DNA of 62,467 bases from assembly GCF_017565765.1 (NCBI RefSeq), contig NZ_JAGDYP010000011.1:1-62467 (forward strand), in the 5' to 3' direction. A program made the translations under genes and the position numbers. Positions 1 through 62,467 of this stretch are shown piece by piece. Position 1 is the stretch's first letter. The number at the start of each line of letters is the position of its first letter. Below the pieces are notes generated by a model, which saw nothing but the letters and a program-made list of their open reading frames with translations, did no database searches and was not told the origin of the DNA. Source of the DNA: Capnocytophaga bilenii. GTDB lineage: Bacteria > Bacteroidota > Bacteroidia > Flavobacteriales > Flavobacteriaceae.

Positions 1-9
1 TAGGAGCCA

Positions 10-41
10 CAAAGATACAAAATTTGTGGTAAAACACCAAA
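10..41 (-). promoter_or_regulatory. Bacteroidetes-type promoter leaving the window leftwards
   Basis: Read on the minus strand this is TTTG (41-38), a 20-nt spacer and TATCTTTG (17-10), a full match to the Bacteroidetes primary-sigma consensus. It points to a minus-strand gene that begins just left of the window. It follows the terminator of the ndpA operon directly. Confidence 0.55.
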
Positions 42-45
42 TAAT

Positions 46-80
46 AAGAGGCTATCCGATAAAAGATAGCCTCTTTTTTA
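46..80 (-). terminator. Intrinsic terminator after the tig-ndpA operon
   Basis: Perfect 11-bp stem (46-56 with 65-75, core GAGGCTATC) around an 8-nt loop, flanked by T-runs. It can work on both strands. The nearest minus-strand gene ends at 161, so it probably ends that operon. Confidence 0.7.
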
Positions 81-160
81 TTCATTACTGATAATCAGCC
101 TTTTAAAACTTTTCGGACAGGCTCTTTTTTATTTTAATAGCATTTTGTATGCAATTTAAT

Positions 161-1225
161 TTAATCTGAGGCTTTTTGTTCTTTATTGAAATAAAGTAGA
201 TAATAATACATTTGCTTTTCTTCGTCCCAACCTTTTTCTATAAACTTATCTGCGGACTGAGGGTTGATAAAGTCCATACGTATTTGTATATGTGTATCTA
301 AATCAATCACATTCTTTATCTTCTTGCGTACATCTGTAACAGCTTTGTTGGCGATTGGGAAAGTAGATACATCTTCTATTTGGTATTTAGGTCCTTTTTC
401 TTCCTTATAATGCTTAAATTCGGGAATGAGCTCAGGGTTCTCAAATACTTCATTTACAAATGCTGTTTCTTCAAAATCATCATTCTTAGCAAAGTAATTA
501 ATAGCTCTATTCATAAAAAGCACCTCTTCCTTCTTGTCCTCTGCTGGTAAGATCACATCTTTTGCAAAATCCTGACTGAATTTTAGGTACTTTTTAGTAT
601 AAAAATTCTCGTCTATAAGGGCATCTACATTCAGGAAGTTTTCAAGCCAATATTTGGTGTCGTAACGATTGCTATCTATTGACAATATCTTGTAACCGTC
701 TTCTTTATTGACATTGAAAATGATACAACCTTTATCCAATCGTTGTAGGTTTACCCCCTCCTGAATAAGTATCTCTAACTGACTATCTTGCTCTTCAAAC
801 TGCAAAAAGCTATTCTTTACTTCCGATTTAAAAATTCCTACAGCTTTTACCTTTTCATTATCTAAGTAAGTGTCGTGCAAGAGTGCTACATACACCTCAC
901 CGTTCTTGATATGTGGGTGATTAGATTGATTGTACAAATGTTTGGCTATTTTTTGTGATTGCTCGTGAATAGTACTTTCATCATCAAAAATAGCTGTAAC
1001 CAATTGATAAAGCTCATTAAACTCTACATCGGCTTCGTGCACAAAGTGAAAATAATTTTGTTCTTTTTCACGAAAAGGCTTGAAAAAGTACTCTTTCAAC
1101 AAACCTATAATTTCATCATTCAAAGCATAGGGCTGTGCAGAGAGGAACAAAGGCTCGCCCTTGCTCTGGTTACCCACCCTATGCACTGATAAGGTTTCTA
1201 TATTTGTAGTATATAAATTCAGCAT
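161..1225 (-). CDS. Nucleoid-associated protein, NdpA/YejK family
   Basis: A 354-residue protein of the 37-kDa nucleoid-associated family (NdpA, YejK in E. coli). Members bind double-stranded DNA and sit on the nucleoid; their cellular role is poorly defined. The call rests on the overall length and order of blocks: an N-terminal stretch beginning MLNLYT, a central region with LHDTYLDNEKVKAVGIFK, and a charged C-terminal half. No signal peptide or membrane segment is visible, so it is cytosolic. It starts 13 nt after the gene at 1239-1748 and is probably the last gene of the long run that begins at tig. The family call is from recognition of sequence style, not a search. Confidence 0.7.
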   Translation of the reverse strand: MLNLYTTNIETLSVHRVGNQSKGEPLFLSAQPYALNDEIIGLLKEYFFKPFREKEQNYFHFVHEADVEFNELYQLVTAIFDDESTIHEQSQKIAKHLYNQSNHPHIKNGEVYVALLHDTYLDNEKVKAVGIFKSEVKNSFLQFEEQDSQLEILIQEGVNLQRLDKGCIIFNVNKEDGYKILSIDSNRYDTKYWLENFLNVDALIDENFYTKKYLKFSQDFAKDVILPAEDKKEEVLFMNRAINYFAKNDDFEETAFVNEVFENPELIPEFKHYKEEKGPKYQIEDVSTFPIANKAVTDVRKKIKNVIDLDTHIQIRMDFINPQSADKFIEKGWDEEKQMYYYLLYFNKEQKASD

Positions 1226-1238
1226 ATTATTTTAGGCA

Positions 1239-1748
1239 TTAATAGTATTCTTCAGAAAAGCCTTCATAGTAGTCTTCTTCATCTACATCAAAATCATTGA
1301 ACTCGTCTTCAAATTCATTAAAATCATCAGCTACAAAGTTCTTTTCGGGAGCTTCAGCAGGTATGCTCCCCACTGTATTGAGCACCATTGGGTAGGAAGC
1401 TCCAGCTTGCTCATCATCAATCTCTACTAAATTCACAAAGAACGTCCACATTTGCATAAAGTCGTAAATGTAAAGGAGCTTGGGGTTGTCTTCACTTACT
1501 ACCTCATCAATAGTAGTTTCCTCCATTAGGCGTGTTTCGCCACTTTCTGAAACATCAAAGAGGGTAATTTCCTCGCCTTGATTCCAATCATCATCAGTAA
1601 GGTAAAAAGAAGCCATTTCCTCACCTGTAAAGCCGAATGATTGGTTGATAACGTTATGAAAATCTTCTAATGTAGCGTCTTCCTGAATGATAATATCTCT
1701 AAATACATCTTCTTTTACATCAAGAATAACTCTGAATTTGTATACCAT
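1239..1748 (-). CDS. pRiA4b ORF-3-like (IS1096 passenger-type) protein
   Basis: A 169-residue acidic protein. Its N-terminal pattern (YKFRVILDVKEDVFRDIIIQ, then a DFHNVINQSFGF block and FYLTDDDW) matches the plasmid pRiA4b ORF-3 family, first seen as a transposon or plasmid passenger but widespread as a stand-alone gene in Bacteroidota. The fold is a compact alpha/beta unit; no enzyme activity is established. The last 45 residues are a very acidic D/E/F/Y-rich tail. It sits 17 nt after the acyl-CoA synthetase gene and 13 nt before the NdpA-like gene, so it is almost surely co-transcribed. There is no sign of a mobile element around it here. Confidence 0.65.
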   Translation of the reverse strand: MVYKFRVILDVKEDVFRDIIIQEDATLEDFHNVINQSFGFTGEEMASFYLTDDDWNQGEEITLFDVSESGETRLMEETTIDEVVSEDNPKLLYIYDFMQMWTFFVNLVEIDDEQAGASYPMVLNTVGSIPAEAPEKNFVADDFNEFEDEFNDFDVDEEDYYEGFSEEYY

Positions 1749-1765
1749 AATATGATTGATTGTTA

Positions 1766-3403
1766 TTAGTTTTCGTCTTCTTCTTGTAAACCAAGTTCTT
1801 TGGTAGATATTTCACGCATTTCTACTTTACGTATTTTGCCTGAAATAGTCATTGGGAACTCTTGTACAAATTTCCAATAGCGAGGCACTTTGTAATGTGC
1901 AATACGCCCTTTGCAGAAGTTATGTAATTCTTCTTCGGTGAGGGTAACGCCTTCTTTAGGTTTTATCCACGCCATTACCTCTTCGCCAAACTTCTTGCTT
2001 GGTACGCCTATTACTTGGGCATCCATAACGCCCTCATAGGTATATAAAAAGTCTTCTATTTCTTTAGGAGAGATATTTTCACCTCCACGAATAATAAGGT
2101 CTTTAATACGCCCTGAAATATGCACATAGCCATCATCGTCCATCATAGCGAGGTCACCAGAGTGCATCCAGCGTTGCTCATCTATTACCTGAGCGGTAGC
2201 TTGTGGGCTATTCCAATACTTTAGCATTACCGAGTAGCCACGCGTACAAAGCTCGCCGTTCTCGCCTCGCTTTACAATAGCTTTGGTTTCGGGGTTGATA
2301 ATCTTGATTTCTAAATGGTCGTGAATAGTGCCTACAGAGTGGATTTGTTTTTCAAAAGGAGCTCCTATCTTTGTTTGTGTAGATACGGGTGAGGTTTCGG
2401 TCATTCCGTAGCATATAGTAATTTCGTGCATATTCATCTGCTCTTTCACCCGCTTCATAATCTCTGGTGGGCAAAGTGCTCCTGCCATTACCCCTGTGCG
2501 CAAGCTGGATAAATCATAAGGGTGCCTATCGAGCACATAAAGTTCTGAAATAAACATAGTTGGAACGCCATAAAGGGAAGTACAACGCTCTTTTTCAACC
2601 GCTTCCAAAGTACGCGTAGCATCAAAGCTATCATTGGGGATTACCATTGTAGCTCCGTGAGAGGTGCAGCACAAATTGCCTATCACCATACCAAAACAAT
2701 GATAAAAAGGCACGGGAATACAAACGCGGTCTTTTTCGGTATAATTCATACGAATGCCGATAAAGTAAGCATTATTAAGTATATTATGGTGCGATAAGGT
2801 TACTCCTTTAGGATTACCCGTAGTACCTGAAGTATATTGGATATTTACGGGGTCGTCAAATTGTACTTTGTCTTCGTACTCTTTGAGTTTTTCATCGGAT
2901 ATTTTTTTGCCTTTCTCTAAAAAGCGTTGCCATTCTTCTCCCCAAAAAACTTCTTTGCGCAAGCTTTCTGTAAATTCGCGAGCATCGTCTATCATTTTCC
3001 TATAATCACTGCTTTTAAACTTTTCAGCAGCAAACATATAGGCTATTCCTGACTGGTTGATAACGTAAATAAGCTCACTGGTGCGATAGGCGGGGTTGAT
3101 ATTTACCATTACCACGCCTATTTTGGCAGTAGCAAACTGCAGCAGTGTCCATTCACTACAATTAGGAGACCAAATACCTACGCGATCTCCACTTTTTACG
3201 CCTAAAGCTATTAATCCTTTGGCAACAGCGGTTACTTGTTCGTAAAATTCGGCATAGGTAGCTCTATAGTTTTGATGAGAAACTATAAGCGCTTCCTTAT
3301 TAGGGTATTTGGCTACCGTTTTGCGCAAGTTTTCATCTATAGTTTCACCCAACAAGGGTATATTAGAAGCCCCATTGGTATAAGCTAATTTTTTCATTAT
3401 CAA
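1766..3403 (-). CDS. AMP-dependent acyl-CoA synthetase
   Basis: A 545-residue member of the ANL adenylating superfamily that activates a carboxylic acid (probably a fatty acid) with ATP and ligates it to CoA. The P-loop-like motif YTSGTTGNPKGVTLSHHN is at about residue 190. The adenylate-binding CYGMTETSP block is near 333, the hinge SGRIKDLIIRGGENI near 430, and the C-terminal catalytic lysine motif SGKIRK near 523. Length is typical of medium/long-chain acyl-CoA synthetases. Two start codons lie close together (3403 and 3397); the track start is kept. It follows trmD by 9 nt. Substrate chain length cannot be read from sequence. Confidence 0.85.
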   Translation of the reverse strand: MIMKKLAYTNGASNIPLLGETIDENLRKTVAKYPNKEALIVSHQNYRATYAEFYEQVTAVAKGLIALGVKSGDRVGIWSPNCSEWTLLQFATAKIGVVMVNINPAYRTSELIYVINQSGIAYMFAAEKFKSSDYRKMIDDAREFTESLRKEVFWGEEWQRFLEKGKKISDEKLKEYEDKVQFDDPVNIQYTSGTTGNPKGVTLSHHNILNNAYFIGIRMNYTEKDRVCIPVPFYHCFGMVIGNLCCTSHGATMVIPNDSFDATRTLEAVEKERCTSLYGVPTMFISELYVLDRHPYDLSSLRTGVMAGALCPPEIMKRVKEQMNMHEITICYGMTETSPVSTQTKIGAPFEKQIHSVGTIHDHLEIKIINPETKAIVKRGENGELCTRGYSVMLKYWNSPQATAQVIDEQRWMHSGDLAMMDDDGYVHISGRIKDLIIRGGENISPKEIEDFLYTYEGVMDAQVIGVPSKKFGEEVMAWIKPKEGVTLTEEELHNFCKGRIAHYKVPRYWKFVQEFPMTISGKIRKVEMREISTKELGLQEEDEN

Positions 3404-3412
3404 AAAGGTTTT

Positions 3413-4087
3413 TTATTTAAGTAAATCAGGACGTTTAGCAAGGGTGTGTTTATATGCCATTTCTTCACGCCATTGTTCAATCTTGGGAGTGTTGCCACTA
3501 AGAAGTACTTCGGGAACTTCCCAGCCTTTATAATTGGCAGGACGAGTGTAAATGGGGGGTGCTAAGAGATTATCCTGAAAGGAATCGGTAAGTGCTGAGG
3601 TTTCATCGGAAAGGACACCTGGTATAAGGCGTACAATAGCATCGCAGAGTACGGCTGCCCCTAATTCGCCTCCTGAGAGCACATAATCGCCTATAGAGAT
3701 TTCTTTAGTGATAAAATGGTCGCGTACACGCTGGTCTACCCCCTTGAAATGCCCACATAAAATGATTAGGTTCTCCTTTAATGACAAGGAGTTTGCCATT
3801 TTTTGGTGTAGTGTTTCGCCATCGGGGGTGAGGTATATCACCTCATCGTAATTGCGTTGCGCTTTAAGAGCACTGATGCATTTATCAATGGGCTCAATCA
3901 TCATTACCATTCCTGCTCCACCGCCAAACTGGTAGTCATCTACTTGTTTATAGGCATTATTGGCATAGTCGTGTAGGTTATGAAAATGCACCTCTGCTAA
4001 TCCTTTATCAATAGCACGCTTCATTATAGAAAAGGAGAAAGGGCTCTCCATTAGTTCGGGTGCTACTGAAATAATATCAATGCGCAT
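3413..4087 (-). CDS. trmD: tRNA (guanine(37)-N1)-methyltransferase
   Basis: TrmD, 224 residues, methylates N1 of G37 next to the anticodon with S-adenosylmethionine and so prevents +1 frameshifting. It is a SPOUT-class trefoil-knot enzyme. The glycine-rich GGGAGMVM segment lies near residue 57. The knot motifs [12 protein letters not shown] (near 112) and [14 protein letters not shown] (near 132) are intact, and length is normal. Two nucleotides separate it from the upstream membrane protein gene. In most bacteria trmD lies in a ribosomal-protein operon (rpsP-rimM-trmD-rplS); here it is embedded in the tig-clpPX run instead. Confidence 0.95.
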
Positions 4088-4089
4088 TA

Positions 4090-4770
4090 TTAACGGTGTT
4101 TATTAATCTCGTCTTGCAATTGTCGGCGTACTTTTTGTTCGCGCTCAATAGCAGCTTTTCTATAATTTTCATATTCTTGTTGTAATTCGCCTAATTCATT
4201 GATAGAATTTTTGGTAATTACGTTGCTATTGGTGTATTTATAGATATAAAAGGCTAATAATCCTGCTAATATAAGCACAATAACCCACATAATGGTACTA
4301 TAAACCCCTTTAGAGAGCAATACACCGAAGAAATTAACGCTATCATTTTGGTCTTTTGTTTGGTCGAGGGTAGTTTGTAGCTCGGTGATTTTATCATTTA
4401 GTTCTTTTATATTCTGAAGATGGGTAGCTACAGCTTGTTTTTGGGTACTGAGCTGTCCTCTAATTGCATTGATAGTATCAGCCATACTGCGTTGAAAGGT
4501 AGCTAATTTGGCTCTATCTAGCATCTTAAAGTTTTGCCAAGCTCCTGATTTATCTACAAGCTGCTGAAATACACCTTCTAAGGTAGTTGGCTTCATTTCT
4601 TCTTGTGCGGCTACTACTCCCATAGGGGCATTTTGCGTACGCTGATTGCGTTGATAGTATTCTTGTTGTGCTGATTGTGCAGATTGTGAGTGCCTTGTGG
4701 CTGTAGAATCTTGTGCAACTGCAGTATGCAATGCCAAAATACTCAATGATATTATTATTATTTTTTTCAT
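4090..4770 (-). CDS. Exported coiled-coil protein with one membrane segment
   Basis: A 226-residue protein of unknown function, conserved in position next to trmD in Flavobacteriaceae to my knowledge, and for that reason sometimes mislabelled as a tRNA methyltransferase. It has none of the TrmD motifs. An N-terminal signal peptide ([19 protein letters not shown]) is followed by a Q/S-rich linker, a long helical region with heptad-like spacing (about residues 75-145), a transmembrane helix near 157-175 ([19 protein letters not shown]), and a highly charged C-terminal helix. The likely topology is periplasmic coiled coil, one inner-membrane span and cytoplasmic tail. It may act as an envelope scaffold, but that is inference. 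Confidence 0.7.
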
Positions 4771-4784
4771 TTTACGAGTTGTTT

Positions 4785-5390
4785 TTATAAGTCAAGTGTT
4801 GGGAGTGTTTGCATCACATTGATAAAATCATCAACAATAGTGAGTCCTTTATCTTGATTGTACCATTTTTGTAAATCCTCTTTAAATTCGGGGGTTAGTG
4901 AGCCGTGAGCTGCTTTAAAATCATCTACCATTTTTTTGGCTGCGGAGGGTCGTGAGCCCCAATAAGCCAATACGTTATCCTGTAAATCTAAAAAGATAAC
5001 AATAGGGATAGCTTTTCCTCCGTTGGTAAGAAAGAGGTTCATCAGTTCCTCATTTTCGTCTCTAAATACTATTTTCATAGTAAGCTTGGGGTTAAGCTCT
5101 GTTATCTTATGCACTACAGGCAAAATCTGTGCTGCATCGGCGCACCAGCTTTCTGTAATAACAAGCAGACAAAGGCTATGAGGGTAGTTTTTGAAAAATG
5201 CCGCTTTATCTTCAGGAATAACAATCGTTTTGTCCAATCGCTTGTAACGTTTCTGATTTAGTGCAGTATAATGTATGCGATCCTCAGTTTGTTCTGTACC
5301 ACTACTCTTCCCCTCTGCTTCATATTTATCAATAAGATGACGATAGGTTTCATACGAAACAGATTTCAATAAGCTATCTCTAATTATCAT
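4785..5390 (-). CDS. Thioredoxin-like protein with a single active-site Cys
   Basis: A 201-residue thioredoxin-fold protein. The block CLLVITESWCADAAQILPV (about residues 85-103) corresponds to the thioredoxin active site, but the usual CxxC is CADA, so only the first Cys is kept. The cis-proline region follows as GGKAIPIVIF. Family members in Flavobacteria are annotated as thioredoxin family proteins; a monothiol site suits a mixed-disulfide or binding role rather than a classic reductase. There is no signal peptide, so it is cytosolic. It lies 38 nt after clpX and 14 nt before the next gene, in the same run. Confidence 0.75.
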   Translation of the reverse strand: MIIRDSLLKSVSYETYRHLIDKYEAEGKSSGTEQTEDRIHYTALNQKRYKRLDKTIVIPEDKAAFFKNYPHSLCLLVITESWCADAAQILPVVHKITELNPKLTMKIVFRDENEELMNLFLTNGGKAIPIVIFLDLQDNVLAYWGSRPSAAKKMVDDFKAAHGSLTPEFKEDLQKWYNQDKGLTIVDDFINVMQTLPTLDL

Positions 5391-5428
5391 TGTTTTTTTG
5401 GTTTTATAGTTTTAAAGTTATGACTTTT

Positions 5429-6661
5429 TTACGATGCTATTTGCAATGCCGATTTATTGAGTTTATCCTCGGCATATTCTTTAGTAACAGTAAGGTTTTT
5501 TACACCAGTATTGGGTAGCTCGAACATTGCATCGGTGAGGATATTCTCACAGAGGGAACGCAAGCCACGAGCACCGAGCTTGTATTCTAAGGCTTTATCA
5601 ACTATGAAGTCGAGAGCTCCTTCAGTAATCTCGAAGTGGATACCGTCCATTTCAAACAGTTTTTTGTACTGTTTGATAATAGCGTTTTTAGGCTCGGTGA
5701 GTATCATTCTCAGTGTTTGCTTATCAAGAGGGTTCATATAGGTAAGCACTGGCAGACGCCCAATAATTTCGGGTATTAAGCCAAAATCTTTGAGGTCTTT
5801 AGGAATGATATACTGCACTAAGTTTTTACGGTCTATCTGTGTATTTTTAGATGAGTTGTAACCTACAGCTTGCATATTCAAGCGTTTAGAGATAACGCGT
5901 TCTATACCATCAAAAGCACCACCTGCTATAAAGAGAATATGCTCGGTATTGACTTCTATGTACTTTTGGTCGGGGTGTTTTCTACCGCCTTTAGGGGGTA
6001 CATTTACCACCGAGCCTTCTAAGAGCTTTAAGAGTGCTTGTTGCACGCCTTCGCCTGAAACATCGCGGGTAATAGAAGGGTTATCACTCTTGCGAGCTAT
6101 TTTATCAATTTCATCAATAAATACGATACCACGTTCGGCTTTAGCCACATCATAGTCGGCAGCTTGTAGAAGGCGTGATAAGATACTTTCTACATCTTCG
6201 CCCACATAGCCTGCTTCGGTAAGCACAGTAGCATCGACAATTGCGATAGGCACGTTGAGCATTTTGGCAATAGTGCGAGCTACTAAGGTTTTGCCTGTAC
6301 CTGTTTCGCCTACCATTATCACATTGCTCTTTTGTATTTCAACCTCATCGTCTATATTGGGTTGATTTAGGCGTTTGTAGTGGTTATACACCGCTACAGA
6401 GAGTATTTTTTTAGTAAAATCTTGCCCAATGACGTATTGGTCGAGGAAATGTTTAATTTCCTGTGGTGTTTTTAAGGTAAGCTCACCAAGAGTGGCTTTG
6501 CTATCTTTTGTTTTTTTGTTGCTGAGTGCTTCGCCGATGATGATATTGCACTGATCTACACAATAATTGCATATATTACCAGCCATACCTCTTATAAGTA
6601 GTTCGGTTTCAGCTTCAGCACGCCCACAGAATGAGCAGTAGTCTTCTTGTTTTTTAGCCAT
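5429..6661 (-). CDS. clpX: ATP-dependent Clp protease ATP-binding subunit
   Basis: ClpX, 410 residues, the AAA+ unfoldase that feeds substrates into ClpP. The N-terminal zinc-binding domain has its four cysteines (CSFC near residue 9, then CNYC near 31). The Walker A motif GETGTGKT is near 118 and Walker B FIDEIDK near 182. Sensor and C-terminal small-domain motifs ([13 protein letters not shown]) are present. Its ATG overlaps the clpP stop as TAATG, a sign of translational coupling and equal expression of the two partners. Confidence 0.97.
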
Positions 6662-7320
6662 TATTTTCGTTCTAATACTTCGTCAATCATACCATAGTCT
6701 TTAGCCTCGCGTGCTATCATCCAATAGTCGCGTTCGGAGTCTTTATAGACTTTAGTGAAAGGCTGTTTTGTGTGTTTGGCAATGATTTCGTAAAGTTCAT
6801 TTTTAATTTTTAACATCTCTTTCAAGTTGATTTCCATATCGCTGGCAACTCCTTGTGCACCCCCCGATGGTTGGTGTATCATCACGCGTGAGTGAGGCAG
6901 TGCTGAACGCTTTCCTTGCGCGCCTGCACACAATAAAACTGCCGACATAGAGGCTGCCATACCTGTACAGATAGTAGCTACATCGGGTTTGATGAATTGC
7001 ATAGTGTCGTAGATACCTAATCCTGCATATACACTACCGCCGGGTGAATTGATATAAATTTGAATATCCTTACCGCTATCTACGCTTTCAAGGAAGAGTA
7101 ATTGAGCGGTGATGATGTTGGCTACTTGGTCATTTACATCGGTGCCGAGGAAGATGATTCTATCCATCATCAGGCGAGAGAAAACGTCCATTTGGGCTAC
7201 ATTTAGCTGGCGTTCTTCCATAATATATGGAGTCATACTTGCGATAATTTTATCGTAGTATAGACTATTGATACCGCGCTCTTTGGTAGCATATTTTTTA
7301 AATTCGTCTGTTAAGTTCAT
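6661..7320 (-). CDS. clpP: ATP-dependent Clp protease proteolytic subunit
   Basis: ClpP, 219 residues, the serine peptidase chamber of the ClpXP degradation machine. The catalytic serine is in [11 protein letters not shown], the histidine in [10 protein letters not shown], and the aspartate in the SERDYWM segment, all in the usual order. Length is normal and the N-terminal propeptide region is short. It lies between tig and clpX, the usual tig-clpP-clpX order. It is separated from tig by a 111-nt spacer that holds a long perfect inverted repeat. Confidence 0.97.
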
Positions 7321-7352
7321 TTTTTATATTGTTAGGTATGTTAGTACGCAAA

Positions 7353-7405
7353 GTCCAAAATTGTCAAAAAAGTAGTTATCATACTTTATTTTGACAATTT
7401 TGGAC
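7353..7405. repeat. Perfect 17-bp inverted repeat between tig and clpP
   Basis: The arms 7353-7369 and 7389-7405 (GTCCAAAATTGTCAAAA and its complement) pair perfectly around a 19-nt loop. There is no T-run after the stem on the minus strand beyond ordinary AT-rich sequence, so it is not a textbook terminator. It could be an mRNA hairpin that tunes tig versus clpPX, an operator, or a relic of a small transposable element. Confidence 0.75.
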
Positions 7406-7431
7406 TGGTTATTTGTAGTCTTTATAGGGTT

Positions 7432-8760
7432 TTATTCGGGAAATGCTAATTTCACGAACTCGTCAAAAGTTACTTTTTTGGTATTGATATTGACGTTTTG
7501 TTTATAGAAATCTATCAATTTTTGGAATACTACTTGTTGCTGGATACGTTGTACTTCGTTACGGTCTTTTAGTAACTTAGCTACGATGTCATTCACATAG
7601 TCTTCGTCTTGGGCATTGAAGCCGTATTGTATCAATTGTGCTTTCACGTAATTAGCAGCGAAGTTTTTCAAATCGTCAGGAGTGGGTTGCAATCCGTTAT
7701 CGTTGAGTATTTTTTCTTCGATAAGCTGGTAGCGTAAGCCTTTTTCTGAACGCTCATATTCTTCATTAGCCTCTTGTTCGGTAAGCTCTTTTTCACCTGA
7801 AGTGCGCAACCATTTTCTCAAAAACTGAGATGGGAGCTCGAATTTAGTATTATCTACTAAATAATCGGTTACGGTGTTCAAAAAGTGCTGGTCGGCTTGT
7901 TCTGTATATTGGTGTTGTGCTCCTTCTTTAATTTTTTCGCGCAATTGAGCTTCCTCGGTAACGCTACCGTCAGGGAATAGCTTGCTGAACAATTCGGCAT
8001 CTAAAGCAGCAGGTTCACGCTCATTGATTTCTTCTAAGGTGAAAGTAACTTCGATGTCTAAATGATGTGCTTCATCGTGAGATACTTTTAGGTAGTGCAT
8101 TAGGCTATGTGCATCAGCAAACAGACCTTTGGTTTGCAATGAATATTGGTCGCCTATTTTTTTGCCTATGAACAGCTTGCGGGCATCATCAGAAAGAGCT
8201 GATAGAGGGAATGTAGCTTGTGTATCAATACCTTTTTCTTCGTTGAAGAATGTTCCGCTTACTTCTACTCCGTCTTTATCGGCTACTTCTCCTTTGGCTA
8301 CGAGTTTGCCAAATTGTTTTTGTATATTAGCAATTTGGTTGTCGATAACTTTATCATCTACAGTAATTTCGTAGTAATCTAAGGGGGTTGCAGGTTTAAG
8401 ATTTACTTCAATAGTAGGTGCTAAACCTATTTCGAAATCAAAAGAGAAGTCATCGGCATCTAAATTGATGTCTTGTTTTTCTTTGGGTAGTGGATTGGCT
8501 AAAATATTGAGTTTTTCGTCTGCCAAATATTTATATAAAGCATCTTGAAGAACTTTATTGATTTCGTCAAACTTGATAGCTTTACCATATTGGCGTTTAA
8601 TCATACTTGCGGGTACGTGTCCTTTTCTAAAACCTGGTACGTTGGCGGTTTTTCTGTAATTGGCAATGGTTTCCTCTACTTGAGTGTTGTAATCTGCTTT
8701 CTCTACATTGATTGTGATAACGGCATTCAAATCATCGATTTGAGTTTTTGATATATTCAT
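7432..8760 (-). CDS. tig: Trigger factor chaperone
   Basis: Trigger factor, 442 residues, the ribosome-associated chaperone that meets nascent chains at the exit tunnel. The N-terminal ribosome-binding signature lies in VPGFRKGHVPASMI (about residues 39-52). The central PPIase-like domain is diverged, as is usual in Bacteroidota, and the C-terminal helical arms are charged. Its promoter (8798-8828) is clear, making it the first gene of the run with clpP and clpX downstream. Confidence 0.93.
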   Translation of the reverse strand: MNISKTQIDDLNAVITINVEKADYNTQVEETIANYRKTANVPGFRKGHVPASMIKRQYGKAIKFDEINKVLQDALYKYLADEKLNILANPLPKEKQDINLDADDFSFDFEIGLAPTIEVNLKPATPLDYYEITVDDKVIDNQIANIQKQFGKLVAKGEVADKDGVEVSGTFFNEEKGIDTQATFPLSALSDDARKLFIGKKIGDQYSLQTKGLFADAHSLMHYLKVSHDEAHHLDIEVTFTLEEINEREPAALDAELFSKLFPDGSVTEEAQLREKIKEGAQHQYTEQADQHFLNTVTDYLVDNTKFELPSQFLRKWLRTSGEKELTEQEANEEYERSEKGLRYQLIEEKILNDNGLQPTPDDLKNFAANYVKAQLIQYGFNAQDEDYVNDIVAKLLKDRNEVQRIQQQVVFQKLIDFYKQNVNINTKKVTFDEFVKLAFPE

Positions 8761-8797
8761 TTCTTTAAATATTTATCTAACTAAACTTTTCAGCTTG

Positions 8798-8828
8798 CAA
8801 AGGTACAACAAAATATTTAAATATGCAA
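8798..8828 (-). promoter_or_regulatory. Promoter of tig
   Basis: On the minus strand TTG (8828-8826), a 20-nt spacer and TACCTTTG (8805-8798). It matches the Bacteroidetes consensus and lies 38 nt before the tig start. Confidence 0.65.
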
Positions 8829-8878
8829 TAGTTTTAAAAAATATTTATAATTGTGGTACCCTATCTAACTACACTAAC

Positions 8879-9083
8879 TCGGTGCGAGCCGTACAGGCTT
8901 CACATACTCAGCTGCGCCAGCTCGGTGCGAGCCGCACGGGCTTTTATCCTTCGGTGCGAGCCGCACGGGCTTTTATCCTTCGGTGCGAGCCGCACAGGCT
9001 TTTATCCTTCGCTTATCCTTCGCTTATCCTTCGCTTATCCTTCGCTTATCCTTCGCTTATCCTTCGCTCAACCTTCGGTGAGG
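8879..9083. repeat. GC-rich intergenic repeat cluster 1
   Basis: Three to four copies of a unit with the palindrome GTGCGAGCCGCAC followed by a (G/A)GGCTTTTATCCTTC tail, then about six tandem copies of an 11-mer (TATCCTTCGCT). It is much richer in GC than its surroundings. It fills most of the 375-nt gap between tig and the TRIC gene; frame-open translations across it are repeat artefacts. Related clusters lie at 33190-33476 and 46053-46100. Confidence 0.85.
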
Positions 9084-9135
9084 TACACAATTAGATTAGT
9101 TATTCAAAGGAAAGTATTAATTTTTTGATTAAAGG

Positions 9136-9762
9136 TTAGAATTTGGGGAGTTCCCAATGGTATTTTAGGGAGAGTAGGCGTACAGCGATAACTACTACTA
9201 TAGTGATGAATATCACGAGGTTATGTGGCATAAAGCTATTGATAAGAAAATAAACGGTTCCGCCAGCAATGCAGGCTGTGGCGTAGATTTCTTTGTGGAA
9301 GAGTGCAGGGAGCTTGTTGGCAAGGATGTCGCGAATTACGCCGCCAAAGCTGCCTGTCATTGTGCCTAAAATAATGGCAATGGTGGGCGAAAGTTCGTAT
9401 CTGAGGGCTTTTTCTATACCTATAATCGTAAAAACGCCTAAACCTATTGCATCAAATAGCAACAGCCATCTGCCCCATTGGTCTGCCATCTTATTTTTAA
9501 AAAGTAGTGTGATGACTACACTTACTATAATCATCACGATATAAATGTGGTCGCGCATCCAAAAGACGGGTATGTAGCCTATGAGTACATCGCGGAGTGT
9601 TCCTCCGCCTACGCCTGTAACAAAGGCTAAGATGAGCATTCCAAACACGTCCATACGGCGCTCCATTGCTATGAGTACGCCCGAAACGCCAAATACGGCT
9701 GTACCAATAATATCCCAAAGATAAATTTGGTCTATTTGCGAGAAAAATGTTATTATATTCAA
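9136..9762 (-). CDS. Trimeric intracellular cation (TRIC) channel family protein
   Basis: A 208-residue inner-membrane protein of the TRIC/UPF0126 (YicG) family. It is built as two homologous three-helix halves plus a seventh helix. The glycine-rich signatures GVGGGTLRDVLIG (about residues 50-62) and GSFGGVIRDILAN (about 136-148) are the two family hallmarks. Prokaryotic members form homotrimeric monovalent-cation channels in structural work; the substrate here is not shown. It starts 18 nt after the lipoprotein gene at 9781-10452 and is probably co-transcribed with it. Confidence 0.88.
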   Translation of the reverse strand: MNIITFFSQIDQIYLWDIIGTAVFGVSGVLIAMERRMDVFGMLILAFVTGVGGGTLRDVLIGYIPVFWMRDHIYIVMIIVSVVITLLFKNKMADQWGRWLLLFDAIGLGVFTIIGIEKALRYELSPTIAIILGTMTGSFGGVIRDILANKLPALFHKEIYATACIAGGTVYFLINSFMPHNLVIFITIVVVIAVRLLSLKYHWELPKF

Positions 9763-9780
9763 TTTGTGTAATGTATTAGT

Positions 9781-10452
9781 TTATTGCCAAATTTGTGTGA
9801 GTAGCCAAGTGTCGTTGTGAGGGGCGAAAAGAAGTGTAAATCCTTCTTCTGTATTTTTACAACATACGCTATCGGGGTAATAAGTAAAAGTATAAGTTTG
9901 CAACTCGTTGATATTCTTTGTAATAAGCTCTTGCTCTTCTTGCAGAATCAGGCTACCATCGGGGGTAGTGGTGAGCGTGGTGAGCTGGTCGGCTAAATGC
10001 TGTTGCCTAAAGAGCATATTAGCGGTAAATTGCTTGAAGAAGGTGGGGAAGTTTTTTTGTTGTTGGGCTTGCTGGGCTTGTTGCTGTTGGTAGGTAGTAT
10101 AGGGAATGAGTTCTTTTGCTGGAGTGTTTATGAATATCTCGTTGCAATTGTTCTTGGCTACCAAATAGGTAGCTATTGGTAACTGGGTGTAGGATAGATT
10201 GTAACGCAGCTTAATGCGATAGTAGGTATTTTTGAGGACTACTATAGTGTCTTGGGTGTATTGTATGCGCTCTTTACCTGATAGGGCTTTGGATTGTTCT
10301 ATTTTGGCTTGTACTTCGGGGAGCGCCCAAACGCTTTGCTGGGCGGTAGTTATATTGCATTCTTTTTTAAGAAGACTACTGGCATTTTCGCAGGAAAGAA
10401 GCATACTTGTTACGAGGATAAGAATGGCGTATTTTGTCATTTTTGGGTTCAA
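9781..10452 (-). CDS. Lipoprotein of unknown function
   Basis: A 223-residue predicted lipoprotein. The N-terminus has a hydrophobic stretch ending in the lipobox MLLSC at about residue 20. The mature part contains a Q-rich patch (YQQQQAQQAQQQ) near residue 125 and two adjacent cysteines (DSVCC) near 200. I do not recognise a family. A second Met at residue 5 could also be the start. A -7 element (TACTTTTG at 10485-10478) precedes it and is divergent from the TonB-domain gene promoter. Confidence 0.65.
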   Translation of the reverse strand: MNPKMTKYAILILVTSMLLSCENASSLLKKECNITTAQQSVWALPEVQAKIEQSKALSGKERIQYTQDTIVVLKNTYYRIKLRYNLSYTQLPIATYLVAKNNCNEIFINTPAKELIPYTTYQQQQAQQAQQQKNFPTFFKQFTANMLFRQQHLADQLTTLTTTPDGSLILQEEQELITKNINELQTYTFTYYPDSVCCKNTEEGFTLLFAPHNDTWLLTQIWQ

Positions 10453-10528
10453 AAAATGGGCTATTGAATTTTGAGGGCAAAAGTAAAAATATTTTTTAAT
10501 TTATGGGCTAAAAGTTGTTTTATTTTTC

Positions 10529-10536
10529 TATATTTG
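10529..10536 (+). promoter_or_regulatory. -7 element for the TonB-domain gene
   Basis: TATATTTG matches TAnnTTTG and lies 18 nt before the ATG at 10555. It supports that start over the more upstream one at 10471, which would precede the promoter. No convincing -33 element is seen. Confidence 0.5.
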
Positions 10537-10554
10537 CGGCAAATTTTTTCTCTT

Positions 10555-11136
10555 ATGGATGCTTATTCGCCTAAACAACCTCAACAATCGCAAAAAACGT
10601 TTATTGCTATTGGCTTAGTTGTATTTGCTGCTGTTGCTTTGCTGCTTTTCTTTAGTCGTGAAACGGCTGAGGAGGAGACATTGCCTGCGACTACTTATGA
10701 TCATAGTCCTATTTTGGCTGCTGAAGAGCCTGATGACGAGGTGGGGGTAGTTACTAATGCGCCAAATGAAGATGGACAACAGGTGCCTGAAGATAGTGTA
10801 CTGCAACCTGACTTATACCCTTATTTTCCTAATGGAAAATGTAGGGGCGAGACTGATATACATTGTTTTAAGAAGGAATTAGATAGGTTTATAGCTGATA
10901 ATCTTTTTTATCCTGAAGAGGCTATTGAGCGGAATGAGCAGGGAAGGGTAATGATTACTTTTCAGATAGATGCTGATGGAGATGTGCAGATACTGAAGGC
11001 AGATGGTAGGTACCAAAGTTTGCTAGAAGAAGGGGTACGCATCATTGAGAAGTTACCCCGTCTTCAGCCTGCTTATAAAGACGGTAAATTTGTAGCTTAT
11101 ACTGTGAGGTATCCTATAAATTTTAAGCTGGAATAA
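10555..11136 (+). CDS. TonB C-terminal-domain protein
   Basis: A 193-residue membrane-anchored protein ending in a TonB C-terminal domain. A short cytoplasmic N-terminus is followed by one transmembrane helix (FIAIGLVVFAAVALLLFF, about residues 15-32), a variable acidic linker, and a TonB-like domain from about residue 100 with EGRVMITFQID-like and YTVRYPINFKLE end strands. Such proteins couple the ExbBD motor to outer-membrane receptors or act as structural relatives. The domain has an extra CRGETDIHC Cys pair. The start chosen fits the -7 element. Its 3' end overlaps convergent mtaB by 14 nt. Confidence 0.8.
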   Translation: MDAYSPKQPQQSQKTFIAIGLVVFAAVALLLFFSRETAEEETLPATTYDHSPILAAEEPDDEVGVVTNAPNEDGQQVPEDSVLQPDLYPYFPNGKCRGETDIHCFKKELDRFIADNLFYPEEAIERNEQGRVMITFQIDADGDVQILKADGRYQSLLEEGVRIIEKLPRLQPAYKDGKFVAYTVRYPINFKLE

Positions 11137-12445
11137 ACTCAAAGCGCACCATCCCGTCTGCATCTATTTTGGTAAGGCGTACTTTGTGGAGTGTATTGAC
11201 TAAGGCGGGATCCCAAGGGGCTTTTACCTTGACGTAATTCTCGGTAAAGCCGTGTATATAGCCTTGCTTGTTGTCGCTTTCAAAAAGTACGGTTTTTTCT
11301 TTGCCTAACTGGCTTTCGTAAAAGGCATTGCGTTTTTTTGCCGATAGCCCTCGCAACATTTTGCTACGTTTGGCACGCACGGCATCAGGTACTACCCCGT
11401 CCATCAGTACGGCTTCGGTATTATCTCGCTCGGAATAGGTGAATACGTGCAGGTAGGATATATCTAACTCATTGAGGAAATGGTAGGTTTCTAAGAAGTG
11501 TTCATCGGTTTCACCGGGGAAGCCTACAATGACATCTACACCGATACAGGCATCGGGCATTACTTCGCGTATTTTGGCTACTCTGCTAACATATAATTCT
11601 CGCAAATAGCGGCGTTTCATCTTCTTGAGTATATCATTGCTGCCGCTTTGTAATGGGATATGAAAATGAGGCACAAAGGCTTTGGATTGTGCTATAAAAT
11701 CAATGGTTTCGTCTTTAATTAGGTTAGGTTCTATAGAAGAGATGCGCAAGCGTTCTATCCCTTCTACCTTATCAAGTGCTTGCACCAACTCTAAAAAGGT
11801 GTGCTCGTGCTTTTTATTGCCAAATTCCCCTTTGCCGTAATCGCCTATGTTTACGCCTGTAAGTACGATTTCTTTAATACCTTTATCAGAAATTTTTTTG
11901 GCATTGGCAAGTATGTTCTCAATAGTATCACTGCGCGAAATACCGCGTGCCATTGGGATAGTGCAATAGGTGCACTTATAATCGCAGCCGTCTTGCACTT
12001 TGAGGAAAGCTCGAGTACGGTCGCCTATGGAATAGCTACCCACATAGAAGTCGGTTTCGGCTATCTCGCAAGAATGGACGATACCTTCGTTGTTTTTAGT
12101 AAGGTCGTCTATATATTGAGTTATATTGAATTTTTCTTTAGCACCTAGTACTAAATCTACACCATCTACAGAGGCGAGTTCTTCGGGCTTGAGCTGGGCA
12201 TAGCAACCTACGGCAGCCAAAAAGGCTTTAGGGTTTGTTTTCAGTGCCTTGCGTACTATTTGTTTGAATTGTTTATCGGCATTTTCGGTTACCGAGCAAG
12301 TATTGATAACGTATATATCGGCAGGGTCTTCAAAATCAACACGGGTATAACCATCTTCTTCAAAGCTACGTGCTATAGTAGAAGTTTCGGCGAAGTTGAG
12401 TTTGCAGCCTAAGGTGTAGAATGCTACTTTTTTTTTGTTTATCAT
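11123..12445 (-). CDS. mtaB: tRNA t6A37 methylthiotransferase MtaB
   Basis: A 440-residue radical-SAM methylthiotransferase that converts t6A at position 37 of ANN-decoding tRNAs to ms2t6A. The N-terminal MTTase domain carries the first cluster cysteines (YTLGCKLN, NTCSVTE, VGCYAQ). The radical-SAM motif CxxxCxxC is in DGCDYKCTYCTIP near residue 150. A C-terminal TRAM-like domain follows. The TLGCKLN-type start favours MtaB over MiaB or RimO. It probably shares a transcript with the small gene 47 nt upstream. Confidence 0.92.
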   Translation of the reverse strand: MINKKKVAFYTLGCKLNFAETSTIARSFEEDGYTRVDFEDPADIYVINTCSVTENADKQFKQIVRKALKTNPKAFLAAVGCYAQLKPEELASVDGVDLVLGAKEKFNITQYIDDLTKNNEGIVHSCEIAETDFYVGSYSIGDRTRAFLKVQDGCDYKCTYCTIPMARGISRSDTIENILANAKKISDKGIKEIVLTGVNIGDYGKGEFGNKKHEHTFLELVQALDKVEGIERLRISSIEPNLIKDETIDFIAQSKAFVPHFHIPLQSGSNDILKKMKRRYLRELYVSRVAKIREVMPDACIGVDVIVGFPGETDEHFLETYHFLNELDISYLHVFTYSERDNTEAVLMDGVVPDAVRAKRSKMLRGLSAKKRNAFYESQLGKEKTVLFESDNKQGYIHGFTENYVKVKAPWDPALVNTLHKVRLTKIDADGMVRFEFIPA

Positions 12446-12492
12446 TTTTTTAGTGATTAGTAGTTATAAAAATATTGGGTAGATAGGTGTTA

Positions 12493-12852
12493 TTAGTTTT
12501 CAAAAAAGTCTCTTTCAACAAAGTATTGTACAATAGCTTTTTTCATCAGTATGGTTTGTTCACCTGGTTTTAGAGCTGGGAGTTCTTGTACTAATTCATA
12601 GTGAGGCCAGCCATCGGGGTCTGTAAATTGATATTGATAATAACCAAAGGGTTCTAACAGCTTACAAATGGCGATGTGCATCAGGTCTACTTTTTCGTCT
12701 TTCTCATATTTACGCCCTAATTGCCCTAATTCTTGTATGCCTATCAGGTATATGATAGCATCTACATCAAGGGTTTCTCCTTCGGTAAACATATGCGAAA
12801 GGCGTTCTACTATTTCGTTCCAACGCTCTCTTAGCAAGGTGTAATCTTCCAT
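12493..12852 (-). CDS. Conserved small protein of unknown function
   Basis: A 119-residue soluble protein that I recognise only as a conserved Flavobacteriaceae hypothetical. Visible features are a helical N-terminus (LLRERWNEIVERLSHMF), a central IYLIGIQELG block and an aromatic DPDGWPHYE segment. The start at 12852 is preferred over 12873 because the -7 element TACCTTTG (12878-12871) would put the longer start before the transcript begins. It lies 47 nt upstream of mtaB. Confidence 0.65.
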   Translation of the reverse strand: MEDYTLLRERWNEIVERLSHMFTEGETLDVDAIIYLIGIQELGQLGRKYEKDEKVDLMHIAICKLLEPFGYYQYQFTDPDGWPHYELVQELPALKPGEQTILMKKAIVQYFVERDFFEN

Positions 12853-12870
12853 AATTCTTATTTTAGGGCG

Positions 12871-12878
12871 CAAAGGTA
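12871..12878 (-). promoter_or_regulatory. -7 element deciding the start at 12852
   Basis: TACCTTTG on the minus strand, about 19 nt before ATG 12852. No clear -33 element. Confidence 0.5.
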
Positions 12879-12910
12879 TTAAAAAATAATGAATTAGGAG
12901 TAACTATATA

Positions 12911-12952
12911 AAAAAACACTGCTAAAGAAAAGTGGCTTTAGCAGTGCTTTTT
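12911..12952 (-). terminator. Intrinsic terminator after the giant adhesin gene
   Basis: Perfect 11-bp stem (12917-12927 with 12936-12946, CACTGCTAAAG) with A-run before and T-run after, so it works in both directions. It lies 24 nt past the stop of the adhesin gene. Confidence 0.8.
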
Positions 12953-12969
12953 AGTTCTAAAACTATTTA

Positions 12970-15900
12970 TTAATATCTTCCTTTTAGGTATAAATAGCCT
13001 CTTTCGTCTGTTTCTCTACCGCGCTTATCGGTATATTTGAGGATATAGAAGTAAGTGCCTGAAGGTAATAATTGTGCGCCTTCGGTATTGCTTATTCCTC
13101 TAAAAGAGCGGTGGCTGTTGTCATAATTCTGTTGTTCAAAGACTACTTTACCCTGACCGTTGAATATATAAACTTTATTGCTTGGGTAACATTCTATATT
13201 TTTTATATAGAAAAAGTCGTTAGCATCATCATTGTTAGCCGAAACAGCATTGAATATCTCTATTTTACAAGGTACTTCGTTCTCGCATTCATTGCGGATA
13301 CTAAATACAGTTTCTTTTGATGAACAATCATCGGGAGTACGAACTGCTACGGCATATACCAATTCTGGCTGTGCTCCTAAGATGACCCCTGCATCGGTTA
13401 CAGATAACAATGGATCGGTAAACACATAGCGGTAAGCAGGATTATAGTTGGTAATATAAGCTGCTCCTTCACTATCACAAGTGCGTGCCACTATAGCCAC
13501 TCTTGGCTGATATGAACGCTCTGGTATAATAAGAACTGCATCAGAAGTAGATTGGCATACTCCGTTGCTTGCTGTTACTGTTACGCTAAAGGTATGAGTA
13601 ACACTATTTTCAGGGAAGACAAGAATACCTGTATCTTTGGTTACCCCTCCAAAAGGATGAACGGTGTAAGTAAACTCCTTATTGTAATTCTTCACGAAAG
13701 CAATTGTACCCATATTACAATTTTCTTTGGCTACACTCAAGACTGGTTTCTCAAATTCTGATGTTGAGGGTTGTAGTCTAAAGTTTTCGGAAGTTGCAGC
13801 ACAACCATTATGGAAAGCTCGTACTCTATAATATGTATTGGTAGGAGGTGCCATAACTCTACCATCAGGGGTGATTGTTCCTGTTGGCAATACTTCATAT
13901 TCGTAATCGGGGTTGAAGTTAGTAATACGAGCAAAGCCCACAGCTCCACAGCCTCCTGGTATAAGGAGTATTTCGGGTTGTTCTACTCCATTAAGCTTAG
14001 GCTGTATAGTAAAGCCTTCAGAGGTAGCACTACATCCTTTGTAATGAGCTGTTACGTAGGTAAATATATTCTTACTTGCCTTGATACTTCCGTTAGCATC
14101 TACACTACCATTAGGGAATACGGTATACTGATAGATAGGATTGTAGTTGGCTACATAAGCACTCCCTTCCTCACCACAAATAGCTGCTTGGGTTATAACT
14201 ACGGGTTTTTCTGAAATTACTTTGGCAGCTTGTATGCTAAACTCTCTCGAAATTAGTTGACAACCTGCTGCATTAGTAACTGATACCCTATATACACCTT
14301 CACCTACTGAAATAACTGCATTATCTAATACTGTGCTTTTATTACCTTCTAAAAGAGTATAAGTAAAGTTACTATCATAGTTTGTAATCTTGGCACTACC
14401 AGCCTCGCCACAAGTTGCTGGCGTAGTAACTATCGCAGGTGCTTTTGGCATTGCTTCTTCAGCCTCAATAGTGAAAGCGGTACTTACCTTGCACGAACCA
14501 TTATTAACACTTAGCACATAATTACCTGCACCTGCTATAATTGTTCCGTCATAATGTACTCGCCCGCTAGGGGTAAGTACGTATTTATCAGTATAACGGC
14601 GGTCGTAATTAGCTATATAAGCCTTGCCTATTTCGCCACAAGTAGCCGAAGTAGTTACTACGATAGGAGTCGCAGGAATTTCATTCGCTCTTTGAACAAC
14701 AAACAGCTCTGACGACTTTTTACAATAACCATTACTTACCACTACATTGTAACTACCACCTGCTGTAACCGAAATAACTCCGTTAGCAAGTACCACATTA
14801 CCTTCTCTTTTTGGCAAAACAGTATAAGATAATTGAGGATCGTAATTACTGATACGAGCACTACCCGCTACGCCACAATCAGCGGCTGTAACTATCACTG
14901 TTGGTTGTGCTGGGATAGTTCGTTCTGCTTCAATCTCAAAGCTTACTGCTGTAGCTTCACAAGTACCATTGCTCACCTTGAGTTGGTATTTACCTGCTGT
15001 AGCCGAGATAACACCTCCTGCTGTAATAGTAGCTTCAGGAGTAAAACTATAAGTGTAATCTCCTCTATAGTTACGTATCACTGCACTTCCTTTTGTACCA
15101 CAAGAAGCATTGTAAACAGTTATCTTTGGCTGAGCAGGAGCTTCTTTTTGAGGATTGATAACAAAAATTGATGAATTAGCACTACAACCATTATTATTCG
15201 TAGCTATAACAATATACCTTCCCACTGTAGCCGAGATAACACCACCTTGTAATATTTCCCCTGCCGGACTTAATTTATATTGCAAAGCAGGGTCGTAATT
15301 ACTTATACGTACTAATGAAGGGGCTGCACAAGTAGCCGCTACTTCTTCTTCTATGGTAGGTACTGCAGGAGGCAATAACTGTGCTTTTATCTCAAAAGGA
15401 TCACTTTGCGAAGTACAGCTACCATTGCTCACTATAAGCACATAGTTATTAGCAGTTGCTGAAATCACTCCGTTACTAAGTATCTCATTACCTGCAATAG
15501 CTGGTGAAAGTTCGTAATTTAAGCTATTATCGTAATTCTTTATCAATACGTCGGTTACACCACCACAAGTAGCAGGTAAAACTCTCAATTCAGGTTTTGC
15601 AGGCAATACTTTTTCTTTGCCTATATGAAACTCACTTGTAGTAACTGCACAGTCGCCATTGCTAACTTCCAACTGATAGGTTCCTTCAGTAGCTTCTATA
15701 TGTAATGAGTTGATTGATTTTCTAACTCCTGATTTTGAAATAAGTGTATAGCTAAAGTTCTTATCATAATCACGGATGCGTATATCATTCGCTATACCAC
15801 AACCGGCTTCTGTTATAAAATCTATTTTAGGCAAGGCTGGTATCTTCTTAGCCTCTTCTATCACAAAGGTTGTAGAAGTAGCCACACAGCCATTGGTATT

Positions 15901-18900
15901 GCGTACTACTACTTGGTAAGTACCCGCAGTCATTGATAAGTCCGCAGTATTAATAGCACTGCTCTTAACTGCTGCTCCTGTAGCTGATAGAGCCACGAAT
16001 TGATAACGCAAATTGCTGTTGTAGTTATCTATATAAGCTTTGCCTTGAGCTCCACAACTTGCAGGAGTTGTACGTACTACAGGTGCTACAACGCCCTCTT
16101 TAGCAGACTCCACTACAAACTGAACCTCTTCACTATCGCAACTGCCATTGTTTACTAACAAAGTATATTTCCCAGCTTCATTAATTTCAGCACTAGTAAG
16201 CTTTTCTGTAACTGTTCCGTTATACAATTTATATATAAGATTATGGTCGTAGCCCTTAATAATAGCCTTACCCGATACACCACAAGCAGGTGCATCTACC
16301 CATACATCAGGTTTTTGAGGTATCTTTTTAGCCTCTTCTATCACAAAGGTTGTAGAAGTAGCCACACAGCCATTAGCATTGCGAACTACTACTTGGTAAG
16401 TACCCGCAGTCATTGATAAGTTCGCAGTATTAATAGCACTGCTCTTAACTGCTGCTCCTGTAGCTGATAGTGCTACCAACTGATAAGTCAATTTTTCGTT
16501 ATAGTTATCTATACGAGCCTTACCTATCTCGCCACAAGTAGCCGAAGTTGTAGTTACTTTAGGTGCTGTAACATTTTCTTTAGCTGCTGCTACTGTAAAA
16601 TGAACCTCTTCACTATCGCAACTGCCATTGTTTACTAACAAAGTATATTTCCCAGCTTCATTAATTTCAGCACTAGTAAGCTTTTCTGTAACTGTTCCGT
16701 TATACAATTTATATGTAAGATTACGATCGTAGTTCTTGATGATAGCCTTACCCGATACACCACAAGCAGGTGCATCTACCCATACATCAGGTTTTTGAGG
16801 TATCTTTTTAGCCTCTTCTATCACAAAGGTTGTAGAAGTAGCCACACAGCCATTAGCTTTGCGAACCTCTACCTTATAACTGCCCGCAGCTACTGCTATA
16901 GCTGCTCCATTAATATCACTACTCTTAACTACTGCCCCTGTAGCTGATAGAGCTACCAATCGATAACGCAAATTGCTGTCATAGCCCTCTATATAAGCCT
17001 TACCTATCTCGCCACAAGTAGCCGAAGTAGTACGTACTATAGGTGCTACAGCACCCTCTTTAGCTGCTGCTACTGTAAAATGAACCTCTTCACTATCGCA
17101 ACTGCCATTGTTTACTAACAAAGTATATTCCCCAGCTTCATCGATTTCAGCACTACCAAGCAATTCTGTACTAGCACCATTATTCAACTTATAAGTAAGA
17201 TTACGATCGTAGTTCTTGATGATAGCCTTACCACTCACACCACAAGCAGGTGCATCTACCCATACATCAGGTTTTTGAGGTATCTTTTTAGCTTCTCCTA
17301 TATCAAAGATTGTAGAAGTAGCCACACAGCCATTAGCGTTGCGTACTACTACTTGGTAACGACCTGCATCAGCTGTAAACTCAGCACTATTAAGTTTTCG
17401 TAACTCTTTACCATTCAAAAGCAACTGATAAGTCAACTTTCGGTCAAATTGGGTAAGGCGTGCACCTCCTTTTTTACCACATTCTGCTGGCAAAGGCTCT
17501 ACTATAGGAGCTTCTAATTTTTCTCTACCTTCTATACGGAAACTACTACTATTATCACAACCACTATTATATACTTTCAATTCATAAGAGCCCTCTTGTA
17601 ATCCCACAAGGTCTTTATTTTTAATGGTATTTATTACTCTATTATCTTTTAGTAACTCATAGCGGTACTTAGATTCATAGTTTTGTATCTCTACCCAACT
17701 ATTGCTATCACAAGTAGCTGGATGAGGTTTTAAACGAGGACTATCAGGCTTACCGGCACCTCTGTTGTAATGAATTTGAAACAAATTAGATTCTTTCTCA
17801 CAACTCTTATAGCTCACTACAAGTTTAAAATCTCCTTCTTGATTTATATGTATTCTACCGCTATAAGATTCTATCAAAGTTCCCGTATAAGGTACTTCTT
17901 TTCCTTCGTGGTTGTACACTTTATAAGTAGCTCCTCTTTCTTTAATTTTATCATAATCAGCATAATTTGAGAGCATAGCACGCATACCACCTCCACTACA
18001 AGCATCTCCATAAGGTATTGTTTCTACATAAGGTGTAGGTATTTCATTACAATCACGTTCATAGTCCTTATAAAATTCATAAGCCCCTATATCTATTGTT
18101 CCTTCCATAATACGAGGCATATGAGCCAAATCGAAGTCATTATCACTCTTGCTGCGGTATAAACCACCATTACCTGCATTTATCAAACTTCTTTTGGGGC
18201 GCAAATAGTATTTATCGTCTTTGCTCAAGCTTACAAATATGCCTGCTGGACTTTCTACCGGTATATTACCATTACCAGAAAGTGCACCATTCACCATACT
18301 ATATTGTACGTCTATATTCTTAAAGTTCCCATCTACACGTTCCAATAATACTGTATTGTGTATTTTAGGAGAAGCCGAAGGAGCTACCTTCAAATCATTG
18401 CCCCCATTATTGTAAAATGTAGCATTGATAAGCTGAGTATTGGCATATTGGTCATTTTCCATTGCCCAAGGAGTCATTACAAGTCCATCAGCTCCATTGT
18501 TAGGCTGGTCAATGTTATCATCTACATTATCACCTATAATATCTTCTTTTTTAGGTGTATTATCCGATACCTGCAAATTGATAAAGATAGGAGTAGCACG
18601 TTCACGTTCTGTACCTTTTACATAGATAAGTGCCTCACTACCAAATAAATTATCGGTAATAGCACAATTTTCAAAACGAGGAGAACCATTTGCCACATAA
18701 ATAGCTACCCCTTTTTTACCATTGATAGGAGCGGCATATTTCAAGCGAAACCCGTCAAGAGTCGCTACACCCATAGCTCCTTCCGAGGTAATAAGTCTAC
18801 CTATGTGAGCAACTCCAGCATTATTCACACGCCCACTTAGTACAGTGGGGTTTGCATACCAATCACGGTCTTTCAATGCTGTTTCATTACCTGCAAAACC

Positions 18901-19257
18901 ACCATAGATTTTCACATTTTTCACCATTGCAAAAGTTGCCTTATCAATAGCAACACCATCACCCACCTTAGGGCTATAGCTGTAGTTTGCACTACCCGCC
19001 ACCCATATCTGCAAGGGTTCTTTTTCTGTAAATTCTTTTTGGTGTGCTTTAGCAAATTCCAAAGCTGTTGAGAGTTCTGTTAGTGCGTCTTGCCAATTTT
19101 CACCATTGTTTGAGCCTTTTGCATCTTTTTTCACATAACAGATGCGTTTAGTTAGTACGTTGTTACTAACAACTGTCTGCGCCGTTCCGACACTTACCAG
19201 CATCGCTATAACGGCAGTTAAAATTGCCTTCATTTTTCTATTATTTAAATTCTTCAA
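12970..19257 (-). CDS. Giant type IX-secreted repeat adhesin
   Basis: A 2095-residue surface protein. Residues 1-27 are a signal peptide ending SVGTAQ. Residues about 30-395 look like a right-handed parallel beta-helix (choice-of-anchor Q type; AIYVANGSPRFENCAI, ending TIDIGAYEF). From about 400 to 1990 come roughly 80-residue Ig-like modules, each with a conserved ATCG/ACGxxG-type Cys, an NYDxxxxY strand and a NGSC or NGC Cys. The last 90 residues are a type B T9SS sorting domain (CKIEIFNAVSANNDDANDFF through LPSGTYFYILKY), the kind found on SprB-like gliding adhesins. It is probably exported by the type IX system and held on the cell surface for adhesion or gliding. Transcribed alone, with a long leader and its own terminator. 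Confidence 0.9.
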   Translation of the reverse strand: MKNLNNRKMKAILTAVIAMLVSVGTAQTVVSNNVLTKRICYVKKDAKGSNNGENWQDALTELSTALEFAKAHQKEFTEKEPLQIWVAGSANYSYSPKVGDGVAIDKATFAMVKNVKIYGGFAGNETALKDRDWYANPTVLSGRVNNAGVAHIGRLITSEGAMGVATLDGFRLKYAAPINGKKGVAIYVANGSPRFENCAITDNLFGSEALIYVKGTERERATPIFINLQVSDNTPKKEDIIGDNVDDNIDQPNNGADGLVMTPWAMENDQYANTQLINATFYNNGGNDLKVAPSASPKIHNTVLLERVDGNFKNIDVQYSMVNGALSGNGNIPVESPAGIFVSLSKDDKYYLRPKRSLINAGNGGLYRSKSDNDFDLAHMPRIMEGTIDIGAYEFYKDYERDCNEIPTPYVETIPYGDACSGGGMRAMLSNYADYDKIKERGATYKVYNHEGKEVPYTGTLIESYSGRIHINQEGDFKLVVSYKSCEKESNLFQIHYNRGAGKPDSPRLKPHPATCDSNSWVEIQNYESKYRYELLKDNRVINTIKNKDLVGLQEGSYELKVYNSGCDNSSSFRIEGREKLEAPIVEPLPAECGKKGGARLTQFDRKLTYQLLLNGKELRKLNSAEFTADAGRYQVVVRNANGCVATSTIFDIGEAKKIPQKPDVWVDAPACGVSGKAIIKNYDRNLTYKLNNGASTELLGSAEIDEAGEYTLLVNNGSCDSEEVHFTVAAAKEGAVAPIVRTTSATCGEIGKAYIEGYDSNLRYRLVALSATGAVVKSSDINGAAIAVAAGSYKVEVRKANGCVATSTTFVIEEAKKIPQKPDVWVDAPACGVSGKAIIKNYDRNLTYKLYNGTVTEKLTSAEINEAGKYTLLVNNGSCDSEEVHFTVAAAKENVTAPKVTTTSATCGEIGKARIDNYNEKLTYQLVALSATGAAVKSSAINTANLSMTAGTYQVVVRNANGCVATSTTFVIEEAKKIPQKPDVWVDAPACGVSGKAIIKGYDHNLIYKLYNGTVTEKLTSAEINEAGKYTLLVNNGSCDSEEVQFVVESAKEGVVAPVVRTTPASCGAQGKAYIDNYNSNLRYQFVALSATGAAVKSSAINTADLSMTAGTYQVVVRNTNGCVATSTTFVIEEAKKIPALPKIDFITEAGCGIANDIRIRDYDKNFSYTLISKSGVRKSINSLHIEATEGTYQLEVSNGDCAVTTSEFHIGKEKVLPAKPELRVLPATCGGVTDVLIKNYDNSLNYELSPAIAGNEILSNGVISATANNYVLIVSNGSCTSQSDPFEIKAQLLPPAVPTIEEEVAATCAAPSLVRISNYDPALQYKLSPAGEILQGGVISATVGRYIVIATNNNGCSANSSIFVINPQKEAPAQPKITVYNASCGTKGSAVIRNYRGDYTYSFTPEATITAGGVISATAGKYQLKVSNGTCEATAVSFEIEAERTIPAQPTVIVTAADCGVAGSARISNYDPQLSYTVLPKREGNVVLANGVISVTAGGSYNVVVSNGYCKKSSELFVVQRANEIPATPIVVTTSATCGEIGKAYIANYDRRYTDKYVLTPSGRVHYDGTIIAGAGNYVLSVNNGSCKVSTAFTIEAEEAMPKAPAIVTTPATCGEAGSAKITNYDSNFTYTLLEGNKSTVLDNAVISVGEGVYRVSVTNAAGCQLISREFSIQAAKVISEKPVVITQAAICGEEGSAYVANYNPIYQYTVFPNGSVDANGSIKASKNIFTYVTAHYKGCSATSEGFTIQPKLNGVEQPEILLIPGGCGAVGFARITNFNPDYEYEVLPTGTITPDGRVMAPPTNTYYRVRAFHNGCAATSENFRLQPSTSEFEKPVLSVAKENCNMGTIAFVKNYNKEFTYTVHPFGGVTKDTGILVFPENSVTHTFSVTVTASNGVCQSTSDAVLIIPERSYQPRVAIVARTCDSEGAAYITNYNPAYRYVFTDPLLSVTDAGVILGAQPELVYAVAVRTPDDCSSKETVFSIRNECENEVPCKIEIFNAVSANNDDANDFFYIKNIECYPSNKVYIFNGQGKVVFEQQNYDNSHRSFRGISNTEGAQLLPSGTYFYILKYTDKRGRETDERGYLYLKGRY
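15841..17340. repeat. 480-bp tandem supra-repeats inside the adhesin gene
   Basis: Lines beginning 15841, 16321, 16801 and 17281 are near-identical over tens of bases, spaced exactly 480 bp. The segment at 16141 repeats unchanged at 16621 and nearly so at 17101. Each unit encodes 160 residues, i.e. two Ig-like modules. Confidence 0.9.
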
Positions 19258-19387
19258 CTAAGCCATTCCTAGTTCTTATTTCTCCTACCTGCATAATTCC
19301 CATTATGTTTAAAATCTCTATTCATTCCTCTTCGCTTACCTCTCATTACCAATGTGCAATAATAACACTCTATATATAAATATAAAA

Positions 19388-19426
19388 AATCTATCACTTT
19401 CCTTTCTTTTTATTATTGTGATAGCA
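19388..19426 (-). promoter_or_regulatory. Terminator-like hairpin in the adhesin leader
   Basis: On the minus strand CTATCAC (19424-19418) pairs with GTGATAG (19397-19391) and is followed by ATTTTTTA. It lies between the -7 element at 19468-19461 and the start codon at 19257. It may be a weak attenuator. The rest of the 758-nt gap 19258-20015 is AT-rich with no supported gene. Confidence 0.4.
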
Positions 19427-19460
19427 GTGTTTTTTAATCAGTTAGTGAAATAAACCTTTG

Positions 19461-19468
19461 CAAAGATA
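19461..19468 (-). promoter_or_regulatory. -7 element of the adhesin promoter
   Basis: TATCTTTG on the minus strand; implies a leader of about 195 nt. No clear -33 element. Confidence 0.45.
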
Positions 19469-19960
19469 GTATATCATATTGAATAATCCTAATTTTTTAT
19501 CATAAAAATTTCATAAAATCATCTTATTTGTTAATATTTTTAAAATAGTAAAAAAGCAACATTATTGAAAAACAATTATTTAAACTCAAATCTTCTAACA
19601 AATAAAATGAGAATTTAAAAGTCTTTTATTAATAATATAAATTGTATTTTGTTAAAATAAAAACTCTTACTATAATAGTTTTTTTTCATCAATCTCAGTT
19701 TTCTCATTTTTATATGTAAGAATACCCACAACTTTTTATTGTTATTTTTACAGCACATAATATTCAAAAAAGCATAGTATCCAATTACAAAAAATATACC
19801 GAAGAAATTTATTCTATTTTTTAAATTAAAAATTTTATACAGCATTATGAGTATCAAGTAATCAAAAAAATGAGAATACCAATAAAGCTCTTTAATCTTA
19901 TAATTAGAGAATCTTTCTCTGTGTCAATTTTAGAGCAAACTCCAGCAAACGAGCAATAAT

Positions 19961-19996
19961 AAAAAAAAGAGGCTATAAATTACTATAACCTCTTTT
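19961..19996 (-). terminator. Intrinsic terminator after the DUF349 gene
   Basis: AAGAGGCTATA pairs with TATAACCTCTT (one bulge), with a T-run on the minus strand. It starts 20 nt after the stop codon at 20016. Confidence 0.7.
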
Positions 19997-20015
19997 CTTA
20001 GTAATATGAAACAAA

Positions 20016-21830
20016 TTAAACACCTTCTTGTTCCTCAGCTGTAGCTTCTGCTTCTTGCGACTTTTGTAAGTTTTTAAGCTCTCGCAACTTGTTTTCCCAA
20101 GTTTTAAGATGCTCTTTTTGGTGGTTGATGTTGCGTACCACATCACGTACCAACGGATTCTTCTCATCTATCTTACCAAAATATGCTAAGTTGCGTTCCA
20201 GCTGCAGTATTTCAGTTTTAAGCTCATCTATACGGCGTTTCACAAATTGCACTTCTCTATCCAACGAATCTTCATTATCATCATTTATAAGTCGTTCCAA
20301 TTTGTTGTTGTACTTTATAAGGGCAGCCTCTTGCTTATTGATGTCAAGCTTTTTGTAAAGCGCATCAATCACCTTGTTGAATTTTAGGTCGAGCGTTTTT
20401 GTATTGCCTGTTTTATCCAACTGATTCCATTCGTCTTCAAAACGATGAATATCATTTAGGGCTTGTTCTTTATCCTCTACCAAGCGGTATGACTTCAAAT
20501 TGTCTAAAAACTCTTTCTTTTGTTCAAATACGTTCAGCTCTTTGTTTTTAGAGTGTTTTATAGCCTCGCTATAGTTAGCAAAATAAGCATCACAAGCCTT
20601 TTTAAACTCTTTCCAAATTTTCTCAGTATTTCGCAAAGGAACGCTACCAATCTCCTTCCACTCTTTTTGGATATTTTTCATCAGCTCGGTAGTAGCTTCC
20701 CAATCAGTACTATTTTGGTGGTTCTTTGCTATCTCTACCAATGCCAACTTTTTAGCAAGGTTTTCTTGTTGTTCCTTTTTCAGCTCTTTATAAAACTGAT
20801 TTTTCTTTTTGCTAAAAGTGCGTAATGCTACATTAAATGCTTTCCAAACCTCATCAGCTTGTTCCTGTGGCACCTTTCCTGCACTCAAAAAGGCAAAACG
20901 AAGCTCTTCTACCTCTTTTGAAAACTGCTTCCAATCGTTATGGTTAGTAGCCTCTTTTGCAATAACAGCTTCAATGCGTGCTATAATATCACGTTTTTTC
21001 ACTAAGTTTTGAGCGTACATTTCATCTAAGTTTTTGAGGTAGTACTGCCTTCTTTCGCGTATTTGTTTAGTAAGCTCACTGAAACGTTGCCATATAGGCT
21101 CACGATGCTCTTTATCTACAGGTCCTATTTCCTCTTTCCAAATGCGATGTAGCGTTTGTAACTCACGAGAAGCATGCAAAGCATCTACCTCATCTTTCAC
21201 AAGTGCTTCAGCACGTTCTATAAGTTTGAGTTTTTCTTCTAAATTGCGTTTAAAATCAATATCACGCAAATCTTTGCTCAAGTGAATAAAGTCATAAAAC
21301 TTCTCTACGTGATGATGATAAGTACTCCATAAGTCGTCATAATCAGCCATAGCCACTTGCCCTGCATTGCGCCAGCGTTCTTGTAATTGCTGAAACTGCT
21401 TAAATGTACTTCCTATGTGCTCTTCAGTATTAATAAGTTGCTTAATTTCCTCTATTATTTCTTTGCGCTTTTCAAGGTTTTCCTTGTGCACTTTCTCCAT
21501 TTCCTTATGGTGCTGGTGTCTCTTTTTGCGATAATCGTTATAAAGAGTATAAAATTCCTTATGAATAGGACTCTCATACGAAAATTCGTACTCCTCCCCT
21601 CCATCGGCTATATATTCTTCTTTTTTTTCTTCAAGAAGTGCTTCGTATTGTCTATCAAATGCTTCTTTGATAGCCTCTACCGTCTTCTTAATACTTTGTA
21701 GTTTATCTGTATGAAGCTTCTCTTTCAAGGTCTTGGTAAGCTCCTCAAGCGACATCGCTTCATAATTCACTGATAAAACATCTTCTACAGCATTTTCGTC
21801 TATGGGCAAAATGTTCTTTTCGTCTGTCAT
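20016..21830 (-). CDS. DUF349 domain protein
   Basis: A 604-residue, almost entirely helical, highly charged cytosolic protein. It contains several copies of the roughly 75-residue DUF349 helical unit, visible as repeated W-x(3)-G-x-V/A motifs (WRNAGQVAM, WKEIGSVPL, WKEEIGPV) spaced regularly from about residue 150 to 430. A coiled-coil C-terminus follows, ending in an A/E-rich tail. DUF349 proteins are common in Bacteroidota and actinobacteria, and their function is not established. It is flanked by its own terminator and is monocistronic. Confidence 0.85.
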   Translation of the reverse strand: MTDEKNILPIDENAVEDVLSVNYEAMSLEELTKTLKEKLHTDKLQSIKKTVEAIKEAFDRQYEALLEEKKEEYIADGGEEYEFSYESPIHKEFYTLYNDYRKKRHQHHKEMEKVHKENLEKRKEIIEEIKQLINTEEHIGSTFKQFQQLQERWRNAGQVAMADYDDLWSTYHHHVEKFYDFIHLSKDLRDIDFKRNLEEKLKLIERAEALVKDEVDALHASRELQTLHRIWKEEIGPVDKEHREPIWQRFSELTKQIRERRQYYLKNLDEMYAQNLVKKRDIIARIEAVIAKEATNHNDWKQFSKEVEELRFAFLSAGKVPQEQADEVWKAFNVALRTFSKKKNQFYKELKKEQQENLAKKLALVEIAKNHQNSTDWEATTELMKNIQKEWKEIGSVPLRNTEKIWKEFKKACDAYFANYSEAIKHSKNKELNVFEQKKEFLDNLKSYRLVEDKEQALNDIHRFEDEWNQLDKTGNTKTLDLKFNKVIDALYKKLDINKQEAALIKYNNKLERLINDDNEDSLDREVQFVKRRIDELKTEILQLERNLAYFGKIDEKNPLVRDVVRNINHQKEHLKTWENKLRELKNLQKSQEAEATAEEQEGV

Positions 21831-21985
21831 AACTAATATTTTAATACTACGGATTACTGAAAAACGCTACTAAATTACAACTTTATTTTAAAACTCCTAC
21901 TGTTTTACAAATAATTTTTGCTATTTTTTTCTATTTAATATATTAATATTCTCATTATCAGTATATAACAAAAATAAGAAATAGC

Positions 21986-23134
21986 TTACTTTTTTGCTAT
22001 TTCTCCTAAAATTTTTATCAAATTATCTACCTCTTCTGTAGTATTTTGTATTGAAAACGAAAACCGTAAAGAGGGGTAACGCAAGCTCTCTGCTGGCAAA
22101 AAAGCCTGTAACACGTGCGACTCCCCTACACTACCACTCTGGCAGGCACTCCCTTTAGAGCAAGCTACTCCTTTCAAATCCAACTCAAACAATAAGGTAT
22201 CTTTTTTATTTTCCCAATTAGGAAAGCCCACATTTAGTATGGTATGGCTACTTTTTTCCTTGTCCTGACTATTCCCGTTGAAAACCACCTCTGGAAAGTG
22301 TTCTTTAAGTGCCGCAATAAAATACTGTTTCAGCTGTTGTAACTTTTCAGTATGAGATGCCCTATCCCGATAAGCCAATTTCAAAGCCTCCTGCATACCC
22401 ACTATATTGTGTACTGCCTCTGTACCTGCACGCAACCCTTTTTCTTGTTCGCCTCCATAAATCAAAGGGTGTAGTACGATACCTTTTCTGATAAAAGCAA
22501 AGCCCACCCCTTTAGGACCGTGAAATTTATGTGCCGATGCCGTAATAAAATCTACAGGTACTTCTCGCAAATCAATAGGCAAGTGTGCTACCGATTGTAC
22601 CGTATCTGAATGAAAATAAGCACCGTACTTTTTGCAGAAAGCAGCCACTGTTGCCAATGGCAAAATATTGCCTATTTCATTATTCACATGCATTAAGCTT
22701 ACCAATACTTTTTGGTCAGCGTACTGTTGTAGTAAAGTTTCTAAATGTTGTAAGCACACATCGCCTTCTGCCGTAAGATGTACATACACTATTTGTATGC
22801 CGTATTCTTTAGCCAGAGCCTCTACCGTGTGCAATACAGCGTGATGTTCTATAAGCGATGTGATTATTACCCGAACTCCTAAATCACGCACACAGCCACG
22901 CAGTATCAAATTATCTGCCTCACTCCCCCCCGAAGTAAATATAATTTCAGAAGACTGAGCACCAAGCTGCTGTGCTATTTGCTTGCGTGCTGTTTCTATC
23001 AAAGTACGGGTTTTCCTGCCCAAAGCATAGGTAGCTGAAGGATTGCCATAATTATCTGTAAGCACCTCTGTCATCTTTGCCACCACTTCACGGTGCAAAG
23101 CTGTGGTAGCTGCATTATCAAAATAGATATTCAT
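21986..23134 (-). CDS. Cysteine desulfurase (NifS/IscS family)
   Basis: A 382-residue PLP enzyme that takes sulfur from cysteine for Fe-S clusters and thiolated tRNA. The PLP lysine is in SAHKFHGPKG (about residue 201). The catalytic cysteine lies in GVACSKGSACQSG (near 322) on a long loop, as in class I (IscS/NifS) enzymes. The N-terminal YFDNAATT motif is intact. It follows a small membrane-protein gene by 26 nt and probably uses the promoter at 23531-23501. No iscU neighbour is in the window. Confidence 0.9.
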   Translation of the reverse strand: MNIYFDNAATTALHREVVAKMTEVLTDNYGNPSATYALGRKTRTLIETARKQIAQQLGAQSSEIIFTSGGSEADNLILRGCVRDLGVRVIITSLIEHHAVLHTVEALAKEYGIQIVYVHLTAEGDVCLQHLETLLQQYADQKVLVSLMHVNNEIGNILPLATVAAFCKKYGAYFHSDTVQSVAHLPIDLREVPVDFITASAHKFHGPKGVGFAFIRKGIVLHPLIYGGEQEKGLRAGTEAVHNIVGMQEALKLAYRDRASHTEKLQQLKQYFIAALKEHFPEVVFNGNSQDKEKSSHTILNVGFPNWENKKDTLLFELDLKGVACSKGSACQSGSVGESHVLQAFLPAESLRYPSLRFSFSIQNTTEEVDNLIKILGEIAKK

Positions 23135-23160
23135 AGCAATAGAAAAATTAAACTTTATAA

Positions 23161-23478
23161 CTAATTGTTAGCTACTTTATTGGCTGCTGTGTTGTTATTA
23201 GAGTTAGGTGCTGCGTTATTACCGTTTTTCTTATTATTGTTATTGCGGTAATTATTGTTTTTCTTATTTCTATTAGCGTTATTATTGTTTTTATTGGTAT
23301 TGTTATTCCCTTTTTGAGCGTTTGATAACCAAAGTCCTAACAACAAGGCGATAGAAGCTACCAAAGTTACCCACCAATAATTGGCTGCTGCATTACTATT
23401 GAATAATGGTGCTACAAAAAGCCCTACAAATATGTATTTTGATACATCTAATAAAAATTCTGAAATCCTTTTTTTCAT
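23161..23478 (-). CDS. Small membrane protein with Asn-rich tail (DUF6722-like)
   Basis: A 105-residue protein. Residues 1-55 hold two hydrophobic helices (YIFVGLFVAPLF and WWVTLVASIALLLGLWL). The last 50 residues are almost wholly N, K, R, Y and A (for example NNNNANRNKKNNNYRNNNN). The N-terminal half resembles small DUF6722-type membrane proteins of Bacteroidota. The tail is low complexity and is probably a cytosolic or periplasmic disordered region. Function unknown. Confidence 0.65.
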   Translation of the reverse strand: MKKRISEFLLDVSKYIFVGLFVAPLFNSNAAANYWWVTLVASIALLLGLWLSNAQKGNNNTNKNNNNANRNKKNNNYRNNNNKKNGNNAAPNSNNNTAANKVANN

Positions 23479-23500
23479 CTTTTATTTTTAAAATTTTCGG

Positions 23501-23531
23501 CAAAGATAGTAATTATTTATCAATTGGCAAA
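23501..23531 (-). promoter_or_regulatory. Promoter for the DUF6722-like and desulfurase genes
   Basis: Minus-strand TTTG (23531-23528), 19-nt spacer, TATCTTTG (23508-23501). It overlaps the last codons of the upstream SLC13 gene. Confidence 0.6.
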
Positions 23532-25382
23532 CGGAAACAGCAAAGGTAATACAAAAACCATTACAATGCCCATAATTATTTGTAATGGTAATCCTACTTT
23601 CACATAATCCATAAAGGTATAACGCCCTGCCGACATCACTAAAGCATTAGGTGGTGTAGAAAAAGGTGAAGCAAAACACATACTTGCCCCCACCGCTACT
23701 GCAAATAAAAAGGCTTGGGGCTGTAATCCTAATGTAACTGCTGTTTTTAAAGCAATAGGAGCTAACAATACTGCCGTAGCGGTATTGCTGATAAACATCG
23801 TCATTAGCGAAGTGGTAAAATAAACTCCTGCCAAAAGCACATAAGGACTTTTATCACCCAAACTTTCTACCAAACCGTTGGATACCAATGCCGAGACTCC
23901 TGTTTTTTCTAATGCCAATGCCATTGGTAGCATTCCTGCAATTAGCACAATACTTTCCCAGTTTATCGTTTTGTATGCCGACTCTATATTGCGCAACGCT
24001 CCTGAAATAACCATTAGCAAGGAGGCAATCAATACTGCTGTTACGGGGGCAATAGGGATAAAATCGAACATCATTGCCAGCACCATTGCCAGCATTATAA
24101 GAGCAGCTATAGGGGCTTTATGTGTAAGGGTTACTTTAGAGGCTTCGGCAAGTGGTTGCCCTAATACTACCAGCTGACTGCGTTCGGCACTCAATTTTCC
24201 TATATGATCCCACGTACCTTGTACCAATAGTATATCACCCGAATGCATCTTCTCTTCTTTCAAATTTTGCAGTATATAGCCATCTTTACGCTGAATACCT
24301 AAAATATTAAGCCCATAATGCTCACGCAATTTACTATCTTTGATAGGTGTATTTACCAATTTAGACGCTGGCATTATCAATACTTCTGCAATACCTATAT
24401 CGTGAAAATGAAGTTCATTAGGCATACGCTCTTCAGGGTGATGTGCTTCTAAAAAGCTAAAACCATTCTCAGCGTTCATTTGTTCTATAAACTCAAAACC
24501 TCCGCTTAGGTAAAGTATATCACCCTCATTCACTATTGTTTGGGCACTCACCACCTCTTGGCTACCCGTTTTAAAAAACGGATTGTTGGAAGTTGCTTTT
24601 CGCCTGATTTCTAATACCGATACTTTATAGCGTTGTGAGAGGTTCAGCTCTTTTAGACTTTTACCCACTGCAGCCGATTGTTCGGTTACCAATACCCTGT
24701 ACAAGTTTTTAGACAGCTGATACTCGCCTACCAAGTCGTTTAAAGTTTTCCCCCCCTTGTTCTTGTCAGTTTTATTATCTCCTTTTTTGTTCAAGAACCA
24801 ACCGCTTACGGGTATCAATACCAAAAGTCCTACCAGCAAGCATACCAATCCTACAGGCGTGAATGAGAAAAAAGACAGTTTTTCATAGCCTGCTTTCACC
24901 ATTTCACCTTCAATTACTAAATTGGGAGGCGTACCTATGAGGGTCATCATTCCCCCCATACTGCTAGCAAAAGCCATAGGCATCAGCAGGCGACTACTAT
25001 TGATGTTGCCACTCATTGCCATACTCACTACTATAGGCATCATCAGGGCTACAGTACCCGTATTGCTCACAAAAGCACCTATAAATGAGGTTACCAACAT
25101 CACCAATACCAACAGTTTTACTTCGCTATCACCTGCCAGCTTTAGTATTTTGCTGCTTATCATTTTAGCCAAGCCTGTTTGGAAAATAGCCCCTCCCACC
25201 ACAAAAAGTCCTATCATCATTACTACCACTTTATCCGAGAATCCAGATAGAGCTTCTTCGGGAGTCAGTATTCCAAAGAGTACCAGCAAGACCAAAGCGC
25301 ACATCGCCACCAAGTCGGAACGTACTTTCCCACTCATAAACAGCAATGACGATACCAATAATATAATCAGGGTTGTATACAT
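23520..25382 (-). CDS. SLC13-family permease with TrkA-C domains
   Basis: A 620-residue divalent-anion:Na+ symporter-like transporter. Two hydrophobic blocks (about residues 1-200 and 400-620) flank two cytoplasmic RCK_C/TrkA-C regulatory domains (roughly 225-305 and 330-415; VLVTEQSAAVGKSLKEL and EVLIMPASKLVNTPIKD). The paired SNT/P signature motifs of the family are visible (FVSNTGTVALMMP and FISNTATAVLLAP). Members carry sulfate, dicarboxylates or related anions; the substrate is not readable. It lies 46 nt after the phosphoribosyltransferase gene, with a short AT-rich repeat between them. Confidence 0.85.
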   Translation of the reverse strand: MYTTLIILLVSSLLFMSGKVRSDLVAMCALVLLVLFGILTPEEALSGFSDKVVVMMIGLFVVGGAIFQTGLAKMISSKILKLAGDSEVKLLVLVMLVTSFIGAFVSNTGTVALMMPIVVSMAMSGNINSSRLLMPMAFASSMGGMMTLIGTPPNLVIEGEMVKAGYEKLSFFSFTPVGLVCLLVGLLVLIPVSGWFLNKKGDNKTDKNKGGKTLNDLVGEYQLSKNLYRVLVTEQSAAVGKSLKELNLSQRYKVSVLEIRRKATSNNPFFKTGSQEVVSAQTIVNEGDILYLSGGFEFIEQMNAENGFSFLEAHHPEERMPNELHFHDIGIAEVLIMPASKLVNTPIKDSKLREHYGLNILGIQRKDGYILQNLKEEKMHSGDILLVQGTWDHIGKLSAERSQLVVLGQPLAEASKVTLTHKAPIAALIMLAMVLAMMFDFIPIAPVTAVLIASLLMVISGALRNIESAYKTINWESIVLIAGMLPMALALEKTGVSALVSNGLVESLGDKSPYVLLAGVYFTTSLMTMFISNTATAVLLAPIALKTAVTLGLQPQAFLFAVAVGASMCFASPFSTPPNALVMSAGRYTFMDYVKVGLPLQIIMGIVMVFVLPLLFPFAN

Positions 25383-25434
25383 AATTTGCTAATTTCCAAA
25401 TTTGCTAATTTTCCAATTTGCTAATTACCTAATT
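25382..25434. repeat. Short AT-rich tandem repeat
   Basis: Three to four imperfect copies of a TTTGCTAATTT(T)CCAA-type unit between two minus-strand genes. Similar simple repeats occur in other intergenic gaps of the window. Confidence 0.6.
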
Positions 25435-25932
25435 GTTTTGACTTGACAAATTAACCGAATAGTTTCCTTCCTCAAAGACTACCGATATATGCTCTTGTAA
25501 CGAAGTAGAAAGTGAAATTCCCTTAAAGTCAGCTTTAATAGGATAACGCTTGTGGTTTCTATTCACCAACACAGCTGTAGTAAGTTTCTTCAAAGGCACT
25601 TCCAAAAAGTGTTTTACTCCATAAATAAGTGTAAGTCCTGAGTTTAGCACATCATCTACCACTATTACCGCTTTATGAGTGTAATGTTCGGCAGCTACTG
25701 TAGTAGTAATGCCTTGCAAAGGGTTCTTCTTATCCATTACCACCTTGCAAAGAGTAACTTTCAGTGAGCAGATTGCAGCTAAGGCTTCTGCCAACTTTTC
25801 AGCCAACACAAAGCCATTACCATTGATACCTGCCAGCACAATTTCCTCTTCATCTAAGTGATTTTCATATATTTGATAAGCTATACGCCTTATTTTATGC
25901 TGAATATCTGTGTGATTTAATATTTGTGTCAT
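25429..25932 (-). CDS. Phosphoribosyltransferase family protein (PyrR-like)
   Basis: A 167-residue type I phosphoribosyltransferase. The PRPP-binding motif is AVIVVDDVLNSGLT (about residues 88-101). The size and the N-terminal IAYQIYENH block resemble PyrR-type proteins, but there is no attenuator context here and the gene sits with speB, so the substrate is open. Its start overlaps the speB stop by 4 nt (ATGA), implying coupled translation. Confidence 0.75.
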   Translation of the reverse strand: MTQILNHTDIQHKIRRIAYQIYENHLDEEEIVLAGINGNGFVLAEKLAEALAAICSLKVTLCKVVMDKKNPLQGITTTVAAEHYTHKAVIVVDDVLNSGLTLIYGVKHFLEVPLKKLTTAVLVNRNHKRYPIKADFKGISLSTSLQEHISVVFEEGNYSVNLSSQNN

Positions 25933-26807
25933 AAAGCACTTCTTTTTTTATTTTTATATTTAAAGTAATACGCCAGCATTTTGTAATAAAGTTTAGCTGC
26001 CAAAAAGGCTGTAGGTTTAGCCTGAGCACTATCCATTAGCTCAACGATATCAAAAGCTACCACATTGCACTTTTTAAACACCTTTCGCAATAGTTTCAAG
26101 GTGGGATACCATTGCAATCCACCTGGTTCTGGGGTACCTGTTGAAGGGGCTATGGCGGGGTCAAAAGCATCTAAATCAATAGTGATATACACATTACCTG
26201 ATACTTTTTCAAGCACATCATCTATCCATCCTGCAGGGTTTTTAGCAATTTCGTGAGCAAAGAACACGCGCCCTTTTGGCAAATATTGTTTTTCTTCAGC
26301 ATCCATAGAGCGAATACCTACTTGCACCAATTTGTGTTTTTGGTTAGCCTCAAACACTGCACAAGCGTGGTTGGAGGTAGAACCGTGATATTCGGGGCGC
26401 AAATCAGTATGTGCGTCCAACTGCAGTACGGTAAGTTTTTCGTATTTCTCACCCACAGCTCGTATAGAGCCTATAGAAACTGAGTGTTCACCACCAAAAA
26501 GCGTGAATAGTTTATCTTCGTGTTGTAGCAGTTCTTTAGTTTTTTGGTAAACAGCTTCGGTCATAGCCTCTGGCGAACTATTTTCACTCACTTCGCCTGC
26601 CATATACACCCCATTGAGGTAAGGCTCACTATCGGTTTCGATGTCGTAAAGTTCCATATTTTCAGAAGCGTCTAAAAACAATTCAGGACCTTTATCAGCT
26701 CCTTTACCCCAAGTGGAAGTACCATCATAAGGTACTGTTACAAGCATTACTTTTGCATTTTCTAAAGTAGCATTCTCTTCGGGAATACCCGCATAAGTTC
26801 TTTTCAT
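25929..26807 (-). CDS. speB: Agmatinase-type ureohydrolase
   Basis: A 292-residue member of the arginase/agmatinase family, which splits agmatine to putrescine and urea (or related guanidines). The binuclear Mn ligands are all visible: GGEHS (near residue 104), LDAHTD (near 130), and IDLDAFDPAIAP (near 210). The length and the TGTPEPGGL block favour agmatinase over arginase. No speA gene is nearby. The -7 element TATCTTTG at 26838-26831 lies 24 nt upstream. Confidence 0.85.
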   Translation of the reverse strand: MKRTYAGIPEENATLENAKVMLVTVPYDGTSTWGKGADKGPELFLDASENMELYDIETDSEPYLNGVYMAGEVSENSSPEAMTEAVYQKTKELLQHEDKLFTLFGGEHSVSIGSIRAVGEKYEKLTVLQLDAHTDLRPEYHGSTSNHACAVFEANQKHKLVQVGIRSMDAEEKQYLPKGRVFFAHEIAKNPAGWIDDVLEKVSGNVYITIDLDAFDPAIAPSTGTPEPGGLQWYPTLKLLRKVFKKCNVVAFDIVELMDSAQAKPTAFLAAKLYYKMLAYYFKYKNKKRSAL

Positions 26808-26830
26808 TTTTGTTGTTGTTAAATTTTTGG

Positions 26831-26838
26831 CAAAGATA
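26831..26838 (-). promoter_or_regulatory. -7 element of speB
   Basis: TATCTTTG on the minus strand. The region behind it is the terminator 26841-26877, so terminator and promoter of adjacent minus-strand units are back to back. Confidence 0.45.
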
Positions 26839-26840
26839 AT

Positions 26841-26877
26841 AAAAAAATCCTAAGTTTCATAACTTAGGATTTTTTTA
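26841..26877 (-). terminator. Bidirectional intrinsic terminator
   Basis: Perfect 10-bp stem ATCCTAAGTT/AACTTAGGAT with a 4-nt loop, bounded by A-run and T-run. It lies 27 nt after the stop of the DUF4293 gene. Confidence 0.8.
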
Positions 26878-26904
26878 ACGCACAACACTACTAAGATTAT
26901 AGGT

Positions 26905-27270
26905 TTATCGCAATCGGTCTGCTGATTTTACAAGTCTTTCGTCCCGTAAGATAGCCTTATTGGCTAAAAACAAGAAAACGATAGAAAGCACAGGTACAAA
27001 GAGCCCAACACCTTTCTCAGAAACAAGTTCTCCAGATGAATTTAGCATACGATATACAAATACCCCTAATAAAGTAACATTTATAAGTATGTTCAGCCAA
27101 TTCAACAATAGCTGAAAACGTCTTTTTTTGTATTTTAAAATTGTATAGATTGCCAATATAGCTGAAGCTGCAAATAGCAACAATTTAAGCCACTCTACAT
27201 CTAAAAAAAATGTGAGTATGCCTACTACAGCCACCAATAGCAAATAAACAGTTTGTATTCTTTGGATCAT
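26905..27270 (-). CDS. DUF4293 membrane protein
   Basis: A 121-residue inner-membrane protein with four hydrophobic helices and short charged loops. The MIQRIQTVYLLL start is the hallmark of the Bacteroidota DUF4293 family. Function unknown; in many Bacteroidota it lies near rho, which is not seen here. It has its own promoter and terminator. Confidence 0.85.
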   Translation of the reverse strand: MIQRIQTVYLLLVAVVGILTFFLDVEWLKLLLFAASAILAIYTILKYKKRRFQLLLNWLNILINVTLLGVFVYRMLNSSGELVSEKGVGLFVPVLSIVFLFLANKAILRDERLVKSADRLR

Positions 27271-27290
27271 CGTTCTTAATATTGAATGTG

Positions 27291-27321
27291 CAAATGTACT
27301 ATTTTTTTTTATTTCTCCAAA
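27291..27321 (-). promoter_or_regulatory. Promoter of the DUF4293 gene
   Basis: Minus-strand TTTG (27321-27318), 19-nt spacer, TACATTTG (27298-27291), 20 nt before the start. Confidence 0.65.
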
Positions 27322-27325
27322 AAAA

Positions 27326-28231
27326 TTATTTTAGTTTATCAAAGCCGTTCCCATAAACTCCCATAACATTGGTTTTGGTTACAAAAGCGGAAGGGTCTAT
27401 ACTGCGTACTAGTCTAAAGATAGAAGTAGCCTCTGTACGCCTTGCGATTACTATCACTATTTTTTGTGATGATTTGGAGTACCAGCCTATCCCGTCTATC
27501 ACTGTACAGCCTCGTTTCAGTTCGGTATTGATATGAGTTGCAATCTCGTCATAATGCTTTGAGAAAATAAATAACTGCACCGACTGGCGCGCACCATTAA
27601 TCACAATTTCCACCATTTGCCACATCAGCGGTAGTAAGATAAGTCCGTAGATTGTTTTTTCGAGCGTATCTTCTTTATGTTCTAAAATAAAATATGAAGA
27701 AATCACGATACATACATCTACTACCAAAAGAATACGTGCTATACTGATACTATAATATTTAGTAACCACAAAACCAATAATATCCGTACCCCCTGTACTA
27801 CCATTGGCAGAATACACGAGCCCTAAACCTGTACCGCACAACAATCCGCCCATAATCACGTTCAGAAAGTCGCCGCTCAATGGAGGGTGTTCCGCAAAAT
27901 AAGGTGTTAAATACAATTGTCCTACCCAAAGAAAAGCCGATAAAATAGAAATAGACACGAGGGTGCGGTACGTAAATTGTCTGCTTACCGCTTTTAGTCC
28001 TATCAGCAACAATATTATATTGATAATCCAATACGAAAGAGCTAATTTTATCCCCAATTTATAGTTAATCATCAAGCAGACCCCTGCCAAGCCGCCTGTT
28101 ACTATTTTTGAAGGCACCAAAAATCCTGTTACCCCTAAGGCGTAAGCCACCAACCCCATAAAGATGGTTAAATAATCACGAAGGTAAAAAGATTTTAGGT
28201 ATTTGATAGTTCGGTTATCACTAATTGCCAT
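27326..28231 (-). CDS. YitT family membrane protein
   Basis: A 301-residue protein of the YitT/YczE-like family. An N-terminal membrane domain of five to six helices carries the signatures GFLVPSKIVTGGLAGV and GTGLGLVYSANGSTGGTDIIG. It is followed by a cytosolic C-terminal DUF2179-type domain (from about residue 220, RGCTVIDGIGWYSKSSQKIVIVI). The function of the family is not settled. It has a consensus promoter and stands alone. Confidence 0.85.
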   Translation of the reverse strand: MAISDNRTIKYLKSFYLRDYLTIFMGLVAYALGVTGFLVPSKIVTGGLAGVCLMINYKLGIKLALSYWIINIILLLIGLKAVSRQFTYRTLVSISILSAFLWVGQLYLTPYFAEHPPLSGDFLNVIMGGLLCGTGLGLVYSANGSTGGTDIIGFVVTKYYSISIARILLVVDVCIVISSYFILEHKEDTLEKTIYGLILLPLMWQMVEIVINGARQSVQLFIFSKHYDEIATHINTELKRGCTVIDGIGWYSKSSQKIVIVIARRTEATSIFRLVRSIDPSAFVTKTNVMGVYGNGFDKLK

Positions 28232-28268
28232 AACTTTTTTTGTTGAATATTTTTATTGTTTCAGGCTG

Positions 28269-28299
28269 CAAAGGTAATATTTTTAATTAACCCTGCAAA
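28269..28299 (-). promoter_or_regulatory. Promoter of the YitT gene
   Basis: Minus-strand TTTG (28299-28296), 19-nt spacer, TACCTTTG (28276-28269). It overlaps the 3' end of the aminotransferase gene. Confidence 0.6.
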
Positions 28300-29477
28300 C
28301 TTTCTTTGATACGAGCAATAGCCTTTCGCAATTCTTCTTCCGAAGCTGCATAGGAAAGCCTAATGCATTTAGGGTCGCCAAAAGCTTCCCCAGTAACGGT
28401 AGCTACCCCTGCTTCTTCAAGCAAATACAACGAAAAATCGGAGGCATTATTGATAGTGCGCCCACGTAATGTTTTCCCAAAGAACGAAGATACATCGGGA
28501 AAAACATAGAATGCTCCTTCGGGTACATTTAGTTTCAGTCCTTCTATTTCGCCTAAGAGTTGCAACACTAAATTACGGCGTTTTAAAAACTCATCTATCA
28601 TATACTGTATTTTGCTTTTAGGAGCACGAAGTGCCACGATAGAGGCGCGTTGAGCAATGGCATTGGTACCGCTGGTTACCTGTCCTTGCACTTTGTTGCA
28701 AGCTTTGGCAATCCATTCAGGAGCAGCCAAATAGCCTATACGCCAACCCGTCATAGCAAATGCCTTTGAGAGTCCGTTTACGGTAATTGTACGGTCGTAT
28801 AAGCCATCTATTTCAGCCATACTTGTATAGTTGCCTGTAAAGTTGATATACTCATAAATCTCATCTGATAAAATAAAGATATTAGGGTATTTGCGTAACA
28901 CTACAGCGAGGGCTTCCAACTCTTCTTTGCTATATACTGAGCCACTAGGGTTATTAGGTGAGTTGAACCACACCATTTTGGTCTTAGGAGTAATTGCTTT
29001 TTCTAACTGAGTAGGTGTAATTTTAAAGTCGTTTTCTATAGTAGTAGGCACTTCAACAGGTATACCTCCTGCCATTTTGGCTATTTCTTTATAACTTACC
29101 CAATAAGGGGCAGGGAATACCACCTCATCACCGGGATTTATCATAGCCAGAGCGACATTTGCCAAGCACTGTTTAGCCCCTGTAGAGACTACTATTTGCG
29201 AAGGCTTGTAGTGCAAGTGGTTATCGCGCAATAGTTTTTCGCAAATAGCCTCGCGCAGTTCTAAATACCCATCTACAGGCGTGTATTTGCTATAATTTTG
29301 GTGTATAGCCTCTACAGCTGCCTCTTTGATAAAATCAGGGATATTAAAATCGGGCTCACCTAAGCTCAAGCCTATAATATCTTTGCCTTGCGCTTTAAGC
29401 TCGCGCGTTTTGGCTGCCATAGCAAGGGTTGCTGAAGCTTCCATTGCATTGATACGTTCCGATAAAAATTCTTTCAT
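28287..29477 (-). CDS. PLP-dependent aminotransferase (aspartate/aromatic type)
   Basis: A 396-residue class I/II fold-type I aminotransferase, probably aspartate or aromatic amino acid:2-oxoglutarate transaminase of the Ib subgroup. The PLP lysine is in VNGLSKAFAMTGWRIGY (about residue 237). The motifs GEPDFN (near 40) and NSPNNPSGS (near 176) are typical. Length is normal. It follows the EEP gene by 13 nt. Confidence 0.88.
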   Translation of the reverse strand: MKEFLSERINAMEASATLAMAAKTRELKAQGKDIIGLSLGEPDFNIPDFIKEAAVEAIHQNYSKYTPVDGYLELREAICEKLLRDNHLHYKPSQIVVSTGAKQCLANVALAMINPGDEVVFPAPYWVSYKEIAKMAGGIPVEVPTTIENDFKITPTQLEKAITPKTKMVWFNSPNNPSGSVYSKEELEALAVVLRKYPNIFILSDEIYEYINFTGNYTSMAEIDGLYDRTITVNGLSKAFAMTGWRIGYLAAPEWIAKACNKVQGQVTSGTNAIAQRASIVALRAPKSKIQYMIDEFLKRRNLVLQLLGEIEGLKLNVPEGAFYVFPDVSSFFGKTLRGRTINNASDFSLYLLEEAGVATVTGEAFGDPKCIRLSYAASEEELRKAIARIKESLQG

Positions 29478-29490
29478 ATTAACAGTGCTA

Positions 29491-30315
29491 TTAATTTAGT
29501 TCTAAAGTAGTTATTACAGGCAGATGGTCAGAGGGATAGAGGCCATCAATGCGTGTAGTTATAATTTGATAGTTGCGTACTTTTATTTTTTTGCTTACAA
29601 AGATAAAGTCGATATGCCCACGCAGGGGTTCGTCTGTTTTAAACTGGTTAAAAGTGCCCATTGCAGGGGTAGCGTTGGTGGGTGATAGCTGGGTATCATA
29701 AAGTTGGCTAGCTATTTTTTGTACAGCCACATCTTCAGTTGGCAGGTTGAAATCACCCATTAGAATTATTTTTCCTTTTTTGGCTATTTGTTTTATTTTT
29801 TGCAAAACCAAGTCGGCGCTGCGTTGTTGTGCTTCACGCCCTTCGTGGTCGAAATGGAGGTTGAACACCCAAAAGACTGCACGCTGGTCTTGCAGTTTTA
29901 CCCACGAGCAAATACGATTACAGCAAGTAGCGTCCCAACCTTTTGAAGGAACATCGGGGGTTTGTGAAAGCCAAAAATTACCGCTATCTAATAGCTTGAA
30001 ACGTTCTTTTTTGAAAAAGATAGCAGCGTGTTCGCCAGCAGCCTTTCCGTCATCACGTCCTACCCCTTGGCGCTGGTAACTGGGAAAGTGCTGCTCTAAG
30101 GCTTCTACTTGGTGTGCTAAAGCCTCTTGTACCCCAAAAATATCAGGGTTATTGTCGTTTATCACAGTAAAAACCTTCTCTTTGCGATTGCCGTCCGTCC
30201 AAGCATTTACTCCATCGGAAGGATTATCATAGCGGATATTGTAGGTCATTACCTTTAGTGTTTGTGCTGTACTAGCCAAGGGCAATGCTGCTAAAATCAA
30301 TAATAAAAACTTCAT
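29491..30315 (-). CDS. Exported endonuclease/exonuclease/phosphatase family protein
   Basis: A 274-residue EEP-fold phosphoesterase with a signal peptide (LLLILAALPLASTAQT). Active-site blocks are MTYNIRYDNPSDG (Asn near residue 25), FGVQEAL (metal-binding Glu), LMGDFNLP (Asp/Asn pair near 190) and the final SDHLPV histidine. It is probably periplasmic or secreted; the substrate may be a sugar phosphate, lipid phosphate or nucleic acid. It sits in the M14-like-EEP-aminotransferase run. Confidence 0.85.
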   Translation of the reverse strand: MKFLLLILAALPLASTAQTLKVMTYNIRYDNPSDGVNAWTDGNRKEKVFTVINDNNPDIFGVQEALAHQVEALEQHFPSYQRQGVGRDDGKAAGEHAAIFFKKERFKLLDSGNFWLSQTPDVPSKGWDATCCNRICSWVKLQDQRAVFWVFNLHFDHEGREAQQRSADLVLQKIKQIAKKGKIILMGDFNLPTEDVAVQKIASQLYDTQLSPTNATPAMGTFNQFKTDEPLRGHIDFIFVSKKIKVRNYQIITTRIDGLYPSDHLPVITTLELN

Positions 30316-30358
30316 AATATAAAATGTTCATCAATGTTATTTGGTATTGTAAGCCTCG

Positions 30359-31999
30359 CTAAAGCTTTCTATAAATAGGGTAAATAGGTTTAGGACTATA
30401 AAGGCTGTCCTCTTCAGCAGGGGTAAGGATATTGTCAAAAAAGTTCCAATTAAAGAACGAATCGGGGGCTTCGGGTTCTAAAACTTCTAAGAGGTACTTT
30501 GCGGCAGGTTGTGATAGAGGAACTTGATAGTCGCCTTTGTACAATTGTACTCGGGTAGTATCGGCAATTACGTGAGTATCGTAGTGCCAATAATGCCCTT
30601 CTACGGGTGAAGAGAGTGTTTTGAAACTCTCTATTTTATAGCGCACTACGCTCATCAGTGTATCCTTATCTATCATTGTCATTTGCACATTGTTAGCCTT
30701 GAGTCTATCTATTACTTTTTGGAAAACTTTAGGCACTATATAAGATTGTGGTATGGTAATACTTTTGGTAGGCTTATAGCGGTTGTAAAATGCTACTTCT
30801 TGTACTAGAGGCTTTTGATGATTCAAATGTACCACCTCAGTAATTGTATCAATTTCGTAGGTATAGAAAGGCAAATTAACACATTGGGTACTATCAATAG
30901 CCCAAGAGAATGCGTAATTTTTTTGAGCTTCGTTGCTTTCTTTTTGTTTTATTTTGAGTTGTTTGATATAGGCATAATCTCTATCGGCTACCTCTACAAT
31001 TGTTTTCATCATTTCGTAATTGGCTTCTACTCGTTGCCTATAGGGTTTCTTTACGTGAGTATTAATACGGATACCCATACAATCGTATAGGGTAGCATAA
31101 TCAATCGCTTGGACAGGAGAATGAGGTGTTTCTTCGGGAAAAATACGCCAAAAGGGAGGTGTTATGGTATCATTCATCAAAATACGTTTCGGTTTGAATG
31201 ATTTTTGAGCTATTTTTTGTTCATTTTTACCACTTAGGAGGTCTTTTTGCCGTTTTAATAATGAATCAGCTATTTTTTGGAAGTCTTCTTGTCGTTTTAG
31301 TAGAGAATCGGATACTTTGGTGAGTAGTTGTTCGCGTAAATAAGTACCTAAATAGTTACCTAACTTATCGGTTTGTGAGGTAGTGTAGGTGAGCACATAC
31401 TGATAGTCGGCAGCTGTGTAGTGAGTGTAATTATCTATAAAGACATCGGGGTGCACCATTTGGAATATTTTGGCAAAGGAAAGCGCGTTTTGGGTATCGT
31501 TTTTGATTACATCAAGATTCAAATCATAGTTCGTAATTGTTTTACGATAGTTTTTGCCTTGTAGTGCTCCTATGTTGTAGACAGGGATTGCTACAACTAT
31601 CACATTTTCGGAGAGTTTTATTTCGTTTTGAGCTAAGTTACGGAATAATAGCATTGTAGCATCAACTCCATCGGTATCATTGCCATAAGTAGCATTATTG
31701 ATAAAAACGATGGTACGTTCTTCTTGATATTTATTGAGATTGAACTCGGCATCGGGGCTGTAGATTACTAAATGCAGTGGTACGCCGCTATCGGTTTGTT
31801 CTACAGTGCGGAGAGAGATAGTGCTAAATTCGCTAGATAGACGCTTATAGAAATCTATTACCTCATCATAGGTAGCGCTTTTAGTACCTTCGGAACGTTC
31901 AAAAGGAGTTTGAAAGTCTTTACTACCAAAGTAGAAAGGGGTATCGCAACCTACAATAAGGGATAGTACTAAAGATAGAAAGAGTATTTTTTTTATCAT
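30359..31999 (-). CDS. Lipoprotein of the M14 carboxypeptidase family with lost zinc ligands
   Basis: A 546-residue lipoprotein (lipobox LIVGC at residue 18). The overall pattern is that of a flavobacterial M14-family protein: GVDATMLLFRNLA, YDLNLDVIKNDTQNA, HPDVFIDN, ADYQYVLTY and FNWNFFDNIL all line up with family blocks known to me. The zinc HxxE site, usually HPGE just before the GVDA block, reads TYGND (residues 104-108). The usual arginine in NxNRDF is missing (NLDV), and the second-ligand DTH is DNYTH. It is probably not an active metallopeptidase but a binding or remnant paralogue. It is first in the operon with the EEP and aminotransferase genes. Confidence 0.7.
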   Translation of the reverse strand: MIKKILFLSLVLSLIVGCDTPFYFGSKDFQTPFERSEGTKSATYDEVIDFYKRLSSEFSTISLRTVEQTDSGVPLHLVIYSPDAEFNLNKYQEERTIVFINNATYGNDTDGVDATMLLFRNLAQNEIKLSENVIVVAIPVYNIGALQGKNYRKTITNYDLNLDVIKNDTQNALSFAKIFQMVHPDVFIDNYTHYTAADYQYVLTYTTSQTDKLGNYLGTYLREQLLTKVSDSLLKRQEDFQKIADSLLKRQKDLLSGKNEQKIAQKSFKPKRILMNDTITPPFWRIFPEETPHSPVQAIDYATLYDCMGIRINTHVKKPYRQRVEANYEMMKTIVEVADRDYAYIKQLKIKQKESNEAQKNYAFSWAIDSTQCVNLPFYTYEIDTITEVVHLNHQKPLVQEVAFYNRYKPTKSITIPQSYIVPKVFQKVIDRLKANNVQMTMIDKDTLMSVVRYKIESFKTLSSPVEGHYWHYDTHVIADTTRVQLYKGDYQVPLSQPAAKYLLEVLEPEAPDSFFNWNFFDNILTPAEEDSLYSPKPIYPIYRKL

Positions 32000-32143
32000 A
32001 TCAAGCTTTTTTGAGTATTACACATTGTAAAAAGATTAAACTAAAGCTATAATATTTATCAATAAAACACTGGTTATCAAATTGCTAATTATTTATTAGC
32101 TTATTGTCACCTCATTTTGTTTTTCTATTGGAAAATTCATCGG

Positions 32144-32175
32144 CAAAGGTAACCCTTTTTTGTGCAAATAACAAA
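32144..32175 (-). promoter_or_regulatory. Promoter of the M14-like operon
   Basis: Minus-strand TTTG (32175-32172), 20-nt spacer, TACCTTTG (32151-32144). It implies a leader of about 145 nt before 31999. Confidence 0.6.
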
Positions 32176-32184
32176 TGTTTTTTG

Positions 32185-33078
32185 TTAATTTTTAGTGAGT
32201 TCGGCAAATATTTGTTCTAAATCTTTGTGTTTGTGGTTTATCTGTAGTATTTTAAGTCCGTTTTCTTTGGCAAAATCAAACACTGCGGGGCGCATATCGT
32301 TATGGGTATCAAATTGCAGCTGGTAGAAAAAGTCATATACATTGCTGACAGCAACTACAGAGGGCAATTGGCGCAATAGGCGTTCTTCTACTCTGTAATC
32401 AAAAGCTACCTCTATGATTTGTTGGTTGCCTTGCAGCTCGGTCATATTTTTATCGAGGACAATATTGCCTTTATGCAATACAATAACGCGGCTGGCAACG
32501 GCTTGTATTTCTTGCATAATATGCGATGAGAGCAATACGGTTTTGTGTTTTCCGAGTTCTTTTACAATATTTCTTATTTCTACTAACTGATTAGGATCCA
32601 GACCTGTAGTGGGTTCATCTAAAATTAAAACTTTAGGGTCGTGAATGAGTGCTGAAGCCAGCCCCACCCGTTGGCGATAGCCTTTGGATAATGCTTCTAT
32701 TTTTTTATTACTTTCGGGTAACAAACCTGTGAGAGCGATGACCTCCTCTACCCTATTGCGTGGCACTGCGGGGTATAAATTGGCAGTAAATTGCAAGTAT
32801 TCACGCACATACATTTCTGTGTACAGGGGATTGTGTTCGGGCAAATAGCCTATAGTACGTTGTGCTTTTATGGGGTTTTTAATTATATCTATCCCATCAA
32901 TAGTAATAGAGCCTTCAGTGGGGGTGAGTGCACCTGTGAGCATCTTCATAGTGGTAGTTTTTCCTGCGCCATTTGGACCTAAAAATCCTGTTATTTCTCC
33001 GTTATGGAGCTGAAAATCAATGTGATTAACGGCTGTTTGCTGGTTATATACTTTTGTGAGATTATGTACTGTTATCAT
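32185..33078 (-). CDS. gldA: Gliding-associated ABC transporter ATP-binding subunit
   Basis: GldA, 297 residues, the ATPase of the GldAFG ABC transporter needed for gliding in several Flavobacteria. The Walker A motif GPNGAGKTTT is near residue 35. The signature LSKGYRQRVGLASAL is near 134 and Walker B VLILDEPTTGLDP near 155, all intact. The C-terminal extension past residue 215 is typical of this subgroup rather than of short drug-export ATPases. The gldF and gldG genes are not adjacent. Together with the type B T9SS adhesin it supports a gliding, T9SS-positive organism. Confidence 0.85.
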   Translation of the reverse strand: MITVHNLTKVYNQQTAVNHIDFQLHNGEITGFLGPNGAGKTTTMKMLTGALTPTEGSITIDGIDIIKNPIKAQRTIGYLPEHNPLYTEMYVREYLQFTANLYPAVPRNRVEEVIALTGLLPESNKKIEALSKGYRQRVGLASALIHDPKVLILDEPTTGLDPNQLVEIRNIVKELGKHKTVLLSSHIMQEIQAVASRVIVLHKGNIVLDKNMTELQGNQQIIEVAFDYRVEERLLRQLPSVVAVSNVYDFFYQLQFDTHNDMRPAVFDFAKENGLKILQINHKHKDLEQIFAELTKN

Positions 33079-33189
33079 ATTGTGCTTGTTTTTTCAGCGT
33101 ACAAAAGTAGTTCTTTTTTTTGAAATACGGAAATTAGGGATTAGGACTTTAATCCAAACGCACAAAATTAGGAGAAAATTAAGGTGCTG

Positions 33190-33476
33190 TCGCTCATCCT
33201 TTTCGTCACATACTCGGCTGCGCCAGCTCGGTGCGAGCCGCACAGGCTTTTATCCTTCGTCACATACTCGGCTGCGCCGACTTTCCTTCGCTTATCTTCT
33301 CCTTATCTTCCCCTTATCTTCTCCTTATCTTCCCCTTATCTTCTCCTTATCTTCCCCTTATCTTCCCCTTATCATTCGCTTATCATTCGCTTATCCTTCG
33401 CTTATCCTTCGTCACATACTCAGCTGCGCCAGCTCGCCGACTTTCCTTCGCTGATCCTTCGGTGAAGCTTCGGTGA
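33190..33476. repeat. GC-rich intergenic repeat cluster 2
   Basis: The same building blocks as 8879-9083: the palindrome GTGCGAGCCGCAC, CACATACTCGGCTGCGCC segments (three copies) and a run of about ten 11-mers (CCTTATCTTCT/C, then CTTATCCTTCG). It fills most of the 586-nt gap between gldA and the SGNH gene; open frames across it are artefacts. Confidence 0.85.
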
Positions 33477-33514
33477 ATTTTGAATTCTGAATTTTGAATT
33501 GGGGGGGTAAAAAA

Positions 33515-33545
33515 ACTTTAGCAAACTTTCAGAGTTTGCCAAAGT
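33515..33545. repeat. 13-bp inverted repeat
   Basis: ACTTTAGCAAACT (33515-33527) pairs with AGTTTGCCAAAGT (33533-33545), one mismatch, 5-nt loop. It lies after a run of seven Gs (33501-33507). It may be a terminator-like element or a small repeat relic. Confidence 0.5.
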
Positions 33546-33607
33546 GTATGGCACACGGGCAATCGAGGAATGGGAGGGTGGATTTTGGTGGTATGTGTTA
33601 ATTTTTT

Positions 33608-33638
33608 TTTGCTATTTGAAAAAAGTTTTATATTTTTG
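33608..33638 (+). promoter_or_regulatory. Promoter of the SGNH-MBOAT operon
   Basis: TTTG (33608-33611), 19-nt spacer, TATTTTTG (33631-33638); the GTG start is 27 nt on. It is a textbook match to the Bacteroidetes promoter. Confidence 0.75.
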
Positions 33639-33664
33639 CACGTTGAAAGCAAACTAAATTACTC

Positions 33665-35011
33665 GTGAATAAGAACTATTTCAAACAAGCTCTCTTTATT
33701 GCTCTGTTGGCTACAGCTATTTTTATGGCTTTTAAAACTTTTTTGCCCAACCGTATTTTTCCTGAAAATAAACATACGGGTAGCAATATTGTAGCCGATA
33801 GTTTGATGATTGAGGCTATGGCAGGTAATGAAATAGACAAGGTTTTGGGTGAGGCTGCTGATTCGCTAGCTACAGCTAAAAAATTGCATACAACTGAACA
33901 GTATTTGTTTGGCTTTTTTAAAAAGTTGAAACAATTGGAAACTACTCATCAGGGACATATTCGCATTGGTTATTACGGTGATTCGATGACTGATGGTGAT
34001 TTGATAGTGCAGGACTTGCGGTTGCTTTTTCAGAATGCTTTTGGAGGTGAAGGTATTGGTTTTTTACCCATAGCCTCGGAGTCAGCAAAATCACGGGCGA
34101 GTGTGTGGCATAGTTATTCAAATACTTGGCGAACACAATCGTATGTGAATGTAAAGAAACCAAGTCGCCCGTTTGGGGTGAGTGGGCAGGTGTTCTTTGT
34201 GCAAAGCAATAATAGCTGGTTGCAATATAAGGCATCTAATCAGCCGCATATCAGTATGTTATACGCTCCGCAATTGTATTACGGGCGTTCGTTGAACAAA
34301 GAAGCTAAAGTGGAAATTGTATATAACGACACTGTGAAGGTGGTGAAACCGCTAAATGCGGATAAGCCGCTAAATGTGTTGTCGCTAACTGATGGACTTA
34401 CTACTAAGGGTGTAAAAATGACTTTCTATCAAGCAGATAGTATTCCTTTTTACGGTGTTAGTTCGGGGCAAAACCAAGGGGTGTATGTAGATAATTTTTC
34501 GAGCAGGGGGAATTCGGGCTTGCCTATTACGCTTTTTAGTCCTGAACTGATGAATCGGTTTGATAGTGCGTTGGGCGGTTATGACCTTATAGTGCTTCAC
34601 TTTGGAGCTAATGTGCTAAACTATGGTTCGTTGGATTATTCTTTTTACAAAAAGGGTATGACGAAGGTAGTAAATCAAATAAGAGCTTGTTTTCCGAATG
34701 CTTCGGTACTTATCATCTCGACAGCTGATAAATCGAGTAAAATAGATGGGGTGATGAAAACCAATAGGGCTGTAGTTCCTTTGGCTAAAGCACAAGAGGC
34801 TTTTGCTAAAGACACAAAGTGTGGGTTTATCAACTTATATGAGCTAATGGGGGGCGAGGGTAGTATGAAAGAATGGGTAGAGGCTACTCCTTCGCTTGCG
34901 AGCAAGGACTACACGCACTTCAATGCTAAAGGGGCTAAAAAGGTAGCTCACTTACTTTACAACAAACTGATGGAGGAGTATCACGCCCAATATCAGAAAA
35001 ACAACAAATAA
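33665..35011 (+). CDS. Membrane-anchored SGNH/GDSL hydrolase
   Basis: A 448-residue protein with one N-terminal membrane helix (FIALLATAIFMAF) and an extracytoplasmic SGNH-hydrolase domain. The nucleophile block is GYYGDSMTDGD (Ser at about residue 107), and the C-terminal Asp-His pair is in DYTHFNAKG (near 421). It starts with GTG, 27 nt after a perfect promoter; no better ATG exists before the membrane helix. It heads a plus-strand operon with a second SGNH protein and an MBOAT acyltransferase, so its likely job is adding or removing acyl groups on a cell-wall or surface glycan. Confidence 0.8.
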   Translation: MNKNYFKQALFIALLATAIFMAFKTFLPNRIFPENKHTGSNIVADSLMIEAMAGNEIDKVLGEAADSLATAKKLHTTEQYLFGFFKKLKQLETTHQGHIRIGYYGDSMTDGDLIVQDLRLLFQNAFGGEGIGFLPIASESAKSRASVWHSYSNTWRTQSYVNVKKPSRPFGVSGQVFFVQSNNSWLQYKASNQPHISMLYAPQLYYGRSLNKEAKVEIVYNDTVKVVKPLNADKPLNVLSLTDGLTTKGVKMTFYQADSIPFYGVSSGQNQGVYVDNFSSRGNSGLPITLFSPELMNRFDSALGGYDLIVLHFGANVLNYGSLDYSFYKKGMTKVVNQIRACFPNASVLIISTADKSSKIDGVMKTNRAVVPLAKAQEAFAKDTKCGFINLYELMGGEGSMKEWVEATPSLASKDYTHFNAKGAKKVAHLLYNKLMEEYHAQYQKNNK

Positions 35012-35051
35012 AAGTCCGCTTGTAATAATAAAGAAAATAACAAAACAACTA

Positions 35052-36572
35052 ATGAAAATAAATGTATTAAAGAAACTTTTAGCTTTAGGGGTATTTACTA
35101 TGACGGTAGGAGCTTACTTGAGTGTAAATTACTCTACAGCTATCAACTTGGCTAATGCAAAACCGCATAATGACCCTATAAAGGCTGCGAATAAGGATGC
35201 ACTGGCTGAAGCAGCAAACAACGACAGAGACGAAGAGGATAACCCTGCGCCTGAGGCTTTTGATAACTTGTACAATCCTACAGCTCTGAATCCTTTTTTT
35301 GAGAAACTGATGAGCTTGGATACATTTCACGATAGGAAAATAAACATCGTACATATAGGGGATTCGCACATACAGGCTGATGTAATGACAAACCTTGTAC
35401 GCAACAAGCTGCAAGAGAACTTTGGCAATGCTGGGCTGGGGTTGGTATTCCCATATTCGCTACTAAAGACTAACGGAGGTAGGAATGTGTCATTCTCATC
35501 AAATATTATTTGGAATGGGGAGAAAACTTCACCACAAACGGGTATTACGGGGTATGCGCTATCGACCAATAAGAAGAATTTTGTGATTGAACTGAACTTA
35601 AAGAATAAAGAATATGCTTTTAATACTGTGAAGATTATCACTCCTGATAACCAGCGGCTATTTGAACTGGCTACTAATGTAGGGAAAGTTACGCCTTTGA
35701 AGCATTCTACAGCTAAGAGCATCACTCACAAAGTAAGCAAGGGAGAAACGCTATACAGCATTTCGCGAAAGTACCATTCTACTGTAGAACAATTGAAGAA
35801 ACTTAACCATTTGCAATCGGGGGGAATACGTGTAGGACAGGTGCTAAAAGTGGGTACTAAAGCAGCAGAAAACAATGTAGCTACTAAAGTGGATATGAGT
35901 AATGCTACGATATTGGACGGCAATACATTGTATAACTACTATATGTATGACAACTTAGACAGCTCGGAAAAGATTTACTTAACCCCCAATAACGAAAGTG
36001 ATGCTTTTACGCTTGACGGGATAGTATTGGAAAATAAGAACAATGGCATCATCTATCACACTATAGGGGTGAATGGGGCTCATTTTTCGGACTACAACAA
36101 GTCTGCTCGTTTTTTTGAACAAATAAAGGCTTTAGAGCCAGACTTATTGATTATTTCGCTGGGGACTAATGAAACCTTTGGGCGTATGACCGCTGAGCGT
36201 TATAATACACAAGTAGCAAAATTTATAGCTGAAGTACGTGCTCATTACGGCAATTGCCCAATACTCTTTACGACTCCACCTCCTTCGCTATATAAGCGCA
36301 AGAACCCTAATCCGCTATGTGGGGAATATGCTGATGCTCTTATAGGCAAATCGGTACGAGGGAACTACAGCGTATTTGATTTATATCGCGCATTGGGCGG
36401 TAGCGAGGCAATGGATCACTTTATAGACGATCACTTAATTGCCAATGACCGAGTGCATTACACTCGCTCAGGCTATTTGGTGCAAGGCGACTTGTTTTAC
36501 AACGCATTTATCAGTAACTACTTACTTTACAAAAAACAGTCTAAACTACCTTTAAAACCTTATCTGAATTGA
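35052..36572 (+). CDS. SGNH/GDSL hydrolase with inserted LysM domain
   Basis: A 506-residue exported protein. After an N-terminal hydrophobic anchor (about residues 8-30) comes the SGNH nucleophile block VHIGDSHIQAD (GDSH at 103-106). A complete LysM domain follows at about 225-268 (THKVSKGETLYSISRKY through VGQVLKVG). Then comes the rest of the hydrolase with LGTNE (block III) and the Asp-His of DRVHYTRSGY. LysM binds N-acetylglucosamine polymers, so the enzyme is probably tethered to peptidoglycan and deacylates or transfers acyl groups there. It overlaps the MBOAT start by 4 nt. Confidence 0.85.
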   Translation: MKINVLKKLLALGVFTMTVGAYLSVNYSTAINLANAKPHNDPIKAANKDALAEAANNDRDEEDNPAPEAFDNLYNPTALNPFFEKLMSLDTFHDRKINIVHIGDSHIQADVMTNLVRNKLQENFGNAGLGLVFPYSLLKTNGGRNVSFSSNIIWNGEKTSPQTGITGYALSTNKKNFVIELNLKNKEYAFNTVKIITPDNQRLFELATNVGKVTPLKHSTAKSITHKVSKGETLYSISRKYHSTVEQLKKLNHLQSGGIRVGQVLKVGTKAAENNVATKVDMSNATILDGNTLYNYYMYDNLDSSEKIYLTPNNESDAFTLDGIVLENKNNGIIYHTIGVNGAHFSDYNKSARFFEQIKALEPDLLIISLGTNETFGRMTAERYNTQVAKFIAEVRAHYGNCPILFTTPPPSLYKRKNPNPLCGEYADALIGKSVRGNYSVFDLYRALGGSEAMDHFIDDHLIANDRVHYTRSGYLVQGDLFYNAFISNYLLYKKQSKLPLKPYLN

Positions 36573-38257
36573 ACACAGCAGCCATTGCCACAGAGTGGTG
36601 GGAATACTTTAACGGACTTACATATCAGCAAATAACCGATTGGTTTACTTATCATAAAAACAACCCATTATTATTCAGTAGTGGGTTATTTTTAGGGCTT
36701 TTTTTAGTTTTTTATGCGGTATATATCGTTACGCGCAAACATTCGCATTTTCGTACGGTGTACGTAACGCTATTTTCACTGTTTTTTTACTATAAAGCTG
36801 GAGGTAATTACTTTGTACTTTTGATACTATCTTCGCTAATGGATTATTATTTTGCTGGCGAAATACACAAAAGTGAAAACCCTGCAAGGCGGAAGCTGTT
36901 CTTAGCCATTAGTATGGTTACGAACCTTGGGTTATTGGGATATTTTAAATATACTAACTTCTTGATTGATAGCTTTAATGCTATACTGAGTAGCAACTTT
37001 GCCTTACAGGATATATTCCTACCTGTAGGGATTTCATTCTATACTTTCCAGACAATGAGCTACACAATTGATGTGTATAGACGTGAGATAACTCCTGCAA
37101 AAAGTTTCTTGGATTTTACGTTTTTTGTGTGCTTTTTTCCTCAATTGGTAGCAGGTCCTATAGTGCGTGCTAAAGATTTTATTCCGCAGATATACAAGAA
37201 AATAAGCCTAACAAAAGAAGAAACCTCTTTGGCTTTATTTCTAATTATAGGCGGTTTGCTAAAGAAGGCGGTGATTTCGGACTATATTTCACTAAACTTT
37301 GTGGATAGAGTGTTTGAAGCTCCTAATAATTATAGCGCTATTGAGAACTTATTGGCGGTATACGGCTATACGTTACAGATATATTGTGATTTTTCAGGGT
37401 ATTCGGATATGGCAATAGGGCTTGCTTTGCTAATGGGTTTTACGCTACCTACGAACTTTCGTACTCCTTACCAATCGCAAAATATCACTGAATTTTGGCG
37501 TAGGTGGCATATTTCACTATCTACGTGGCTAAAAGATTATTTATATTTTTCGGTAGGAGGTAACCGAAAGGGTACTTTTTGGGGGTACTTTTTCCCTACT
37601 ATATTTTTTATAGCAAGCTTTATTTGGGCTTTTAGGATGCTGCCTACCAATAATTTGCCTCTATATATTGTAACGGGAGCATTTTTGCTATTTGTAATAG
37701 CTATAATAGTAGCAAAAGACCGAAAAAAAGCCGTGCGAAGCCATTTCAACCAAATGACAACAATGTTGCTGGGGGGCTTATGGCACGGTGCTAACTTGCG
37801 ATTTATTATATGGGGTGCGCTACACGGCTTGGCACTTGCCATACACAAAACATTTACCGAATATTTTGGTAAAAAAGACAACAAAAAAACAACTTTATGG
37901 CAGCGCTGTAGCAGTGCCTTTTTTATCCTGCTTACTTTTCATTTTGTGGCTTTTTGCTGGATATTTTTCCGAGCAAAAGATTTTGACATTGCTCTTACCA
38001 TTATGAATAATATTAGTGAGCTTAGTTGGGATTTTGAAAAGTGGAAAGCTATTGTATTAGGATATGAAAACGTTTGCCTACTAATGGCAATAGGCTATAT
38101 ATGGCATTTTTTCCCTGCTAATATGAACGAACAGCTTAAGAACTTGTTTAACAGTATGCCTATTACCTTTAAAGCTGTGATTATAGCGCTTGTATTTTGG
38201 GTAGTATATGCTACTGCCAGCAGTGATGCACAGCCTTTTATTTATTTTCAGTTTTAA
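36569..38257 (+). CDS. MBOAT family O-acyltransferase
   Basis: A 562-residue polytopic membrane protein of the MBOAT (DltB/AlgI/PatA) family that moves acyl groups across the inner membrane onto a glycan. The conserved YCDFSGYSDMAIG, FWRRWHISLSTWLKDYLYFSVGG and LLGGLWHGANLRF (catalytic His) blocks are all present. It appears to start with TTG inside the stop of the previous gene (TTGA), since no other start precedes the conserved N-terminus. With the two SGNH proteins it forms a PatA/PatB-like system, the usual arrangement for peptidoglycan or exopolysaccharide O-acetylation. Confidence 0.9.
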   Translation: MNTAAIATEWWEYFNGLTYQQITDWFTYHKNNPLLFSSGLFLGLFLVFYAVYIVTRKHSHFRTVYVTLFSLFFYYKAGGNYFVLLILSSLMDYYFAGEIHKSENPARRKLFLAISMVTNLGLLGYFKYTNFLIDSFNAILSSNFALQDIFLPVGISFYTFQTMSYTIDVYRREITPAKSFLDFTFFVCFFPQLVAGPIVRAKDFIPQIYKKISLTKEETSLALFLIIGGLLKKAVISDYISLNFVDRVFEAPNNYSAIENLLAVYGYTLQIYCDFSGYSDMAIGLALLMGFTLPTNFRTPYQSQNITEFWRRWHISLSTWLKDYLYFSVGGNRKGTFWGYFFPTIFFIASFIWAFRMLPTNNLPLYIVTGAFLLFVIAIIVAKDRKKAVRSHFNQMTTMLLGGLWHGANLRFIIWGALHGLALAIHKTFTEYFGKKDNKKTTLWQRCSSAFFILLTFHFVAFCWIFFRAKDFDIALTIMNNISELSWDFEKWKAIVLGYENVCLLMAIGYIWHFFPANMNEQLKNLFNSMPITFKAVIIALVFWVVYATASSDAQPFIYFQF

Positions 38258-38986
38258 ATGAAACTTATCACACTCTCTTCTACCGACTCTACCAATCGTT
38301 ACCTGAAGGACTTGGTGCACAGCGGTGCGTTGTTGCCAAATTTTTTGACGGTATTTACCCCCATACAAACGGCAGGTGTGGGACAATATGGCGCTAAATG
38401 GCAAAGTGCCCCTCATATAAACCTAACTTTCAGTACTCTCTTTACGCCTGAAAACTTGATGATTGAACGCGGATTTGTATTGAATATGTTAGTACCCATA
38501 GCCGTAGTAAAAGCTCTAAAAACTTTGGGAATTGCTGAGGAAATAAACATAAAATGGCCTAATGATATTGTAATAACACGGAAGAAAATAGGGGGTATTT
38601 TGATAGAAAATATAATACAAGGGCAACAGATTATAAAGAGTGTAATAGGAATAGGGCTGAATGTAAATCAAACTAATTTTGAAGGCTTACCCAAAGCATC
38701 GTCATTGGCAAAAATTACAGGACACACCCTAGAAGTAAAAAAAGTATTGGAAGAAGTAATGCGCGCCTTGGAAGAAACTTTACTACAGCCAATGGATTTT
38801 GAGCAAGTGTACCCTGAATATGAGGCATTGCTATTTGGGCTGGAAAAAGTAGCTACCTTTCGTTTGCCTGAAGGAGAAATTTTTATGGGAATCATTAAAG
38901 GTGTAGCTGCTAATGGCAGGCTAATAATAGCTACCGAAAGTGGAGAGAAAGCATTCCGACTAAAAGAAGTAGAAATGCTGTATTAA
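38258..38986 (+). CDS. birA: Biotin--[acetyl-CoA-carboxylase] ligase
   Basis: A 242-residue biotin protein ligase without the N-terminal DNA-binding domain, so it is an enzyme only. The nucleotide loop is QTAGVGQYGAKW (less Arg/Gly-rich than the usual GRGRRG). The lysine block KWPNDIVITRKKIGGILIE is intact, and a C-terminal SH3-like domain begins near residue 190. The ATG directly abuts the MBOAT stop (TAAATG), so it is co-transcribed with the acyltransferase operon, perhaps only by position. Confidence 0.9.
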   Translation: MKLITLSSTDSTNRYLKDLVHSGALLPNFLTVFTPIQTAGVGQYGAKWQSAPHINLTFSTLFTPENLMIERGFVLNMLVPIAVVKALKTLGIAEEINIKWPNDIVITRKKIGGILIENIIQGQQIIKSVIGIGLNVNQTNFEGLPKASSLAKITGHTLEVKKVLEEVMRALEETLLQPMDFEQVYPEYEALLFGLEKVATFRLPEGEIFMGIIKGVAANGRLIIATESGEKAFRLKEVEMLY

Positions 38987-39004
38987 TGCGCTATTGCCTA
39001 TTGA

Positions 39005-39319
39005 CTAATTAATAGTGTCATATTCAATAATAAACACTTCTTCGTCATCGTGTTTTAGATAATAGGCTTCGCGCCCTAATTTTTCTTTACCTTCTTCAGT
39101 ATAAAGCTCCTCCAATTGTTTTCTATCTACTTCAATCTCCTTTTGTAAGAATTGTTTTTGCTTGTTTAGCTTCTCAATCTCTTTATCGTATTCGTGATGC
39201 GCAAGAAATGAGCCAGAGCCTATAAAAATCATAATAATCATAAAAAAGAAGAGCACCGTAAGATATAAACGGTAACCATATAAGAGCGATTTGAGAAAAT
39301 CTATAGTCTTTCTTTTCAT
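39005..39319 (-). CDS. Septum formation initiator (FtsB/DivIC family)
   Basis: A 104-residue single-span membrane protein of the DivIC/FtsB family that works in the divisome. A short cytosolic N-terminus is followed by a transmembrane helix (LYLTVLFFFMIIMIFIG, about residues 18-34) and a coiled coil (EKLNKQKQFLQKEIEVDR). The family's EEGKEKLGREAYYLK block follows, then an acidic end. It overlaps udk by 4 nt, a gene pairing common in Bacteroidota to my knowledge. Confidence 0.85.
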   Translation of the reverse strand: MKRKTIDFLKSLLYGYRLYLTVLFFFMIIMIFIGSGSFLAHHEYDKEIEKLNKQKQFLQKEIEVDRKQLEELYTEEGKEKLGREAYYLKHDDEEVFIIEYDTIN

Positions 39320-39930
39320 TTTTGATACACTCGGTTATGAACAATCGTTTTAATAATATCAATCGCAACTGTATTGTAGCGATTATTAGGGATTATAATA
39401 TCGGCAAACTCCTTCATAGGTTCAATAAACTGCATATGCATAGGCTTAAGCGTGTTTTGATAACGATTGAGCACCTCTTCTACATCACGACCTCGCTCGG
39501 TAATATCACGCTTGATGCGGCGAATCAGACGCTCGTCAGAATCGGCGTGAACAAATATTTTGATATTGAACAAATCGCGAATATCAGGGTGAGAAAAAAT
39601 AAGTATCCCCTCAACAATCACCACATTAGTAGGCTTGACCAGCACAGTTTCTTTGGTACGATTGTGCTCTACAAATGAATAAGTAGGAGTATCAATAGTT
39701 TTTCCTGCTTTTAGTGCAAGAAGATGCTCTTTAAGAAGATCAAAATCAATAGAATTAGGATGGTCAAAATTTATTTGTGTACGCTGTTCAAAGGTAAGAT
39801 GCGAAAGATCTTTATAATACGAATCCTGTGAAATAACTGTAACATCTTCAGCAGAAAGTTCATTAACAATCTGATTTACAACTGTAGTTTTACCACAGCC
39901 TGTACCTCCTGTAATTCCTATAATAAGCAT
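39316..39930 (-). CDS. udk: Uridine kinase
   Basis: A 204-residue uridine/cytidine kinase of the pyrimidine salvage pathway. The P-loop is GITGGTGCGKTT at residues 5-16. The motif VISQDSYYKDL and the lid RRIKRDITERGRD are typical. The start at 39930 is chosen because the promoter TATCTTTG (39977-39970) lies downstream of the alternative start at 40020 and the resulting length matches the family. Confidence 0.92.
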   Translation of the reverse strand: MLIIGITGGTGCGKTTVVNQIVNELSAEDVTVISQDSYYKDLSHLTFEQRTQINFDHPNSIDFDLLKEHLLALKAGKTIDTPTYSFVEHNRTKETVLVKPTNVVIVEGILIFSHPDIRDLFNIKIFVHADSDERLIRRIKRDITERGRDVEEVLNRYQNTLKPMHMQFIEPMKEFADIIIPNNRYNTVAIDIIKTIVHNRVYQK

Positions 39931-39969
39931 TTTATTCTGAGTTATGAATTTTGAATTATAATCTGGGTG

Positions 39970-39999
39970 CAAAGATACAAAATAATGTTTAATGTTCAA
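39970..39999 (-). promoter_or_regulatory. Promoter of udk-divIC
   Basis: Minus-strand TTG (39999-39997), 19-nt spacer, TATCTTTG (39977-39970), 39 nt before ATG 39930. Confidence 0.6.
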
Positions 40000-40079
40000 T
40001 GTTTTATCTACCTCATACAATACCTTTGCAATTCTTTATTTTCAACAAAGGAAAATAGGCGAGCTGGCTGGAAAATAAA

Positions 40080-40111
40080 TTTGGCTATTCAAAATAAAAT
40101 TCTTACATTTG
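40080..40111 (+). promoter_or_regulatory. Promoter of the M48 protease gene
   Basis: TTTG (40080-40083), 20-nt spacer, TACATTTG (40104-40111), 25 nt before the ATG. Confidence 0.7.
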
Positions 40112-40136
40112 TGCCATAATTAAAAAATAAACTAAT

Positions 40137-40949
40137 ATGAAAAAAATAATTATTACTGTTGCCTTGGCAATAGCTTGCTGGGGTGGCGCACAAGCTCAAA
40201 AAATTAACCTTACCAAAGCTGCAAGTGCTGCAGTAAAAGGAGCTAAAGCACTCACTTTTAGCAATGAAGATGCTATAAAGCTCTCTAAAGAATCTGTAGA
40301 ATGGATGGATGCTCACAACCCTGTTACCGACAGCAAAAATGCTTATACCAAAAGGCTTAATCGCCTATTTGGCAAACATAAAAGCGAAGATGGGCTTACC
40401 CTAAACTACAAAGTATATAACGTAGTAGATATCAACGCTTTTGCTTGTGCCGATGGCAGTGTGCGTGTATTCTCGTCATTGATGGATTTGATGACTGATG
40501 ATGAGCTATTGGCTATCATTGGGCACGAAATAGGACACGTGAAAAACGAAGACACTAAAGATGCTATTAAAGCAGCCTACACCCGTGCAGCACTGCAAGA
40601 TGCAGGTGCAGCCGCTTCGGAAAGCGTACGAAAACTCAGTGATACCGAACTTGGAGAAATGGCTGAAGGTATCTTGGGAGCTTCACACAGCAAAAAACAA
40701 GAATCACAAGCCGATGAATACGCTTATAACTTTATGAAAAAACACGGTTATGACGTAGTTGCAGTTTATACTGCCTTCAAAAAGTTGGCATTACTTTCAA
40801 AGGGAGATACACAAAGCAAATTTCAAAAGATGATGAGCTCACACCCCGATAGCGAAAAACGTGCTGAAGCTGCTAAAAAACGCGCTATCAAAGACGGGCT
40901 TTGGAAAGACCCAGGTGAAGTAACACTGCCCAAAACTCCTATAAAATAA
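40137..40949 (+). CDS. Exported M48-family zinc metallopeptidase
   Basis: A 270-residue protein with a signal peptide (IIITVALAIACWGGAQAQ). The zinc motif HEIGHVKNED lies near residue 128, and the third ligand is probably the Glu in SKKQESQADEYA near 185. Together these define an M48/LoiP-YggG type periplasmic protease used in envelope quality control. Length is typical. Strong own promoter; downstream is a 267-nt gap with repeat relics. Confidence 0.9.
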   Translation: MKKIIITVALAIACWGGAQAQKINLTKAASAAVKGAKALTFSNEDAIKLSKESVEWMDAHNPVTDSKNAYTKRLNRLFGKHKSEDGLTLNYKVYNVVDINAFACADGSVRVFSSLMDLMTDDELLAIIGHEIGHVKNEDTKDAIKAAYTRAALQDAGAAASESVRKLSDTELGEMAEGILGASHSKKQESQADEYAYNFMKKHGYDVVAVYTAFKKLALLSKGDTQSKFQKMMSSHPDSEKRAEAAKKRAIKDGLWKDPGEVTLPKTPIK

Positions 40950-40965
40950 CCCTCTTATCACCAAT

Positions 40966-41143
40966 ACTTGAGGGAGGCTGAAAAGTTTTAATGCTAAAAG
41001 TATTTGATTATCAGTTCTATAATTATTAACATCCCCCCTACTACCCTTTTCAAAAGGGAGGAAATGCCGAAGTAGTACTATTAAAGACTTTTTGGACAGG
41101 CTCTGTGTGGCACAATTGTACTAAAGACTTTTTGGACTGCCTC
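40966..41143. repeat. MITE-like repeat relics
   Basis: Two near-copies of an AAAGACTTTTTGGAC-type sequence (41081-41104 and 41121-41143). A diverged inverse copy begins at about 40970 (GAGGCTGAAAAGTTTTAA). A third direct copy lies at 101-125 at the window start. In between is the palindrome CCCTTTTCAAAAGGG (41044-41058). It looks like decayed ends of a small transposable element. Confidence 0.5.
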
Positions 41144-41216
41144 AAGTTTTTGGATTATCATACTACAAAATTGATTATTAATTATAAAACTCCTATAACC
41201 ATAACCGTCAGTAACA

Positions 41217-42104
41217 TTGAGAAAAAAACAAAATACACTGAAAAAAACAAGAAGAAAACCCACCACATACCATACTCCTAAAAAAAAGAAATTATCGGCA
41301 GTACTGAAGTATTTGCTGCTATTTTTTGTATTGCTAATAGCACTCTTAATGGCTGGCACATTCTACTTGCGAGCTTATTATCCTACTTATTACCAAAAAA
41401 TACTCAACAAACTTTTTTATAGCAAAACTAATACTCTATACGAAAACGAACGCATTGCCCGTATCATTACTCTGCATAGCGATAAAATATTTGGGATAGA
41501 CCTCTCCCACTACCAAGAACGTGATGAAATACAATGGGATAGCCTTTATATTACAGATAAAAGGGCTAAATACCCTTTGCAATTTGCTGTCTTTAGAGCT
41601 ACAATGGGCAACCAAACTACTGATAAAAACTTTGCTCATTTTTGGGTAGAAGCCAAAAAACACAACTTGATACGCGGTGCCTACCACTACTACCGCCCCG
41701 ATGAAGACCCTGTAAAACAAGCTAATTCGTATATCAATAACGCTCCATTAGAAAAGGGTGATTTGCTTCCTATCATTGATGTAGAGCAATTGCCTAAAGA
41801 AAAATCGGTAGTACAATTTTTAAAAGATATACAAACTTGGCTGGACTTGGTAGAAAAACATTTTCAGCGAAAACCGATTCTTTACACTTATATCAATTTT
41901 TACGAAGAACATTTGTATTCAATGTTTGGGGACTATCCTCTGTGGGTAGCCAATTACAATAATGTAGCTATCCCTACTCACGTTTTTAAATGGCAGTTTT
42001 GGCAATTTACCGAAAATGGTATTACCCCAGGTGCTAAAGTGAAAATAGATTTCAACGTATTTAATGGAGATAAGGAAAAACTTAAAACCTTCTTAATCAA
42101 ATAA
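41217..42104 (+). CDS. GH25-family lysozyme
   Basis: A 295-residue glycoside hydrolase family 25 muramidase. A very basic N-terminus and one membrane helix (LLLFFVLLIALLMAGTFYL, about residues 39-57) place it in the inner membrane facing the periplasm. Catalytic residues are in FGIDLSHYQ (Asp near 92) and LLPIIDVEQ (Asp-x-Glu near 185). It starts with TTG, since no ATG precedes the anchor. It is followed by the 5-FTHF cyclo-ligase gene after 4 nt. Probably a cell-wall remodelling enzyme rather than a secreted toxin. Confidence 0.85.
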   Translation: MRKKQNTLKKTRRKPTTYHTPKKKKLSAVLKYLLLFFVLLIALLMAGTFYLRAYYPTYYQKILNKLFYSKTNTLYENERIARIITLHSDKIFGIDLSHYQERDEIQWDSLYITDKRAKYPLQFAVFRATMGNQTTDKNFAHFWVEAKKHNLIRGAYHYYRPDEDPVKQANSYINNAPLEKGDLLPIIDVEQLPKEKSVVQFLKDIQTWLDLVEKHFQRKPILYTYINFYEEHLYSMFGDYPLWVANYNNVAIPTHVFKWQFWQFTENGITPGAKVKIDFNVFNGDKEKLKTFLIK

Positions 42105-42108
42105 AAAG

Positions 42109-42660
42109 ATGACTAAAAAAGACTTGCGGAAAATTTATATGCAAAAGCGCAGCACTCTTACCCCAGAAGAACGTGCCGCTATGAGCCAAAAAATAACCGA
42201 TGAACTCATAGCTATGGAAGCTCTTTGGCAATTTAAAACTTTTCATATATTCCTAACTATAAAAAAACTAAACGAGATAGATACCGCCCCCCTAATAGCC
42301 TTTATGCAGAAAAAAAACAGGCAAATAGTGGTACCACGAATGAACCCTGAGACTAAAAACATAGATTCGGTACTGCTAACTAATGATACTGTGTTGGAAA
42401 CAAATGCTTGGGGAATAGACGAACCTAAAGGGGGTAAGATTATCTCACCCGATAAAATAGATGTTGTATTCGTGCCTCTATTAGCTTGCGACTATCGGGG
42501 TAATCGGATTGGCTATGGTGGCGGCTATTACGATCGCTTTTTAGCGCAATGTAAGCCTGATGTACTAAAAATAGGTCTTTCATTCTTCCCCCCCGAAACT
42601 GATTTATCACCTTTTATGACTGAAAAAGACATACGGGTAAGTCTTATTTGTACTCCTTAA
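42109..42660 (+). CDS. 5-formyltetrahydrofolate cyclo-ligase
   Basis: A 183-residue enzyme that converts 5-formyl-THF to 5,10-methenyl-THF with ATP, returning a folate storage form to one-carbon metabolism. The signature IGYGGGYYDRFL near residue 142 and the N-terminal basic KKDLRKIYMQKR block are typical. It is co-transcribed with the GH25 gene, probably by position only. Confidence 0.9.
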   Translation: MTKKDLRKIYMQKRSTLTPEERAAMSQKITDELIAMEALWQFKTFHIFLTIKKLNEIDTAPLIAFMQKKNRQIVVPRMNPETKNIDSVLLTNDTVLETNAWGIDEPKGGKIISPDKIDVVFVPLLACDYRGNRIGYGGGYYDRFLAQCKPDVLKIGLSFFPPETDLSPFMTEKDIRVSLICTP

Positions 42661-42673
42661 AAGTAATAGCATC

Positions 42674-42703
42674 TTGCAGATTGTAATTATTTTATTACTT
42701 TTG
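42674..42703 (+). promoter_or_regulatory. Promoter of the outer-membrane protein gene
   Basis: TTG (42674-42676), 19-nt spacer, TACTTTTG (42696-42703), 32 nt before the ATG. Confidence 0.6.
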
Positions 42704-42735
42704 CAGCCTCAAAATAACTAAAAAAATATCAATCA

Positions 42736-43581
42736 ATGAAAAAAATGTTTTTAAGTGCAATGCTTGGCTTTGCTACTATAGCTACCTTTGCACAAACGGA
42801 GCCCGATAACGCTCCTGCGCGTTACACTGCCAACAACAAAGGCAAAATATTTTTCTTTTGGGGCGGTAATCGTGGCTACTACACGGATTCTGACATTACC
42901 TTCACCGGTAGTAACTACAACTTTACTATCAATGATGCTGTTGCTGTTGATAGACCTAAAGGATGGCATATAGATTATATCAATCCTTTGCGTATGACTA
43001 TCCCGCAAACTAACTGTCACGTAGGCTACTACATCACCAATAACTATACTGTTTCTTTGGGAGTAGACCATATGAAATACGTAATGAAGAATAACCAAAC
43101 AGTAAAGATGAATGGTTACATCAGTGGGTCTGGTACTTCACACGATGGCGTATACAACAACGCTGACAAAGTGCTTACTGAAGACTTCCTTACCTTTGAA
43201 CACACCGATGGGCTAAACTATGTAGTTGCTGAAGGAGCTCGTATAGATGATATTTCGCGACTTTTTGGTATTCGCAATACCGACAAGCTACAGGTAAGCC
43301 TTACTGAAGGGCTTGGTTTTGGCGTAATGTATCCTAAATCGAATACTAAATTGCTAAACAAGGAGCGCTACGATGAGTTTCACATTGCAGGGATAGGTGT
43401 AAATGCTAAAGCTGGATTGCACCTTACATTCTTCAAATACTTTTTGATAGTAGGTGAACTAAAAGGTGGCTACATCAATATGTACGACGTACGCACTACC
43501 TACGATATTGCCGATAAAGCTAAACACGATTTCTTCTTCTTTGAAACTGTATTAGGAGTAGGAGGAACATTTAGATTTTAA
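42736..43581 (+). CDS. Predicted outer-membrane beta-barrel protein
   Basis: A 281-residue exported protein (signal peptide LSAMLGFATIATFAQ). After about 35 residues the sequence alternates polar and aromatic residues in strands (IFFFWGGNRGYYT, YYITNNYTVSLGVDH, GVNAKAGLHLTFFKYFLIVGELKGGYI) and ends VGGTFRF with a terminal Phe, as outer-membrane barrels do. I recognise it only as a conserved flavobacterial hypothetical. Own promoter and terminator. Confidence 0.7.
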   Translation: MKKMFLSAMLGFATIATFAQTEPDNAPARYTANNKGKIFFFWGGNRGYYTDSDITFTGSNYNFTINDAVAVDRPKGWHIDYINPLRMTIPQTNCHVGYYITNNYTVSLGVDHMKYVMKNNQTVKMNGYISGSGTSHDGVYNNADKVLTEDFLTFEHTDGLNYVVAEGARIDDISRLFGIRNTDKLQVSLTEGLGFGVMYPKSNTKLLNKERYDEFHIAGIGVNAKAGLHLTFFKYFLIVGELKGGYINMYDVRTTYDIADKAKHDFFFFETVLGVGGTFRF

Positions 43582-43598
43582 GCGTTTTTATAAGACAT

Positions 43599-43635
43599 AA
43601 AAAAATCCGGTAGCGTTTTGCTATCGGATTTTTTT
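43599..43635. terminator. Bidirectional terminator between convergent genes
   Basis: A-run, ATCCGGTAGC / GCTATCGGAT stem with one mismatch and 5-nt loop, then T-run. It serves the plus-strand gene ending at 43581 and the minus-strand gene ending at 43655. Confidence 0.8.
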
Positions 43636-43654
43636 ATGGTTTGTTATTGTATAG

Positions 43655-44428
43655 TTACGCATAAAACAATTGCGTAATTATAGAGTTGAAAAAGATAATT
43701 ACTATACTTGTCCATACAAATGATAGGGTGCTTGCTTTACCTACATCAAGTGCGCCTCCTTTCATATAATAGCCGTGATATGAGGGAATTGTAGCTAATA
43801 AAAAGGCAAATATAAGCGTTTTGGTGAGTGCGTAAAACAAACTGTACATAGTAAAATCATATTGTACCCCTTGTACAAACTCGCTTGTTGTAGAATAACC
43901 ACTTGCTACTGATGATATCCAGCCTCCTAATACTCCTATTACCATTGCTAAGGCTATTAAAAAAGGCATAAAAAGCATTGCTATAATTTTAGGAAACACT
44001 AAGTAATTCACTGAATTTACTCCCATAATATCAAGGGCGTCTATTTGTTCTGTTACTCGCATTGTTCCTATACTTGAAGTGATAAATGATCCTACCCTAC
44101 CTGCTAATACTATTGAAATAAAGGTAGGAGCAAACTCTAACACTATAGATTGGCGTGTGGCAAACCCTATCAGATACTTTGGGATAAAAGGATTATTTAC
44201 ATTCAATGCTGTTTGTACTGCCACTACAGCTCCTACAAAGAATGAAATAAAAAGCACAATACCCAATGAATTTAGTATAAGATCTTCCAACTCACGCATT
44301 ATTAAATCTTTTGTAATAGACCAACGCGTTTGTTTTCTAAAAACATTATAGAGCATCACAAAATAACCAGCAATAGCTACGAAGTGTTTTTCGAATGGTT
44401 TTTCTAGTATTTCTATTATCTTTAGCAT
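43655..44428 (-). CDS. MlaE-family ABC transporter permease
   Basis: A 257-residue permease of the MlaE/YrbE family, which with an ATPase and MCE protein moves phospholipids between membranes to keep outer-membrane asymmetry. It has five to six hydrophobic helices. The family blocks GFATRQSIVLEFAPTFISIVLAGRVG and SSIGTMRVTEQIDALDIMGVN are clear, followed by the DVGKASTLSFVWTS end. The ATPase partner is not adjacent in this window. It follows purH by 8 nt. Confidence 0.88.
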   Translation of the reverse strand: MLKIIEILEKPFEKHFVAIAGYFVMLYNVFRKQTRWSITKDLIMRELEDLILNSLGIVLFISFFVGAVVAVQTALNVNNPFIPKYLIGFATRQSIVLEFAPTFISIVLAGRVGSFITSSIGTMRVTEQIDALDIMGVNSVNYLVFPKIIAMLFMPFLIALAMVIGVLGGWISSVASGYSTTSEFVQGVQYDFTMYSLFYALTKTLIFAFLLATIPSYHGYYMKGGALDVGKASTLSFVWTSIVIIFFNSIITQLFYA

Positions 44429-44436
44429 CTTTTTTA

Positions 44437-45969
44437 TTAGTGTTTAAAGTGTCGTACTCCAGTAAGCACCATTGCTATTTGGTGAGCATTACAATAGTCG
44501 ATACTTAAATTGTCTTTTATAGACCCTCCTGGTTGTATTACAGAACGAATACCTGCTTTACCGGCAATCTCTACGCAATCGGGGAAAGGGAAAAAGGCAT
44601 CGCTTGCCATTACAGCGCCATTAAGGTCAAATTTAAATTCTTTAGCTTTCTCGATAGCTTGTTTAAGAGCATCTACACGGCTTGTTTGTCCTGTACCACT
44701 GGCTATAAGTTGTTTGTTTTTGGCAAGCACTATGGTATTGGACTTGGTGTTTTTGCATATTTTAGAGGCAAAGAACAAGTCTTTAAGGTCTTCTGCACTT
44801 GGTTTAGTATCGGTAACGTATTGCAAATCGGTGATTGAGTCGGTTTTAAGGTCTTTATCTTGTACCAAATAACCATTTAGGCAGGAACGAACACTTACTG
44901 TAGGCAATTGCAATTGTTTTTGCACTAAAATAATGCGGTTTTTCTTCTGTTTTAGTACTTCTAACGCTTCATCGGTATATGATGGTGCAATAATGACTTC
45001 AAAGAACAAAGAATGAATATCTTCGGCAGTGCCTAAATCGATGGTTGTATTAGCGATAAGGATACCTCCAAAAGCCGATACGGGGTCGCCTGCTAAGGCT
45101 GCTTGGTAGGCTTCCCTGATGGTGTTGCGTGTAGCTACTCCGCAAGCATTATTATGCTTTAAGATAGCAAAAGTAGGGGCATCATTGGCGAACTCGCTAA
45201 TTAGGTTTACCGCAGCATCTACGTCTAACAAGTTGTTGTATGAAAGTTCTTTGCCGTGTAGTTTAGTGAAGAGCGCTTCAAAATCCCCATAAAAACGTCC
45301 TTGCTGGTGAGGGTTTTCGCCATAACGCAATACCTCGCCACGGGGTTCGCTTAGTTTTAGTGCTGGAAGTTGTTCGGTTTGGTTGAAATAGTTGAAGATA
45401 GCGGTGTCGTAATGTGATGACACTTGGAAAGCTTTTGCAGCAAATGTTTTGCGTTGTGCCAATGTGGTACTTCCTTTTTGGTCATTTAATATTTGCAATA
45501 GAGCACCATATTCATCTACTGATGCTACACAAAGCACATCTTTGAAGTTTTTAGCTGCCGCACGGATAAGGGAAATGCCTCCTATATCAATTTTTTCAAT
45601 AATCTCTTCTTGAGTAGCACCGCTGGCTACCGTTTTTTCAAAAGGATACAAATCTACAATCACTACATCTATTTGTGGGATTGTGTATTGTTTCATTTCC
45701 TTAATATCGGTTTCGTTGTCTTGCCGATTTAGGATTCCCCCAAATATTTTGGGGTGTAATGTCTTCACTCTACCTCCAAAGATAGAGGGGTAGTTGGTAA
45801 TTGTTTCAACAGGGATTACTTCTACTCCTAATTTTTTAATAAAGGCTTCTGTACCTCCGGTGGAATAGATTGTAAAATCTAAATCTTTCATTTTTTGAAT
45901 GATAGGCTCTAATCCTGTCTTATCAAAAACGGAAATCAATGCTGATTTTGCTTGCTTTGCAGTGCTCAT
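44437..45969 (-). CDS. purH: Bifunctional AICAR transformylase/IMP cyclohydrolase
   Basis: A 510-residue enzyme that performs the last two steps of IMP synthesis. The N-terminal cyclohydrolase domain has SALISVFDKTG and GGRVKTLHPKIFGGIL. The transformylase domain has LRYGENPHQQG, KHNNACGVA and ASDAFFPFPD. The start at 45969 is preferred because the promoter (46028-45998) lies before it, whereas the longer start at 46020 would overlap the -33 region. Confidence 0.95.
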   Translation of the reverse strand: MSTAKQAKSALISVFDKTGLEPIIQKMKDLDFTIYSTGGTEAFIKKLGVEVIPVETITNYPSIFGGRVKTLHPKIFGGILNRQDNETDIKEMKQYTIPQIDVVIVDLYPFEKTVASGATQEEIIEKIDIGGISLIRAAAKNFKDVLCVASVDEYGALLQILNDQKGSTTLAQRKTFAAKAFQVSSHYDTAIFNYFNQTEQLPALKLSEPRGEVLRYGENPHQQGRFYGDFEALFTKLHGKELSYNNLLDVDAAVNLISEFANDAPTFAILKHNNACGVATRNTIREAYQAALAGDPVSAFGGILIANTTIDLGTAEDIHSLFFEVIIAPSYTDEALEVLKQKKNRIILVQKQLQLPTVSVRSCLNGYLVQDKDLKTDSITDLQYVTDTKPSAEDLKDLFFASKICKNTKSNTIVLAKNKQLIASGTGQTSRVDALKQAIEKAKEFKFDLNGAVMASDAFFPFPDCVEIAGKAGIRSVIQPGGSIKDNLSIDYCNAHQIAMVLTGVRHFKH

Positions 45970-45997
45970 TTGGAAAAATATTTGTATTTTTACGCTG

Positions 45998-46028
45998 CAA
46001 AGATAATAATTAAATAGCAAATGGCAAA
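45998..46028 (-). promoter_or_regulatory. Promoter of purH-mlaE
   Basis: Minus-strand TTTG (46028-46025), 19-nt spacer, TATCTTTG (46005-45998). Confidence 0.65.
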
Positions 46029-46052
46029 TGGCAAATGAGAAATCTTTTTTGT

Positions 46053-46155
46053 TTATCCTTCGCTAATCCTTCGCTAATCCTTCGCTCAAGGTTCGGTGAG
46101 AAGAATTGGGAATTTTGAATTTTGAATTTTGAATTTTGAATTTTGAATTTTGAAT
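46053..46155. repeat. Intergenic repeat cluster 3 and AATTTTG heptamer array
   Basis: Three copies of an ATCCTTCGCTA 11-mer (46053-46100) related to clusters at 8879 and 33190, then about six to seven tandem copies of the heptamer AATTTTG (about 46110-46155). It lies between purH and the ABC permease gene in a 366-nt gap; nothing else is seen there except a -7-like TATATTTG at 46235-46242. Confidence 0.8.
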
Positions 46156-46335
46156 TGGCGGGGCAGTGGAACGGGAGGTTATGAGTTTGTAGAAAAAGAT
46201 TTTTCAGATAGTCTCTTAATTCATAATTATTTCATATATTTGCAGAAAAATATTTTTGCTGACTGAAAGAGTTTTGTTTTGTGAGGCTGATTGATTTTTG
46301 GGATAGCTTCTGGCTGTAAAAACTGAGAACTAACT

Positions 46336-47583
46336 ATGTTTATTTATTTACAATTATTAAAAGAGAGTTTTAATTTTGCTATTAAGTCGTTACGTGATAA
46401 TAAGTTGCGTACCTTCCTTTCGCTCTTGGGCGTTACGGTGGGTATTTTCTCTATTATTTCGGTATTATCGGCAGTTGATTCTCTCAATAAAAGCATACAG
46501 GATAGTCTTGCGGGGCTTGACAAGAATATGATTACGCTTTCTAAATTCTCTTTTGCTCCTACTGATGTACCTCGCTGGCAGCGGCTTCGTTTTCCGCAAG
46601 TTACTTATCAGGAGTTTGAATTCTTAAAGCGGGAACTTCCTAATACTGAGGCTGTGGTTTATAGTATGTTTGGTGTAAATACTACTGCCAAATACAATGG
46701 AAAAACGCTCTCTAACCTGAATGTACAAGCTACGTCCTCGGGTGTGGAGCTTATCAATGACATTAAAATGGAAAAAGGGAGGATTTACAACGAGGCTGAA
46801 ACTAATGCTGGTAGCCCTGTGGTTCTTTTAGGGCATTCTATTGCTGAACAGTTATTTGGTTATGAAGACCCGTTGGGTAAAGAGGTGCGTATGTTTGGCA
46901 GGAAACTTATGGTTATAGGGGTGCTTAAAAAATATGGAGAGATGGGAAATGGTGCTGACGATAATGCTTATGTGCCTGCTAACTTTGTACGTAATTTTAT
47001 GAATACAGGTCCGCAGGGAATGCCTTGTGGTGTAACTATAAAACCTAAGAAGGGGGTGGATGCTGCTGAATTTGAAGGTGTTTTACGGCAGAAACTCCGT
47101 ACTTATAGGGGATTGAAACCTAATGATATAGACAATTTTTTTCTGAATAAAATTTCTTCTTTTACTGATATGATTGACCAAACTATTGGTATGATGAATG
47201 TTGTAGGTTGGATTATTGGAGGTTTTTCTATATTGGTAGGCGGTTTTGGGATTGCTAATATTATGTTTGTAAGCGTAAAAGAACGGACTAATCTCATCGG
47301 GGTACAGAAGTCATTGGGTGCTAAAAATCAATTTATTTTGTTTCAATTTCTTTTTGAAGCGGTACTATTGGCTATTTTTGGTGGATTGCTTGGTTTAATT
47401 GCAGTTTGGGCTCTCACGATAGGTATTAGTGCTTCTTTTGATGAGTTTAAGTTTGTGTTATCTGTTAAAAATATAAGTATAGGTTTGGGTATTTCGCTTG
47501 TAGTGGGCTTACTTTCGGGTATTATTCCTGCCTCGAGTGCTGCGCGGTTAAATCCTGTGGAGGCTATCAGAACGGGACAATGA
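46336..47583 (+). CDS. ABC transporter permease (MacB/FtsX family)
   Basis: A 415-residue permease. It has one N-terminal helix (TFLSLLGVTVGIFSIISVLSAV), a large periplasmic MacB core domain (about residues 45-260), and three C-terminal helices carrying the FtsX signature (VKERTNLIGVQKSLGAK). Members move lipoproteins, peptides or drugs or act as mechanotransmitters. The ATPase and adaptor genes are not adjacent. It lies 15 nt before aroE. Confidence 0.88.
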   Translation: MFIYLQLLKESFNFAIKSLRDNKLRTFLSLLGVTVGIFSIISVLSAVDSLNKSIQDSLAGLDKNMITLSKFSFAPTDVPRWQRLRFPQVTYQEFEFLKRELPNTEAVVYSMFGVNTTAKYNGKTLSNLNVQATSSGVELINDIKMEKGRIYNEAETNAGSPVVLLGHSIAEQLFGYEDPLGKEVRMFGRKLMVIGVLKKYGEMGNGADDNAYVPANFVRNFMNTGPQGMPCGVTIKPKKGVDAAEFEGVLRQKLRTYRGLKPNDIDNFFLNKISSFTDMIDQTIGMMNVVGWIIGGFSILVGGFGIANIMFVSVKERTNLIGVQKSLGAKNQFILFQFLFEAVLLAIFGGLLGLIAVWALTIGISASFDEFKFVLSVKNISIGLGISLVVGLLSGIIPASSAARLNPVEAIRTGQ

Positions 47584-47598
47584 TAATTAATTCTTAAA

Positions 47599-48330
47599 AT
47601 GAAAACATATGCTTTAATAGGTCGTAATATTTCGTATTCTTTTTCACGCAATTATTTCAGCGAGAAGTTCGCACGTGAAGGTATTACTGATTCTCAGTAT
47701 ATCAATTTTGATATTCAGACACTTGATGAGCTCCCTGCGCTACTTAAGGCTACTCCTACTCTTAAAGGAATGAATGTTACGATTCCTTATAAACGTGATA
47801 TTATTTCACTTCTTACTGCTATAGAGCCCACAGCTCACCAAATAGGGGCTGTGAATACTATTAAGCCTACTCCTATAGGGCTTATAGGTTACAATACCGA
47901 TTATTACGGTTTTACCGAATCTCTAAAACCTTTATTACAACTTCATCACACACAGGCACTTATATTGGGGACAGGCGGTGCTTCGGGGGCAGTGGCTTAT
48001 AGCTTGCAGCAGTTGGGCATTGGTTATACTTTTGTATCACGTAACCCCAAAGAAGGACAGCTGTCTTATCACCAGCTTACTCCTACTATTATAGAGGCGC
48101 ATACACTTATTATTAACTGTACTCCTTTAGGTACATACCCTAATATCACTGATTGCCCTCCTCTGCCCTATCAATACCTTAGTGGGCAGCACTTGTTGTA
48201 CGACCTTATTTATAATCCTGCACAGACTACTTTTTTGGCGTTGGGCGCACAGCAAGGGGCTACTACTTGTAACGGACTAAAAATGCTGGAATTACAAGCC
48301 GAAAAGGCTTGGGAAATATGGAATTCATAA
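47599..48330 (+). CDS. aroE: Shikimate dehydrogenase
   Basis: A 243-residue NADPH-dependent shikimate dehydrogenase of aromatic amino-acid synthesis. The substrate-binding GRNISYSFSRNYF and catalytic NVTIPYK (Lys near residue 62), the NADPH loop LGTGGASGAV and the late NGLKMLELQAEKAW block are all present. Slightly shorter than E. coli AroE, as is usual in Bacteroidota. Confidence 0.93.
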   Translation: MKTYALIGRNISYSFSRNYFSEKFAREGITDSQYINFDIQTLDELPALLKATPTLKGMNVTIPYKRDIISLLTAIEPTAHQIGAVNTIKPTPIGLIGYNTDYYGFTESLKPLLQLHHTQALILGTGGASGAVAYSLQQLGIGYTFVSRNPKEGQLSYHQLTPTIIEAHTLIINCTPLGTYPNITDCPPLPYQYLSGQHLLYDLIYNPAQTTFLALGAQQGATTCNGLKMLELQAEKAWEIWNS

Positions 48331-48333
48331 CAC

Positions 48334-48362
48334 AAAAAAAAGAGGCTAAGCGCCTCTTTTTT
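48334..48362. terminator. Terminator between aroE and folD
   Basis: AGAGGC/GCCTCT stem, 5-nt loop, flanked by A8 and T6 runs, between convergent genes. Confidence 0.8.
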
Positions 48363-48383
48363 CGTCTTTATTTTTTTCTTTTG

Positions 48384-49262
48384 CTATTTTCTATTCCACT
48401 GGTAAGCTAACAATGTATTCTTCAAAAGCATTGCTATAGTCATAGGGCCTACTCCACCAGGTACAGGCGTAATAAAACTTGCTTTATCCTTTACCTCATT
48501 GAAAGCTACATCGCCTACGATGCGGTATCCTTTGGCGGTGCTGTCGTCCTTCAGGCGTGTGATTCCTACATCTATAATCGTAACGCCTTCTTTTACCATA
48601 TCGCCTTTTAGAAACTCTGGGATACCTAATGCCATCACGATAATATCTGCCTGACGAGTGAAGTCTGCAAGGTTAGGAGTATGGCTGTGAGTGAGCGTAA
48701 CTGTTGCGTTGCCTTGCGCTCCTTTTTGGCTGAGCAAGATGCTGATAGGTCTGCCCACGATATGCGAGCGTCCCACAACTACTACGTGTTTACCTTTGGT
48801 AGGCACTTCATAACGTTTTAGGAGTTCCATAATACCAAAAGGAGTAGCGGGAATAAAAGCTTCCATATCTAAAGCTATTCTTCCAAAATTGGATGGGTGA
48901 AAGCCATCTACATCTTTTTTAGGGTCTACTGCCAAGAGTATCTTCTGCTCATCAATATGTTTAGGGAGTGGCAATTGCACTATATAGCCATCAATATCAG
49001 GATTGGCGTTGAGCTTATCAATCTCTTTCAAAAGAACCTCCTCAGTAATATCGGCAGGAAGTTTCACAAGGGTAGAAGCAAATCCTACCTGCTCACAAGC
49101 CTTTACTTTGCTCCCTACATAAGTAAGACTTGCCCCATCATCGCCTACTAATACAGCTGCCAAATGAGGCGCCTTTTTACCTGCTGCTTTCAGTTGTTTT
49201 ACCTCTTCAGCAATTTCTTGTTTCAGGGTTTCTGAAGTTTTTTTTCCGTCTAAAATAGTCAT
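48384..49262 (-). CDS. folD: Methylenetetrahydrofolate dehydrogenase/cyclohydrolase
   Basis: A 292-residue bifunctional folate enzyme that interconverts 5,10-methylene- and 10-formyl-THF. The catalytic block [13 protein letters not shown] (Lys near residue 55), [10 protein letters not shown], the NADP loop GRSHIVGRP and the C-terminal [12 protein letters not shown] are intact. It lies 23 nt after ffh and probably shares its transcript. Confidence 0.95.
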
Positions 49263-49285
49263 TTTTTTTAGTTGTTATTGTTATT

Positions 49286-50614
49286 TTATCTTATATTTTG
49301 CATCATTTGCATCATCTTTCTACCGCCACCGCCTTGCATCATCTTCATCATTTTGCTCATTTGTTCAAACTGCTTCATTAGCTGGTTTACTTCCTGAAGC
49401 TCACGTCCGCTACCTTTAGCAATACGTTTTTTGCGACTCATATCAATAATAGCAGGATTGCTGCGCTCTTTAGGTGTCATTGAGTGGATAATAGCCTCAA
49501 TATGCTTAAAAGCATCATCTTTTATATCGAGGTCTTTTACAGCTTTACCCACACCAGGGAGCATACCCAGCAAGTCTTTCATACTACCCATACGCTTAAT
49601 TTGCTGTATTTGTTCGAGAAAATCATCAAAACCAAATTGATTTTTAGCGATTTTCTTCTGAAGTTTGCGAGCTTGTTCTTCGTCAAACTGCTCTTGAGCG
49701 CGTTCTACGAGCGAAACGACATCACCCATACCAAGAATACGGTCTGCCATACGATCGGGATAGAACACGTCTATAGCTTCCATCTTTTCTCCTGTCCCCA
49801 CAAACTTAATAGGCTTATTCACTACCGACTTGATAGTAATAGCGGCACCACCGCGGGTATCGCCATCGAGTTTGGTAAGAATAACTCCATCAAAATTAAG
49901 CACATCATTAAAAGCCTTAGCTGTATTCACTGCATCTTGCCCGGTCATTGCATCTACCACGAAGAGCGTTTCGTGTGGTTTGATAGCTTGGTGAATGTTA
50001 GAAATTTCATTCATCATTTGCTCATCAACTGCCAAACGACCTGCTGTATCTACAATTACCACATTTAGGTGATTATCCTTAGCGTATTGCACTCCTTTAA
50101 GTGCTATATCTACAGGGTTATTATTGCCTTTATCAGAAAAAACAGGCACTCCCACTTGGTCGCCCACTATATGCAGCTGATCAATCGCCGCAGGACGATA
50201 CACATCACAAGCCACCAAAAGGGGCTTTTTATTTTTCTTGTTTTTAAGATAATTAGCCAACTTGCCCGAGAAGGTGGTTTTACCCGAACCCTGCAAGCCC
50301 GACATCAAAATAACGGTAGGATTCCCCGAGAGGTTTACTCCTGCTGCATCACCTCCCATTAGCTGAGTAAGCTCATCTTTTACGATTTTTACCATCAGCT
50401 GCCCTGGTTGCAATGTGGTAAGTACCTGCTGTCCAATGGCTTTTTCCTTAACTGTATTGGTAAAATCCTTAGCTATTTTATAATTCACGTCCGCATCTAA
50501 AAGGGCACGTCTCACCTCTTTTAAAGTCTCTGCTACGTTGATTTCGGTAATTTTACCGTGCCCCTTAAGATTATGTAGGGCTTTTTCTAATTTATCACTT
50601 AAATTATCAAACAT
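49286..50614 (-). CDS. ffh: Signal recognition particle protein Ffh
   Basis: A 442-residue SRP54 GTPase that targets nascent membrane proteins to FtsY. Domains: N helical bundle (1-95), G domain with GLQGSGKTT (near 106), DTAGRLA (near 188) and TKLDGDTRGGA (near 246), and the Met-rich M domain with MLPGVGKAV and a terminal M/Q/G-rich tail that binds SRP RNA. A -7 element TATCTTTG lies at 50645-50638. Confidence 0.95.
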   Translation of the reverse strand: MFDNLSDKLEKALHNLKGHGKITEINVAETLKEVRRALLDADVNYKIAKDFTNTVKEKAIGQQVLTTLQPGQLMVKIVKDELTQLMGGDAAGVNLSGNPTVILMSGLQGSGKTTFSGKLANYLKNKKNKKPLLVACDVYRPAAIDQLHIVGDQVGVPVFSDKGNNNPVDIALKGVQYAKDNHLNVVIVDTAGRLAVDEQMMNEISNIHQAIKPHETLFVVDAMTGQDAVNTAKAFNDVLNFDGVILTKLDGDTRGGAAITIKSVVNKPIKFVGTGEKMEAIDVFYPDRMADRILGMGDVVSLVERAQEQFDEEQARKLQKKIAKNQFGFDDFLEQIQQIKRMGSMKDLLGMLPGVGKAVKDLDIKDDAFKHIEAIIHSMTPKERSNPAIIDMSRKKRIAKGSGRELQEVNQLMKQFEQMSKMMKMMQGGGGRKMMQMMQNIR

Positions 50615-50837
50615 TTTTATCTCATTTAAAAGCGGTGCAAAGATAGTAAATTATTAACAATTAATCATTAATAACAATAAAAAAACTACAACAGGGGGTA
50701 TTTTACTTCATTTTTTAAGGAGATAGCTCATCTAAAAAGTCTTTTATAAGTGAGTTTTTCTCCCTGAGTAGTATTAGCTTTACTTTGTATGAGCCGTGTT
50801 GCGTATAGAGCACTTCAGAACAGTATCTGAAATTTAT

Positions 50838-50869
50838 TTTGGAATTTATCAATAAAATTCATATTTTTG
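50838..50869 (+). promoter_or_regulatory. Promoter of the lipoprotein gene at 50902
   Basis: TTTG (50838-50841), 20-nt spacer, TATTTTTG (50862-50869). Confidence 0.7.
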
Positions 50870-50901
50870 CGCAATCAATTAGTAACTAAACATATAATAT
50901 T

Positions 50902-51537
50902 ATGATGAAGAGAATTTTATTACTCGTTATTGCAGCCATATCGTTTGCTGCTTGTTCAAAATCAGACAAAGAAACTCCTAACAGCGAAAAAGGAGGTAAT
51001 GACAAATTTTTAGGCACTTGGGTAGGAACTATAAAGGTTATTGCTGAAAAGCCTGAAAAACAGGCTAAAGTAGATGAAATTTTCAAACAAATGTATGGTA
51101 TAATCTTAGGAAGTCCTGAGACTAATTACGAAGTCTACTCAGTTAAAGTTGTTTTTAGCAACATAGAGGGTGAGAAAAAACTAAAAATAACAGATAAGAA
51201 TGGAGTATATACTTTCCAAGATATAACATACGCTGTAAATGGAAATAAAATAACTAATGAAGATAAAAAGCAAGACTTAGCTACTTATTATTTTGAAAAC
51301 AACAATAATTTATTAGCTGAAAATACTGATTTCTTCTTTCTCTTAGTAGATAGTGATGCTATTGGAAATAATAGTGAATATAAAAGAGAACTTGAAAAGT
51401 TAAACAAAGAATATCCTAATTTACCTTCTCTTAGTTTAGAAAAACAAGCTGAATACGCTGAAAAAAATATAATACTACAGCTAAAATATGATGTATCTTT
51501 AAGGTATAAGTACAAATATAACCTTACTCGTCAATAA
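50902..51537 (+). CDS. Lipocalin-like lipoprotein of unknown function
   Basis: A 211-residue lipoprotein (lipobox SFAAC at residue 18). The mature start is a flexible S/K/E/N linker, then FLGTWVGTIKV begins a beta-rich region like the lipocalin-like or DUF-type small lipoproteins of Bacteroidota. The C-terminal 60 residues are charged and helical, ending YKYKYNLTRQ. No specific family is recognised. It is the last gene before the tRNA fragment and has its own promoter and terminator. Confidence 0.65.
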   Translation: MMKRILLLVIAAISFAACSKSDKETPNSEKGGNDKFLGTWVGTIKVIAEKPEKQAKVDEIFKQMYGIILGSPETNYEVYSVKVVFSNIEGEKKLKITDKNGVYTFQDITYAVNGNKITNEDKKQDLATYYFENNNNLLAENTDFFFLLVDSDAIGNNSEYKRELEKLNKEYPNLPSLSLEKQAEYAEKNIILQLKYDVSLRYKYKYNLTRQ

Positions 51538-51556
51538 TAAAATAACTATCATATAT

Positions 51557-51597
51557 AAAAGCACCCCTGATAAGCACAAGCCTATTAGGGGTGTTTT
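51557..51597 (+). terminator. Terminator of the lipoprotein gene
   Basis: CACCCCT/AGGGGTG stem with an 18-nt loop, followed by TTTT. Confidence 0.65.
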
Positions 51598-51666
51598 ATT
51601 AGCGTTTAAAACAGCTTTTCTTGCTCTATCGTATTCGTTTTTCAATTTCTTACTAAATTCAGACAT

Positions 51667-51706
51667 AAAAAAGAGTGATTTATGCGCATATAAACCACTC
51701 TTTTTT
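51667..51706 (-). terminator. Terminator next to the tRNA fragment
   Basis: AAGAGTG...CACTCTT stem extended by TTTA/TAAA, with A- and T-runs on the outside. It lies 16 nt past the 3' end of the tRNA fragment on the minus strand, where an intact tRNA gene would have its own terminator. Confidence 0.65.
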
Positions 51707-51721
51707 AGCTATCTAAATTTT

Positions 51722-51766
51722 GTAGCGGGAACTGGACTCGAACCAGTGACCTTCGGGTTATGAGTT
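51722..51766 (-). other. 3' fragment of initiator tRNA-Met, probable attachment site
   Basis: On the minus strand the sequence runs from the anticodon loop (CTCATAA) through the 3' anticodon-stem strand (CCCGA), variable loop, a perfect T-arm (ACTGG-TTCGAGT-CCAGT) and the 3' acceptor strand TCCCGCT plus A. The CAT anticodon with CCC pairing partner is the hallmark of the initiator tRNA. Bases 5' of the anticodon loop do not fit a tRNA: GGGAA cannot pair with CCCGA, and no D-arm or 5' acceptor strand follows. It is therefore not a functional tRNA but the displaced 3' half left when an element integrated at the anticodon loop. Confidence 0.8.
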
Positions 51767-51774
51767 CCCTTTTG

Positions 51775-51810
51775 TAGATAAAAGCCGTTTTATATAATAG
51801 CTTTTATCTA
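51775..51810. repeat. 11-bp inverted repeat beside the tRNA fragment
   Basis: TAGATAAAAGC (51775-51785) and GCTTTTATCTA (51800-51810) are perfect complements with a 14-nt loop. On the element side of the att core. The remainder of the gap to 52106 is AT-rich with no gene seen. Confidence 0.65.
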
Positions 51811-52106
51811 ACTTCTAACGCCATAAAACCTAATAAAAATACTCGGTTATATACTCTATCTATTGTTGATTTTAAGTATCAAGATAACATTTTTTAGAAA
51901 TTAAATTGAAATACTTTTAAATCTAAAATACAAATACATTTCTATTTGAATTGCAAATATAGAAATAAAAAATGGAACTAAGATATAAATTATTTTTTCT
52001 TTTCTTTTTTCCTGTAAGAAAACGTTTTTTCATTATTCAAAATCACTAAGCCAATAGTATATCTTTTATCAATTTTACCATAAAAACGAATAGTTTCAAT
52101 AGAAAG

Positions 52107-54440
52107 TTAACTTCCACACGCCAAACATTCCTCAGGGTTGTCTAGCGAGCAGGCTACTTGTGATTGTCCTAAAAGCAGCTGCGTATCTACGGTAAATTTG
52201 ATGGCATCTACGGCGGCTTTGGTGCGGAGGTAGTACATACCCGTTTTGAGTCCGCTTTTCCACGCGTGGAAGTGCATCGAGGTGAGCTTTGCCAAATTCG
52301 GCTCTGCCATAAAGAGGTTGAGCGACTGCGACTGACAGATAAACGCTCCTCGCTCTGCCGCCATATCAATGATGGTTTTTTGCTTGATTTCCCAAACGGT
52401 TTTGTACAATTCTTTCAGCTCCGTAGGGATTTTAGGAATGTTTTGCACCGAACCATTTTCGGCGATGAGTTTGTTTTTCATCGTAGGGTTCCAAAGTCCC
52501 AACTCGATGAGGTCTTTGAGTAAGAATTTATTCACCACCACAAATTCGCCCGAAAGCACACGGCGGTTATAAATATTGCTGGTGTAGGGTTCAAAGCACT
52601 CATTGTTGCCCAAAATCTGCGAAGTAGAGGCGGTAGGCATCGGTGCTAAAAGAAGCGAATTGCGTACGCCGTGGGTCATCACCTCTTGGCGAAGTTTTTC
52701 CCAATCCCAACGGTCAGAAGGGACAACTTGCCACAAATCAAACTGAAATTTCCCTTCCGAAAGCGGCGACCCTGCAAACGAGCTGTATGCCCCTTGCTCC
52801 TTTGCCAAGTCCATCGAGGCTTCCATCGAGGCAAAATAAATCGTCTCGAAAATATCCTTGTTCAGCCTCCGAGCTTCTGGGCTTTCAAAGGGCAAACGGA
52901 GGAGTAAAAACACATCTGCCAAGCCCTGCACGCCTAAGCCTATCGGACGATGGCGGTCGTTGGAAGTTTTGGTCTCAGGAATGGGATAATAATTTCCATC
53001 GATGATTTTATTGAGATTTCGCGTAACGATTTTGGTTACTTCGTAGAGTTTTTGAAAATCAAATCCCCCACTGGAAACATAGCGAGGCAATGCCAAGGAA
53101 GCCAAATTGCACACCGCCACCTCATCGGCGTTGGTGTATTCCATTATTTCGGTGCAGAGGTTGGAACTGCGTATCGTACCAATGTTCTTTTGGTTTGATT
53201 TTTCATTCACGGCATCTTTGTAGCACATATAAGGTGTACCGGTTTCGATTTGAGCTTCGAGAATGGCTGTCCAGAGTTCGCGTGCCTTGATTTGCTTGCG
53301 AAATTTTCCTTCGTTTTCGTAAGTGGTATAAAGTTCGTTGAATTTTTCGCCATACACCTCGTACAGCCCTTGTGCTTCGTTGGGGTCAAAGAGCGACCAC
53401 ATTTGGTCGGCTTCTACGCGTTGCATAAAGAGGTCAGGAATCCAAAGGGCAGGAAATAAATCCCTTGCGCGCATCTCCTCCTTACCGTGATTTTTACGAA
53501 TATCAATAAAATCAAAAATATCCAAGTGCCACGGTTCGATATAGACGGCAATAGCACCTTTGCGTTTGCCGCCGCCTTGATCTACATAACGAGCCGTATC
53601 ATTGAACACGCGAAGCATCGGAATAATGCCGTTGGAAATTCCGCCTGTACCTTTGATATAGCTCCCCGTGGAACGAATGTTATGAATGCTCACACCAATA
53701 CCACCCGCTGATTGCGAAATCAAAGCACAGCGTTTGAGGGTGTCAAAAATCCCAGCGATGCTGTCTTCGGTCATACTCAGCAAAAAGCAAGACGACATTT
53801 GCGGTTTGGGCGTACCGGCGTTGAAAAGCGTTGGTGTAGCGTGGATAAACCATTTTTCGCTCATCAAGTTGTAAGTTTCAATCGCCGCCTGAATATCCTC
53901 TTTGTGAATGCCCAACGCCACACGCATAAAGAGATGCTGTGGGCGTTCGGTTACCTTTCCATTGGTACGAATGAGGTAGGAACGCTCTAAGGTTTTAAAT
54001 CCGAAGTAATCAAAATTATAATCGCGGTCGTAGATGACACTGCTGTCGAGTTCATCGGCGTTTTTACGAATGATTTTATAAATTTCTTCGGAGATGAGAG
54101 GTGCGTGGGTTTGGGTTATGGGGTCGGTGTATTCGTAGAGCAATTGAGCGGTTTTTGAAAACGATTTGAGAGTGTTTTTGTGCAAATTGCTCACGGCGAT
54201 GCGTGCCGCCAAGACCGAAAAATCAGGGTGAATGGTAGTTTGTGCAGCGGCGGTTTCTGCCGCAAGGTTGTCCAGTTCGGTAGTGGTAATATTGTCGTAA
54301 ATCCCTTGAATGACTTTTTTAGCAATTTCAATTACATCTTTTTCCGAAATTGATAAGCCGTAGATGAGTTTATGAATACGAGCCGTAATTTTATCAAAAT
54401 GAACGGCTTCTTTTTTTCCGTTTCTCTTTATTACAAACAT
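52107..54440 (-). CDS. nrdA: Class I ribonucleotide reductase, large subunit
   Basis: A 777-residue NrdA that reduces ribonucleoside diphosphates with NrdB. The N-terminal ATP-cone (about 1-95) gives allosteric activity control. The substrate-site cysteine is in SSCFLLSM (C218). The active-site NxCxE motif is SSNLCTEI (near 430), and the C-terminal redox pair is in ECLACGS. All key residues are kept, so it should be active. It is the last gene of the sodB operon, 8 nt after def. The organism may have another reductase elsewhere; this cannot be seen here. Confidence 0.95.
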
Positions 54441-54448
54441 TTCTTTTT

Positions 54449-55030
54449 TTATTTGAATTTCATAGCATAAGCAGGAACTAGATTTCCTTTCAATAGTTTT
54501 TGGAGTTTGGATTGCATCAGTTTTTTCGCCAAGGGTTTCACGCGGTCAATGTAGAGAATGCCTTCCAAGTGGTCGTATTCGTGGAGAATCACGCGTGCAG
54601 TCATTCCGCTAAAAGTTTCGGTGATGGTTTCAAATTGTTCGTTTTGATAGCTCAATTCCACCGACCACGAACGGGCTACTTTTCCTGATAAAAAGGGCAA
54701 ACTCAAACAGCCTTCTGCTTCTTCCCATTGTTCTTCGGAAAGATTTTTTATTTGCGGATTGATAAACACTCGCCGAATACCCGTGTCGCCTTTTTCGAAA
54801 TAGGCTATTTTATCCCTTTCGTCCATCGCCTCGTAAAGCAATTGAGAATCGGCAACGAACAACCGCAACGATTTTCCGACCTGCGGTGCTGCCAACCCAC
54901 AGCCATTGGCCTTTTCCATCGTTTCCCACATATTGGCGATGAGTTCGTGCAAATTGGGAAAATCAGAGGCTACGGCTTGTGCCTTGACTTTGAGTACATT
55001 ATTTCCGTAAGCAAATATGGGAAGTTTCAT
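54449..55030 (-). CDS. def: Peptide deformylase
   Basis: A 193-residue deformylase that removes the formyl group from nascent chains. All three motifs are intact: GCGLAAPQ (43-50), EGCLS (106-110, metal-binding Cys) and HEYDH (150-154). The iron form of this enzyme is known to be damaged by H2O2, which may matter for its place between nrdB and nrdA in an operon with superoxide dismutase and peroxiredoxin. Its presence inside an RNR gene pair is unusual in my experience. Whether a second def exists elsewhere is unknown. Confidence 0.93.
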
Positions 55031-55084
55031 TTTTTTAATGGTTTTATTTGGCTAATAGCTAATGGCCGATAGCCAATAGTTATT

Positions 55085-56059
55085 TTAAAAATCTTCATCG
55101 AGTGAAAAGGTGTTTTGTTCGCTGTTGGTTTGTGCTACGCCTGTTTTTTGGTATTCGCCTACACGCCGTTCGAAGAAATTGGTTTTTCCTTGCAGAGAAA
55201 TAAGTTCCATAAAATCAAACGGATTGGTAGCGTTCCACACTTTATTGCACCCCAAGGCAACGAGCAATCTATCGGCTACAAATTCGATGTATTGGCACAT
55301 CAGTTCGGCATTCATTCCGATGAGTTTCACAGGGAGTGCATCGGTAACAAATTCCTTTTCGATAGCAACGGCATCTACGATGATTTCTCGTATGGTTTCT
55401 TCCGAAAGTTTGTTTTGTAGATGATTGACATAGAGCAAACAAGCAAAATCGCAGTGCAAGCCTTCGTCCCGACTGATGAGTTCGTTAGAAAAGGTGAGCC
55501 CTGGCATCAAGCCGCGTTTTTTGAGCCAAAAAATAGAGCAAAAACTTCCTGAAAAGAAGATGCCCTCCACCGCAGCAAAGGCGATGAGTCGCTCGGCAAA
55601 ACTTCCTTTGGTAATCCATCGCAACGCCCATTTTGCTTTTTTGGTAACACACGGAATGGTTTCGATGGCACGAAGCAAATAATCCTTCTCGGCAGGGTCT
55701 TTCACATAAGTATCGATGAGGAGCGAGTACATCTCGGAATGGATATTTTCAATCATAATTTGAAATCCGTAGAAACATCGTGCCTCAGGATATTGCACCT
55801 CTTGGAGGAAGTTGATGGCAAGATTTTCATTCACGATGCCATCACTGGCAGCAAAAAAAGCCAACACTCGCGAGATGAAAAATCGTTCGTTGTCGTTGAG
55901 TTTGTTTTGCCAATCGTGGAGATCGGGCGACAAATCTACTTCTTCTGCCGTCCAAAAACTGGCTTCGGCGTTTTTGTAGAATTGCCAAATATCATTGTGC
56001 TGTATAGGAAAAATGACAAAGCGGTCTTTGTTGTCTTGTAAGAGGGGTTCGGTAATCAT
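55085..56059 (-). CDS. nrdB: Class I ribonucleotide reductase, small subunit
   Basis: A 324-residue di-metal R2 protein that generates the radical for NrdA. Metal ligands are D73, E104, H107, E165, E199 and H202. The radical tyrosine is Y111 in IHSEMYS, so this is a classic tyrosyl-radical enzyme and not a Phe-type variant. The [18 protein letters not shown] block is close to eukaryotic R2. The C-terminal tail that docks to NrdA ends SLDEDF. Its start overlaps the YceI stop by 4 nt. Confidence 0.95.
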
Positions 56060-56655
56060 TTTTTAGTTTCTTTTAATTTTACAGACGCGTGAATATCAAC
56101 ATTTTCCCATACTTTACTTATACCATCAACACCTTTATGCAAATCAAAACAAACTGAGTTAAGTACTTCTAAGGCTTTCAAAGCTTTAAAATCTTTCAAA
56201 TCGATAGAAGATTTGACACTCAATAAATTATCTTTGAATTGAATTTCTGCTGGAATATTATTCACACTAACTCCATTCATTCTTAGCTTAATAGTCCATT
56301 GATGGTTTTCAAAAATGAATTTTCCTGATATTTTTCCTGCTTCGTTCATCAATCCGAAAAAGGAATTTTTAATTTTTTCATCTCTGGAAGGATCTCCTGT
56401 TGATAACTCCAAAGCACGAATAGAAAACTCAGCATTGTTTAAAAAATCTTCAATGGATTTTCCTTCTGAAAGGTTGATTAAGTCCACCGATTCAAAAGTT
56501 CCTTTTACAGGTAATTTCTCGGTAGTTTTATATGCCGTCCATTCTACTTTTGCTGAATTTTCAACGGGTTCAAAAGATGATTTTTCATTTTTACAAGAAT
56601 ACAACAATGTACCTCCTATACCTAATAGTACGATGAATAATTTTTTGATTTTCAT
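56056..56655 (-). CDS. YceI-family lipoprotein
   Basis: A 199-residue lipoprotein (lipobox LLYSC near residue 20) with a YceI-type lipocalin fold ([18 protein letters not shown] start; [15 protein letters not shown] late block). YceI proteins bind isoprenoid chains in a barrel; here it would face the periplasm. The start at 56655 forms TAATG with the aminopeptidase stop; another ATG lies two codons upstream. Its presence in a redox and RNR operon suggests a quinone- or lipid-binding role, but that is inference. Confidence 0.8.
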
Positions 56656-58097
56656 TAGCATTTACTTTTTACAAATTCATAAATCAGTCTTACAGGCACT
56701 GCTGTTGCTCCGCTTTGTTTATAGCCTTTTTTGTCTTTGAGGAAAGCAGCTCCTGCGATATCGAGATGTACCCAAGGGTAATCGGTAAAATGCTCCAAAA
56801 ATTTGGCTGCTGTACTCACTCCGCCGATGGGTCCGCCAATGTTTTTAAGGTCGGCAATATCAGATTTTATGAGTTCGCCGTATTCTTTCCAAAGAGGGAG
56901 CTGCACAATGCGTTCATAGACTTCCTCGCCAATGGATTTTAGAGCATCGATACTTTCTTGGTGGTTGGAAAGTCCTGCAATTCCGAAACTCCCTGTAATC
57001 GCCGCCGAAGCTCCCGTGAGCGTAGCCATATCAATCACTAATTCAGGGTTGAATTTTTTCGCATAGCAAAGTGCATCTGCCAAAACAAGTCGTCCTTCGG
57101 CATCGGTATTTTGCACTTCTACCGTAGTGCCGTCCATTATGGTAATCACATCATCTACCACTAAGGCATTGGAATTGATTTTGTTATCCGTGGCGGGTAC
57201 AATACCAATCACATAGTAAGGCAATTGATTCCCCGCAATTACCGAAATGATACCCAACACAGCGGCACCACCTGCCATATCGCATTTCATTGTACTCATT
57301 ACGCCACCCACTTTGAGTGAGTAACCGCCCGTATCGAACATTACACCTTTGCCTACCAAAACCAAAGGTTGAGAATTGACCGCATTTTTCGGTTTGTAGT
57401 GCATAATATTAAAAGTGGGTGGTGTTTCCGAGCCTTTATTCACGCCGAGCAAACCTCCCATTTTTAGGGTTTCGATTTGTTTTTTATGAAGAATTTCCGT
57501 TCCAAAACCGAATTTTTCACCTGCTTCCTGCACCCATTCTGAAAACTTGAGAGCATCCATATAATTAACAGGTTCATTTACTGCGTTTTTGGTGAGGGAA
57601 ATGGCTTCAAGAACTGTGTTAAGTTCATTGTATTGCTTTTCAGAAAGAGCGGTTTCCGAAACAAATAGCGTGATTTTACCCGTCTTTTTTTTGGATAGAT
57701 ATTTATCAAAATGATAACTGCTAAGCAACACACCTTCCAAGAGGGCGTATTTTTCTTTTTCGGAGAAAAGTTCCAGATTTTCAAGAACCGCCTCCACCGA
57801 AGATGAAACAGAAGACGGTTGTAGTTGTTGCACAATGGTTGCCCCTACTTGTCTTAAATCCTCTAATTCGTATTTGGAAACGGCTACCAGCAAACTTTTT
57901 TCTTCTTGCCAAAGATGCCAATGTTTATTCTCCTTATCCTCAAACGACTGATGAATTTCTTCTTTCAAATTTTCCTGAATATCAATATTTTGCAAATCTT
58001 TTTGGCTACGAATAAAACGAATTATTGTGCCTTTCTCAAACGATAATTTGTCGGCGGTATAGCGTTTTAGCTCTGTATAAAGGTAAGTATCGATCAT
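56655..58097 (-). CDS. Leucyl aminopeptidase (M17)
   Basis: A 480-residue cytosolic M17 aminopeptidase. The metal and catalytic blocks GKGVMFDTGGYSLK (Lys/Asp), MKCDMAGG and QNTDAEGRL are complete. The start at 58097 (MIDTYLY) is chosen because it follows the peroxiredoxin stop by 5 nt; the longer frame at 58154 would intrude into that gene and its product would start unlike the family. The enzyme trims N-terminal residues, which may complement peptide deformylase in the same operon. Confidence 0.9.
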   Translation of the reverse strand: MIDTYLYTELKRYTADKLSFEKGTIIRFIRSQKDLQNIDIQENLKEEIHQSFEDKENKHWHLWQEEKSLLVAVSKYELEDLRQVGATIVQQLQPSSVSSSVEAVLENLELFSEKEKYALLEGVLLSSYHFDKYLSKKKTGKITLFVSETALSEKQYNELNTVLEAISLTKNAVNEPVNYMDALKFSEWVQEAGEKFGFGTEILHKKQIETLKMGGLLGVNKGSETPPTFNIMHYKPKNAVNSQPLVLVGKGVMFDTGGYSLKVGGVMSTMKCDMAGGAAVLGIISVIAGNQLPYYVIGIVPATDNKINSNALVVDDVITIMDGTTVEVQNTDAEGRLVLADALCYAKKFNPELVIDMATLTGASAAITGSFGIAGLSNHQESIDALKSIGEEVYERIVQLPLWKEYGELIKSDIADLKNIGGPIGGVSTAAKFLEHFTDYPWVHLDIAGAAFLKDKKGYKQSGATAVPVRLIYEFVKSKC

Positions 58098-58102
58098 TTT
58101 AT

Positions 58103-58717
58103 TTATTTTTTTAATTGTTGAGAAAGTGTTTGTTCTCCCGCCTTCCACCCACAAGCGGTTAATTCTTCTGTTTGGAGAGCATCTAATACGCGAAGTACTT
58201 CATCTACATTTCTTCCCACATTCATAGGATAAACGCTCACCCATTGTATAATTCCTTGTGGGTCAATGATAAAAGTAGCTCGATAAGCAACTTTTTCTTC
58301 GCAATTTAAAATTCCCATTTCTTCGGCTAAAGATTTGGAAGTATCGGCAAGCATTGGAATAGAAAGTTCTGCTAATTGTGGATGATTTTCTCTCCACCCT
58401 AAATGTACATATTCGGTGTCGGTAGAAGCACCAATCAACACAGCGTTTCTTTCCAGAAATTTTTTATTATTTTTATTAAATTCTATAATTTCTGTTGGAC
58501 AGACGAAAGTAAAATCTTTAGGCCACCAAAAAAGCACCATCCACTTTCCTTGTTCGGCTGCGTAGTTGTGTGTGATTTCAGAGATTTCTATGCCTTTCTT
58601 TGTAGAAATAACGGCTTTTTTAACAAATTCTGGTAATTTATCTCCAATGCTTAGTATTCCTTTTTGGATGAGTTGTAATTGCTCTTTCTGAACCAATTTT
58701 TTAATTGAATTGCACAT
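58103..58717 (-). CDS. 2-Cys peroxiredoxin
   Basis: A 204-residue thiol peroxidase. The peroxidatic cysteine is C73 in FTFVCPTEI. The resolving cysteine is C189 in the ACGWKAGEQTL end, as in typical 2-Cys AhpC-like enzymes, so it detoxifies H2O2, alkyl peroxides or peroxynitrite. Its ATG lies inside the last codons of the TPR-like gene (17-nt overlap). Confidence 0.93.
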   Translation of the reverse strand: MCNSIKKLVQKEQLQLIQKGILSIGDKLPEFVKKAVISTKKGIEISEITHNYAAEQGKWMVLFWWPKDFTFVCPTEIIEFNKNNKKFLERNAVLIGASTDTEYVHLGWRENHPQLAELSIPMLADTSKSLAEEMGILNCEEKVAYRATFIIDPQGIIQWVSVYPMNVGRNVDEVLRVLDALQTEELTACGWKAGEQTLSQQLKK

Positions 58718-59186
58718 AATCGAATGTTTTTATATTTTCTAAATTGTTTGTTATCAATCGTTTTTTCAAGTAAGTTAAAAAAATAGTTTTACTTATTGTA
58801 TCTAAATTATTTTTTTGAATAAAGTTTATGTAACTAATGACAGATTTTTTCAATTCTCCCTGAATTTCTTCTTTTTTATAATTCTTTTCATAGAGATATA
58901 AAAGAAAATATATCACTTTTTGCAACATTTCCTCTGCATTTTTCAAATCTTTTATTTCCTGATAGCAATTTGCCAAGTTGTTACACGAAACAACGTACAA
59001 TTGTACAAAAGGAACTTTCAGTCGGACGCAATCGAGAAAATTACCATTAAGCACTTCAGCTCTGTACAAGGCATTTAGATAGCCACTCAAAGCAACTTCA
59101 TAATTTCCTTCGTTAAAAGATTCATTGGCTTCTTCGGTTAAAATCTTCCAATAATTTTCGATATGTTTTACACAAGTATCACTCAT
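58701..59186 (-). CDS. TPR-like small helical protein
   Basis: A 161-residue helical protein with tetratricopeptide-like spacing (EANESFNEGNYEVALSGYLNALYRAE, then CNNLANCYQEIKDLKNAEEML). I recall similar small TPR proteins encoded beside catalase or peroxidase genes in other bacteria, but no function is established. It overlaps sodB by 8 nt and the peroxiredoxin gene by 17 nt, so it is made together with them. It may be an adaptor for one of the redox enzymes; inference only. Confidence 0.65.
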   Translation of the reverse strand: MSDTCVKHIENYWKILTEEANESFNEGNYEVALSGYLNALYRAEVLNGNFLDCVRLKVPFVQLYVVSCNNLANCYQEIKDLKNAEEMLQKVIYFLLYLYEKNYKKEEIQGELKKSVISYINFIQKNNLDTISKTIFLTYLKKRLITNNLENIKTFDYVQFN

Positions 59187-59784
59187 TATATTTCAAGTTT
59201 TGGTTAGCAAAATTCCAGTTTACAAGTTCCCAAAAACCTTCCACGAATTTGGGTCTTGCATTTCGATAATCGATATAGTAGGCGTGCTCCCACACATCGA
59301 GGGTAAGGATAGGAGTTTTATTTTCAGTCAGTGGAGTGAAAGCATCTTTCATTGGGAGAATTTCTAATTTTCCTTCCTGATTTTGAGCCAGCCACGCCCA
59401 ACCAGCACCGAATAATTTTACGGCAGTGGCAGAGAATTGTTCTTTAAAATTTTTAAAACTTCCGAAATCGCGGTTGATGAGTTCAGCGATTTTTCCAGTA
59501 GGATTTTTTCCGCCATCGGGCGAGAGACAATTCCAAAAAAAGGAATGATTCCAATGTTGAGCTGCATTGTTGAAAATGGCTACTTGGTTTTCGTTGTAGC
59601 TTTTTCGGATGATGTCCACGATGTCTTTTTCCGCCCATTCGGTATCTTTTACCAATCCCGCAAGGTTGTTTACATAGGCAGCGTGATGCTTTTCGTAGTG
59701 ATAATCAAAAGTTTCCTCTGTAATAATCGGATTTAGAGCATTTTTGTCATACGGAAGCTCTGGGAGTGTGTGATTAATATTCAT
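59179..59784 (-). CDS. sodB: Superoxide dismutase (Fe/Mn family)
   Basis: A 201-residue Fe/Mn SOD. Metal ligands are H29 (in DYHYEKHH), H80 (in NAAQHWNH), D163 and H167 (in LDVWEHAYY). The glutamine Q76 in the NNAAQ block is characteristic of the iron (or cambialistic) class. It is the first gene of the eight-gene operon, preceded by a -7 element and a palindrome. Confidence 0.93.
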   Translation of the reverse strand: MNINHTLPELPYDKNALNPIITEETFDYHYEKHHAAYVNNLAGLVKDTEWAEKDIVDIIRKSYNENQVAIFNNAAQHWNHSFFWNCLSPDGGKNPTGKIAELINRDFGSFKNFKEQFSATAVKLFGAGWAWLAQNQEGKLEILPMKDAFTPLTENKTPILTLDVWEHAYYIDYRNARPKFVEGFWELVNWNFANQNLKYNE

Positions 59785-59861
59785 TATTTTTCAGGTTTAA
59801 ATAGTTAGCTTAATTGATTTTCAATTGTTTAATATTATTGTTTTTAATATTTTTAGATTTG

Positions 59862-59869
59862 CAAAAGTA
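59862..59869 (-). promoter_or_regulatory. -7 element of the sodB-nrdA operon
   Basis: TACTTTTG on the minus strand, about 80 nt before the sodB start. The palindrome at 59874-59889 lies between it and where the -33 element should be. Confidence 0.55.
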
Positions 59870-59873
59870 ATAA

Positions 59874-59889
59874 TTTAGATTTATCTAAA
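59874..59889. promoter_or_regulatory. Palindromic operator of the sodB-nrdA operon
   Basis: TTTAGAT-TT-ATCTAAA is a perfect 7-2-7 inverted repeat set 4 nt upstream of the -7 element, so a bound protein would block polymerase. Its TTTAG...CTAAA form resembles DtxR/MntR-family metal-regulator boxes; that match is from memory, not a search. Confidence 0.6.
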
Positions 59890-60015
59890 AAAATAAATTG
59901 ATGATTTTTTTATTTATTTTTTCAATATAGTTTTTTAATAATTTGTAAATCAAATATATAAAATAAAGTTTGATGTTTTACACGTTATTTATTTTTTGTT
60001 TTTTTCGGTGAGATG

Positions 60016-60240
60016 CTATTCTAATCTTTGCGAAAGAGTCATAATTTCTTTACAGATAGCCACTATTTGAGCGGTTTGTTTTTCAAGTTTAAACAGATAG
60101 GTGGAGGCTTTCTTTTCGGAAAAATTGCGATACAAAATCTTTACAATCAGATTGTAATTCACTCCCACTACCCGAAATTACCCATAGAGTTCGGTGAGTT
60201 TGATATAAAAATCCTTTACCAATTTACCGATTTTTACACT
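60016..60240 (-). pseudogene. Remnant of a conjugative-element MobA protein
   Basis: The minus-strand frame reads DFYIKLTELYG-stop-FRVVGVNYN, then NFSEKKASTYLFKLEKQ and a stop at 60018-60016. This fits the C-terminal part of the MobA mobilization proteins of CTnDOT-like Bacteroides elements (VGVNYNQ, NFSEKKALAFLYKLE in my recollection). One in-frame stop and the missing N-terminus show it is dead. The 77-residue open frame on the other strand (60028-60261) is a shadow. Confidence 0.7.
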
Positions 60241-60241
60241 T

Positions 60242-60861
60242 TTGATTTCTTTGGAAAATAATACCGAAATAAAAATATATCTTAAATGCAATAAATCCCC
60301 AAAATTTATTGCTGGGCAATTGGGTGTGTCAGAAAGTACCATTAGCAGAGAGCTGAAAAGAGGGGTATATCCCCCTCAAAACGCTCAGGAACACGCAAAT
60401 ATTCGCAAGGAAAGATTTGCTGTAAAATTGTGGGCTATTGTAAAAAACAAAATATCAATATGGTAAGTACTGAAAAGATTTATCAATATATCCGAGAAAA
60501 TAAGGGAAAAGGAGGTGATTTATATCAATATTTAAGACATAAGTTAAAACATCGAAAACAGCTCCCTTTCCTTCGGAGAGGGCTGAGGAGAGGACGAAAA
60601 CCAATTAGTTTACGCCCTGAAATCGTTTTGACTAATGAAGAATTTGGATATTTTGAAGTAGATTAATTGTGGGGGCAGAACACAAAAGAGCAATTTTGAC
60701 GATTGTAGAAAGAAAAATATTTTTTTAATAATGAGTAAGTTAAGTAGTAAAAATGCAAAAAAATAACCAAAGCGATGATAGAGGCTTTGCTTCCGTATAA
60801 AGATTTTGTAAAAACCATTACGAGTGATAATGGATTGGAGTTTTGTGAACATTGTGCTTAA
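60242..60861 (+). pseudogene. Broken IS30-family transposase
   Basis: At least three frames are needed. First comes a helix-turn-helix with FIAGQLGVSESTISRELKRG (60299-60360), then MVSTEKIYQYIRENKGKGG and LRHKLKHRKQLPFLRRGLRR. After that come pieces of the DDE core (GQNTKEQFLTIVERK near 60675; KTITSDNGLEFCEHCA near 60815-60858). These match IS30/IS4351-type transposases in order. Several deletions and frameshifts have removed the rest. It follows the MobA remnant directly. Confidence 0.8.
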
Positions 60862-61110
60862 GGGTTGAATGTACCACATAAAAAATAAATCATCTGATAA
60901 CCAAATTGTAAAATTATTTTTATCGCTGTAATTGGATTCTGTTCAGTGATATAAGGTAATAAATATAAGTTTCTGATTTTCAATAAAATAATTTATTTAA
61001 AAAATAAAAAAGCAACTGATAATTAACCAAGCATAATTATGTGTTGAAATACACTGCATTTAAATTCGTATTCCTCTTCCTCGCTCTGCTTTTATCTCCT
61101 TGTTTTTCTT

Positions 61111-61335
61111 GTTTCCGATTTAGAAGGAAACCTGCAAGAAGTCGTTACAGATTTAGAATGGACTGCTACCAAAAATGATTTGATTGAACTTGTTTATGCC
61201 TTACAACAAATTAAAGCCATTTCTTATGGGAAGGTGAGTATCAACAAAATCATTACTATCTTTGACAAAATATTCAATATTGATTTAAAAGATTCAATTT
61301 TTCTCTATCTTATCACTAGCTATCTAGCTTTATAA
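61111..61335 (+). pseudogene. rteC: C-terminal remnant of RteC
   Basis: The frame reads LQEVVTDLEW, TKNDLIELVYALQQIKA, GKVSINKIITIFDKIFNIDL and stops at TAA 61335. This is the conserved C-terminal half of RteC, the regulator of excision in tetracycline-inducible Bacteroides conjugative transposons. No start codon or N-terminal half is present. Confidence 0.75.
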
Positions 61336-61498
61336 AGTTTGATTTACTTGAAATACTGCGGTATTTCTACTTCTTGGTAATCAAGCTATATAGTATACTG
61401 CTTTTTAGCTACCCATTGTTTTTGAGTTCCACAAAGAGCTCAAAAACTAAATCTAAATTTCCTATAGAAAGAAAAAACGAGTTCCGAAGTTTTTTCCC

Positions 61499-61623
61499 CT
61501 TTTTAGTCTTCTTTCACAAAAATGCAGCCATAGGCAAGTTTTTGAAAAAGAGGACTAAAAAGCAAGATGCGCCTTTGTATACCGTTTTGCTAAAAACTGT
61601 GTATATACAAAGGCACATCTTGC
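61499..61623. repeat. Two large consecutive inverted repeats
   Basis: First: CTTTTTAGTCTTCTTTC (61499-61515) against the region 61544-61562 ending GACTAAAAAG. Second: 61562-61581 against 61604-61623 (19 of 20 pairs; core GCCTTTGTATA/TATACAAAGGC). They share the base around 61562. Such hairpins occur near transfer or regulatory regions of Bacteroides elements; the small open frame 61374-61640 across them is not a credible gene. Confidence 0.7.
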
Positions 61624-61850
61624 CCCTAAAAACAATATAACTTAAGACTTTCACAAAAAATCTGATTTACAAATAGTTACTAAAAATAAGGTAAATCATA
61701 CTCTCAGATTGGGTAAAAATGCAGAAAGAAAAAATGTGTGTGCTTATTTTTATTTATATATATTATAATAATATATAATTAGGAAGAAAAGAGCTTAAAA
61801 ATTAGATTTTATCTTTAATTAATTGATTATCAGATAATTATTAAAAAATA

Positions 61851-62467
61851 GGGTAGGTGTATTTTCCGCACCCCCCTTGTGTAGGGTAGGTGTATTTTCC
61901 CTACCCCTCTTGCTTAGGGTAGGTGTATTTTCCCTACCCCCCTTGCTTAGGGTAGGTGTATTTTCCCTACCCCCCTTGCTTAGGGTAGGTGTATTTTCCC
62001 TACCCCCCCTTGCTTAGGGTAGGTGTATTTTCCCTACCCCCCTTGCTTAGGGTAGGTGTATTTTCCCTACCCCCCTTGCTTAGGGTAGGTGTATTTTCCC
62101 TACCCCCCTTGCTTAGGGTAGGTGTATTTTCCCTACCCCCCTTGCTTAGGGTAGGTGTATTTTCCCTACCCCCCTTGCTTAGGGTAGGTGTATTTTCCCT
62201 ACCCCCCTTGCTTAGGGTAGGTGTATTTTCCGCACCCTCCTTGCATAGGGTAGGTGTATTTTCCGCACCCTCCTTGCATAGGGTAGGTGTATTTTCCCTA
62301 CCCCCCTTGTGTAGGGTAGGTGTATTTTCCGCACCCTCCTTGCATAGGGTAGGTGTATTTTCCCTACCCCCCTTGCATAGGGTAGGTGTATTTTCCCTAC
62401 CCCCCTTGTGTAGGGTAGGTGTATTTTCCGCCCCCCCCCTTGCATAGGGTAGGTGTATTTTCCCTAC
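61851..62467. repeat. 33-bp tandem repeat array
   Basis: About 18-19 head-to-tail copies of a 33-bp unit with GGGTAGGTGTATTTTCCCTA and a C-run plus TTGCTTA; the array runs off the right edge. Each full unit can fold (GGGTAGG/CCTACCC, 9-nt loop). Outer copies carry CCGCACCC and TTGTGTA or TTGCATA variants and the C-run varies from 5 to 8. Because 33 is a multiple of 3 it gives open frames on both strands that are not genes. Confidence 0.92.

Follow-up and report, generated by a model that had tools for sequence, protein, structure and literature searches.

Among the Bacteroidota, ICEs and islands located at tRNA 3' ends are recognized by an integrase beside a rebuilt tRNA gene, a repeat that corresponds to the tRNA 3' end and traces of MobA and RteC, all of which are found again at the locus described here. 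In contrast to these ICEs, the present island has lost its conjugation genes, in the assembled part, and carries a metabolic operon. Mobilizable elements carrying cfxA are Tn4555-like and a unit of 13,678 bp in the relative G013 is similar to them by gene content (integrase, MobA, end of a CfxA-family gene), whereas the present island has a different integrase and a tRNA as its target, and no beta-lactamase gene was noticed in the part of the window that it occupies. Regulators of the DtxR family may sense iron as well as manganese. In Treponema denticola, TroR is described as a manganese- and iron-dependent repressor, with an 18-bp dyad located before troA (PMC2628430). The palindromic operator is what MntR/TroR-type manganese transport operons have in common with the cassette of the island, in which, however, it precedes enzymes and not a transporter and resides on a mobile element. 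A literature search over titles and abstract openings yielded, among the matches listed for the terms used, no description of the cassette or the island.

The window is a stretch of 62,467 bp of Capnocytophaga bilenii and comprises the entire contig C2. At 51719-51764 (minus strand) it contains the displaced 3' half of an initiator tRNA-Met(CAT), the distal attachment site of the island, whose 46 bp are 100% identical to C18:1464-1509 in the same genome, where an intact tRNA-Met(CAT) gene (C18:1467-1540, minus strand) lies near the contig end. No complete tRNA was found in the window by ARAGORN, and an Rfam search of the window gave 0 matches. The shared stretch extends from the first base of the anticodon loop to three bases beyond the tRNA gene called by ARAGORN, confirming an earlier note on this DNA, which had described a tRNA fragment cut at the anticodon loop, albeit with a right end (51766) that is 2 bp too far in this genome. 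The tRNA on C18 has three GC pairs in the anticodon stem and a 1:72 mismatch, which fit an initiator tRNA. It is adjoined by a gene for a tyrosine recombinase of 426 amino acids (PF00589, 8.5e-10) in the orientation that the polarity of the half demands, so that the intact initiator tRNA that had been predicted, with the same 3' half and a neighboring integrase, was indeed found, and the far end of the island carries the 3' part of the tRNA as a direct repeat. The first ~100 bp of the distal arm of the element (51765-52080) resemble the distal arms of a sister ICE on contig C11 and of an element in the relative G018 (identities of 79% in 140 bp and 78% in 161 bp, counting the tRNA half).

How is this half connected to the integrase? 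The sister ICE is inserted at another tRNA-Met gene of the same genome, with its own 46-bp tRNA half, and carries a relaxase, a TraG ATPase and an integrase that is 96% identical to the C18 integrase at the amino acid level and whose gene is directly followed by a 33-bp tandem array. In the window the 33-bp array spans 61849-62467 in 18.7 copies, and because the contig ends inside it the window could not show the right-hand boundary; C18, for its part, begins within a multicopy repeat. The array forms hairpins and is kept at the integrase end of both island and sister ICE, which distinguishes the two from the Bacteroidota ICEs mentioned above. The integrase-proximal spacer (61398-61848) is common to the sister ICE and in part to the element in G018; spacer and array together match the sister ICE with 88% identity over 1057 bp (locus L158), and there is a further match of 83% over 167 bp (L156). 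The two ends of the island thus lie on two contigs that are linked by homology to the sister ICE, and since this sister element has the same integrase end followed by the array with which the window terminates, C2 and C18 very probably join into a single element, which we estimate at roughly 13-16 kb.

Comparison with strains lacking the island, as the earlier note had proposed, revealed an uninterrupted site in the relative G008. The joined flanks of the island align to this empty site as one piece (1426 bp at 90.9%), though with just 92 bp to the left of the tRNA, the alignment being short on this side because debris of an earlier element comes next. The same architecture is found in G010 on one contig, with a 46-bp half at 472107-472152 and, at 515240-516595, the integrase together with the complete tRNA, and in G018, also with a 46-bp half, spread over two contigs. 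Chromosomal rearrangements are common around tRNA genes, and one of these, or a duplication of the gene, could have left the half tRNA behind with no integrase involved; with the same 46-bp half in integrase-bearing elements of G010 and G018 and an uninterrupted site in G008, such an origin is barely conceivable, and on the same grounds the half tRNA was rejected as debris. The initiator tRNA site is a hotspot, and in G010 another integrase lies directly left of the tRNA half. In the window, 50837-51718 is taken up by what is left of a previous element at this site, recognized by homology to the sister ICE and to G008: a lipoprotein ORF (50902-51537, plus strand) is homologous, together with its flanks, to C11:~59325-60085 (L173, 87.8% over 686 bp), and another integrase gene begins within 51627-51718, a stretch that adjoins the intact tRNA in G008. 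Further alignments of the debris region reach 87.5% over 88 bp (L157), 96.4% over 139 bp (L160) and 90.4% over 135 bp (L154), the latter two including the tRNA half. Both the hotspot and the debris would suit a tandem array in which the half on C2 and the integrase end on C18 belong to two different elements. This is improbable, as in the sister ICE it is the C2 end, array and spacer, that comes after this very integrase, and the distal arm beyond the half likewise matches that ICE. Of the polarity originally assigned, the element to the right of the half stands, but the core chromosome does not lie immediately to the left, where the older remnants are found. The genes ffh and folD lie further left of the debris; in 17 stretches drawn from 15 relatives, neither these nor aroE or purH were found near the tRNA, whose 3' side differs between species, and this search gave no support for ffh as the old core neighbor of the tRNA.

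The mobilization genes of the island are decayed. Two pieces of a MobA remnant lie at 60016-60375 (minus strand), the same remnant being present beside sodB in G013. The piece at 60016-60177 matches PF19514 MobC_2 with 4.7e-19 and NCBIfam Bacteroid_MobA with 1.5e-20, the latter under the cut-off, as is usual for a fragment, and the piece at 60178-60375 matches MobC_2 with 8e-4, under the cut-off. An RteC remnant at 61048-61335 (plus strand) matches PF09357 (3.3e-15) and no NCBIfam model. The MobA and RteC remnants proposed earlier are thereby corroborated. For the IS30 remnant proposed alongside them, at 60209-60861 (plus strand), a helix-turn-helix was recovered in the first piece (60209-60466, HTH_38, 1.3e-7), which no transposase model named in the profile search, so that IS30 is corroborated in part; of two further pieces one gave a chance-like match (0.011) and the other none. 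When the ORFs listed and scanned in 51765-62467 were examined for relaxase, coupling protein and mating-pair genes, these MobA and RteC remnants were all that was found. To speak of a decayed Bacteroides-type conjugative element is correct as far as these remnants go and yet incomplete, as the main content of the island is an enzyme operon with its own promoter, which is also found in other vehicles.

This cargo is an 8.2-kb operon, sodB-TPR-prx-lap-yceI-nrdB-def-nrdA, on the minus strand. It starts with sodB for an iron-type superoxide dismutase (SOD; 59179-59784; 273 bits with the iron model, 155 bits with the manganese model, both below cut-off), followed by genes for a small TPR-like protein (58701-59186, match below cut-off), an AhpC/peroxiredoxin (58103-58717, PF00578), an M17 leucyl aminopeptidase (56655-58154, PF00883 2e-105, the true start probably being downstream of 58154) and a YceI-like lipoprotein (56056-56661, PF04264 with 24.8 bits at a cut-off of 23.7). 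Then follow nrdB for a class Ia-like small subunit of ribonucleotide reductase (RNR; 55085-56059), with mouse and human R2 as best solved relatives, def for the second peptide deformylase of the genome (54449-55030, PF01327; the other copy is on C15) and nrdA for the class I RNR large subunit with an ATP cone (52107-54440, PF02867 1e-219, PF03477, TIGR02506 over cut-off). A target duplication against deformylase and aminopeptidase inhibitors was considered and rejected, as it leaves SOD, RNR and operator unexplained.

A close NrdA (98-100%) is present in three of 20 genomes of the genus and a cassette-type sodB (at least 91%) in five of the 20, and on these counts the idea that the genus inherited the cassette from its ancestor was rejected. 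Related genomes with sodB-nrdA in the same place and no traces of mobile elements would have spoken against an island; 17 of the 20 genomes are devoid of a close NrdA, and in G013 and G004 it is located away from the initiator tRNA. G013 contains three identical copies of the 13,678-bp unit, comprising cassette, integrase, MobA and the end of the CfxA-family beta-lactamase gene. In Sphingobacterium sp. JB170 the same gene order lies beside genes for MobB (by profile match) and MobA-like and TraG-like proteins (judged by eye), and the cassette continues with map, pyrC and genes for a cofactor-dependent phosphoglycerate mutase, LpxH-like and MntR-like proteins (both matches below cut-off) and a metal ABC transporter. 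There are three settings in which the cassette is found next to mobilization genes, intact or decayed. Plasmid searches gave no match with the island DNA, 809 records with the NrdA protein, all below 60% identity, and two records covering 5% of the query with a part of the sister ICE. With the integrase, no match was found among viral contigs, and a phage search returned 22 records, the best-ranked with 34.6% identity.

The host's own class I RNR is predicted to be a dimanganese class Id enzyme (NrdAi/NrdBi). Its beta subunit, with 6CWO as best match, resembles the Flavobacterium johnsoniae enzyme and carries the published Glu/Lys/Trp signature of this class, E-x3-K-x2-W (EVSVKTFW), with the Glu ligand present and the Lys three residues ahead of the conserved Trp; the alpha subunit matches 6dqw. 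These matches led to rejection of a B12-dependent class II enzyme as the host's other RNR. The cargo RNR differs from class Id and is class Ia-like, with its ATP cone and an R2 of mouse type: in an alignment of cargo NrdB to mouse R2 the conserved metal-site and tyrosine segments are present. The SODs of the host score as manganese-type and that of the cargo as iron-type, all below the curated cut-offs.

A palindromic putative operator, TTTAGATTTATCTAAA (59874-59889), immediately precedes the -7-like element in the operon's promoter. The exact 16-bp palindrome occurs at one place in the 2.73-Mb genome, the cargo promoter, and in the cassette promoters it is exact in four and has one mismatch in two. 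It is also common to MntR/MntABC-type operons for manganese-type transporters, being exact in 14 of 30 MntABC loci as compared to 0.09 expected, though some of the 14 look closely related and the exact palindrome is missing from the other 16. Single exact copies were also found at L152:1429, within 285 kb of sequence from the genus that lies away from the cassette, and within 1.46 Mb of nrdA loci, and the gap between mntR and mntA of JB170 itself contains a copy with one mismatch. Throughout the class, the palindrome would also be of use as an operator motif for regulation of the MntR type, and its link to manganese-type transporter operons is new. From this we infer that the operon is repressed through 59874-59889 by a manganese-sensing MntR/DtxR-family protein, and that the cassette probably serves to provide iron-using isozymes when manganese is scarce. 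Three observations lend no support to a manganese regulon in this host: no relative of the MntABC-type transporter was found in its genome, the exact palindrome occurs there at the cargo promoter alone, and the 3.2 kb around its MntR-like gene (C13, region of 358652) contain no palindrome site with fewer than two mismatches. The operon might be silent in this strain.

Taken together, we put the probability at roughly two in three that the locus is a site-specific element in the initiator tRNA-Met gene carrying a mobile operon of iron-using isozymes that is induced at low manganese. The sequence supports the view that a tyrosine recombinase inserted the element into the tRNA gene, leaving the chromosomal 3' half at 51719-51764 and rebuilding the intact gene beside the C18 integrase, and that the element kept both ends of its Bacteroidota ICE family with the sodB-nrdA operon as main content. 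A MntR/DtxR-family protein would repress this operon via the palindrome, and scarcity of manganese would switch it on to supply isozymes that use iron or can do without manganese: the class Ia di-iron RNR would stand in for the dimanganese class Id RNR of the host and the iron-type for the manganese-type SOD, with a spare peptidase and deformylase in addition. Transfer at present would need the element's own integrase and helper functions, for example those of the sister ICE.

The same cargo could be read as protection against oxygen and oxidative stress that aids aerobic growth, with metal control being secondary, since sodB, an AhpC-type peroxiredoxin and an O2-dependent class Ia RNR occur together. 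This is rather unlikely, as the operator matches those of manganese-type transporter operons, oxygen alone leaves the continuation of the JB170 cassette from map to the metal ABC transporter unexplained, and all 20 genomes of the genus already have a SOD other than the cassette type. Alternatively, a DtxR-type iron repressor could make the operon respond to iron (or zinc) and not to manganese. Operators of the DtxR family resemble each other, and for the JB170 transporter the zinc-type model scores highest and is the best match of MntA, followed by manganese and iron models, all below cut-off. However, a cell starved of iron would hardly be expected to gain iron-type enzymes, and the host regulator reaches 170 bits with the MntR and 84 bits with the DtxR model, both below cut-off, so that control by iron or zinc seems less plausible still than a role centered on oxygen.

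Induction at low manganese, our preferred reading, would acquire a wider meaning if the cassette were portable manganese independence with a travelling MntR-type operator, its iron enzymes replacing manganese enzymes of the host, among them its only further class I RNR, whenever this metal is withheld, as by the calprotectin of an animal, and crossing genera on unrelated vehicles such as tRNA islands and mobilizable elements; we propose this broader picture tentatively, at somewhat less than even odds. Animals are known to defend themselves against bacteria by withholding manganese, and as the RNR of the host is of the dimanganese type, DNA synthesis without manganese is an open question for such bacteria. 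If the proposal is true, the cassette together with its control site would be a metal-adaptation trait that is spread by gene transfer.

The 2.73-Mb genome of Capnocytophaga bilenii is assembled in 20 contigs, of which C2 is the entire window, and no complete tRNA is found in the window. Nucleotides 51719-51764 of the minus strand correspond base for base to the 3' portion of a tRNA-Met(CAT) gene that is intact on contig C18 (1467-1540, minus strand), the identity starting at the anticodon loop. On the 3' side of this intact tRNA lies a gene for a 426-residue tyrosine recombinase (C18:141-1421, minus strand; PF00589, 8.5e-10), followed by the contig end. The orientation of C2 and C18 is compatible with a single insertion, giving the order chromosome on the left (C2), tRNA half, element, integrase, full tRNA and alr (C18). 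When the two chromosomal flanks were joined by script, they aligned across the junction to the relative G008 as one piece with 90.9% identity over 1426 bp, 92 bp of which lie left of the tRNA (match starting at 51627), so that G008 displays the site as it was before insertion of the island. Debris of an older element occupies 50837-51610 (88% identity to the sister ICE described below). In none of the relatives searched does ffh adjoin this tRNA, and it is at most a candidate for the old core neighbour on the left side. The island, its site, its integrase and the empty site are well supported.

The full tRNA with its flank has a single copy in this genome, and a search of 20 genomes of the genus detected it in 18, the present one counted; it was not found in G014 and G017, both 88-89% complete. 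The 46-bp half is present in three of the 20 (this genome, G010 and G018), and relatives of the integrase in seven, six besides this one. A single contig of G010 carries the half at 472107-472152 and an integrase with the full tRNA at 515240-516595, and the half is adjoined directly on its left by a further integrase, which shares 68% identity with the integrase next to the tRNA in G007. Few genes are common to the 3' sides of the tRNA among the species compared. The tRNA-Met site is an insertion hotspot.

Contig C11 carries another copy of the integrase (28121-29398), with 96% identity, next to a further tRNA-Met(CAT) gene. This copy is followed directly by the same 33-bp tandem array that ends the window and then by a spacer resembling window 61398-61848, array and spacer together being 88% identical to the window over 1057 bp. 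Some 43 kb away, the far end of this sister element has its own tRNA half, 46 bp identical to its tRNA, and the distal arms of the two elements, halves included, are 79% identical over 140 bp. Profile matches to a relaxase (PF03432) and a TraG ATPase (PF19044), and further transfer-type genes recognized by eye, mark the C11 element as a full ICE. The array edge reappears at C18:124-140, beside the end of a multicopy repeat (C18:1-124) found whole or in part with 100% identity at seven places including C18; an IS copy inside the array would therefore account for the contig break, and we infer that C2 and C18 form one continuous island.

The array itself lies at window 61849-62467 and L158:3402-3970 (C11), and a single 33-bp unit is able to fold into a hairpin of 7 bp (z -3.0); the matching position of the G018 element is taken by a 65-bp array instead. 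Perhaps the 33-bp array is part of an attachment or transfer origin region. A separate repeat in the window (15839-17359) comprises 3.2 copies of a 480-bp unit. In the TraG-type ATPase of the sister ICE (L158:8577-11588) a DnaJ domain (PF00226, residues 568-631) is inserted mid-protein, which to our knowledge is unusual for this family. Near the distal end, a 1999-residue protein (L173:13337-19336, C11), by eye resembling a methyltransferase-helicase fusion, possibly serves anti-restriction or defence.

The cargo of the island is the 8.2-kb operon sodB-TPR-prx-lap-yceI-nrdB-def-nrdA. A distant RNR is found in all 20 genomes of the genus, and a close NrdA (98-100%) in three, namely this genome, G013 (three times) and G004. 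Window 52081-60289 matches G013 at three places with 98.5% identity, and 52109-59876 matches G004 with 90% up to the end of the G004 contig. In G013 three identical 13,678-bp units at three chromosomal sites (C1:1891765-1905442 and two more copies; L148-L150, L174, L189, L253) carry the cassette together with MobA, an integrase and the terminal part of a CfxA-family beta-lactamase gene. A close sodB (at least 91%) occurs in five genomes, of which G002 and G005 are without close nrdA or def. Their partial cassettes (L186 and L187, respectively) retain sodB-TPR and the operator, in G005 also a YceI-like gene, and nrdB is absent among their listed ORFs. Outside the genus, Sphingobacterium sp. JB170 has sodB-TPR-prx-lap-nrdB-def-nrdA after genes for MobB and, by eye, MobA-like and TraG-like proteins, and its locus continues with map, pyrC, phosphoglycerate mutase, an LpxH-like gene, an MntR-like gene and a metal ABC transporter. 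A shorter order, sodB-TPR-nrdB-nrdA, occurs in Myroides sp. NP-2, where inspection by eye of the listed part of the locus gave no sign of mobile genes. Among the best 80 NrdA loci of named genomes, these two alone have sodB-TPR linked within the flank covered. There is good support for an operon that carries a conserved operator and moves together with mobilization genes.

This operator, the palindrome TTTAGATTTATCTAAA (59874-59889), lies before sodB, a short way upstream of a -7-like element. Cassette promoters were readable at six loci, that of G004 being lost at the contig end; the operator is exact in the window, G013, G005 and G002 (in the last with both arms changed to match), and JB170 and Myroides each depart from it by one mismatch. 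In the whole genome, the window site is the only occurrence of the 16-bp pattern (control 0). One copy each was found in the control sets of 78 nrdA loci without JB170 and Myroides (1.46 Mb) and of 21 genus stretches without a cassette promoter (285 kb), the latter being an exact palindrome outside the cassette in G010 (L152:1429; C1:467429). The JB170 mntR-mntA gap contains a copy with one mismatch; 22.3 kb there hold two sites of this kind, against 0.83 expected. JB170 MntA has matches in 73 of 295 genomes of the class, and none in this genome. Among the loci of the best 30 of these 73, 14 contain an exact operator, in every case no more than about 120 bp ahead of the matched start of mntR or mntA, and 16 do not; shuffles gave 0.09 (maximum 1 in 100 shuffles) and the reversed pattern 0. 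Some of the 14 loci look closely related. Around the host's own MntR-like gene there are no sites with fewer than two mismatches. The host DtxR-family protein scores highest as MntR (170 bits; cut-off 350) and is 52% identical to its counterpart in the operator-bearing locus L230. Taken with the operator copies at mntR and mntA, this suggests control of the operon by manganese via MntR.

The host RNR alpha subunit matches 6dqw (7e-303) and the beta subunit, besides cargo NrdB the sole R2-type subunit found in the genome, matches 6CWO (2e-129). In the published account, 6CWO is the class Id NrdB of F. johnsoniae and the class Id enzymes studied are manganese-dependent (PMC6754362); the host subunit shows the Glu/Lys/Trp spacing published for class Id. 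Cargo R2 aligns to mouse R2 over almost its full length. The Mn model outscores the Fe model on the host SODs (255.7 vs 219.3 and 215.8 vs 180.0 bits), and the reverse holds for the cargo SOD (273.4 bits with the Fe and 155.1 with the Mn model); all scores are below the curated cut-offs. The cargo enzymes may accordingly be used by C. bilenii as iron-type spares under manganese shortage.
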